Part shown: positions 1 to 64,000 of the stretch, one piece after another
Layout of the letters: every line of letters starts with the position of its first letter
How positions within the stretch are numbered: position 1 is the first letter of the stretch
Assembly (NCBI RefSeq): GCF_947623445.1
Contig: NC_135246.1
Coordinates: 13,499,856 to 13,563,855 of the forward strand
Reading direction: 5' to 3'
Length of the DNA: 64,000 nucleotides
DNA from: Clavelina lepadiformis
Lineage: Eukaryota > Chordata > Ascidiacea > Aplousobranchia > Clavelinidae
Made by a program: the position numbers and the translations under genes
Notes under the pieces: model-generated
Told to the model about the DNA's origin: nothing
What the model saw: only the letters and a program-made list of their open reading frames with translations
Database searches by the model: none

Positions 1-3000
1 ACTGTACATGTTACCTGCATCGCTGCTTGTAAGAATGTAGTTGTAGAATTGTCAAGTGCTCAAGTAACAAGAAAGAAACAGAAAGTTTCCATTACGGAGA
101 AAGTAAACGACACCATTGTAAAATTTGAGTAAGTTTGTTATTTCTCGTTGTTTCAGGCTTTACAACCTGGCTGAAAGTTTAAGGTGTTTTAACCTACTCA
201 TTTGTATAGTGGTGTAGCCCCAGGAGAATACACACTACATGTATCCCACAATGACTGGTGTTGGGAAAGCGAATCCAAAAAAGTAACAGTCCCAAAAGAA
301 CTGGTGAAAGACACTGTTCCTCTTGCACATTTCAAACAGTCTGGTTTTGTTCTGGTTTGTTCCATTTCTCATGACATCAAAATGGTGAGCTATCCTTAGC
401 GTTGCTTTTCATGCAGTCAGATGCTTTGTTGTCTCATTAAGGTTTTTCACAGACTTAGCCAGTGAATTCTTAATGTTTTTGTGCGTTGGTTATATATCAG
501 TGATTAATTGCATTTATTATATAATGGCATTTATTGAAGTTACATTTTAAAGGTTATTCACCATGCTGGTGAACCTGTTGATACATTTTCCCTAAAAAAA
601 GGCAGAAATCGCTTGTGTCTTTCGAACCTTGGCAAATATACTTTGGAACCTCAATCTTGCCACAAGTTTGATGTTCAGTCTCCCATTGTTTTCGACACCG
701 CTAATCCAAAGCCAATCAACCTTCATGCAATTGCTCATGAAGCTGTAATAACTATGGAAGCCAAAAAACTATATCTGGAATCCCCACTCAAGGAAGATAA
801 AATTCAAGTTGAGATTCGGTCTTCCAGGGGAAAAGGTAGCATGACCACTTTCATAAAATCATGTCTGTAATATATTGTGATGTATTGCACCATTAAGTGA
901 CGTTAGCATCATTTAACTAGGATAGTTATCTATGACCTTTATCAACTTACTGTAGCATGTTTAAGTGTAGTGATGATTATCTTTTTGTGCAGTTACAAAA
1001 GATTATTTAACCTTAAGTGAGGAAAGCATAGATGGAAAGAAGGTATGTGATTTCTTATGTCACATGAACTTATACACTTATCAGTCTCATATTGCAGTAA
1101 AAAACAGATTTTTACAATAGGACACCATCTTGTACAAACTCTCATACTGGGCCAGTGATGGTGAAAAACTTGACATTACTCCAGTGTCAAAGCTGCTTCT
1201 GTTTGACCCACCCACTGCCGCAGCGTCAATGCAGTCTGGTAAGATGGTTTATTCTTGCTTAAACATAAGCCAATATCCTGTTGTGTAGTTGGCATATGCA
1301 CTTCATACTATGTCAGTATTGATTTAATACTTCTTACTAGAGGAAATTTAAAATGTATTTTATTACATTTAGGAAGCTGCGCTGTAGAACTTGTCCGATT
1401 CAAAGGTATAGTTGGTACCTTTGTCACTGGCCAAATAAATCCTCCTCTAAGTGGTGTAGCTGTATCCATATCAACTGTGGGTAGTGAAGTGGAACCCATT
1501 TCACTTAAAACAGGAAAAGATGGAAAATACAAGTAGGGATTTTTTGAAGTACATTTATTCTTTTTCAGTGAGAGGTTTTTATAGGAACTATTGAAAACAG
1601 TTTTTTGACCTTTGAATATTTTTGATTTTTAGAGTTGGGCCGCTTCACCCTCAAACGGAGTATGCAATCTCAGCATCATTGGATGATTATGTGCTTACTC
1701 CTGTACCTGATAAACGTGGTGATTTTCTGGCCAAGAAATTAAGCAAGCTAATTTTTAAAGTAAGAAAAATTTGACTTATTCTCTTTCTTCATCTCATTGT
1801 GAATTCTATTCGAAAAGGGAATATTTTTTTGCAAATTTTGCTTGCACACTTACGAAGTGTCTCTTCATTTTGCAGATAAACCTGGGCACAGATGAAACAC
1901 CATTGCCAGGAGTTTTGCTCTCCATTAGTGGTGGTGATTACAGAAGTAATAATTTAACAGGAAAAGATGGAAGTCTTACTTTGACAAAACTTGTAAGAGA
2001 AGCTTTCACTCATTTTAATCTGAGTGTTGTTTAATATCATTGAATGAAGTTGGTGCGTGGTGATTTTGTTAAAAATTGTGTCTTTACATGATTTGATTCA
2101 TTTTTCTCATTTTTTACCCATCTTCTGTTTTGTTTCATTAACAGGAAGTGAATTTAATTTTTTCAGGAACCTGGTCAGTATTACTTCAAGGCCATAATGA
2201 AAGAATACCAATTTAGTCCACCATCACAGGTAAATGGTAGTGGTATTGGTAATATTTAGCACTGTGTTGTAATGTTTTAACCTTGAAGGAATTAAATTTT
2301 TGTTTAGGTTATTGATATTGTGGAAGGAGCTAAGACTGATATCAATATTGTTGGAAAACGTGTTGCGTTCAGGTAAATGTTTAAGTATATACAATTTTAG
2401 TCTCATCAAATCATCTTACACACTTAAGCTGTACTTTACATTTAAACTGATATGAAATTTTAGGCATTTTCTCCTGTAGAATTGTAGATTGTGCATATAT
2501 ATAATTCATATAATTACAGTGTCTACGGCAAGGTGACTTCACTTAATGGTGAACCTGAGACGGGAACCGTGGTACGTGCTTTATCCCAGTCTGGTGAAAA
2601 CAATTGTGCAGGGCTTGGAGAAGAAGGTACGAGTGGAAATGATGGCTCGTTCAGAATACGTGGCTTGCATCCTGGCTGTGAATACAATGTCAGTGTGTAC
2701 GATGGAGCTGAGAGATTTAGCAGAATAGCTCCTCAACATGTAACCATCATCATGAAAGAGGAAGATGTGGACAATGTTAAATTCGTTGCCTTTCGATCTG
2801 TTGTGGGATTTGAACTATCCGGATACGTGATCACACCGCAACAATTTCTTCCGCACATTAAGGTATCTGATTCTTGGTGAGTAATGAATTATGAAATACA
2901 AGTTTAACTCATACTCGTCACTTGCTTCTGTTAAGCTTGTGTTATATCGGGCTGGGGGTGGTGCATCTGCTAATCCTGTTCAAACATTATCGATGACAAA

Positions 3001-3710
3001 GGCGACGCCATTTTTTCACTTGCCACAGCTGCCACGTGATGAAACTGAATACGTTGTAAGGCTAGAATCAACCCTTTCTCAGTCACGTTATGACTACACC
3101 GCTCCAGCGGCTGGTTTTTTTGCAAAAGGCTCATACAAGCATATAACATTCAGATTTGAACCACAAGTACGTTTATTTGTTTTGAACTTATTAGCAGAAA
3201 ATTTAAACTGTTTGTTTCACTTTAATTTATTTTGGTTCGTGTTATTTTTAACAACTTCTTGTACATTATAAGTTTATTTCGTAGATTTTTGTATTGAAAT
3301 AGTGGGAAAGCATAACATCGTATATTTTATAGATGAAAGTTTGTTTATTTCTCCACATTATTGACTCTTTGATTTTTTTCAGCTAAAACCAGTGCTGCCG
3401 GAAATACCTCAAGTTTCAATTTTGGCACTTCCACTGACAATACTGGCAATATATTTGGCTTATAACTATGCTGCTGTAAGTGTAAAAGTTATGAATTAAA
3501 GAAAAATTATAATGACACTTCATTTGGACTTAGGGCTGTTTGTCATACATTTTAACAACAACCATAGAAAATTATATGAACTTCCAACCACTATAAATTT
3601 CTTACTTTTAGGTTTTCACCTTCTTGCAACAAACATATCAGACCATGTTAGCAGGCATGGATCCTGTACGTGCTCCTACGCAAAAAAGTTTACGAAAATC
3701 AAAGAAATAG
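1..3710 (+). CDS. NOMO: NOMO (nodal modulator), 3' part, C-terminal 683 residues
   Basis: NOMO is a large ER type I membrane protein whose lumenal part is a string of Ig/carboxypeptidase-regulatory-like beta domains; it works with the ER translocon and the nicalin-TMEM147 complex. Exons read from splice sites and phase: 1-128, 210-384, 553-835, 993-1042, 1121-1238, 1373-1532, 1633-1759, 1876-1992, 2167-2229, 2308-2372, 2520-2862, 2936-3166, 3383-3475, 3612-3710; all join in frame. Diagnostic stretches are a DWCW motif in exon 2, repeated beta-domain signatures (for example LHPGCEYNVSVYDG) and YDYTAPAAGF before the C-terminal membrane segment (ILALPLTILAIYLAYNY). The tail is short and basic, ending RKSKK. 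The intron at 2863-2935 is only 73 bp and its acceptor (TTAAG) is weak, so that join is the least certain. The N-terminal part lies before the window. Convergent with ALKBH8. Confidence 0.93.
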
Positions 3711-4608
3711 ATCATATGCAAAAATATCTCTTTCAGAATTACATGCACCTATTAGGTGGTCTGTGCAGTATTGTTGGAGAATTGCAAAGAAAACTGATTT
3801 TTATCAAGTGCAGAAGACTTTTCTAAATTGTTGCATTTTCTCCATGACCTTTCGATGGTAATTTTTATTTGTGATGTTTTTTTGTCCACAAGAACTGAAT
3901 TCTCCAGTCTACTGTGTGAAACTACATCCATATTGTTGACCGTTTTGCCAATCCTCACTTTCTAAATTAGTGTAATTATCTCATTCAATTAACTATGCAG
4001 TTTGGAAAAGCATACATACAGAAACATTAGCAGTTAAAAGCAAAATACATCACATAAACCATTGCACAGGAAATTGTGTAAATCAAGCTCGAATTTGCAT
4101 ATCTTTTAATGTCTGAACTATTGTGATAATGTTTTATATTAATGTCTATTTAATTGTCTGGTACTATATGAACTTCAACTTTTGTTTTGTGCAATTTAGC
4201 AAAGATACAGAGAATACAGAATACAAAAATACAGAGAATTTTGTTTAGTTATCTTAGTGTCCTCTTTGTGTAGTCTATTATTCAGTAGTGTGATGTAAAA
4301 TGACTAGTTAAAGTTTTCTTGAGGCATGAAATAATAGAAATCTTAATACAAGCAACATTTCTTTAATAAACAGGTCCCACCTCTGCCATTTAACAGCAAA
4401 CATGCATTTCGATAACGAAAATTTAACATGCAAAGCAGAAAAATGTTACTATTATAATTTTATGTGTTGGTTCTACGCACCTGGCATATGCACAAATCAC
4501 ACTGTAAAAGATACTAAAAATTATGGCACTGAAGTTCTTTGTGGAAAGAGGAATCAAAACATTGTACCAACAAGGGACTGGTACTGCGAGGTGATAATTG
4601 CTACACTA
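3711..4608 (+). terminator. NOMO 3' UTR and convergent NOMO/ALKBH8 gap
   Basis: AT-rich non-coding stretch between two convergent stop codons. A canonical AATAAA at 4365-4370 on the + strand is the likely polyadenylation signal of NOMO. Open frames here are short and resemble no protein I know. Confidence 0.55.
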
Positions 4609-6411
4609 CTATAGCTTCTGCAAAACAACAGCCCAGTTACCACTGTCATAGTAACAGTCAATAACATTACAGCCAGATATGCCTTGACACAAATTTTGAA
4701 GTTCATTTTGTTTAAAAACATGATAAAACCTATAATAGGTTGAATCTGCTGAAATATTATGGCTGGATGTAACATCGTGCCTGTTTTTCTTCTTTTTCCA
4801 CGGGACAAGTAAATCTTGCTGTACAAATGAAGTCTTGTTTTCATGGACAACCAAACTTTGATTTTCTGCAAACGCATTGCAACTGTTTTCATTACGTTTC
4901 GTTATATTACAGTTTGCATGTGATTTTTTCAGATAATTTGAGTCAATGTCATTAAACCTTTGCTCAAATGCCCATACATAAATCAAAGCAAGTGCACCCT
5001 TACGCAACACTCGAAGTATTTCAAGTATGGCAGAATGTCTTCGATCACTTGTGGAATAGTGATGTATCACAGCGATACAAATGCATGCATCAAAGGTACT
5101 ATTCCTGACAGGTATGTTTTGTCCATCACAGAGGAATGCAAAACAATTCTTGTTTAAACAAATGTCAACCAGGGATTGACTACTGTCACATCCCAACATA
5201 CAAATACCGGGACAGCAATTTAGATATCTTCCACTACCACAGCCAACATCTAAAACAACAGAGCCTGGATTAAGATTTTCAAGAAACTTGACTACTTTTG
5301 GCCAAGGCTTTTCACGAGTTGATGAAAAATGGTCTGCTATTTCATTATAAACAGTCTGGACAAATCGCTTTTCCAGATCCACAGCTGATTTTTGACTATC
5401 TGGTATGGTGCAGCCCAGGTTTTCAACGTGATTAGATGTACTTTTAAGAATCTTTCGAAACGTCATCGATATTCTTCGCTCTCGTTTTACAAGGAACTCT
5501 TGATCACTACGTTCATCACAAACTAAATCACTTTTCTTCTGCGTTATGCCATGTGTCCACTTATACCGAGCGTCTCCAGTAAAAATTAACAATGTGCGAG
5601 GTTTCAACATAATGTTTGCTTTGGGTCCAACTGGAGATTTCATTTCCATCACTATCTGTGAGCCCAGACTGATTGATGCTATTCCTGTATCAAATGCATC
5701 AGGATTGTCAATATGATGAGGAATACCATCACCAGGATTGTAAATATTTATGGTAAGTTGATCTGGCCGGTTTGGGATATGTCCTGTCTTCATTATCTTA
5801 TCCAATATGTTGTTTGCAAAAGAAGGGAATTTTTTGCTCAAGGGATTTGATGAATTAACATCGTTGCTTCCGTATTGAAATTTATATCCATAGTGAAGAA
5901 CAGTTCGATGCTTCAAGGTTTCTTGAATGTGCATGTCCGAGCGCTTTGCCAGATCTTTCTCAATTTGCATTATTAATTCTTCTTCCTCTTCAGTACTAAG
6001 AAAATTTTCAAGTGTAATTAAACCTTGTGGGAAGTCATTTTTCTTTTTGATTGCACCTTCGGAAGGAGGCAAAGTTTGTAGGAAGTACAGATACAGTGTT
6101 GCTAACTCATTATCTGATGTTTTAGAAATCTCAACACTTTGCAGTTTATTGAAACAAGCCATAGCTTCATCTGTTTTTTGATATGATAATAGTGCATAGG
6201 ATTTGTCCATGTATGATCGTATGGTATCAATACAACCATACGGCTCACATAACTCGGTTATTACTTTGACGCATACTTCATTTCCTAAACCAGCATTGGC
6301 CAAAACAAGGTTGTTTGTTGGCTCGTCGCTTATATCAAGACCATTGCTGGAAAGTTTTGCCTTGACTTTTAGCCATTTCCTCGCTTTCTTTTTGCTCAGG
6401 TTTAAGGTCAT
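4609..6411 (-). CDS. ALKBH8: ALKBH8, tRNA 5-carboxymethyluridine methyltransferase/hydroxylase
   Basis: Single uninterrupted 600-residue frame with the three-domain order of animal ALKBH8. An RRM covers residues about 34-112 (NLVLANAGLGNE). An AlkB Fe(II)/2-oxoglutarate dioxygenase domain covers about 125-322, with iron ligands H233-x-D235 (PHHIDNPDAF) and H287 (KWTHGIT) and the 2OG-binding arginines R313 and R319 in RRISMTFR. A class I SAM methyltransferase covers about 345-600, with motif I VLDVGCGSGRYL and an IAVIHHYST motif. In the family, the methyltransferase (with TRMT112) makes mcm5U at wobble uridines and the AlkB domain hydroxylates it. All key residues look intact; human ALKBH8 is slightly longer (664 residues). 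No intron, unlike most neighbours. The start is the first ATG of the frame; its 5' side faces FAHD1 head-to-head. Confidence 0.95.
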   Translation of the reverse strand: MTLNLSKKKARKWLKVKAKLSSNGLDISDEPTNNLVLANAGLGNEVCVKVITELCEPYGCIDTIRSYMDKSYALLSYQKTDEAMACFNKLQSVEISKTSDNELATLYLYFLQTLPPSEGAIKKKNDFPQGLITLENFLSTEEEEELIMQIEKDLAKRSDMHIQETLKHRTVLHYGYKFQYGSNDVNSSNPLSKKFPSFANNILDKIMKTGHIPNRPDQLTINIYNPGDGIPHHIDNPDAFDTGIASISLGSQIVMEMKSPVGPKANIMLKPRTLLIFTGDARYKWTHGITQKKSDLVCDERSDQEFLVKRERRISMTFRKILKSTSNHVENLGCTIPDSQKSAVDLEKRFVQTVYNEIADHFSSTREKPWPKVVKFLENLNPGSVVLDVGCGSGRYLNCCPGICMLGCDSSQSLVDICLNKNCFAFLCDGQNIPVRNSTFDACICIAVIHHYSTSDRRHSAILEILRVLRKGALALIYVWAFEQRFNDIDSNYLKKSHANCNITKRNENSCNAFAENQSLVVHENKTSFVQQDLLVPWKKKKNRHDVTSSHNISADSTYYRFYHVFKQNELQNLCQGISGCNVIDCYYDSGNWAVVLQKL

Positions 6412-7142
6412 TATGTGTTTCAGACTAGCCTAATTGTCACAAAATCGAACATGGATGTAAGATCACACCGGGACCGCAGTTAGTATTTGACGCTGTACAT
6501 TACGTTCTACGACCCGATCCAATCGTAACCTTTTTACATTAAGTCAATTGCCAAGCAAAGCAAAAGACGGTAGAGCGGTGTTTCCACGTTCGATTGATCA
6601 CGCGTGGAACCAAACGTGTGCAAAGTTTCTCCGTTATTATTACTCTCTTTTTAATCTCTAACAATTTTTACCTGGCAGAAGCCAGACGAGAAGTGTCACG
6701 CTCCATAGCTTTTTGAGGGTATGCCCTCGTATCATTTTCTTTGGTCTTTGGTCTTTGTTGCAATGTTTCTGTACAAAAACATTCTCGGTGCTGATAATAA
6801 TAACCAAGGTAAAGCCAGCCCGACTTTTTCGTTTGTGTCATGGCGCAAGGCGCATGTCTTTATAGCCCTGATGTTAAAAAAAAAACTTTTCTTTTGAGAA
6901 TGTTTGTAGACAGAAATGAAACATTTGCTACAAATATGTATAAAATTACTTTCTAATTCGGCTTTGAATTACTAGTCGCTGTAAACACTGCATGCAGTGA
7001 AGTATATTTTCTTCATTTTGTGCAAATAGGATTAGTTCTGAAAAGTGAAAAGAAAAGTGCCGGTCGCGTCACTCTCAGACGTCGGTTCATATCAGTTATT
7101 GTTTTAACAGCAGGAGTTGATGTTAGTAGCTAACTACAAAAA
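6412..7142. promoter_or_regulatory. Shared upstream region of ALKBH8 and FAHD1
   Basis: This 731-bp gap separates two divergent ATGs, so both promoters must lie in it or overlap the 5' UTRs; a bidirectional promoter is a reasonable inference. It has no long open frame. I see no convincing TATA box or other named element. Confidence 0.5.
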
Positions 7143-7805
7143 ATGCAAAATAATCTGAGTCGCTTTTCGGAATGGGGAAGGAAAGTTGTATGCGTTGGAA
7201 GAAATTTCAAGGACCATTGTGTTGAACTTAGTAACCCCATTCCAAAAGAACCTTTAATATTTTTGAAACCAACATCATCATATGTAGTGGAAGGAGAAAG
7301 CATTAAAATACCCAATGGATGTAACAGTTTGCACCATGAAGTTGAACTTGGTGTAGTTATTTCAAAAGATGGGTCAAATATTCTTGAAAATTCTGCAATG
7401 GATTATGTTGGAGGCTATGTTCTTGCCCTTGATATGACAGCTAGAGATTGGCAAGACAAAGCTAAAAAGCAAGGCAAACCATGGTCCTTCGCCAAAGGTT
7501 TTGACACAGCATGTCCGATTAGTAGTTTAATTCCAAGAGGGGACATAGTAAATCCAGATGATGTTGGCTTATGGTTGAAAGTAAATGGAGTTGAGAAGCA
7601 AAATGGTTCAACAAAAGATATGATTTTTAATATTCCAAGTCTTATCAGCTATATCAGCCATGTTATGACACTTGAAAGGGGAGATGTTGTTCTAACTGGA
7701 ACTCCAGAGGGTGTGGGGCCAGTTGAAGCAGGAGATGTTATAGAATGTGGTGTTAATAATTTGCTTACAATGAAATTTAATGTGATGAAGAAATTTCAAT
7801 CTTAA
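7143..7805 (+). CDS. FAHD1: FAHD1, mitochondrial acylpyruvase / oxaloacetate decarboxylase
   Basis: A 220-residue single-exon frame matching the whole of FAHD1 (fumarylacetoacetate hydrolase domain family). Seen in the sequence: VVCVGRNFKDHC near the N terminus with H25 and E28 in the lid position, the metal-binding E-x-E (HHEVELG, E66 and E68), D97 in LALDMTARDWQ, K118 in SFAKGFDT, and the C-terminal GDVVLTGTPEGVGPV. In the family these residues hold Mg2+ and cleave acylpyruvates or decarboxylate oxaloacetate in mitochondria. Length is close to human FAHD1 (about 224). The start is the first ATG of the frame; the N terminus is short, so a strong mitochondrial targeting peptide is not obvious. 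Confidence 0.95.
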   Translation: MQNNLSRFSEWGRKVVCVGRNFKDHCVELSNPIPKEPLIFLKPTSSYVVEGESIKIPNGCNSLHHEVELGVVISKDGSNILENSAMDYVGGYVLALDMTARDWQDKAKKQGKPWSFAKGFDTACPISSLIPRGDIVNPDDVGLWLKVNGVEKQNGSTKDMIFNIPSLISYISHVMTLERGDVVLTGTPEGVGPVEAGDVIECGVNNLLTMKFNVMKKFQS

Positions 7806-8580
7806 AAATATTTAGGGTTATAATAGTAATTTGCATAATTTTGTATGTTTTAAGCCGTTGGGACTTTATTGCCTTTCCTGTCTATTAATTAATTGCAAAT
7901 GAGTATGTGTTTTCTGTTGGTCAGTAATAGTACCACGAAGTTTAGAAGGGAAAAATAAACAACTCAATTGAATATCTTCAATTTTAAATCCTAATGTCGT
8001 AGCATTCTAGCATCTGTACTCTGTAAGTATTAACCTATTTCTACAATAGGTTATACCTGAAGTATAGCTACATATTAGCAATTAATACAGCCACAAAGGT
8101 GCCAGTCGAAATTTGAAAATCTATATATATATGCACTATATATGAATGTTCTTATTAAATTCAATAATTTATTACACTTCACATCCTATAAGAATTAGAG
8201 TAATAATTTAAATATAATAGTTGTCTGTGATGGATATTTTGCAATGTAAAATGTGAAATTGTTGCATAATCTAAAATTTTTGGTTGTTGAAATTCTATTG
8301 GAAGAAAAATAATAATATTATACATTTTAAGCGAGAATGTTGTTGTTTAGGTTAAATTGATTAAAAGTTTATCATATCTGATTGTTTTTTAATTAGTTTT
8401 TATTGTATGTTATAATTTTGTAAATCCATCAAATGTACCTGTATAGCATATACCTTACCGTATAGAATCTGCTATATCAAAATAAATGGCTTACGATGAT
8501 AAATAAATTGGTTTTAGTGTTAATAACAATTATGTTTCATTAAGCACCAGGGCGAATTGTGAACTGACAAGCAAACAAAA
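7806..8580 (+). other. FAHD1 3' UTR and spacer
   Basis: AT-rich non-coding stretch. AATAAA at 7954-7959 is the probable FAHD1 polyadenylation signal; further AATAAA copies occur near 8480-8505. The last part must hold the promoter or 5' UTR of the gene at 8581. I see nothing else in it. Confidence 0.45.
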
Positions 8581-10266
8581 ATGGCAACATATAACCCCTA
8601 TGAGGGTAGAAAAGAAGGCATCAAGATTACTTTTAAAATAAACTTACCACCTAAACTTAAAACAACTGGAAGCAGCATTGAAGCTGCCTCGCCTACTTTG
8701 AAGGTTTTGAAGCGATGGTATTATCGGGGAGATCCTAAGCTCAAAAGGGTAAATCAAGATGTTTTTCTTGATTTAGAACTTTTTTTGATTTGTTAAAACA
8801 TGCAATATGATAAATGTTATATTCAAAACATGTACTAACTAACCAGCAAAGACCTTCTTATGCTTAAACTGTCATTACTTAAAGCAGCGAGGTCCAACTT
8901 CTTTTCATCGCGGGCCAAAATCTGAAATTTTTTTATCTTGCGGGCCAATGTTTTTAAATTAGAACTGAAGAACAATGTGACATTGATATTAGAACTGAAA
9001 AAAGTTCTCTTTTTTATTAAAACTGAAATTAGAATAGTTTAAAATTTAGCTGATAAAATTTAAATGCTGATCAATGTGACATCTGCGGTCGAGGTTCTTC
9101 CTCGACAATAGCGACTATCAAAGCTGACTATCAGTTCGCGGGCCAACTTTGGCCCGCGGGCCTGCAGTTGGACCACGCTGACTTAAAGTAACAGTGCTAT
9201 AAATAAGTTAATTTTGCAGTACTATGTTTCATTGTGATTTTGAGAAACCATGTCATCAAATTATATTTACATTTAGGCTGGTATATCGGCATCTTTACCT
9301 GTTTAATTTTATTGTACCTTACCAAGGTTGGTTGATAGGTGATTAGATTAAATCTTAGCATGTTGTTATATAATATCACAATTTCTTGTTTTTGTACTGA
9401 TTTCATGGCTTTATTCATTTCAGGTTTTGGAATGGTTTTATTCTGTGACCCCAGAGAAGGCAAGCAATGCATTTGACTTAAGTGTTTCAGAGCCAATATT
9501 AAAAACAAGTGACAGCTCTTTTTCATGGAAAACACCAGTTTCTGCAAACAACAAAAATAATATAAGCCTTTCAGTTGAAAAACCTGTAATAGCTGCAGAT
9601 CCCCAGCATATAACCTTGACTAAAAGTAGACCTGTTATTCAGAATGACCCCAGAAATACAACCATAAGTATTGAAAAACAGCCTCAGTTTTCCTCAAACA
9701 AGCAACAATCAAGTCTAAAATGGGGAAAGCCAGTTATTTCTGCCAAAACTGGAACCCTGCTCAAATCCACCCCAGTTTTAAGTAATGACACTGAAGCAAA
9801 GCTAGAAGAAAACAAACCAGAGCTTTCAAACAAGACTGAATTAGTGTTGGAGAAAAATGAACCTCTATTCTCTAACTCAACTCCAAGTGTACTTGAACAA
9901 ACTGTTCCTGAGTTATATCTGGCTGAAACTGTTCTGGAGAAGAACAACCCTGAAATGAAGATTAATCCTACAACTTTATTACAGTCCAACCCAGAGCTGT
10001 ATCTCAATCCATTGGAACTTGTACACCAGGTTCCTTTGCTGACAGAACCAACAACTACCCTTGAAAGGAGCCTGCCCGAACTGATGAAGGTTGAGGAAAT
10101 ATTGGAACATGCTAGGCCTCTTATGCTGTCAAAAGATTTTGAACTTGAACACAATTTGCCAGTTTTGGCCGATGTCAAGGTAATTTTAGAGCATAATCAA
10201 CCACTACTTGCACAGGTCCCAACAGATTTCTTGATTACTACCCCAATGCTCTCACTAGATGAATGA
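8581..10266 (+). CDS. Unrecognised repeat protein, 336 residues, degenerate L-E-x(3)-P-x-L repeats
   Basis: Two exons, 8581-8748 and 9424-10266, joined in phase 0 with donor GGgtaaat and acceptor ttcag. The N terminus (residues 1-80, MATYNPYEGRKEGIKITF then RWYYRGDPKLKRVLEWFY) is basic and aromatic and non-repetitive. From about residue 88 to the C terminus run about 17 units of 13-16 residues, each with a central proline flanked by hydrophobics, such as LEKNEPLFSNSTPSV, LEQTVPELYLAETV, LERSLPELMKVEEI, LEHNLPVLADVKVI and LEHNQPLLAQVP. Early units are S/T/K/N-rich; later ones are acidic and leucine-rich. No signal peptide or membrane segment is visible. I do not recognise the family. The regular spacing could be a solenoid or a string of docking motifs; both are inference. 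The gene looks real: a clean splice, one long frame, and conserved spacing at the protein level. Confidence 0.8.
8885..9180. mobile_element. Non-autonomous hAT-type MITE, 296 bp
   Basis: Lies in the intron of the repeat-protein gene. It is flanked by a perfect 8-bp duplication ACTTAAAG (8877-8884 and 9181-9188), as made by hAT transposases. The ends are inverted repeats: CAGCGAGGTCCAACTTC at the left and, read in reverse complement, CAGCGTGGTCCAACTGC at the right. Just inside each end are GC-rich GCGGGCC motifs. It has no coding capacity, so it would need a transposase in trans. Confidence 0.85.
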
Positions 10267-12248
10267 ATTAACGATGGCTTAATGTTAGCAAAATTTTAAA
10301 TCATTGTATAATGTACATTGATGATGGAGAAATTACAAGACCAAAGCCTATGCTATAGCTTACATATGTTTTAATTAATACAGCTGCCTTGTTATAATAC
10401 TTGCTGTCTTTGTTTTGTAAGATATATTTTTTGATTCTTTTTCTTTATTAAACAATATATAATACTGATTATACTGTTTTGCATTTGTTGAAATCCGAAC
10501 CCTTGCATAACACTTTATTAACTTTGTGTAATTGTGTGTACTGTGTACTACATATTTTGATCAATAATTAATCAATTGTATTTTTTGTCCATTAAATGAA
10601 AAGAGATTGAAAAATTATACAATTGTCGAAAGCAGGTTGTTGGATTCAAAAAAAATGTTTGGCTTAGCTTTTCATATTATTATAGCCTATATGATGTATT
10701 TGAAAGTTGAGACTTCTACAGCAATTTTTTGTAGAAAGAATGATTTTATTAATGTTCTCAAATTTTGGACTAGAAGTAAAAGTGAAACTTACACATGGGA
10801 TGCTGTTGTCTTTTAACTTTTCTATATATATATATCTTATATTCTTAGTTGCAATTGCAGAACTGTATTGGCATCTTACCTGCAACTGTCAATGTTTATT
10901 AGACGTGCAGCTATTGTGCAATAAGCAGACAAAGTAAACCGTATTGCAAATACTTAGATAATCTATTCCAATTATGGAATAATTTTAAAATGTACTTTGT
11001 ATCATGCTCATTGATTTGTAAAATGAGTTAAATGTTCTAATTTTGAAGATGTGAATATCATACTTTTAGGAAAATAATTTTCTTTCTTTCATTTTTTAAA
11101 CTTTACAATTACCTTCATCTAGCTCTTTTTATTGCTCTAGTTACTAACTGTACCTGCCTATGCATTTGTCACTTTTTGAGTAAGATTGGGCCTTTAATTC
11201 CCGGTTATACCTTAATTATTCAATGACATATTTCCTTAACTCTAGATTTTCTAGCTAGATCGGTTGGAACAAAGAAGTTTCCTCTCTGATTATACTGTGA
11301 TTGTCACTATTCAGCACTAATTGCTTCATGAAATTCTTACAAATCTTTGATTCATAATATTATTTTTGTTAATAATGTGCTTTTGTATTGTTTTAAAGGC
11401 AGTTTGTATTGTTTAAAAGCTTTACCAATATTTGGACCCCTCTGGAGAAGTTTGTTGCTGTGTGAATGAATTATTTCCTGTGATGTACAGGCAATTAGCA
11501 ACCTGGTCCATATTTGTAAAACTTTGTCTGTGTGCTTTTAACACCAAGTCAGATTAAGGCCCAAGAAAGTTATTTACAATTGTAAATGTTTGTAGTAGTT
11601 TAAAGGACACAAAATCAAAATATTGCCTGGTGGCTGTACAAACTATTGCTGTTTTATTAATTATCGACAAAATAAATTTTTTACTTGAATGTGTTGAATG
11701 TTAACAATATATGTATTAATACTGAACTGTGTTTATATGTAACATTTCCTACAAAGTTTTCATGGAGTAAATATATTCTGATAGTGATGTGTAGACTAAA
11801 CTAACTATTTTATTGGAAGCTTGAGATGAATTTTGAGGACAGTAAAAGCCTGAAATGGAAAACAGTGTTTCCCAACTACAAGCCTGTTTTCTTCTTTTCA
11901 GCCCTTTCAGGCTTTTAGTGAGATATGAATTTTGATACGTATTTACATGGTGCGATTTTCAATAAAACTACGCATTTATTGGTAAGTTTTTGCTTTCTTT
12001 ACTTGAAATGTGGCTGATATGTTTTGGTTTATAGACTGTTGAGTAGTTCTTTGTTTAAAATATGGTAAGAACTGATTATTACATCCTCTAATAGTCTAGT
12101 CTAGTGCCTATTGAGTGTGCGTTTTTCCTAATTTTAAACATTTTATAATAAACGGAAGGCTGGAGATGTTCTGTCATTTATGCATAAAGATGTTTTTAGT
12201 GTCCAAAGAGAGTAAGTCATTGATCGATCATAAGTAAAAATCGGTTGT

Positions 12249-12341
12249 CGGTCAGTTCAACTCAGGAGGATTAAACCCACAACAATTCAACCGACCGCCG
12301 ATTAAACCCAGGACAGTTCAATCCAAGGACCATTCAACACA
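12249..12341. repeat. Three diverged tandem copies of a 31-bp unit
   Basis: Copies at 12249-12279, 12280-12310 and 12311-12341. The first two both end in GATTAAACCCA; all share a CA(G/A)TTCAA(C/T)C core. More single matches follow as far as about 12390 (GGTTGAATCGACCC), so the array may once have been longer. No function is apparent. Confidence 0.6.
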
Positions 12342-13675
12342 CAGATGTTGGTTGGGTGGTTTTGGGTTGAATCGACCCAGAAACGTAGAAATCACTGCAG
12401 TTTCCGTTATTTTTTGAAGACGTAGGCTTACCCAGAGTAATCCAATAAAAAATATTTTTGTAAACAATTAGCTAGGACACCAGGCAGAGATGCAGTATCA
12501 TAAATGAGATTCTATCAGGCTATGATACAAAATAAGTAGATTACTGTGAGTTTAATAGGGTTTCATTTTCATCACTGCACAGGTATTTCTTTCGATTTTT
12601 TACAACAGGATGGTCATGTGATATTTCCATGACTGGTTTTCGCTTATGTGTATTGCACTAACACATTCTATTTCTTCACCATTTACCAGCAAAGGTATTA
12701 AACTGGGTTGTTTAGGTTTGGTTGTGAAGAGACCTTGACTTACGAGGGTATCTATACTTAATTTACCTGTTTAATTATCTGATTCTACTGTTGCGTGTGA
12801 CTAGAATACTCTAAAACTGTTGCTGTCAGTTGGCTACAGGTTGCAACGAATATGCTTATAAGTGCAGGCGTTTATTTAAAATTATGTATACGTTTTAACG
12901 CAAGACCATTAAGTAAGTTGCATCTTGAAAACTGCCGTGAATTCGGTAAACAACAAGTGTCAGGCGCATGGGGAGTTGAAATAAGCTTTTTCAACAAAAA
13001 CATATTGATAAATACCAATCAGTTGGAAAATGTGTTGCAAGAAATGGTGCAATGTTGTTAGAAGAGATCACCAAAGCCGCTGCAGTTGATAAAACATAGA
13101 TTTTGTTTTTTAGTATTTAGAGTTAATTTGTTGGCAATTAGCCAATTGATTACTTTCAACATTTCCAAATTTGCAGTTTTAGTTAATTCTTCGACACTTT
13201 TATCCATAGGAGGGCAGTACCACGGTACTATAGTGTTATACTGGTGTTGTAAATCTACCTTCTAATCTAAATCTAACTCCAAGAAAACTTAAATAGCTAA
13301 AATCAACTTTTTGCATGGCCTTTCTGCCTGTTTGTTTTCTACCTATCCACCTGTTTTTAACAACAAGCTGCGTGACCTACATACGGTGAAACCGCCACTC
13401 TCTATATTCATAGCTAGTTATAATCATATATTCAGTTGAAGATTCATAGCTTGATAAACATTTAAAATTGTGTAACCAAGCCATTTTTTTATGATTCGAG
13501 TCAAATAGCTGTTTGGACAAGAGTGAAGTCCTTTAAAGTTTGCTGATGTCACACTACACTACTATGTCATTTTAGTCTGGTTATTGCTCTCTTTAAGAGG
13601 ACTTCCTTTTGTTCTGAAAATATTCGTTTTTGTTACATAAATGCCCAAATTTTTTGCTTTCAAATCTACCAAAAT

Positions 13676-13730
13676 GTGACTTGAGTCAAGTCGAGTCATT
13701 TCTGCCATACCTGACTCGAGCCAAGTCAAT
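13676..13730. repeat. GACTTGAGTC-rich repeat fragment
   Basis: Clustered direct and inverted copies of GACTTGAGTC / GACTCGAGTC. The same word cluster fills the hAT-type element at 33871-34195, so this may be a broken relative. No ends or target duplication could be found here. Confidence 0.35.
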
Positions 13731-14529
13731 GAAAAAATTTTGCATCAGGTGCAATGAACAATGAGTTGTGGTAAAACAATGATGCTTGATCTTTATTTTT
13801 TCACATAACTATGAAAACAAAGGTGAAATAATTACTTGATTCGTATCGTTTATTTTTGGCCATGAACTGTGCAAAGTGAAAATTACGATGCCAACTGTTA
13901 CAGTTTTAGTGCAATAAAGGACATGCTCATGATCAATTAATGAACAGGAAAAACTGTTACATCAATATCAACTTTTGATCAATTGTAAAGTCATCGAGTG
14001 TGCAAGCGCAGGAACCAACACTGTTTTTCTTAAGTTGTCAAGGTGTCAGGTTCTGGTCAGTGCTTGCTGCTGGTAAACTAGGTGACACGCTGTAAACATG
14101 ATAATTGCAAGAACTTATCATATAATTTTCATTTGCTATAGCTTACCCATATAACGTCTAAAGGTAGGCTGTATGAATATTGACCTATGTTTGGACTTAC
14201 TGATGATTGATAGGGCTATACAAAAAATGTAAACAGTCTGACACTGTTAATAAAGTATTATGTTGTCCAGCTAATACTTGTGGGAAAAGTGTCTATTTTT
14301 ATTACTATACTTTTTGTAAAATATTGCACGAAGCTAAAGAATGCAGTTGTCTCATATTTTTCTTACACATTTCTTTAAATTTAACTGCTTATTTTGTTTT
14401 TTTAGTAGCACATTAAGTAAGTTAACTGAATATTTCTTATGTATGCTAGTAATACAAGTTGTACAAAGGCAAGATTGAGTCTGATTAAGTGATATACACC
14501 TACAGTTTGTGTAATGAGCTCATTCAAAA

Positions 14530-17500
14530 ATGGCAAAAGGAGATGAAAAATCTATAAGACAAAACAAACCAGGTCAGAATAACTTACCAGAATATGAAAA
14601 GTTATTGAAAAGTGTTTTGTACGTAAATACATTTTAGTGTCTTTACTATCAAAATTGATGTGTTTTTTCTTTAATTAACTTAAGTTGTAAAAAATGGAAA
14701 AGTTAGAAGAACTGGTGTTATTTTTTATGGGGGAACATTCCAAAATTCTAATATTGGATATAGAAAAGTCACCATATATCGATATTCTATGTGGAAAATA
14801 TAATGTATTATGTCCTGTTTATGGCAATGGTGATAGGGCGTGGCAGTGCTCTGAAAAGTGAACATTTGTATGATAAATCTGAAAAGGTTTTAACATGATT
14901 TTAAATGGCATTGTTATATACTTTTTAGCCTTCTAATGTGAAACATCATAATTATAGTGCTACATACAATGGGAAAGGATATTTTTTACCTGTAAAGTAT
15001 TTTACTTTTGTTATATCAATAAGGAAATATGCATTCTACCTGCAATGTAATAATATCAATATTTGGGATAGAAAGCATTGAGAAAGAGACAACGAGAAAA
15101 ACTTTGCTGATATTTTGATCAGGATTTCATACTTGATAATGTGATTTGAAATTGTAACTTTCGGCTTATGGTTATATTATTTTATCAATGAACATGGGGT
15201 TTCGTGGAGTTAATCAGCTTTAGCAGAACTGTTTTACATGTTTTATTGAAAGTACTGAGTAAAAGAGCTATCAAGTCAATATTGGTAAAATTCAAGTCAA
15301 TACAATTTGTTTATTAATTTACCTTTTCGAGTTTGCTTAATGCTTAATAGAATTTATTGTTCTTGAACTGGGGAATGTTTTTAAATAACTTAAACTTGGT
15401 CATGGTCTCTCATTGTTAGCAACAGTTAGTCAGACATTCTACCACAGTTCCATTTCTTAATCTTATTTAACAGAAATGTCAAATGATGAAATTCAAAACT
15501 TGGATTTTTTGCAGAGCTGTACCATTTAATGGCTGTTTGCAACTAAGTCACTGTGCCACAACCACCACCATAAAAAATTACACACACCTGCTTATCTTAC
15601 TGTTTTCCTGAAGATGCACTTCCCCCAGGTTGAAATACCTTTTTGATGTTATTGGCACTGGGCAAGAGGCGAGTGTAATAAACTCATGCTTGTAATAAAC
15701 TGATGTAACTTCCAATAGTATGATTTAGAACGAGCTCACACAGAGCGTGCATACACAACTGTTAGTTTCATCAAATGACCTTAGTCAGTAAGGCGATCAG
15801 AAGGATACCGGCACAACACAAGATTAAAGGGAACAGTAATCAAGGAACAGCATGTAATAATTTATTGGCAATTAAATTCCAGCATGCTGTTTCCGCATTC
15901 GATGGTGTAACAGTTAGGGAGATGATGACGAAGCTAGGTCAAGCAGTTACCAGGGCAACTATTATAACAACCAACACATCATCAATAACAATTTCATTTA
16001 AACATCATTTATCACAGTGAGCAAGAGATGTATCAGGGTAAAATTTGTCAAAATGACGTACCAGGACCAAAGTCGAAAAGACGCTTTGTAACTAAGACTC
16101 CATATGAGAAAAGATACAGCAGTTGCTTCAGGAAAACACATAAATTGCAACGTGAATTGTAAGAATAATGCGATTTACTTATTCTGGACATTCTGATTTA
16201 CACAGGAAAGGTGTTGGGTATATAGTTACAAAAAGATGTGTACATCCAATGCTGAGATACAACTCGATTACGGTAATGACTGACATGATCGTACTATTAC
16301 AATTCGTCTCAAAGGACACCCTGTAGACTTCACTGTTGTACATGTGTATGCACCTACTGCAGCATCAGAAGAATACCAAGTGGACACGTTCTATGATACA
16401 TTACTGTACATCACACCATTAGTGGAGTTTCTAGGAAAGATGCTTTGCTTGCTGTAGGTGACTAATTACAATCCTAAAGTGGGTTAAGGTGAAGTGATGA
16501 AAGTTGAAAGTAAATATGGGTTAGGACACAGAAATGAAGCCAAAGATAAACTTGTTGAATTTTGTGAAAGCCATGATCTATGTATTGCAAACTGTATTAT
16601 TTTCCAACAGCCTAAGCGATGTTCTACACATGGACTTCACCTGATGAGGAGTATAGGAATCATAGAGATTATGTTATCTGTCAAAATATTGAAAATCTGT
16701 AGTCCTTTTGCCCACAATTTTTTTTTGTTGTAAAATTTGTCATTGCGCTTGGTTTCTAGCTTTTAGCCTATTCAAAATATGTAAAGTCTTTGATTAGTTT
16801 TGATGAAGCTATGTCTTGGCAATAAACACTTAGATCTAATTTTAAAATGTTGGTGTGGCAGCAGCTTTTTCAAACATTATGGACTGAAAGAAGAACAAAT
16901 TCATCTACAGTATAATAAGGGAAATTAAACTACAAATTTCCTTAGAAGCTAAAATTTTAAAACAAAAACTTTTTGTTTTCAAACCTGTTATGAGGAAGGG
17001 TTGGATAGTGAAAGATGTGATGTTGGGTAAAGTTGTCGGTAATAGAAATCCCGTACGACCAATAAATGAGTAGTTGAATGCCATTATAAAGGAAGCGGGA
17101 GCATCACTAGATGAATTAAAGCTTATTGTGCAGGACAGACAGCTGTGGAGGAAGGACATTCATCAGGTCACATGGGCTTTGTATTGGAATACAACTAAAA
17201 CATTGGCTTCCTTAAATTATGTAATTATTAAATGATTAAGTTCAATCACTAATTTGTTTGCAAATTCAGGTTGGCCACAAATCTGCTCTGTTAACTTGTC
17301 ATACATTAGGAATAAGATTGAATTTATGAAGTAGTTGGTCTAACATGGACTGTTTACATTACACTTACAGTCTTAATTGACTGATGATATTGACTGCCTA
17401 CCACAAGTATTCTTTTTAAGAGGAGAGTAGCATTCACTGCCAATACGAGTAAACTTGTTGTTGCCAGTTTGTCCACTTTGCCTTCTAAATTAGTTACTTG

Positions 17501-20500
17501 GCATTTAACATAAAAACTGCCAGATCCAAATGTCTGGGAATAACAACAGGTTTCCTCTTGATGGCCAGAAAAAAATTTTAAACTTTTAATATTTGTAATA
17601 TGTCTAGAATATTATATCGGAAAAGCTAGTCAGTTTTGAGATTTTGTTGCAGGCATCTTGAGCTAAGCTGCTTTTTAACCCTGCAGCAGTCAATGTGTTT
17701 TTAATTAAGTAAATACTTCCCTTTAAACATAAGCTTGCCACAATTTGTTTGAAGCTGTTCCATGGAAGGAATGATTAGCCTAAATACTAAGTTTTTTAAT
17801 AACTTTTTGAAATTTTATCCGGCATAATTATGTGCAAAATGCTTTCCTGAATCTTGGTACTACTTTGCAGGTGAAGGAGTAAAAACAACATTGTACCGAG
17901 AAGGAGGTGCTTCCAAAAAAAATAAGGTTTGTAAAATTTTGCGTTGTTATTTTGTTCAAAAGTATTTGTTATAATTTACAGTAAATGTTACTTTCAAGGC
18001 TGTCCCATTTAATACTAACTCAGATGGTCCAACAGTGGAAGATCCTGCATCAAGCGTAAGTATTTTTCGCATAAAGGTTATACTAAGAGCTGCTCATTGC
18101 CCACATATAGAGCGGGTGATGGTGTGGACCACCATGCATAGTTGGTCAGTTATACACTCAGGTCTCGTTTATCTAAACCCATAGAAACTAGAATCCCCAT
18201 TATCCAACATGAAACTGCTAGGAACGGATTAGTTCTCATGCCCTTTCTCTGTTAATCTGGAAACCTCGTTGTCCGGCTCTGACCCAGAAATTTAGAAACG
18301 TATATTATGTATGTCTAACAAACAAGAAAAAAACACCCACTTATCTGAATCATAAGTTTTCATACTTGTCATATTTTTATGTTTGTTTAAGTCTGAGGCA
18401 TTCATTGACCAACTTTCTAAATTTCTTTACTTGAATCATTTATTTTGGATGCAATTGGATTTTTTAATGAAACAAAGTGATCTGCATTAAATAGGTCTGA
18501 CTGTAAATGATTCTTTTAGCATAGAACCTTCCATCCCGAAGAAGAGGAAAACAGTGCGGCCTGGTCGAGCAGTAGACATAGTGAGACAGGGGAATCAAGT
18601 AAGCTGCTATTCTAACAGTACTTAAATTAGCAAAAGCTAACTTTCTATAAAGTTATTAGGGTGTCTTATAAACTAAAAATTAAAGAAAAGCTTTTATGCA
18701 GCCATTGTACAAACTGAGACTACAGAACAACTACCAAAGAATTCACCATACAGAACAGTAAGATGAAAATTTTACATTTATCTTAACATTTTTTGTAAAA
18801 TGTTATGGGAATTTGAAAGATAAAGATTACTTTTGTTTCCTATACCATTACGAGCAATTTATTTATTCTTTACCAACTTCATGATGTTGCTACTATCAGA
18901 AAGTTTCGTTTGGAACAGGAGTGGCCAAATCGCACATAAATAACTTGAAATTGGAATAAAATTTCAACGCTACTCTTCCTTTTGTATCTCTAGTTTGACT
19001 CAGTCCGTGTTTGTTGGCATCATACAGAAATATAAGAAAGCTTTTCGAACGATATGTTACTTTAACTTGACTTTAAGATGATGCTCCCGTCATCTAATGA
19101 CAGCGTTTTCTTAACCACTGTTTTAGATGCTATATTTTTGCAATGTTTGAAAAAATGGCTTAATTGTAAAAAAGTTTCCTTGTTCAGAAGTTTGTCCAAG
19201 CCTAACATACTATAGATACATATGTACATAATGTTGAAATATATGCCTATTTTCAAGCTATGTTTATTTAGATAGCTTGAATTTTTTTACAGAAGCATGT
19301 CAGTAACACCACATTTACTAAAGGAAGTTTTAAGAATACAGTGCTCAACTTTGGCCCAGGAAATGTCAACGTCAATAAGAAAACTTTCTTTGGTATGCTT
19401 TTCTGTTTTGTTCTGTTATATATTATGACATTTGTTTTGTTTTGGGAAGTATTGGTCATAATATCCGAAGACTAATTTTAGTAAACGGAGAATTATATAT
19501 GGCAAATTTCGGGATCGTACCAAAAGGGTAGTATAAAGCGGATATCATATTTTCTTGATTAAAAGCCGCACAAAATGATTTAAAATATAAAATAGTATTA
19601 GTAATGGGGTTCTATTCGAAGAAATGATGTCATAATTCAGCAGATTCTACTGTACTTAGCATTTAAAGTTTTTTCAGATATTTTTATTGTATGTGGAGGG
19701 TTTATTAAAGGTTATGTCCTGTATAAATTAAAGGTGTCTTTTTACGCATTTTGTCTAAGGGCAAATGACATAATTTTGAATGTGTGTTTTCTTATCAACT
19801 TTCTGAGTGCTTGATTTTGAAGCAATTTCATATCAAAAAATACCAATTTTTTGTTAGTGGAGTGTATACTGTAGATAGGTTATATTATTTATATCAAGTT
19901 TAGTTTTAATGAAGTGAAAATGGGCCTTGATCCGAACTAAATTGTTGATCTCTTAGCTAAGTATAGTGTACATTTTACCCAATTACAGCACACTTGCTTT
20001 TAAATGATATAATCATATTATGCAATGTTTTAGGTGATCCGAGACGACATACATCTAACACTAAAGTGACTTCTGACAACACTGTGGTAAGTTACAAAGC
20101 TGCAATAAGTTTTGCATGTAGAAGTCAAGAGAGGATCGTCAATATTTATATGTTTTATCACACACACTTTGTAAAAAGAAAGTAAGGCCCTGGATATCAC
20201 AGCAGAACATTATCATGCGCAGTTAGTCAGTTATTGAATTATGCCATAAGAAACACAACGTCTCATTCTCAAATAACTAATGTATTGTTAACAATTGATT
20301 TTCACTGTAATGAATGGGTTGGTATTTTATGTTGTAATATCTCCAAGAAACTCCAGGATTTATATCTTGTATCCGATAACTTTTGGACCAGATTTTTTCT
20401 CCAATCCGTTATGTGTAAAGTTTACTGTGTTGCAATTACAACCACATTTCGCTCAGAAATTTTCTTTTGTACGTGTAATTTGCAGCAGTTAAATGTCGTT

Positions 20501-21408
20501 ACAATAAGTACTTTGACAAAACAGAGAATGCTTAACAAATGTTTACGAAAGTGTACTTTAAACTCCATTAAATTAATTCCCAGGAAGTGCGAAAACGTCG
20601 CCCTTCTCAAGATACTCTGGAAAGGCTAAAAAGTTTCACAGCTAATGTAAGCTTTCTTTTTTTCTATGTGTCATGTTGTTTGCAAATTGTTGAAAGGTTT
20701 GTTGTGATTTGTTTCTTCATTCTTTAAGATTTGCTTCATGAGAAGATTTCAAAACTTCACATATCATTTATTTTTTTAAATAAATATCCGTATGGAAGCT
20801 ATCATAATCGCATTCAGTTGATCTTCAAAGCAAAACTGTTTATGAACTTTGTTAAATTATAACAAATGCAAATAAGCAAACAAATACACAGTAAGCCATT
20901 TTTAAAACATTTTCATAGGTAATTTCTCTTTTTAGGCACAGCCTCGTCTTTCTGCTGAGAAAGAAAGCAAAGTCCCAGGTAAAGATGAAAGCATTTCCAT
21001 TATTACAGAAACTAATTTAAAACAGATCTGACATATTTAGTTGATTAAGTCAATACTATTATCTTCCACAATTTAACTTAATTTTTTTAGCTCCAGTACC
21101 GCCTGTCGACCCTGGTCTCCAGGTATTGCAATATTTTGCAATGTTTTGCATATTTACACTCATTCTGGTTGCTGTTTACATGTTATTTACCAAAACAGGT
21201 ACTTCAGGATTATTGGCTTAGTTGACTTTTTAGGTTACGTAGTTTTTAGGTAATATAATCTCTAGTCTGAACCAAAACTTTTATTGCATAAAGAATGGAC
21301 TTTGTTCATATTCTTACGTTAACTGTTGTTTGCGTTCTAGGTTTTATCCACATAAGTGGTAATCAAGGTGCAACCATTACTGCAGCCGGAAACACTGTAA
21401 ATGGTTGA
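14530..21408 (+). CDS. Unrecognised C-terminally membrane-anchored protein A, 241 residues
   Basis: Eleven small exons that all join in frame: 14530-14572, 17871-17926, 17999-18055, 18520-18598, 18702-18757, 19293-19392, 20034-20086, 20584-20646, 20936-20978, 21091-21198, 21341-21408. The protein starts MAKGDEKSIRQNKPGEG without a signal peptide. A long hydrophilic S/T/E/K-rich region includes an AVPF block (exon 3) and an asparagine-glycine block NFGPGNVNVNKK (exon 6). One membrane segment (VLQYFAMFCIFTLILVAVYM, residues about 195-217) is followed by a 22-residue tail ending ITAAGNTVNG. Such a layout fits a type II or tail-anchored protein. The gene at 25022-30394 is a tandem paralogue: same first-exon phase, same 56-nt second exon, same 68-nt last exon, and a matching tail. 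I know no family with this architecture. The first exon is placed by phase and by the paralogue, so it is the least certain; a LINE remnant sits in intron 1. Confidence 0.72.
16020..17180 (+). mobile_element. Decayed LINE (non-LTR retrotransposon) with internal deletion
   Basis: Broken coding matches to a LINE of the type often annotated as craniofacial development protein 2-like. Endonuclease parts: 16290-16400 reads RTITIRLKGHPVDFTVVHVY, 16518-16620 reads GLGHRNEAKDKLVEFC, and a shifted frame from 16622 reads YTWTSPDEEYRN. At 17040-17175 comes the extreme C-terminal signature DELKLIVQDRQLWRKDIHQV. The reverse transcriptase core between these parts is missing. Stops and frameshifts throughout show it is dead. 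It lies in intron 1 of gene A, in the same orientation. Confidence 0.75.
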
Positions 21409-24400
21409 AGCTGACAACTAGAAACCTAGATAAATGACATTGCGGTGAAATACTTTTCTTCTGGTTACAAGTGAAAGCAGTTTACAGCATTGTTTGTTTT
21501 TTGCAGCAACACATAGAACGCCAATGTTTTCAGACGGATATTCGTTTGATATTTTAGTCTTTTTTATCCCCAATATTATGATATTATTATTTTATCCAGA
21601 CGTGAGAGGCATTGCCATAATTGTTATTAAAATGCCAACATACTGGTAAGCATTTTGGATGCTTTTTGTTATGTTTCAATTTATTTCTGAATTAAGGCCC
21701 TTCCATGAAGTTTGATTTTTTGTCACTTATTTTAGCTAACCTGGTGTAATGCATTGTATAAGTACGAAGTAAGACCCCAGGTTTTATGGTTATTTGTTTT
21801 AATATTCACTACTGTAAGTTGTTAGGATTTGTTGCTGTGTTGTTTGTAAACATGTGGTTTGTATATACTATGCAGTATGTTTTCACTTTTCATATTCGAA
21901 ACTGCACTTTTAAAAAGTTTTATTATAGTGATTTTTGTTGCATCCCTATAGTGTAGCGTCTTACTTGTCGTTGCCACTTTAAGAAGACACCACAAACGTG
22001 AAATCTACACCACTCTTTAGTGTATACACTCAAACATTGGTAATAACTACCGAGATGTGACTAGGCCGCATCTTTTTGGATATTATCAAATAGCCGGCGA
22101 GCCCAGTCGCTACATCAGAATCACATTTCAAAGTTAACGAATATTATAAAACTATTTTAATGGAGCCTATATTACATACAACTTACATAAATTTATAGGT
22201 TCAAAATCAACAAATGGTGCAATTACTATTTAGGATGTTCGATGTGAATTCATTGTGAAACACAGCTTGTCTTGCATATAGTATTGTAATATGCTTTAAT
22301 TTGCATAATCCAACAAGTATGAGTATTGATTATATTGAACCAAACAATGCCATGTTAGTGTTGTACTGGCGACTTTTTTCCGCCAACACATTAATTGTTA
22401 TGGAAATCATTTATATCATAATTGGTCGTGTATTGTTTTATTTGTGCTGGTTGGTACTGTAGAGTAGAGAATGTAAATTACTCGTGTGCTGATTGTTATG
22501 TCTATAATTCCTACCATAAAATGGTACAAATTGACGCATTCTGAATACAGTTATGTTTTCTTTCCATATGAAACCAGAAGTTTGCTTTAACTGGCTGATT
22601 CCCAACTCTTTATGGTACAATGTGTGGTATTATTTCGTTGTCATCTTTTCTATAGATAAAAAGTTTGTATTAACATCTTTAATTTTTTCTCATAAAAACA
22701 CTGAATATAGTAAAATCAGTCGAATCCCAAATATCTATTTGCATGTAGGCCTATTATTTGTATTATCAAGTGTATTATTTTTACGAAACACTGAAGTAAA
22801 TTTCATTATTTAAAGTCATGCCCATTTAACTACTGTATCTGACCACTGAAGCTAGGCGAACCTAATAGGACTTGAAGTGAAATATATTTATGTACTGATG
22901 CAACTTGTAATACTTAGGAAATCAAGTTCTTTTTTGTTTTATGTCTCCGCTAGCGACTAGCTTCAAGTGTATACTGTATGTTTTCTTGTTACGTTTTAAT
23001 TAGTCATAAATGTTAAACGAGCGACTCTTTATTCTTAAACTATAGAAATGCGTGTTCCCATATTTGCAAATAAATAAAAATTCCAACATGAGACTCAACC
23101 TCTTATAAAAAAAATTGTATCTACAAAACTACCACATATGGGGTTTTCCCAATGCTAACAGGACTAATGATATTGTACAAAATAGAAAATACTGTAGCCC
23201 ACCTGCGCTGCATATACTGCGCTCAGTACGTCATTTCTAGTTACTGTTAGGGACTTAGAGTGATCAACCCTCAGACGTTTGAAATCATCAAATATATATG
23301 TCATATATTCTAAGACAAGTAAAGAGATCTAGTCAATTTAAGCAAGAAATGATGCAGAGGTTGCAAATTACGTTACAGTAATCAATTCCCAGGCACTTAG
23401 GATCCTTCTATTTTACGCTATGTACATCAACCACATGCAGCATTGGGAAGCCATGTGCATCAACCTTGTGCAAATTAATTCAAAGGAAATAGCAGTCCAG
23501 TTATTTCGGCTGTTAATATGTTTTTAATGTTAGGGAACACGTCCTCTACATCTTCCAGCAGTGTAGTTGTTTCGTTTTTTGTGTTATTTCGGCCTTAAAT
23601 TCGTTAAACTAAGGAATTATTTGTGGTTTGGTGGCCATGCTAATCTACCATCTTATAGCGCAATTCTATTATCGCTGTCTTGCATGTTTTAAGCCTAGGG
23701 CTTTGCCACTTTTTCTGCTTGTTAGTTGTTCGTGAGCATTTGTTTTATTGTGCTATAACTACTACAGTTAGCATCCTAACTTTTGCTTCGCACAGTTAAT
23801 GGCAAAAAATAAACAATACAAGTTTAAACAATCCACAAATTACTAATGAAAAACTATACTAATAAATAATTTTTACTCAAGATGGAAAAGTATGATATGG
23901 TAGTTTATGAGAAGAAAAAATACATGCAAAAATGGAAAGTGTACCTTAAAAGCACGTTTTGTGGCCTAGCCTAGTGAGGGCAGGAGAGAATGATATAGAG
24001 GCCCACGAGTGTACTAAAATATAAACAGTAAGAATCCGATGCTAAGTATTAGCAGATATTAGAGTATTACCATTAAGAAGTCATGCCTCTGTCTTTAATA
24101 TTTCTAGTATGGCTCACAAAGAGGACACAGTTTGCATAAAGCTGCACACGCTTAAAATAATGTGACTGCAGACCATACGCTTTTTTGAAAGAAGGCAGAA
24201 TTTTTTTGCATTCTACACCATTTTAGAAATTGTAAATCCAAAAACTTCTGGGGAAGCATGCCCCCGTACCTACCCCTCTAGGAATTAGGATAGGTTACTA
24301 CACTTTACGTCTCTTGCAATTTTACTTGACTGTACATAAAAATTTTCACACAGTAAGGTATTGACCACATGGAGTAATTCAGAAGTGGTCATGTGACCTC

Positions 24401-25021
24401 TTTAATGCACAGAAAATATTCCATCCATTTTGAATTACAAACGATTTGTCAAAAACTTCGTATATTTCTTTAAAGTGAAGTTAGTCATCCTAGTTATGGG
24501 ACTCTCACGAACTGACAAAAGTTTTCCATGCTAAAGTTATTGGTGTTTGGTGCTAATATCTTCTAAAAACCTAAGAAATATAAAAGTCATGGGATCAAAT
24601 TGGATATATCATTTAGGGGTTATAATATGGAAGTGCACAATCCTATGGTCGCAAAGTCACAGTGCACAACGACTGCATTACTCACAATCAGAAAGTATCA
24701 TAGATTTGATGTAGCCTAGGCCTAGTCTGATAATGATACGACAATAAGATCAGTTAGAAAAAGTAAACTAGTGCACTGTAATGTCGTGGTTCACTTATAT
24801 TTGTGTATATGCGGCCAAATGGAGTTTAGGTATGACATAACTGTGTTCAGTTTTTAAGTTTTGCAGTACATTAATTAATTATCAGCAATGTTTATGGGGA
24901 AAGAAAAGTGATTTGGGTTTGTTATTTCAGATGAGCTGAAGTACAGTGATCTGTAAAAGTTTATCTACCAGTAAAATCCTAGTTAACAAATAAGCAGATA
25001 CTTTTCTATTTATGAATAAGC
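21409..25021. other. Spacer between the two paralogous genes
   Basis: About 3.6 kb, starting with the 3' UTR of gene A and ending with the promoter or 5' UTR of gene B. It is AT-rich with no supported gene. Near 24240-24290 a GC-rich phrase (TGGGGAAGCATGCCCCC) resembles sequence common in invertebrate transposon relics, but no ends were found. Confidence 0.45.
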
Positions 25022-28000
25022 ATGAATTTCAATGGGAAGCCAAAAGTATCAGGTAAGATCATTAGTTGTTAGTGTTACTGTCCATATATATTTAATTGGA
25101 ATATTGGATGTCTCTTACTTTTTCACTTCCACATAAAACCTGAATTGGATGGTGTTATGAGGGGTAACCATAGTGTTGCAATCTCACATAATTGTACCCA
25201 TGTGCATAAGTTGTTGTGTGATTACTCTTTTTAACTGGTTTTTAATATAGCAATTATGATAATTATTTTTTGTTAGATGTGCAAGAGGAGCTTTCAGAAT
25301 ATGAAGAGTCTAGTACTTCAGACAAATATAAGGTCTGTGATTTTGTTATGCAGATGAAGTCGGTTAAGTATAGACCGCTTCAACGTATATATATATAATA
25401 TTATTGCATACAAATCTGAAATTACGAACCAAAGTTTATCTAACACTAAGTAAAAATGTCGGTTAATCGCATAGCACTTATAGAAATAAGCTGGATTATT
25501 GTAAAAGATTTTTGTCCCAGTTTGTACCGTCATTCGCTTAACTGCATGTTTTTTTAAGCGTAACATCTAAATAGATTTATACTTCTCACCTGGATGAGTG
25601 TCATTAATAAGAATTTCATCTTCTCTGTGGTAGTAGATCATATGAACGACCTGCCCTGGCAGTTTAGTCCCCCGCACCAGTTCGGCAAAATCACATTAGT
25701 TCCTCACAAGGAAAAAGAAAACAGTATAACACAGTACTTTGATATATCCTACAAATGAATACTTGTACATCAGACCACTTAAATATATGTAGGCGTTCAG
25801 TAGGATAGGGGTTACTGATAATAATATGTGTACTATTTTTCGCTCATAGTATTTCGGCCAATGACAACCAAAAATTTTTTTATCAGAGTTTAGGTTTGGC
25901 ATATAAGGCCCCTCCTGATTTTAATCCAATTTTTTGTCATAAAAAGTGACTTATTCCCCTGTATATACTAAACTGTTATTTCTGTGGCTTTGATAGAATA
26001 TAGTTTTGTAGACTGCACAGTCATCTGATAGATGTTTTTAAAGCGAATCGCTTAAACGTATGTATTGGACAATTGCATCAAATTTGCCTGACAAGTTGGA
26101 TGTCTAATTAAATGATTTCGTCGATATATTTTTTCATGCTGGTGCTTAAAATGCATCAAAAAGTATGGTTGTAGGTTTTGATTCTTGTGTTTACTCTCAA
26201 ATTTTCTTTTAAAGCTGCAGACACTTTGGTTTGGTCACCCTGCGATGCATATAAAATCTTGTGTTTTGCACTACCATTTGCAGTTGTAACATAAATGCCT
26301 AGTTTTGTTGATTAGGCTGAACCATTCATGACCACCCCATCTGGAGATGGTCGATGTGTTGATGAAGATGATGAGACTTGCAGTGGTCCAACTGTTGAAA
26401 GAAATGTAAGCGTCTTTACTTCGATAAAAGGCAGTTTGAGATGGTGAACATGTCACAATTATTTCACAGTTATCTTTACTTGCATGTTTTTAAGAAATTT
26501 CAGTCAAGTGACTTGTAAATCTATTTATTTTACAGATTAACGTTTCCTCTGCACGTAAGTAGACTTGATTGCATTTTTTGTTTTGCTTATTAAATTCATT
26601 TTTATTCACCACTTATAATGGCTGCAGAAGAGCAAATGGAGTATTCTGAAGAGAAAAACACATCCAATCCTAATAAAGTATGTCATGCTTCAGAAACTCT
26701 TTTATGCATTAATTTTGAAAAAAGTATAGGTGTTGCAGAAACAACGTTGTTTGTGTAATATTCTGTATATGGTTAAATTAAATCTGGTTATCTCACTTAT
26801 TTTCTCTTCATCATACACATACTGTATTATTCAATTCACTTAGAGCTAGTTGTGATTGCAAAACTTATGTAATTATGTGCTACCAGTCACTAGTACCTGA
26901 TTATTGTCAGCTAAATATTTTTCACTCAAATATTTGTTTTACATTCTGTGTTTTTAACTGAAATAATGTGGTAGGTTGAAATAGAAGTCAAAACAATGGC
27001 ACATGCTAACTTCAGCCTTGCAGCTGTTGTGTTGATCATGATTCATGACAGTTACCTCATAATGTTAAACATACTTACAGTTCAATGCAAAATAGGTCTC
27101 TTGGCTCTCTGTCAAAGACAGACAAGTTATGAAAGAATGATGTGTGACGAATTGAATGTAGGATTAAAGTGGGATTATTGTTGAATCACAACATTGATTT
27201 TGGTTAACATATTTAGTTTAAGGTTTGTTAAAAAATCACTTCCAACTCAAAGTTATATCTGTTGAAATACTGTGACAACCATAAACAAAAGTGAAGCAGT
27301 GACACTCTTAGCTAATGCTCAAACATATAATTGAAATCGAAAGTTATAATCTAGTAGCACCGGCAGAGGTTTTACTGTTGATGCACTGTGTTTTAACAAA
27401 GCAATGTGCAGGTAGTGATATTAGCATCAATATCTAATGGAAAGCAAAGTGCAAAGCCCATATGTGGTCACTTAGAAACTGCTATCACTATCAACATGTT
27501 GAATAAACTGAGCAATTTTACACATTAAAGTTTTTGCATTGCTGCTACGTACTGTAACTGAGTATTTTTTCACACTTTGTTCTAAATTTTTTATTTGTAA
27601 TGAAAAGTTGTTATTAATTATCTAAAGATTTATTCAGCAGAATATATACTTTAGAAACTATCATTTTGTCTGTCATGTTCTATGTCTCATTACATTTGAC
27701 TTTGCTCACATGTAAAAACTTTTTCAGGCTATCCCATTTACTGATCTTCCCGAAGAGGATGATGACAATGGAAGTTGTAACCCTGAACAACCTGATCCAA
27801 CTCATGAAAATCGTACCCCTCGTCAAAATGTAATAACTTCCACCTTAAATTGTTCGACTAATTGTGGAGCTAATTGACATGCATTATAATTACTGGTATA
27901 TGTGGTCTTACAATTCTTATATATTTCAGTCTTTTACAGGAACCCCCTGGACATGAAGAACCTTGTAAGATTACAGTATTGCTGCTTTAATTGTAAATCT

Positions 28001-30394
28001 GAGGTTAATAGTGTCCATCATTTTTCTGTAATACATTTCTAGTTTTACTAAGTAAAGAGCAAATTTTATTCATCTGCAGCTCAGCAGTACTCTGAGCGAA
28101 CACATTATTATCAGAAAACATCTGCAGCAAGTCAGGTGACTGTGTACAACAATGTATATATGCATATTTTATGACATATATATATAGCAACGTTTGGATG
28201 TCATCAGTTTAATTTTGCTTAGATTTTAAATAACATTAAGTGTCTCTTTCTCTTCATTAATATAAACGTTATAGAATTTTTGTTTTACAGGTTCATCAAC
28301 GTATTCGACCCACTGTGATTGACCGTAATAAAGCCACTGTATGTTTTAATTACTGTTGTATTACTTTTGTAACAGATTTATTTTTTCGATGTCTGTTGTA
28401 TTAGCCACTTTATGTAAACGTCTAGATTATTATCACAAATATTATAAGATACTTAGCATTAAGTTATCAGTAGGGAGAATTTTTTTAATTCTCAAGAAGT
28501 TACCGATTTCAAACCTAATATAGTGCTCTTGGACAATTTGTATGGTTTTTGGACCTGAAAACCTCGTCTATCTCCCTGGTAGACTTTAAAAAATACATTA
28601 AAATTGCTAAATTTTTTTGTCGTTAGAACATATTCATCAAAATAGTTTCGATTTTTTATTTTGAATGAAAACTTAATGTTTAACGTTTTTCTTGCTATCA
28701 GACTTGATTTTGTTAGCAAATATTAACCAGTAGTAGATGGCTTTATTTTTGGCAAAAGCCATCATTTTATCTCAGTTTTGCAACATACTAAAGTATAAAA
28801 TTTTGACTTTTTGGACCAAGTTTGTGTACCATATTTGTAGGGTATGTTTTATCAACACACGTATTGTGAATTGATAAAGATTTTAACACAGCAGTATTCA
28901 ATATAAAAGTATTTTAAGTTTGTTGTAATGTTTTGGTCCCACATTGCCACCTATGAAAAGCGTGTAATGTACAAAACAACGTTTGTAGTAACAATTGTGT
29001 TCTGATAGTAATCGTTCCCAGGTTGAATGAAGAAGGGCTAATGAAGTCCTACTTCTTTGCTTTTTCATATTAAGAAATGTCATGATGCAGATGGAAATAC
29101 TTGTTGCAATAAATTTTGTCAAGTCATAAAGTTTTTCACAATCAAGAAACACCGCAGTGACACGATCAAAGCAATGTCATACTGCAAGAAATCCATGAAG
29201 AATGTACTTGTTTGCTTTACACAAAAGTAGTTCACAGATTGTTCGATCACAAAATTGTAATGATTTGTGTTATAAATTTGAATCTGCTTTGCTGAAGAAA
29301 AAAACAATGATGCTACAGCATTGCTGTTAAACATGCACACTTTGTTAACAAAAAATGAATAATTACTTACTGTTATGATAGAAGCAGTATGGTACATTAG
29401 TGTAATAATTAAATCTCCAGTTACATGCAACACTAGAACATGAATCCTTTTATTACAACAAAACTGTGCTGAGTTGTATGATGTTACTCATGTTGATACA
29501 GACATAATCAAATTAATTGTTGCAGCTATTTTTGGACAACACACATTAAGTAATAGTTCTTGCGCAAAATGTGAAAGCATAATCTTCGACCTGGGAAATG
29601 ACCTGACTCTTCCTAGTTACCACATTACCGCAAATCCTGAAACTTGCCTTCTCCCATAAGGTTTAATTTTCATGTTTTGGTAGTTTTGTTCAGTGGATTT
29701 TTTTACAAATTTGTTTTTACTGTATTTTTTATGCTTCAGAATGATCCTCCACCTTCCAGAAGTAATGAAGTTCCAACAGGTAAAACGCTGGTATAAAAGT
29801 TGTAATTGGTCTAGAAGCAATGTAGCTACACTAGGAAAACATTGCTGAGAATGCAATGTAGCAGTGTGCTGAAAAATAAGCATTAGTTTTTTGAAGGAAT
29901 AATATGCACAGTTAAAGTTAATTTTTAATTTTTTTAGCTCCGTGGTATGCCGATCTTAATACTTTCATTCTGGTGTTATTTTCCATGGTCTGCATATTCA
30001 TTGTAGTTGTAGTAACCGTTTATCTATATTTTTCAAAGACAGGTAACTAACATTTGCATAAATAACAATTTTAGTTCAGCTTAATTCACAATATCCTTAA
30101 AGCGTTCTTGTTCATTTTTAACTGTTGTACATTTATAATATCATTCATTTCAAAGTATAGAAGAACATTTCAAGTTTGTTCTAAAACCTATACAGTAGTG
30201 AGTAGATGGAATTTAGTCATAGACCTTTTTAGAGCTTATAAGTTTATGTTTTGCCCTGCATGAACAGAAATTTCCCGAAACAATATTTTTTGTACTTTAT
30301 TTATGTATTCTCTTGCGTGTTTCTAGGTTACATCACCATCACAAACAATCCTGGTGCAAACATAAGGGCTGCTGGTAATGATGTAAATGGCTGA
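25022..30394 (+). CDS. Unrecognised C-terminally membrane-anchored protein B, 229 residues, tandem paralogue of A
   Basis: Twelve small exons close in frame: 25022-25052, 25277-25332, 26316-26405, 26536-26554 (a 19-nt microexon), 26628-26677, 27728-27829, 27940-27964, 28080-28135, 28291-28338, 29740-29779, 29938-30042, 30327-30394. The protein begins MNFNGKPKVSDVQEEL. It has an acidic, S/T-rich region with two AxPF blocks (AEPFMTTPSGDG and AIPFTDLPEEDD), each right after an exon ending in lysine (DKYK, PNPNK). Then comes one membrane segment (FILVLFSMVCIFIVVVVTVY) and a 22-residue tail ending IRAAGNDVNG. The tail matches that of protein A at 14 of 22 positions. There is no signal peptide. Exon 4 is so short that an alternative model could skip it, but phase supports it. 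Function unknown; likely arose with gene A by tandem duplication. Confidence 0.72.
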
Positions 30395-31146
30395 CATGGT
30401 ACCTTGAAAACCTTCCGGTGAGGATTGCTCAAAAATATTCATTCATTTCAGCAGTGAAATTTTGCATTCTTCTTTACTCTTACATGACCTATATGTCACA
30501 TGAGTGCATTTATGGTGTATCATTAAGTTTAAGAGATACTTTGAACAAGTTGCCCTCCATTTTACATTAGTTGAAACATTTACTCTGTGACAATGGAAGG
30601 AATTTTCTAGTTTTCAGATGATATTTTGCGTAAGTGGCACTATGTTATGCGTTTGTGTCCAATGCGTGTTTACGTATTTTTATTCATACATTTTTAGAAG
30701 TTAATTTGGTATTTCACAGTAAAGTTCTTTTTAATTTGTCAAGTATTTTTTATTTGCTATGTTGCATTAAAGAACATTTTGTGCACTTTACATCAGGTTT
30801 TTTAAACAGTTTGCTGTTATGGTGACAAGATTATTTTGTTTTTTTGGTATGGTAGTTTTGGCTTTAAATAACTGCGCATTCTGTATGTCATTTATCCTAT
30901 TCACATAAAGTTATGCTCCAGTGTTTTTTGTTTTGATAGTCTTAAACATATTTGCAACTACGCTGTACGTAAAATATAAATCTTTATATTATTTTTACTG
31001 CTGTTATGTACTGCTGAATGTTAGCTTGATACAATGAGATGATTATAAAATAACAGGGTAACAAATAACATTTTTTTGCAGTTTCTTTAATTTTATTTAA
31101 CCCTACTTTAAAAACATTGACGTTTATCCGAAAATATCTACATATT
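30395..31146. other. Gene B 3' UTR and convergent gap
   Basis: AT-rich sequence after the stop codon of gene B, running into the opposite-strand ORF ending at 31147. I see no gene in it. Confidence 0.4.
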
Positions 31147-31599
31147 TTATGACCCGTAGGGAATGCTTATTGCCGTGGTTAACTTTTGAGCGATTGACTC
31201 CATATAACTTTCTAACTCTTCAAAAGAGCCTGTGCGCCACTCCCCAATATTACATGCGAGATAAGAACATTTGTAATTTTCTTGAGTAAAATGTACGCCT
31301 TGCACGAAGCTTGAGTAAACGCGAACAAATCTAGAGCTCAAACCAAACACTTCTGCTCACCAGGTGAAGCATTGGACGAATGACTGCGATTGAGAAGATG
31401 AATACAAGTAGAGTAGTACAAGGTGGTTGCACAAGTACCTGTGTGCAACCACCAACGAACGTCGTATACTCAGGCATATCATAGCGCTAATGGCTGCATT
31501 AACTTCATATAATGCCTTCCAAGCTGACAATAACTGAGCATCAAGAACATGCTTATTTATTTTTACCGATTTTTTCCTAGCGGCCAACGTCAAGTCCAT
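31147..31599 (-). CDS. Small unidentified protein, possibly two exons (about 116 residues) or a pseudogene
   Basis: On the minus strand an ATG at 31599 opens a frame (MDLTLAARKKSVKINKHV, AWKALYEVNAAISAM) that runs to a TGA at 31359-31357. The same frame then continues open through CNIGEWRTGSFEELESYM to a stop at 31147. Removing an intron from 31337 to 31438 (donor CACAGgtacttg, acceptor ggtttgag) joins both halves in phase and removes the TGA, giving about 116 residues. That acceptor lacks a good pyrimidine tract. The ATG comes directly after TTACAG, so the first exon may be an acceptor site for an upstream 5' UTR exon or a spliced leader. I do not recognise the protein. It lies 672 bp downstream of the WBP1-like gene on the same strand. 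Confidence 0.4.
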
Positions 31600-32271
31600 G
31601 CTGTAACTAGATTAGGATGGTAGGATCTCAAATTTCGATCTCTCGTTATTAAAAATAATATATGCTATACCAAACAAAATAACCAACAGATATTGATAAC
31701 TTACAATATATTTGCCTGATTAACAATAAAAAATCACATTTGCGAGTTTTGTGCCAACTTAAACAAACCTCGAAGCATAAATATCGAGAATAAATTTTCA
31801 GAAAACTACACAGCATATCACAAGCTTTATAGATCAAAACTTTAAAACAGGTTTAACATACTTGATAAACAGCGAATTGGGCACCCATAGATTAATGTCA
31901 TAAAACAATCGGGCTGTATAACACCACCATTAAAACCGATGGTTCACAAGTACTGAATTGCATGGACTTATAATAATGCTTGCCAAGTTACTCACAACAA
32001 ATATGATACTAAACTAAAAGTTTTTATTAACTTTTTTACTCAACGTTTACTTACAAAACATTATTTTGACTTTCTTGAAAGTTTAAATATTTCCTTTGCT
32101 CTGGTGTTTATTTGTTAAAGTGTCGCAAAAATCTTCTCTAAAAATTTGCTAAAGGTGCTCTACTTTAAACGGAAATGTTAGAATGTTTCAAAAACCTAGC
32201 CTGACTCAAAATAAATATGTAAGATTTCCTCCAACACTGACAAGCAAAATCAAACAATTGTAAAAAGACTG
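31600..32271 (-). other. WBP1-like 3' UTR and spacer
   Basis: AT-rich stretch between the WBP1-like stop codon and the small ORF. A minus-strand AATAAA lies near 32107. Nothing else is seen. Confidence 0.4.
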
Positions 32272-35200
32272 TTATCGAGAGGATACCACTGTTGAAGTGG
32301 CAGTGGAGGTGATTGCGCTCTGTGAAGAGCCAGCAGTTTCCTCAGGGGGTGCACTCGGCACTACGGTCGTTTCCTCAGTGGATTCCGGTTGAGGGTGGGT
32401 TGCGACAGTTGTGTAAGGAGGGGGAGGTTCCTGCATTAAAATTGCGCAAAGTTTTAAACAAAATTCAAGAATTGAAATTAATAAACGGCGCTTTTCTTGA
32501 AAAATTAGTTATATAAATAGATCTGTTCAAAAAGATGGAGGGTGAAAAAGTATATAGTCACCAAATATGGCATGTTCTGCGAAATATTAGAGTCGGTTGG
32601 TAATGGTGCACTTTGTGATGCGGTTGGAGTATAAGGAGGAAGCTCTACATGATCTGGTGGCTGTCAAAATTGGTAAATGAAATTTGTACGAAATAGGATA
32701 AAAAAGCAAATTATTTTTATTAATTACGGACAGGTCAACAAAGCTATTGTAATTTACCTTATATAAAAACTACAGTAATTATATTAGCTAATTATACACA
32801 TGATTCTTATGATGCTTCAAGATTAGTGAACATCAAAGCAGAACTTCTGGGTTTTATTGATTGATATCAAGCTAAAGGTAAATAAGTCTCTTAGTTTGAA
32901 ATATCTATCATGCATTCTTTGCAAATGTCTAGTTTAAAATAATCCACAAGGAATAAAGTTATTGCAAATATGAGCCAACAGCTTACTTTCCAGCTTTCAT
33001 CGATTGGTTCATATCCTTGGGATGGTGATCTTCGGAATCGATGAAAAATGTTAAAAGACTCTGTTCTTAAAACTCCATAAGTCGGTTCACTAGCAACCGC
33101 GCTGCAGTAATATCCCAAACAAGCAAACAGCGCAGTAAGCACCACGAATACGATTACCCAAAACCCTGAAACATAAACGAAAACTTTTCAAGACTACATA
33201 TAACTACTACATAAGTACTACAGTAAATAGATTAATTCTGTTCAACTAGCCAATTTAAGTTTTAAAAGAATAATTTAGCACATTCCAAATAGTAATACAA
33301 CCAAAATATTAAAATTTTTTTTTTGCACCATGGCTTAAAAGGAAATTAGTTTTACTGGTTAAAAACTAGATATAAGCTAAAATAAAATACTAATAATTTT
33401 CTTACACCAAACTTTCCATATTTCCTCCCAGCAGCAGTTTTGCAAATGGCTTCCACAACAATACGCAGTGATACCTTAGTTTAAAAAAATCCTGATTAGT
33501 AAAAGCTTGCACATAGCTTACAGCTAAAAAAATTGGTAGTTGGCATGTCATCAACATCACAAAATTTTTTTAGATAAAAACAAATTCTATAAAAACAAAT
33601 TTCTAAAAAATGTTACTCAGTATAAGTACTAAGTTACTATTGCACAGTTTGGTACCAAACTAAATCTAATTTAAGAAATTCGATTCAATTAAAGTGTCAT
33701 CTTACCATAGCAATATTTTACAGGATACCGTCGAGAGGAGCTACATATAGCATCTGCCTACAGAAAAAAGAAAACTTTTTAAAAAACAATAAATCATTAC
33801 AAAGACCATTTACCATTATTAACTCTAATGTTATTACAATCATTCCCAAATTTACAGTTACCATACAGTGTAGTGTTGTAATGACTAGAGTCACATTTTT
33901 AGATTACTTGACTTGACTCGAGTCAATGCTTGAAATGACTTGACTTGAGTCTCGGAAATGAACTTCATGGGAGTACTTAAATCTTAGTTGTTAATTTATT
34001 GACAAACTGAATTATAGACTTTTGATTTCGTTGTGAACGATCGGTTAAAGGTATAGCCAATGACATGACTTGGTTTAACTTGCATTATATTTTAATTTGA
34101 CTTGACTTGATCCAATTTGTTATTCGACTCAACTTGACTTAAATCAACTTCCCAAATGACTTGAGTCTTAAAAAAATTATATCGTTACAGCATTGATACA
34201 GTGGTTATTATTTTGTAAAATAATTTACATGGCGTTATATAATGGTTTCCAGTGACTATTTCACTATAATTAAGCCATGCAGTCGATTTTTAAAAATAAG
34301 TGAATAGTTTAGCAAAAAAATAGATGTGGACAAAGTTGAGTTTCATTATTTAAGGTTTAGTTCGGCCTAAATTGCAACTGGTAGATGTTTACAATAAATT
34401 AGTAGCGTATTGGCTATAAACCACCAAGTTAGGTTAACAATAAAAACAGCTTCAACAGCGTGAGTGTTTCTTGTCAGATAGCAAAAACTTTTTATTATGC
34501 AGCACAGAACTACTACCTTAAATATTATTGTTGGAAATTCGTATAAAACTCCTTCAAATATGTTCTGTTTATATAACAAATCATAATATCTAGTAATAAT
34601 AGCAATTTTGATGACAAAAAATGACAAAAGTTTATGAAATAATACTTATAACTAAACCCGATAAAAACAGTTCCCAGTAACCACAAAACAAGTTATGCCC
34701 ATGGGTGCAGTACCGACACCTTGGTTACTATTATTTTTGATATTGTATATGCAGCAGGATCTTGAAATACAGTTGCACCGAGGATGAGCTGTTTGGTTTG
34801 TGTCTACCAATACCTTAGGTTATTAGTTTCTCTACTGGCTCCCTGGGAAACTGTGAAACTTTGCCAGCGTAACCGCGATAGTCATTGCATTTAGTTTTAC
34901 TTGCATAAATAGGAAAATATCCAATTAATTGGTGACAAGGTTAGCTTTATCTCAAACCTCACAAATCATGGTTAATAAGAAAATGGATGTTACTGTGTTA
35001 CGTAATAAAATAACTGCAGATCATATTGACCGACTGTTGTTATGCTTATTTTGTAAAAAAGACAGTCACACTTTCACAAAAGTTATTTTGCAATAGTGTT
35101 GTGCATTTTAGTTACAGATTTACTTTTAAATTCCGATAGATTGAAATCGATCATATTTGGGTTTGATAACTCACAAAGTGGAAAGTGTGGCAGCTGCATG

Positions 35201-37498
35201 CACGAGATTCATGAACGTGCAGGCCAAATTCTTTATCTTCATGCCGATTTATAATAAATAAAGAAAATTTATTTACTATAAATTGGCGTTCAAACAAAGG
35301 ATTGAGGCTTCAGTGCGGGCCATCACCCAAAATTTTTGTCTTTTCAAACTCGATTTCTCGTTGAAAACTGCTGTAGTTTCCAGTCAGATTAATAAGTGAT
35401 GACCATGTTAACTTTCTATTGTTATCGCTTCATTACAGTTACAGTTAGCATTTTGTCTGTTTTAAAGCTCTCCAGACTTTGCCGCTTTGTTTTTCATTTA
35501 TTGCACGTACACAATTGATTTATTGTGCCATAACAAAGAGCAGCACGGTGGCACCATATTTTCGCTCCTCATAATTAATAGCGAAAACTAAACGGTAGCA
35601 TATCATACTCACGCTCTAGCCGTCTAGACCAGTGGTTCTTAAACTGGGGGGAGTGTAACATTCATAAGGGGGGCGCGAGAGATGACAAACTGTCTATTAT
35701 TATTATATGAGCTATGTCTAAACATGCTTTCTTGACTTTCGCTATAGGTTCATTTTTACTAAAATGTTTGTCACGATGGCAATTGTATTTTTGAAATTTG
35801 ACTCTGAAATACGTCAATGGTTACGTCATAATATTTGGTGTCTCTCCGCGTTGAAGCGTATTGTTTTCCTTTACTCATTCATGCAATCCTAGCTCGACTA
35901 ACTGTTCTCTTTTAGCGCGACCTGTTTTTCTCACAACGGGGGGCGGTGTAACAAGAAAAACTTTTACAAATGTATCACTCGTAGAAATACTTAATTTACA
36001 CTAAATGCATTTTCTTTAGTTTTACAATAATGATGTATAGAGGAAACCAGATGTTTTTGCTACTAACCTGTAAATATCCGATCAGTTTACGACGTATAAT
36101 TTTGGAGTCATTAACGATTGAAAACTTGTGTGCAGTGTCGGCCACACATAATAAAAATAGTAATGTCGCGCACCCGGTTTAAATACGGTAAAACCAACGT
36201 CAGCCAATATTAAAACCGTAAAATGAAGTAAAACTTAAATTTAGTATTGATTTAATAACCAGATATTTTAGTAATTAAACTAATTGTATTGAGTGGAAAA
36301 AAGAGAAAGTATGACCAAAATTAGCTGACGTATGGCTGTATAGATACCACAGTGAACGAAAAAGTCGTACCGCAATGCGTGATATGCTTAGAAAAGCTAA
36401 ACAACGACGTTTTGAGACCAAGTCGTTTGCAGTGTCATCTCCATGAATATAAAGACAAAGCCTAGGAACAAACTTGACTGTGTAGCCGACCTAAGATATG
36501 CATTATCTTCCACAAAGCCTCGAATTAAACGTTTGGTTTCCCAAAAACAACTACATCCTTCTCATTAATGAAAGTTAACTGAAAATAAATTGCTGTTTTG
36601 TTTAATGCTTTTTTATTTTGCAATGAGGGGGCGCGCGAAATTTTTAGGTACCGTCAAGGGGGGCGTGTGCCAAAAAGTTTAAGAACCCCTGGTCTAGACT
36701 CTAGCGATTCAATCTGATAGCGTTTGCGGTGCTTTCCCTACGATAAGACAAATATTCGATGCAACTACATATTAGGCGAGGTAGAGAAAAGATGCACAGT
36801 ATCGTTTAAATTTTAAATACTTGAAATATAAAAGTGTTCATGCTAGCAACTAAAAATCATAGATATAAAAATGGCCAAAATTTAAACAAACTTATCAAAC
36901 CTGTGCGTTAAATGGACAAATATATTGCAGCCCGGCCTTGTGTAGACATTAATTTGCAAAGTGTGTTAATAAATAAAACAGTTCGTTTTCAGACAAAACG
37001 CAAGCTTTTCCATGTATAAGCGTACGGTTATATGGCTGCATATTAAGAATGGCAATCATTACCGTGCTTGTAATGTTTGCTTTACTAAACTGGGTAGGCC
37101 TACTGTAAATTAAAAGCTGTTCGGCTTTAAGGGATAAACTAAATTGCTGAGCAAGGAAGTTATCTCACACGTTCTATAAAAACCTCGACGCATTAGAGCC
37201 TTACGATGGTGCTAGTTCGGAAATTTGGAACATCCTGTCACATCGAAATGAGCTGTTTATACAAACATGATTCATTAACAATGCTGTTTGTGTATCATGT
37301 GCTTGCGCATTATATAAACGTCAATTAAGTTTTCTGAAGTTGATAATCGAAACAAAATATTACATACCAATTAATGTAAGTTTCATGAAGAATTACACAT
37401 CCAACACGTCTTACCATAGCAAAGTCAATAGGAAGCAGTATCCATAACAAACCCATACAAACAGTGCGCGTTGGTGACGTTTGCTTCAAAGTATCCAT
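32272..37498 (-). CDS. WBP1/WBP1L-like WW-domain-binding membrane protein, 213 residues
   Basis: Six exons on the minus strand, in frame: 37498-37415, 33757-33706, 33474-33406, 33165-32987, 32660-32562, 32430-32272. Residues 1-28 form a signal peptide (MGLLWILLPIDFAMA). A short cysteine-rich ectodomain follows (YCYGITAYCCG, then NCCWEEIW), then a tryptophan-rich membrane entry KVWWFWVIVFVV and a single membrane segment to about residue 90. The cytoplasmic tail carries LPPY (135-138), PPPPY (163-167) and a PSAP motif (186-189). WBP1 and WBP1L share this pattern (CCG, CC, ELWWFW, PPPPY). Family knowledge: PPxY motifs bind WW domains, notably of NEDD4-type ubiquitin ligases. VOPP1 has a related layout and is the alternative. 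Intron 1 is 3.7 kb and holds two hAT elements. Confidence 0.85.
33871..34195. mobile_element. Short hAT-type non-autonomous element, 325 bp
   Basis: Flanked by a perfect 8-bp duplication ATACAGTG (33863-33870 and 34196-34203). The ends are imperfect inverted repeats: TAGTGTTGTAATGAC at the left and CAATGCTGTAACGAT in reverse complement at the right. Inside are many copies of GACTTGAGTC-like words in both orientations, so the strand could fold on itself. Non-coding; in intron 1 of the WBP1-like gene. Confidence 0.75.
35630..36691 (+). mobile_element. Decayed hAT element (ZBED-type) with a BED-finger remnant, 1062 bp
   Basis: Flanked by a perfect 8-bp duplication GTCTAGAC (35622-35629 and 36692-36699). 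Terminal inverted repeats are CAGTGGTTCTTAAACTGGG at the left and CAGGGGTTCTTAAACTTTT in reverse complement at the right, matching the CAGNGGTTCTNAAACT ends of hAT/Charlie-like elements. Frame 36310-36465 reads as a BED zinc-finger piece (PQCVICLEKLNNDVLRPSR, with C-x2-C and then H-x-H-like spacing QCHLHEYKDK) with stop codons, as in ZBED5-like transposase derivatives. Most of the transposase is missing, so the copy cannot move itself. Confidence 0.88.
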
Positions 37499-39465
37499 CA
37501 AATAACATTTAAATTCACTCTAGAAACTGCAGTTAGAATAAAGCTTTGTTAGAACAATCATCAATCTACTGTAATACGGCGAAACAACTACGCTGAATTT
37601 TGAATGTCTGGCCAACTCAGGTGATATACAATTTCTTCATAATATATGGTCAAAATCGTAACCGAAGCGGTCCCAATATTTCAGCGCGAAATCTTCAGAT
37701 AAACGCTGAATGCAACATTTTTGCTTAGGCAAAGACGCAATTACTTGCATAAGGCAGTCACCTTTTTCTTTTTACTTTAAAAATTCTTGCCCCAATAGCT
37801 ACCCTAACTTACATCTACTTTCCATACTTCGGTTACCTTTAGCGTATTTCTGTGTAAGTAACTTAATTGATGGTCTTACTTCTGCCACAAAGTTCTACAC
37901 TCCTAGTTAATGTTCATGCGGCAACAACAAAGATCTTTGAAATCAGGCGCAGTAAAGTCACAAGGGGGAAATAATCCGTCATGCAAAGTTGCCAGATTAC
38001 ACTACCAAGCAGGAAATACACGTCGCCACAAAAGTGTTTTCCACACACGCCAGTGTTGGAATAAAATATAAATAATTACCATTTAGGCTTCGTTGTTACT
38101 GCACATGGTGTCATTCTCAATAAATAATAATTTAATAACGTCCTTGCTAGAAATATGTCAGCTTAAATAGAGTGATCAATGAGACACCACGAGTAATAAT
38201 ACGACGGTTTATTATCCTATTATCCAGTTTGACCTCAGTGGTCTTTGTGAATGTGCACCCGATGTCATTTAGCACAGCAACTGAAGCTCGCACATTACCG
38301 TATAAACAACTGACTAAAAATTTGTTACTGCAGCTAGGCACAAACATAAACAGTACACGCAACTTTAATATCTGGGCAAAAAATCTTGATATCATAACAG
38401 CGCCTAAAGTCATATATCATATTATAACTCAACACTGCAAACTACAAACCTCATTGTACTTAGATAAACGGTGCTTACATTCTTTCACAAACACTACGCT
38501 ATGCTACTGAAGAAAAAAAGACGACTTATACTGCATCTAGTCTAAGCACAAAAATAACAATAAAACATCGAATTATACAGCTATAAACAGGCTACCAAAG
38601 TTATATCACCATAGTGCACAACTACATAAAACCTTTTGCATTCGAAATACTTATGAAGAATGCACCTTAGGCAAGCGAAGTTACACAAAGAATTAATACA
38701 GAACAAACTAGACATAAAGGGATATAAAAATTCAGATTAAACAGCCTATTGATATTTCTAGGAATCTAGGCCATATCTAAATCTGCTATAATGGTAACTA
38801 TCTTCCTCGACATTAAATCGCTAGATACATACAAAAATCGAGCGTTGACTTCAATAGAAAGTGGAGTAGAAAAATAATGCACATATCGGATCAAAGTAAA
38901 GGCTGACGGACCAACAAAGGCTTAAATGGAACCGGTTTGCTTTCACCATGTACTACGCAATTTATGTCCAAATGGCAAGATGCTCCAAATGTGCATGTGT
39001 TAGACCAGAAGACATTTTCATGAAAGCTCAATTACGATATATTTTCATGCGAACCAGAAAAAAAGATGAAAAAATTGTACTGTAATTTACAGATCAGTTT
39101 CCTTTTAGTTAGAAACTGATTTTGCGTAGTTTGATTGTTCGTTCCTTTCAAAAGCGGAATATTGCTACTAGACGTACAATTAAACAAAATTGTCCAAAAA
39201 CGTTTTTGACATAAACACAGATGAACTTTAGTTACATTGTGAAAGCACCCCCTAAAACATTCGGATCGTTAAAAACAGGGTGGTAATAAAGTTTTTATAG
39301 AGTGTAAAGACAGGAACTTTGGAAACAAGAAATAGAAATATTGTTGCCTTTAAATAAATATCGAAATAGAAACATCAAGAAAAATGTCGGACGTGGTCAT
39401 GGCCATATATAAACAAGAGCAACAAAACATGTGACAGTAGAGTGACGTGGGTAGGCTGCGTTCCT
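37499..39465 (-). other. Gap between WBP1-like 5' end and GFPT 3' end
   Basis: About 2 kb between two minus-strand genes. It should hold the GFPT 3' UTR and the promoter of the WBP1-like gene. Open frames of 60-110 residues on both strands (such as 38172-38510) have no recognisable motif and no splice context. Confidence 0.4.
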
Positions 39466-48006
<8,541 letters not shown>

Positions 48007-51000
48007 TTTTCCGACTATTAAATGTCGCAGCTAAAACAGTATATAAATATATATCTTTCAATGTACAAAACGTTCTTGTTGAATAGCAGTGACCAATAAT
48101 AATTAATGGCTATCAAAACCTGAAATATAAAGCATTATTTTTGGTGAAAGCGTAAATTTCTGCTTATATATACACTTCCATTTTGTAGTAAACCTTTAGG
48201 TTTAATAATAGCAAACAATTAAATTCCATTAGTCCATAGATTTACTGACTATGAAAAAAAAATTGCTGAGTATCTAGATTAATTTTGTGATAAATCAATA
48301 CTGTACAATTAAAGCACTTATCCATATTATTAAAGAGTACAAAGCAAAAAAAACTTTTTGCAACAATTTTTTTAGAAGAGCTGTAGTCCAGCTTTGTTAA
48401 TAGGGTTTATGGATTTTACTTTCATGGTGAAATGGGAATATTTTCAATATCTGGAAAATGTTTCCGGTACCAGTAGCGCTATCAGACTTTCCACTACCTT
48501 TTGTGGTTGTGTGTGTTCTGCTATTTTAGTAAAAGTGGCATATAGTTTTAGCTATGGCACTGCATGTAGGTATGACTTCTATCAAACAAGCACATGCTCT
48601 GATACCCTAAATTTGAACAGAGAGCAGTGGATCAGAACTATTGTTTTTCTAAAGAAAGTTACCATTTTTCTCATTTTTATTGCCATTATAGAGATTGAAT
48701 TTTTAATCTGCTTATACTTGCTTTCGTAAACGAATGGAATTCAGTCCAAAACAAGTTAGACATTTCTTTAATTGTAAATAAATAATCTATTTCTGCACTC
48801 GTTGTGTTGATTGCAAAATTATAGCAAAACATATTCACTTCCGCCCAAATTTAATACCTTACTTAAAATACTATATATATATCTATATATGTAGGCCGCA
48901 GCATATATACAAAGGAAAATCATCTTCAGTTATCCTGCATGTTGTCAATGCTATGTGCTACTGGTTGACTGTAATTTATTACTAATGTAAAAAACAGGCT
49001 TAGGCTCATTCCAAGTTCAACACCATCAAAACTGGTCACATGTACGAGAAAGAAATGAAAATATTTACATTGATTCTTACCTTTAATAACCAAACCATAA
49101 AGGATATGTAAAAAATTGCACTATATGATCAAATAACCATTCAACAGTTTGTACTCTCCCAAGCAACAAAAAATCATTAAAAACTTGATGAAAAAGTGCG
49201 GAAGCTAATTTCTAGAGATTGATGTGGATGATGCCACATTATCTTTGTACACAACATTCACAAGGACTCAAACAGTCAACGTTCGAATTGTCTCAGGGTA
49301 TTTTTTACTTTGTCATTCCAGAATGAAGGCCAGCATTTTTTAGTAAATAGAAAAGTAAAGATGTAATACTTTCTCAATACTTAACCCTGCCTGCCTGCCT
49401 GCCTGATATGTGAAGTGCAAATGTAAAACAGTCCCTGTTCAATAGCTATCTTCATGAAAACACATACCCCAACTTTTTGAAAAGCAACACCTTAACTTAG
49501 TTAGCAACACCTAACTAATGATAAACGTCACACTGCAAATAACAAAAAACTTAAGCAGTCATTATACTGGCCTCATTTTCGATAACTTTATTGATCTCCT
49601 ATTTGTATGAGACTCAAAAGTGTATTAATTGCATGGGGTTTTCACAGTTTTAAATCCGTGCAAAATGTACATTTAAAGTATGTTTTTTAAATGATTGATT
49701 GTAAGTTTCTTAAACCTAGCCTAGCCCTAGCATACGCATTTGATCAGTGTCGCACCGCTTCCCTAAAACTGAACATTTTTTTATCTGGTTAACAGAATTG
49801 CGTAGAATTGCGCACAAGCCAAAAACCTTCCAGCACGAAATTCTGATGTTGATTTCGCGATAAGGTTTGCTTCCCAAGTCAGTCCACACGTTAATCTTAG
49901 CGAGGTATTCGGTAACGGTGTTAAATTAAAATTTCTCCCCAAAAGTAAAATTTCCCACAAGTCTTTGATGAATTCCTAGACCTTGCTATTGCCACGTAGC
50001 ACAAGGAACTAAAGTCACTAGCTCAGAACAGTGGCAGATACAAATAAATGGCAGAACATTTGCAGAGAAAAAGGCATTCAGTCTCAACAGCAATCACCTG
50101 TATCAAAAACAGGCAACAGCCGCACCTTTAAAACGCCCCTTGCCAACTCGCACCGAGTAGAAGCTATAAACACCTAATAGGCTTCTGTTATTACAATCAA
50201 TACCCATTGCAGCAACAGAATTAAGTTTAAAAGCCGCGATTTTAAAACCTTCGGACAGTAACAATTACACTGCAACTAAAATAAATATATGCAAGTATGT
50301 ATTTTTTAAATTCAATTCAATCGCATCAAACCATTTCGTCTGTTTTTTCACAATGCGAACTTTTCCACATGCGATATTTGAAGGGATAAAGAATTTATTT
50401 TCGACTGCTAGAGCTACTTGGATTGTTTAGATCGCAAAGTCAGCCCAAATGGCTTGGTTCATTGACTTAATCCAAGATTTAAATTCAAAGTGAAAAGTCA
50501 TACATATTAGCCTACATACATTTTCGGGCTGGAGCTAACCAAAAATACATAGCCTATCATTCCAAAACTTCAAAACAAGTAGGCTAAAAAATTTAAAATT
50601 TTGAACTTGAATTTTTCAAAACTTTCAACTTTGAACGCGTATGAGCAGCTTAAATACGTAAAGCGTTTGAGAAAAAAATGGATTTTTGTTACAAGCTTTG
50701 AATTACATGAATTTTCAGGTTTAAAAACGACCAACAACTTTTTACACGCTTGGTGCTGCTAAGGAGTTGCCCTTTATTTCATATAATATTATCGAAACAA
50801 TCTTCGGCAAGGTTTGCGAACCGATTATTAAAAAAAAAACGGTATAGTGTAGGGAACTGTATGCCTATATACAGTAGTTGAAAACTGACTAGCAGAAAAG
50901 GAAACACTTAAAGAAAAGTAAAATTATTTTTATCGCTGTACGGCTAAGATTAATAACCAAGTTTTTAGTAGTGGTCATTAGAATCAGGTTTTGCAAAGCA

Positions 51001-52879
51001 ACATATTGGAGATTTCCTTCGACAGGAGATAAAGTCATTGTTCACTATTTTACTTGTAACTTCGTAAATTTCGATGTAACTTCGCTACAAAAGCTCTGCA
51101 CTGATGCTAGCTTAATTTAAACATTGTAAATCTAACAGAAGCGGCACATACTCTACTTATAGATCCCGGTGAATGGTTGTGTACATTATTAGATATGTTA
51201 GTTATTACGCTTGTGTAGCCAAGTGCAAATCTTACTAGAGTGAAATCTTTGTAGTGTCTGCAATATAAGTCAATTCTTCTTTGAAGAAAATCGTTTAGAA
51301 ACAGTATTTTCGGAATACCTTTAAGCTACAGTATACAAACATAGACTTAGATAAATAGATAATTGCACAAATCAATTTTAAACGAACGATTTCAGTACTT
51401 ATGCAGTATGGTGCTTTTTGTTACTCCAGCCATGCAAATAACTCGACCTGATCTAAAAGTAAAACGCAAAAGAATAACTTAAACTCAGAATTCAATTATA
51501 TGTACACATAAACTTTTGAAAGAAATAGTCTACATTATGTTTGTAGTCTTCTTGAATGTATAGGCTTCAACAAACTTAAAAGCAAGCAATTAACAGGTCA
51601 TGATATCATTATCTTGTATCGGCAAAAAGACTTGGCGAATCTAATGAGAAATGAGAATTGTAAAGCAGTTTTGTTAATAAGCAATTACATTGGCACTCAA
51701 GCTACTGTATGTAAAGGTAGAGCAACGCATTATAATGACCATTTGCTTTAAAACGTCTCGTCATTTACAAATGGATTTCTTTGAAATAAACTTAAAGCTC
51801 ATAATGATAGCAATTATTGTTAAAATATCTTCCTCTTTCGTATAGGCCTTCCCGTATATCGCTTGTTTCTTGTAGCCTACAATCGATATTGAGAGTGCAT
51901 GAGCGTGTAATCCTTACACGGGCAATGCAATATCAATAAAAACTATTTAAAAAATGATAACCAAAAAGCTTGTTAAGCTATGTTCGAATTATCTCCTGTG
52001 GGATCAAAATGCTTCCTGCACGAAACCATTTAAAAATCGATCTTCTCTTCGAATTAAAAATCGCACAAGATATAAGCAGCATGAAGATGTAAGTGACCCT
52101 GGCTTTGACCCGGCTTATCCCCAAGGAAACACGTTGATTTACTCCGAAATTAACATTTATTAGAATATCTTGTCTTATAATTTTAATAATTGCATTGCTA
52201 TGGCTAAAGTAGGAAAAGGGTAGCGACAAAATTGAGCAGTCGATGGGAAACTATAAGGTTTTATTAGGATTCTATTATGTATCATTCAATTGTACTTTTG
52301 TGTATACTTTTGAAGAGCTACTTTTGTGTTATATTTATGAAAACAAGCTATTTACACTGATAGCTTGTTAAAGTTAAAATACTCCATCCAACAAGGCGAA
52401 GCGAAGCTTACTAAGACATGTCTATAACAAAGGCTTCTTCGATGTAAACGGTCGTTGTTATTTTATCAGCATACATCATAGTATGAGAGAGTTTTGATGA
52501 CGATTGGCCGCGTTGAAACAACTTCATGAATGAAAGTTTTATTAAGAATCTCAATTCAGTATCTTTTGTAAAAAATAAGAATAAAAAGAGTTGGAAGTAA
52601 AAGTCCAAAGCATTCTTAAGATAAGTGCTTGTAAATGGTAGGCTTTGGACAGAAAATATATAGCCCTGTAATTTCCTATTCTTCTGTGCAGTCTGTTATT
52701 TTGTAATTTTCTATTTCCAATGGAAAGCGTTGATACGACAAATGCCAAAAACCACAATCAGAATAGAAAACTTACTTAAACCACTAAAAAACTTTTTAAG
52801 GTCTGCAGATAGCAGGAAATGCAGGGTCAGTGCCTATCATATATATAGCCTATACTGCTAGCGGAAGACAAAAAGCAAA
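48007..52879. other. 4.9-kb intergenic region, divergent GFPT/connexin, no supported gene
   Basis: AT-rich and between two divergent genes, so it must hold both promoters. It contains a short CTGC microsatellite at 49387-49405. A 103-residue frame starting at 48409 on the + strand and one at 51954-52163 show no motif and no good splice context. I see nothing else. Confidence 0.45.
49387..49405. repeat. (CTGC)n microsatellite, about 4.75 units
   Basis: Perfect tandem CTGC tetranucleotides. Too short to suggest any role. Confidence 0.8.
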
Positions 52880-55800
52880 ATGTCTTGGCACTTTTTAGAA
52901 AGGTGGGTGGATAAAGCTAACCAATATTCAACCCTAGTTGGAAAAATTTGGATTACATTTCTAATTGTTTGCCGAATGGTCATTGTCGCTTCAGTTGGTA
53001 AGTTAATACTTTAACGAGAAAAATCATCACTTATAAATAGAAAATTATACATATATAGGCCACTATTTTATTTTACTTATCAACGTAAAATATCCCATTT
53101 TATGTAAAAAATTATTACATTTTGGTTATGTTTCTGCAGGCGATAGAGTTTACAGTGACGAGCAAAGTGAATTTAAATGCAACACTTTGCAACCCGGTTG
53201 CACCAACGTTTGCTTTAATCAGTTCTCTCCTATATCTCATCTTAGGTAAGTCGGTATACCTCAACCATTTATCAAATGCTTGGAGGGATGAAAATAGTAA
53301 TGCTAATGCTAAAATTTTGTATCGGCTATTTAAAGATTTATTAGACATGTGTGTTCTTGTCAACTTGTAAGGCGTTAATCTTGTTTCATTTATATGACGA
53401 GTCCGTATTCAAAAACCGACATTATAAACAGTAACATGAAATTTGGGCGTTTTCAAAACGGGTTTTCAAATAAAACTATAGTATACGTAAAAGAGAAACT
53501 AATGTTTACCATAAGAAAACGTCCCAGTTAACAGTAACATGAACAAGGTTTTATAAAGGCGATGTAATAAGTGTGCTTTTGTGTGTAAAATATAACCACA
53601 AAGTATTGTCGTAATTGAAAATCACAATCCTTCACATTCTTATTTACTGCAAAGTGTTAATGGTTCACTTTTACCCCGCAATTGGCGTTCATTGATTCAC
53701 TGTTTTAATTGAGATGTCTGTGCATATAGCTGCACGCGCAAGTTATCTCTTTCGTGGGAAGAGCGCACTATTAAAAACTAATATAGGCCACATGCTTCGC
53801 AACACTGCTGTGATTTACAACAATACATAGCGGTGGTATAAAACGTCGAAAAAAGCAATTATGTGTAATTCAGTCACTGCAAAATTTGCTTCGAACGAGA
53901 TCTTCGCCAAGCAACCAACAATCGATTACAATTACGCGCAAAGCTAAACAACACTCAACCACAATACGATTAATTTAGACTTTTAAAATTTTTCAGATTC
54001 TGGAGCTTTCAAATATTAGTTGTCGCCACGCCATCAGTTTTATTTGCGATTTTTTCTGGACACAAGACAAGTGAAAAAAAATCGGCAACCAAAAGGAGTG
54101 CAGTTTCTCATGAGGAAAACGAAATCAGAGCCAAGGAAAAACGCAATTTTGGCAGGTTAAATTTCAAAGCCAGTTACTGAAGTTATGTGTTAGTTTTTTG
54201 ATTGACTTAACAGTTTAGTTATTCTCATAAAGCATTATAAAATATATGTTGAAGTAAAGCTTTTAATAAGTTTCTCGAAGTTGGTATATTCAAAGTAATT
54301 TACACGACAAAACAAAGCCTAAAATTTTGAACAATGTGTTTTTTGTTTAAAAATTACTTCGTACTAAAGATATTGACAAGCAGAATGGACAACAAAAGAA
54401 ATTTTCTAATATTTTTGTTACGTTAAAAAAGACCAATCGTATATAAATAATTAATTCATAATGATGGCTATGGAAGGCTTGTTACTAACAACGGAACAAA
54501 ACACACTCGGTTAATTTGTTATGGCCCTTGTTGGGTTTCCATTTGTCGTATTAGTTTGAATTTCACTTCTTAGAAACAACTTTTTATTTTCAATATTTAT
54601 TAAGATAGGCTGTCGGTAAATGTGAAGTAAAGCCCATACAGTTCAATGTCAATGCTTAAAATGAACTTTAAATTGCAAATTGTGTTGTAGACAATGTATT
54701 TAATCCCAAAAAGTTTTGTGGACAGTTATTTTTTGCTAATGAATACAGGAAAGAAAATCTTTCTCGTTTGCAAAATTCGAAAATTGGAAAAACTTCTTTG
54801 AAATTAAAGGAATTTTTATCACCAACACAACAGCAACCGCTTTTAGCAACAAGCTTTCAGGAAAAGAAATTTAAAGGTATTTTGCATTGCTATTAACGAT
54901 AAGCAAGGAAACTAAATAACGAAATAACCAAATAACAATAATCTATTATTTTAAAACGCATTACGAAAATCTTTTACAAACTAAAATTACCTGTTTACGG
55001 TAAAATTACAGGTCTCGAGCATGAAAAGACCTTTCACAACTCCAGAGTTAAAAGCACATTGATACGACTGCCTAATTTTTATTCAAACGAAAGCAAATGC
55101 GATATCAAGTTGGAGGACGAGTTGAAATTTCCTAACGTCTTCCCAAGCAGAAAGCATTCGGAGAAATCACGCTTCAGCCACAAGCTCTCCGCCGATAACA
55201 AGAATAACATAATATACGACGCAATTAAACTAGTCGACAACACGCAAAATCCACCCAACGCTGAAATTGACAACAAACGATCAAGAAATAACAATAACAA
55301 CAGCAACGAAATAGGCAAAGCCACTTTTTGGAAACACCCAACAATGATTGATCAAAAACAAAGGCATATCAGGCGGTTGGTTGATCCTTCATGTCAAGGG
55401 AACGGAATCCTAGATGAACAGTCAAAAGCACCTTGCAGACACCCGTTGAATGATGATATCACATACAACAAAGATCATATCGTGAGTAACATCATTTAAC
55501 CTTTGTATCGCTCACTAAATAATTCATGTAGCCTAGTTGTATTATTCTGCGCCAATACTTGGGCTTATGCTATTTGTTGTGTAAGAAGATCCGTTGAGGT
55601 TATATCTTCATTACGTATGCGTAGTAATCCCCTGTTTAAGTATAATGCTATTTTTATTGTATGCAGTTCGTAAAGATATGCCAATATGTAACAAGATTAG
55701 TCCATACTTATTAATAAACACATACAACATTTCAGACGCACATAAAGCTACGCACATGTGCATAGCCCAAAAGTAGTCTTACTAGTAGAAAGTAGTGCTA

Positions 55801-58430
55801 GTAGTGTAAACTTACAGTCCTGTACATAAAACACACGCTTTTGATGACTGTTATTGACAAGGTTTCTGGTGACATCGGGTCATTGGTAGAAGCTGACATG
55901 CATCAACCACTCTTTAGCGGTATCAAACAACCACCGCAAAACCATGCAGACAATTCTTTTGCATCTAAATCTAATTTAGCTGCAGCAAAGCCAGAAAACG
56001 GTGACGAAGGTGTTGGTAAGTTGCAGGGCAACTGGATTAAAAACGTTTTTTGCTGTAAGGTATAATTGAGATGATCATCTGACGCTTGCTAATCACTCAT
56101 AAACCAGGGAGTTCTTTTCAAAATGATTACTGCTAAAAATATTCAAAGCGGTGTCTTCATACATCTAAAGTGACTTTTCAAAATCTTTTCCCCAAAGCAA
56201 AAATGGATAGTTGTTTGCTGAATTTTTTGATTCCTCATATGCTATAGCTTCTTTTGACTAAACTCACTTGTTCTGTTACAGGCCTAGGACTACAACAGTT
56301 ACGTTAGTTTCAAACGTATGTTTGTGAGTAAAAAAAAACACTATTTTCTAAGCTATAGATATTAATTTCGTAACCAAAAAAAAGACCGCCGTAGTTAAAA
56401 AAACTTTTTAAACATTTTAGTGGTAAATGTTGTACTGATGTTGGAATGCCTATGATTAGGCTGTGCCTGTGATTCCTGCCTCCCTACCTTTGTTGTCTTT
56501 GGCCTGAAAAGAGTTTTTGCACAGCTTACTTGGCGATATTTCACTGATTGCTATACGAAGCGAACCGTCTTAGACGGTTTTCGAATCCTTGCTACAGAGC
56601 GAGTATTTCCGTTTCCATTTTGTGGTTTTCCTAGAAATGGTCATTGAAAATGGTACAAAGAGGATACCTATGAATCATTATTGCTCAACCCATTGCTGCT
56701 TGCTGCCGTGGTTGCAAAATGCAGAAGATAGACACAACGTATGTAGCCTGTGGCAGACCCATCCTTACATCACATTTAAATTCATGAATGGCGACTTAAT
56801 AAGCTCATGAAAAATATCATGTCGTGGGTAGCCTATGCTCGGCTTAATTTGAGTTGCATTTGTTAAACGGCGTATTTGCAAAACTAACTTTGTTTGGATT
56901 TTAATTCTTTAACATCACATTTTTCTGTTAAACCAAACTTGGCTCGTGGGCGTGGCTTTCATCTATAGAGCACGGTAAAGCTAGACTACATTGCACCATA
57001 TCGGATTAAAAATATAAAAACTATACATACTAAAAAGGTGCATGCATATAAAAATTCAGTTTAAAATAGAATGCTGAGCTGTATGCAAAAAATTTATAGA
57101 GAATGTGTTGGTTAAACATTTAAAAAAATAAGGAATTTTTATTACACTTTTTGGGAAATACTGTTTGTGAATATTCTGTCTGCACTTTGTTCTGTAATAA
57201 ATGGTAGAGACAAAATTCGGGTCTGGTGCAGAAGTGCACAACCGCGTGATGCATTTGTATATTAGCCCCTATTACCCAAAATGTAACGTCATTTGGTTGT
57301 ACACTTCTGCACTATACTCCAAAAGTACAGGCCCCTTGATATTTTTAGCCCCAGGCCCTTCACAGTTTTAATCCGGTTCTACTTTGAGCCCCAGCAATCA
57401 CTCCAGTGGAAAGCGGAGATGTGCGTCGCATAAATTATAATGACAATAATTTTTGTTTTCATGTAAACAGTAAATTCGAAAAAATTAAAATATAAAAGTT
57501 TAACCAAAAACCTTATGCAAGGTTCACTCACTATATGAAGAGGTTTGAAATTGATTATATTTTCAAGGGCAACAGGATCAACCTTTCCTCATCCCAGGGA
57601 ATGCGTATGCTCCGAATCCGATTGTAGAAAAGCCGAAGTTTTGGGAAGACCAACCTCTTAAGTCCAAAAGAAATAGGGAAAGTAAAAAATTTAACTTTAA
57701 AAAAGGAATCATTAAAAACGATTCTCTCAATTCTCACTTCTATTGGTATCTTATCAACGTTTTTGTCCGTTTGCTGTTGGAAATAGCGTTCACAATCGGA
57801 CAAATCATACTATTCGGTTTTAAAGTGCCAGACATGTATAAATGCAAACGTTGGCCTTGTCCAAACACCGTTGATTGCTTCTCATCACGACCAAAAGAAA
57901 AAACAATCTTCCTTTGGTTCATGTTTATCTACAACTGCATTTGCGTGTTGCTGAATTTTTGCGAGCTTGCATACTTGCTTTACGTGTACGCAAAACATTA
58001 CTGCAAGAAAAGAGCAAAGATGTACGACGGAAACGAAGCAGAGATTTTTGACGAGACCAACGACTTCATCGGTGTTCGACTTACTCCAGAGGAGGCTACC
58101 AGTTATAGGAGTAGGAAAATCAGGGCGAAAGGAATAAGACATAAAGATGGAAGGGGTTCTAAGATGCGTTGGTCCAAGTGGGGATACAGGCAGAAGATAA
58201 TCGATGAAAATTACATAAGAAGTGGGAAGATGAGATCTGCTCGCGAAAAAGGGAACATCGAAAATCATGATCTCGGGCTTATGACGACCCTGCAGTCGGA
58301 GGAGGATAGAGTGATAGACATGGAGATTATGGAGAGAGAAATGGAAAACGACATAAACGAACAATATTACAATGATGGGCAGGATTGTGACGCAACTAGG
58401 GATAATGCTGATGGAAATGAAGATCTGTGA
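52880..58430 (+). CDS. Connexin (gap-junction protein), 666 residues, very long cytoplasmic loop
   Basis: Seven coding exons join in frame: 52880-52997, 53140-53245, 53997-54155, 54749-54876, 55012-55481, 55859-56015, 57568-58430. The N terminus [20 protein letters not shown] and membrane segment 1 ([20 protein letters not shown]) are typical. Extracellular loop 1 carries C53-x6-C60-x3-C64 ([12 protein letters not shown]) and loop 2 carries C472-x4-C477-x5-C483 ([12 protein letters not shown]), the connexin disulphide pattern. Membrane segments: about 20-40, 76-96, 437-463 and 491-519. Residues about 97-436 form the cytoplasmic loop, near 340 residues and rich in K, N and S, against about 30-100 in most connexins. 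The C tail (523-666) is charged. Six subunits form a hemichannel; two hemichannels dock between cells. Acceptors of exons 6 (GACAAG) and 7 (TTCAAG) are weak, so loop length could change slightly. Introns in the coding region are known for ascidian connexins. Confidence 0.93.
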
Positions 58431-59400
58431 CTTTTTTATAGCTATGTAGCCGATATTGCACGTAATCTTTTCAAGAACACATTTCATTGCATTGCCCTTG
58501 ATGCAAAAAATCAAGGCAAAAATGACGTGAAGGCAATTGCAGAGATTTCCCCGAAGAAACTGTTTTGTGTGTTTTTGAAACGTTCGCATTGTTCGCTGCT
58601 TGCTTAGTAGACCTAGAAACATGACCAATATGCTTTTTATATCGTTTGCCAAAAAGGAGTAAATCAAATAAACCTTATACAGTCAAGCTCCAACAAAAAT
58701 TTGAAATGATAGGAATATTAAAACTGACAAACTATTGAATTGCCACAAACAAGTTCTGAAAACGTAATAACACGAGTCATATCCCAAGCAAGTCTTCGAA
58801 CAAATTGGCGAGTGAGCAACGGTAACAAATTCTAAATAAACAAACAGGATCCAAATCCCGTACGCCAGCCTAAGATTTCTCTCCAAACATTCTACCTCTG
58901 TTTCACAAAAGCCAGTCTAATTTGCAAACGCTGTCGTCAGAGTGAGTTACGGTATCATAATTTCAACAATATTCTTTGTATTTCATAATCACCCAGACAA
59001 GAGCAACGATACCTGGCAAAAACACTAATAACGAGTCGATGATAAATCGGCAACAAACTATTAAACTTATCAAGGCGATTAAAAAGAAAAGTTTACAGTC
59101 AGAGTTCAAACTCTCCGCTTGTAGTTTATTTATGAATAAAACCTACAACAACACGCGCATTCACAGCGCAATTGCACTTAAGTTTAATATGATCGGTAGC
59201 AGGATAAATGCACTTTAGCCGCTATAGGAGCCGCACCTTTCGAAGAAATAACGATAACAGAAATTTTGCCGTAATGTAATGTAAATTATTCTCAAGAAAA
59301 AAAAAAAAAAAAAAAAAAATGAAAAACAGTGACGATAAGACTGAGCCAATGGCATAAATGATACGAAACGTCTTTTGTCGTGTACGATGTATTTAATCAG
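58431..59400. terminator. Convergent 3' UTRs of connexin and RUFY-like gene
   Basis: Holds AATAAA on the + strand at 58667-58672 (likely connexin polyadenylation signal) and TTTATT at 59125-59130, which is AATAAA on the minus strand and may serve the RUFY-like gene. A run of 23 A (59297-59319) lies in the 3' UTR of the RUFY-like gene, where it would be transcribed as poly-U. Confidence 0.55.
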
Positions 59401-62400
59401 TTAAGTGCCGGCAGAGAACCTTTGCAAAAGAGTTGTATGGCAAGCATCACAAACTCGGACTGGCTTGGCTGACGAGGCAAGTGGCATGGTGTTGTCGCTG
59501 CATGTGTTGCAGAATATCTGACCACAGCTCCGGCAATGATGCTGCGAAATACGTAATGTGACTGAGTAAGTGAACATACCTCAGAAAGTGCAGAAATTGA
59601 AAGTAATTTTTTCTGCAGAAAAATGTCATTAAAATTATGCAAACTGCTAGTCAACCTTTCTTCGTGAAATACTGAACGGCTTCTCGCACTGCATGCAGTT
59701 GGCCACTTGCTTGTCTTTTTCCCACGTGCTTGTGGTTATTGTCTTGTGAACTTCCTTCAAATCTCCGAGATCTTGTTTTGACCTGGAATCAAGTCAAAAA
59801 ATCTTGAAATAACTGAACCAAATCAACAAATATTCACGTTTTTTCCGACAAAATATAATAAGTTTAGATACATAAATCTCGAGGACACCAGGCACGACAT
59901 AAATCTCATGTGATGTGGTGTAGCTGTATGTTGTCAATTTTCAACCGCCTTACTTGCCAAGATGCCCAGCAAGGTCGTTGATCGTAAGCTCCTGCTCGTT
60001 GCACGTTTCTCTCAGGTCATCTCGCTCGCTGGTGACTTGTGTGAGCTCGTTTTTCAACGAAGACATAAGTTGGAGTTTTTCGTTCAGCATTGTAATCTCC
60101 TGCTGGTATTTTTCAACGTCCGCTTGCAGCGCTTGTCTCCACTCGCGTTCAATTTGAAGATTAGTCAAGAGGACACCTCTGTTGTTGAAGCATATATATG
60201 GTTGAGGAAACTGATTTTTGGTTTAAACATTTTTCAGATGTGTTAAGGGAGGATACCTACTTTTGTTTCTCCGAATCATCAAGCTGATAGTTATAACGAT
60301 CTGCTTGCTCTCTCGCGACATTTGTTTGCTGATTTGCTTCCTCCAACCTGGGAAATTAGCACACACAAAAATGGAGGAAAGATCAAACAAAAAACAAAAG
60401 AGGGTTTTGAAACTAAAAGAACCAAAATTCAAAACAAAATTAAGAGAAGGCAAAAATTAGGTTTGGAAAATAAAACTATTAGGGTATTGCAGACACTGTA
60501 TAGACTATAGAGCTTCCAACTGCTAACTGTGGTCACCTCAGACTATACACCTCTTTATACTCCCATCCCTTTTTAGCAAGATAACTTCATCAAAATGCTC
60601 ATAGTTAGCTTCTATCTGCAACTCAACGTATATCAGTGGCAAGGAAGTTTATTAAACGAAAAAGGAAATCACCAGGACAATAAAGGAAATGCATGAGCAC
60701 AACTAAAGCTAACATAGTAGAAATATGTTTCACATAAAATCTCAGTCAGCCAGCTGACCTTAAAATGAGTTACAATAATCACCAGAATATCTTTAGAACG
60801 AAACTAAAGCATAGAGTTGCATCATCATGCTTAGGAGGTATTGCAAAGACAAAAGAAAAATAGCAACAAAGGTGTAAAGATTACAACAAAGAAGACTTCT
60901 ACTGAGTGACAGCAAAGGCGTGATTTGCTTTTTTCAATATTCTGAACACGTGTCCTTAAGTATAACTAATTTGACTATGCATTAACAGTAAAAAATAACA
61001 AACAGCTTGTCAAAAAGTGCAATTACAAAATGCTTTCAAAATTCTATTGCTTTGCACTCCATAAGCATTCCAGCCAGAGGAGATTTGTAAACTGGCAGGC
61101 TTTGTTGACTCAATGTGTAACTAAAGTTGGCCTGAAATTTATTGAAGACTGACCCTTAGATCCAAACTAAATCAAACCTATTTTCTTCTACTTTGTCTTG
61201 TTCCCGTTTTACTCTAGATATGAGAGGGACGAGGGTATAAAACAAAATAAGAGGAAAAAGAATAAAAGCATAAAAAAGTCATTAAAATAAAAGGTTTATG
61301 GTTAAATTGAAATAAAGCATGCATATCTTAAATTCTGATACCTTGATTAAGGGTGCAAGCAACAATGCTTTAAGTAATTATTGAAAACAATTAAAGACAT
61401 GCAAAATTGATAAAGTTTAAACTCCATACAAGTAAACTCTTACTGTTTTTGAAGCTTAGACACCAGATTGGCCAATGCTTCTGTTTCCTTTTGGAGTTTT
61501 TCAATAGATCTATTCTTTTCTTCTTCTACAACAGTCTTTGCCTAGACAAACTGAACTTATTTGGAAATGTTACAACTTCATATGACACTGTAAATGCGGA
61601 CAATATACCTGTAGCTTGTTGTAAATGTCAAGATTGATGGCTTTGACATTGTCAAGTTGCTCACGTAGTGTTATCAAACCATCTTGTTTGTCATAAATGT
61701 CTTTCTCAAGCAATTTCATTGCAAGTTCTAGTTCTTGTTTAAGTGACAGCTGAAGTTGAAGTTCCTTTTCAACATCCTGTAACAACATTTCTCATCCTGT
61801 ATCAACTGCAACTTGGTTAAAATTGATTGCAAATTACAGAGCATTTGATGATAATTAATTACCATTCTCATGCGGGTTTCGTGTTTCAATTGCTTCTGGA
61901 TTTGTGTGTACATTTCGTCAAGGCCAGCGCGAGACTGACGAAGTGTTTCTCTCTCAGTATCAAGATCTTTCTCACGATCCTTCATAACACACCAAAATGA
62001 TTTTTAATATTGCAGCATGCAGCAGTTCACACTTGATATTAACCTCACACATTCCTCCAAACAAAAGATTACATAAAAAATCGCCCCACTTATATTATAT
62101 CACACCCACGTTACCTGTAAAGTCTTCTGGTGTGAGGCAGTGATGTCAACCTTTTCACTTTGAAGTCTCTCCTTATCACTTTTTATCGTTTCCAGCTGAA
62201 TCTTGAGAGCATCGAGTTCAGTTTCCAGATTTTGATTGTTTATCTCATAATGCTCAACCTTTCTTTGTAACTCGCTGGATATTGTCTCCAAATGTCTAAT
62301 AAACAGAAGGATAGCATATATACTTATTGGACAGATATTTTAAAATCTGTTTTTGAACAAAACGTGGAAATGGAGTGTAAGTTTTGTAAGACAGAAATCA

Positions 62401-64000
62401 ATACAGTGCTCATGGTATTGTATGATAAAAAGCAGGGACAACACTTTTCAATGCTGAGCTAAACCTGTTCCTTTCTTCCAAGTAATTTTTCTGGTTGACA
62501 AGATTCTGCATCGACGTCTCTTCATGTTCTTCACTCTCATCCGGTTGGAATGCAATGTTTCTGTTGCTATCTTTCATGTACATGCTATAGTCAATTACTG
62601 TAACCTGAAAGAGTTACATTAATTAAACCAGAAATATTTGAAAATGAGTTACATATATAGAAAATAGCGGAATAAACACTAATTTACATCTTAAAAATTT
62701 GACATTGCCAAATTTTACAATTTACAAAGATCTACAAATTTACGACCAATAGTTAAAGAACCAGAAATCAAGGAAAAAACCTGATTATCTAAATCGTCGC
62801 CCTTCATACAAAGATTAGCATCAATGCAATTTAAGCCTACTAAATGCCCAGCCAAGACAACGCCTTCATCATTCATAACAAGAGCGCCTTCATCATACCA
62901 TTCCCTGAAAAAAGATGTGCACATGATTATTCTACAATTGACGCATGATCTGTTTGACTGCAACTGCATATGAATTATGATAGCTGTGCAAAGATCAATA
63001 GTGTATCCGGTAAAATTACCCTAAAATAAGTTTGTTTTCGATAAAGATTTTGAAGTAATCCGCCAATTTCTTTTGCATAACTGCCAACCTCAACCATGCC
63101 CGACCACGCCCTAAATGAGTCCTGCGAAATAAATAATCATATGCGAGGTTGGGTGCAAGGTCACACAGTTTTTGCGAGAAAGTTTCATCATAACTAATCA
63201 CTGAACATTGTTGAATATTTGATCAAATGATTAGACATTTATTCTGAACATAAAAGTATTAATATTACACTTCAGAAAAGCTAAATTTACTTTCAACTGT
63301 TATGTACAAGCGTACATTAAAGAATTCCAAAGCAAACCTTTTATATAATTGTATTTAAGAAGACCTATGAGGATTCAATGATTACCTAATTCCCGGTAGA
63401 CTTCTAACACTGTTTGTAATTTCCATGGCATCGGGGCAAAGTTTTTCAACTGATTCAAGTGGAGGCCAAAAGTACTTGTTTTGAATGAAAAAGTTCTTTG
63501 GAGCTGAAAATGCCAACAAAATTGAATAGGGTTGCACTAAAACAATGACGGTCTTTTCTACCTAACAGTGAGCGTAAATCACCTACACGTATATACTAGC
63601 AGACCAACGTTTACAGAAATCGCAGTGTACACAAAACCGTGTGCATTACATATCAGCAAATGAATAAATTAAAACAAACCTTTTAACCCATGTCGAAGTA
63701 CATATTCCAGGATAATAAAAAACTGCTGCAGAGGTTCATGGTCACTGTCAAGTGTGTGGCCTGCTGAGAGTGATGATTCAATCAAGCCTTTTATGCTTAA
63801 CTTTGTCATTCCTGAAATATTCAGTTGGAAAATATTTAAGTATAACAGATCTAATTCCATTTATTCGGTAAAATTAACTAGCTTTTGAGTAGATTGCAAT
63901 TCTGGATACAATAAAATTTGCCAATCAATCACCAAGCAAGTTTCTTCTTTCAACTTTCATTTCATCTTTGTTCTTGATTTGTTCCTCAACACCATTGCTT
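59401..64000 (-). CDS. RUFY: RUFY-type RUN, coiled-coil and FYVE protein, 5' end outside window
   Basis: Fourteen exons in frame on the minus strand: 64000-63933 (continues upstream), 63811-63680, 63503-63386, 63121-63020, 62904-62781, 62604-62465, 62295-62115, 61979-61863, 61776-61609, 61541-61444, 60347-60261, 60178-59954, 59782-59656, 59541-59401; about 609 residues. A RUN domain is seen first ([60 protein letters not shown]). Long heptad-rich coiled coils follow ([36 protein letters not shown]). The C-terminal FYVE zinc finger has all signatures: [22 protein letters not shown] and RVCDAC. RUFY1/2 proteins act on early endosomes: FYVE binds PI3P, and RUN and coiled coils bind small GTPases and partners. 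RUFY1 versus RUFY2 cannot be told apart here. The end of the gene is intact. Confidence 0.94.

What the first reader, a model, noticed from the sequence alone, without database searches (positions are those of the whole stretch)
14530..30394. Tandem pair of undescribed small membrane-anchored proteins with a shared exon plan
Two adjacent same-strand genes (11 and 12 exons) code for 241 and 229 residues and end in the same way: a phase-1 membrane exon (108 and 105 nt), then a 68-nt last exon whose 22-residue product is identical at 14 positions. Both also start with a short phase-1 exon ending K-P-x(1-2) and a 56-nt second exon, followed by an AxPF exon. The hydrophilic middles have diverged strongly. 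I know no family with this layout. Intact frames over more than ten tiny exons in both copies argue against pseudogenes. A lineage-specific tunicate family is the inference.
Basis: partly seen in the sequence, partly recalled or inferred. Interest (0 to 1): 0.78.

Follow-up and report, generated by a model that had tools for sequence, protein, structure and literature searches.

The report
Sea-squirt pair of orphan membrane genes
Two neighbouring sea-squirt genes, apparently copies of one ancestor, seem to encode small proteins with a floppy, fast-changing main part and a conserved membrane anchor and tip; they match no family that could be checked here.

Summary
Two adjacent plus-strand gene models, A (14530-21408, 11 exons, 241 aa) and B (25022-30394, 12 exons, 229 aa), have GT-AG introns throughout and in-frame codon bias far above matched intron stretches. 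They share a membrane exon plus a 68-nt last exon (tail 14 of 22 identical), with replacement sites much less diverged than synonymous ones. Three additions: (1) the intron phases of the whole genes differ by one deletion; (2) B's phases run (1,0,0) three times, and its first two exon triplets are similar in sequence, so at least one exon-block duplication is likely (the third triplet and A's modules show no similarity); (3) the membrane exon is in-frame skippable in both. No family match was found (Pfam and NCBIfam for both; PDB sequences for B and the shared TM-tail block), and no third gene, though that search is insensitive. The assembly is probably Clavelina lepadiformis, chromosome 7. 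A tunicate-wide family could not be tested: no other tunicate was searchable. Best reading: a tandem duplicate of an orphan, C-terminally anchored protein with a disordered body. Function is inferred only. This is an ordinary kind of novelty.

The parts
14530..14572 (+). gene A exon 1, MAKGDEKSIRQNKP (ends phase 1)
   Evidence: in-frame stops just upstream; similarity to B exon 1 not above chance
17871..17926 (+). gene A exon 2, 56 nt, phase 1 to 0
17999..18055 (+). gene A exon 3, AVPF exon, phase 0 to 0
   Evidence: exons 2+3 similar to B exons 2+3, 1 of 2000 shuffles
18520..18598 (+). gene A exon 4, phase 0 to 1
18702..18757 (+). gene A exon 5, 56 nt, phase 1 to 0
19293..19392 (+). gene A exon 6, phase 0 to 1, contains NFGPGNVNVNKKTFF; by phase it takes the place of B exons 6+7
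   Evidence: codon score slightly negative, -1.0; a genome search with exons 6+7 returned only these exons themselves
20034..20086 (+). gene A exon 7, phase 1 to 0
20584..20646 (+). gene A exon 8, phase 0 to 0
   Evidence: weak similarity of exons 8+9 to B exons 9+10, 52 of 2000 shuffles
20936..20978 (+). gene A exon 9, phase 0 to 1
21091..21198 (+). gene A exon 10, membrane exon, 108 nt, phase 1 to 1
   Evidence: hydropathy peak 2.48
21341..21408 (+). gene A exon 11, conserved tail FIHISGNQGATITAAGNTVNG and stop
25022..25052 (+). gene B exon 1, MNFNGKPKVS (ends phase 1)
25277..25332 (+). gene B exon 2, 56 nt, phase 1 to 0 (first exon of triplet 1)
26316..26405 (+). gene B exon 3, AEPF exon, phase 0 to 0
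26536..26554 (+). gene B exon 4, 19 nt, phase 0 to 1
26628..26677 (+). gene B exon 5, 50 nt, phase 1 to 0 (first exon of triplet 2)
   Evidence: triplet 1 against triplet 2: 0 of 2000 shuffles
27728..27829 (+). gene B exon 6, AIPF exon, phase 0 to 0
27940..27964 (+). gene B exon 7, 25 nt, phase 0 to 1
28080..28135 (+). gene B exon 8, 56 nt, phase 1 to 0 (first exon of triplet 3)
   Evidence: triplet 3 matches the others by phase only; codon score slightly negative, -0.8
28291..28338 (+). gene B exon 9, phase 0 to 0
29740..29779 (+). gene B exon 10, phase 0 to 1
29938..30042 (+). gene B exon 11, membrane exon, 105 nt, phase 1 to 1
   Evidence: hydropathy peak 3.25
30327..30394 (+). gene B exon 12, conserved tail YITITNNPGANIRAAGNDVNG and stop

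Best explanation
An old tandem duplication left two genes for a C-terminally anchored membrane protein. SHOWN: intact coding models with GT-AG introns, a single strongly hydrophobic segment ending about 25 residues before the C-terminus, a low-hydropathy body, a conserved TM plus tail, a shared phase plan, and two similar exon blocks in B. INFERRED: the proteins are made without a signal peptide and inserted by their C-terminal anchor. The disordered body then stays in the cytosol as a fast-changing display of short linear motifs (a scaffold or adaptor). The 22-residue tail on the far side of the membrane is the constrained part and binds a partner or itself, so the pair works as a disordered tether whose specificity sits in the tail. 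Because the membrane exon is phase 1-1 in both genes, skipping it would give a soluble isoform with the same tail. Likelihoods: real genes about 0.93; tandem paralogues about 0.95; anchored with body in the cytosol about 0.65; scaffold with tail as binding element about 0.35.
For: Gene models and hydropathy. Coding bias. TM plus tail similarity, 0 of 2000 shuffles. In 47 aligned codons the proportion of synonymous differences is 0.75 and of replacement differences 0.27; in the tail alone 0.65 and 0.25: purifying selection with synonymous sites near saturation, so the duplication is old. Body mean hydropathy lies on the disordered side of the Uversky charge-hydropathy line in both (0.365 against boundary 0.429; 0.329 against 0.451; formula recalled). 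Phase strings differ by one deletion (chance 0.0071 or 0.00073, depending on the assumed phase mix and taking introns as independent). B triplets 1 and 2 are similar, 0 of 2000. The first exons read MAKGDEKS and MNFNGKPK, with no hydrophobic start.
Against: No transcript data. Orientation is uncertain: within 15 residues of the membrane segment the tail side carries K in both proteins (1 K/R, 0 D/E each), while the body side is neutral in A (1 and 1) and acidic in B (0 and 2). By the positive-inside rule this would rather put the tail in the cytosol. The body net charge is opposite in the two (+8 and -18), which does not suggest one shared body function. Triplet 3 of B shows no similarity to triplets 1 and 2 (1567 and 428 of 2000), A's modules none to each other (1416, 1930, 266 of 2000), and A's modules 2 and 3 none to B's modules 2 and 3 (1776 and 1979 of 2000). 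Four exons score negative for codon bias: A 6 and 10, B 8 and 11. The Uversky test is crude.
Confidence: 0.5

Rival explanations
1. A diverged member of a known animal membrane-protein family, unrecognisable because a disordered body evolves too fast for profile searches (homology detection failure).
For: The body is low-hydropathy and hardly alignable even between the two neighbours, so distant orthologues would be missed. No animal protein set was searched. A 2020 paper argues that many lineage-specific genes are explained this way (PMC7660931, seen only as a title and the start of the abstract in the listing).
Against: The TM plus tail block is conserved between the copies and spans only two exons, and still matches no Pfam model and no PDB sequence as a two-sequence profile.
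Confidence: 0.3
2. The opposite orientation: the body lies outside the cell or in the lumen and the 22-25 residue tail is a cytosolic signalling or oligomerising tail.
For: Lysine directly after the membrane segment in both and no excess positive charge before it; four N-glycosylation sequons in B's body.
Against: No signal peptide in either first exon. Possible upstream acceptors near the two start codons (read by eye) would need different phases, so a shared upstream exon is unlikely. A has only one sequon, and sequons are expected by chance in N-, S- and T-rich sequence.
Confidence: 0.2
3. The tail (with A's exon 6) is a functional amyloid-type or beta-solenoid stacking motif, so the proteins cluster by templated beta-stacking, as RHIM and fungal PP or HET-s motifs do.
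For: The shared pattern G-aromatic-I-x-I-x-x-N-x-G-A-x-I-x-A-A-G-N-x-V-N-G has alternating hydrophobic residues with glycine and asparagine, and A exon 6 reads FGPGNVNVN (judged by eye, no amyloid predictor was run). Motif length is about 20, as quoted for PP (passages of PMC5485727).
Against: The core G-(I,V)-Q-(I,V)-G quoted for RHIM and PP is absent from both proteins. There is no RHIM Pfam hit, and in the whole genome only two RHIM matches below cut-off, 19.1 and 15.4 bits against 20. No other protein with the same motif was found.
Confidence: 0.07
4. Not functional genes: decayed or chance exon chains.
For: No RNA evidence; A intron 1 (3298 nt) carries what looks by eye like decayed transposon sequence; four of 23 exons have slightly to clearly negative codon scores.
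Against: Intact frames through 11 and 12 exons, 21 of 21 GT-AG introns, overall codon bias, excess synonymous change between the copies.
Confidence: 0.05

Closest known systems
Tail-anchored membrane proteins (general class)
   Same: No N-terminal hydrophobic signal; a single strongly hydrophobic segment close to the C-terminus (about 25 residues after it in both).
   Different: The conserved part is the segment plus tail rather than the body; no known family member recognised.
KASH proteins (architecture only)
   Same: Variable or extended body, C-terminal membrane segment, short conserved tail beyond it (KASH features recalled).
   Different: The KASH tail end (proline-rich PPPx, recalled) is absent, and no KASH match appeared in Pfam.
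Botryllus histocompatibility factor BHF (another ascidian disordered membrane-associated protein)
   Same: Ascidian protein described as having several disordered regions and lying at the plasma membrane (passages of PMC12065747).
   Different: In those passages BHF is compared to LAT except for a TM domain, and three cysteines in its first 50 residues are said to matter for its membrane location. A and B have a TM segment, A's body has no cysteine, and only one of B's three body cysteines (43, 51, 99) lies in its first 50 residues. Sequences were not compared.
RHIM and fungal PP amyloid signalling motifs
   Same: About 20 residues, rich in I/V, G and N.
   Different: No G-(I,V)-Q-(I,V)-G core; no RHIM profile hit.

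Membership tests
Tail-anchored membrane protein | Single TM segment within about 30-50 residues of the C-terminus | tested here: met
   Only one cluster of hydrophobic 19-residue windows in each protein, starting at 191-207 (A) and 175-192 (B); tails of 25 residues by my reading of the segment ends. The definition is recalled.
Tail-anchored membrane protein | No signal peptide; post-translational insertion with the body in the cytosol | tested here: inconclusive
   No hydrophobic N-terminus; flanking charges lean the other way; insertion route not testable.
KASH protein | Pfam KASH domain and proline-rich C-terminal end | tested here: not met
   No Pfam hit at E up to 10 other than one unrelated weak one in A; tails end GN-x-VNG.
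RHIM / PP amyloid motif | Core G-(I,V)-Q-(I,V)-G or a profile match | tested here: not met
   Core quoted in a passage of PMC7885112 is absent.
Botryllus BHF | Sequence homology to BHF | not tested
   BHF sequence not on hand; only passages about it read.
Botryllus BHF | No TM domain; membrane association through N-terminal cysteines | tested here: not met
   TM segment present; A's body has 0 cysteines.
Tunicate-wide gene family | Orthologues with the conserved tail in other ascidians | not testable with these tools
   Only this genome is held; it has no relatives in the search tool.

The most novel reading that the evidence does not exclude
An undescribed tunicate family of modular disordered membrane proteins, built by repeated duplication of a three-exon block, whose constrained 22-residue tail is a self-stacking beta motif that clusters the proteins in the membrane, with soluble forms made by in-frame skipping of the membrane exon.
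Probability: 0.05. Interest if true: 0.6.

Novelty: new member of a known kind. Interest (0 to 1): 0.3.

Why it matters
If the family is real across ascidians, it is a compact case of a protein whose body diverged almost beyond recognition between neighbours while its anchor, tail and exon plan stayed fixed. The phase map gives an alignment where sequence gives none, and the tail gives a search handle for finding relatives.

Tried and rejected
RHIM membership: a Pfam scan of both proteins gave no RHIM hit. A whole-genome RHIM search gave two matches below cut-off, the better at 19.1 bits against 20, neither in these genes. The core motif is absent from both proteins.

More copies: protein searches with A's TM plus tail (3 matches), B's tail (1), A's exons 6-7 (2), whole B (8) and whole A (10) returned only pieces of A and B. 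A degenerate tail-end pattern gave 3 matches at up to one mismatch, two of them A and B, with 1 for the reversed control. A shorter pattern gave 10 matches, two of them A and B, with 9 for the control, so the rest are at chance level. The other match and 7 of the 8 others were read upstream and do not look like the tail; L025 was left out because its last codon is TGG, not a stop. Limit: whole B did not find A, and B's tail did not find A's tail, so a copy as diverged as A is from B can be missed by the protein searches.

Bacterial or viral relatives of the TM-tail block: none confirmed (viral contigs 120 pattern matches, prokaryote genome contigs 171). A shared upstream signal-peptide exon: judged unlikely, because possible acceptors before the two start codons differ in phase (read by eye). 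A three-fold sequence repeat in both genes: supported by sequence only for B triplets 1 and 2; the rest rests on phase. Structure prediction was not used, because the spliced proteins are not contiguous in the DNA. An opening pattern search of the genome for first-exon-like strings gave 16 matches and was not pursued; it served to learn the assembly size. For a name in print I ran seven answered literature searches; the 5 to 12 papers listed by each showed nothing on these genes, but the searches were not exhaustive and the library has no preprints.
Full report
What was checked. The two genes were rebuilt exon by exon from the raw sequence. Gene A runs from 14530 to 21408 with 11 exons and 241 residues, gene B from 25022 to 30394 with 12 exons and 229 residues. 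All 10 and 11 introns are GT-AG, and both frames run intact to the stop. The tails are identical at 14 of 22 positions.

More than chance. Codon preferences were learned from four long reading frames in the same window (1340 codons; one of the four has no Pfam match). Gene A then scores 37.8 bits and gene B 65.9 bits, against -42.6 and -41.1 (sd 10.3) for open stretches of the same lengths from the same introns, with 0 of 1000 random sets reaching either; the other two frames score -0.2, -1.0 (A) and -6.4, -15.3 (B). The background was estimated from the same introns, so the contrast is somewhat flattering, but the frame difference is not affected in that way. The two membrane exons themselves score negative (-5.0 and -8.3), as do A exon 6 (-1.0) and B exon 8 (-0.8).

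Relationship of the two. TM plus tail: local score 140, 0 of 2000 shuffles. In the 47 aligned codons the proportion of synonymous differences is 0.75 and of replacement differences 0.27, so the copies are old and this block is under constraint. Outside it, exons 2+3 are similar (1 of 2000 shuffles) and A exons 8+9 against B exons 9+10 only weakly (52 of 2000). A exons 5+6 against B exons 5-7, A exon 7 against B exon 8, and the first exons are not above chance (1221, 654 and 1462 of 2000). The K-P resemblance of the first exons should therefore be dropped. The whole bodies compared at once reach 93 of 2000.

A hidden order in the exon plan. Intron phases are 1,0,0,1,0,1,0,0,1,1 in A and 1,0,0,1,0,0,1,0,0,1,1 in B. 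They differ by one deletion: A exon 6 stands where B has exons 6 and 7. The chance that a random phase string of A's length fits B this way is 0.0071 with the observed phase mix and 0.00073 with a 0.5/0.3/0.2 mix. B's first nine phases are three runs of 1,0,0. The first two triplets resemble each other in sequence (0 of 2000), with AEPF and AIPF at the same place; the third does not (1567 and 428 of 2000) and neither do A's modules with each other (1416, 1930 and 266 of 2000). Across the genes, A's first module resembles B's first and second (1 and 6 of 2000), but A's second and third do not resemble their counterparts (1776 and 1979 of 2000). So at least one duplication of a three-exon block is supported, and a three-fold origin is only suggested by phase.

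How many copies and whose genome. Protein and pattern searches of the 209-Mb assembly found only these two genes, with the caveat that whole B did not find A. The assembly size (209.06 Mb), the length of contig 4 (25,070,715 bases) and the GC content of the window fit Clavelina lepadiformis kaClaLepa1.1 (210.1 Mb, chromosome 4 of 25.07 Mb, GC 35-36%; passages of PMC10884593). They fit Ascidia mentula less well (197.0 Mb, chromosome 4 of 22.72 Mb, GC about 39%; passages of PMC11109543). Against this, the held assembly has 95 contigs, the published Clavelina one 102 scaffolds and the Ascidia one 95, so the match is an inference; no other tunicate assembly was compared. Neighbouring genes (connexin, FAA hydrolase, an ALKBH8-like protein named from its two domains, a SIS-domain exon) fit a chordate, since connexins are, as I recall, a chordate family.

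What it may do. Both proteins have no hydrophobic N-terminus, a body on the disordered side of the charge-hydropathy plot, one membrane segment, and a 25-residue end. The most likely reading is a C-terminally anchored scaffold with the body in the cytosol, where the body shows short motifs and the tail is the constrained binding part. Flanking charges lean towards the opposite orientation, so this is held at modest confidence. The membrane exon can be skipped in frame in both genes, which would give a soluble form; this is untested.

Known things compared. Pfam gave one weak hit for A (E 0.22, below cut-off) and none for B; NCBIfam gave none for either; PDB sequences gave one hit for B at E 1 and none for the TM-tail profile; A's body was not searched against PDB. 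RHIM and PP motifs are excluded by the missing core and by profile searches. One paper also reports no RIPK1 homologues in tunicates (passage of PMC12119088). Among the ascidian proteins met in my reading, BHF is the nearest in style (disordered, at the membrane) but is described as lacking a TM domain (passages of PMC12065747). The genes are best called an undescribed orphan pair of an ordinary kind until other ascidians are searched.

Noticed in passing
window 16200-16740 (intron 1 of gene A): Broken frames that look, from memory, like a decayed LINE endonuclease region (for example VESKYGLGHRNEAKDKLVEFCESHDLCIAN). One piece (16488-16730) gave no Pfam match.
   Followed up: partly
window 32272-33187, minus strand: Exons of a small membrane protein with a PPPPYTT motif next to the pair, possibly of the WBP1/VOPP1/Shisa kind (recalled, by eye); no Pfam match over cut-off.
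   Followed up: partly
window 9352-10266, plus strand: A 304-residue frame of short degenerate repeats (around ...LEKNxPELSN..., by eye), no Pfam match at E 0.01.
   Followed up: partly
window 4612-6429, minus strand: Uninterrupted 606-residue frame with 2OG-Fe(II) oxygenase plus methyltransferase domains, from memory an ALKBH8-like tRNA enzyme.
   Followed up: partly
window 57555-58427, plus strand: Connexin exon, Pfam E 1e-35, with a long charged C-terminal end.
   Followed up: no
window 25012-25060: An out-of-frame ATG at 25012, 10 bases before gene B's start, opens a short overlapping frame (read by eye).
   Followed up: no
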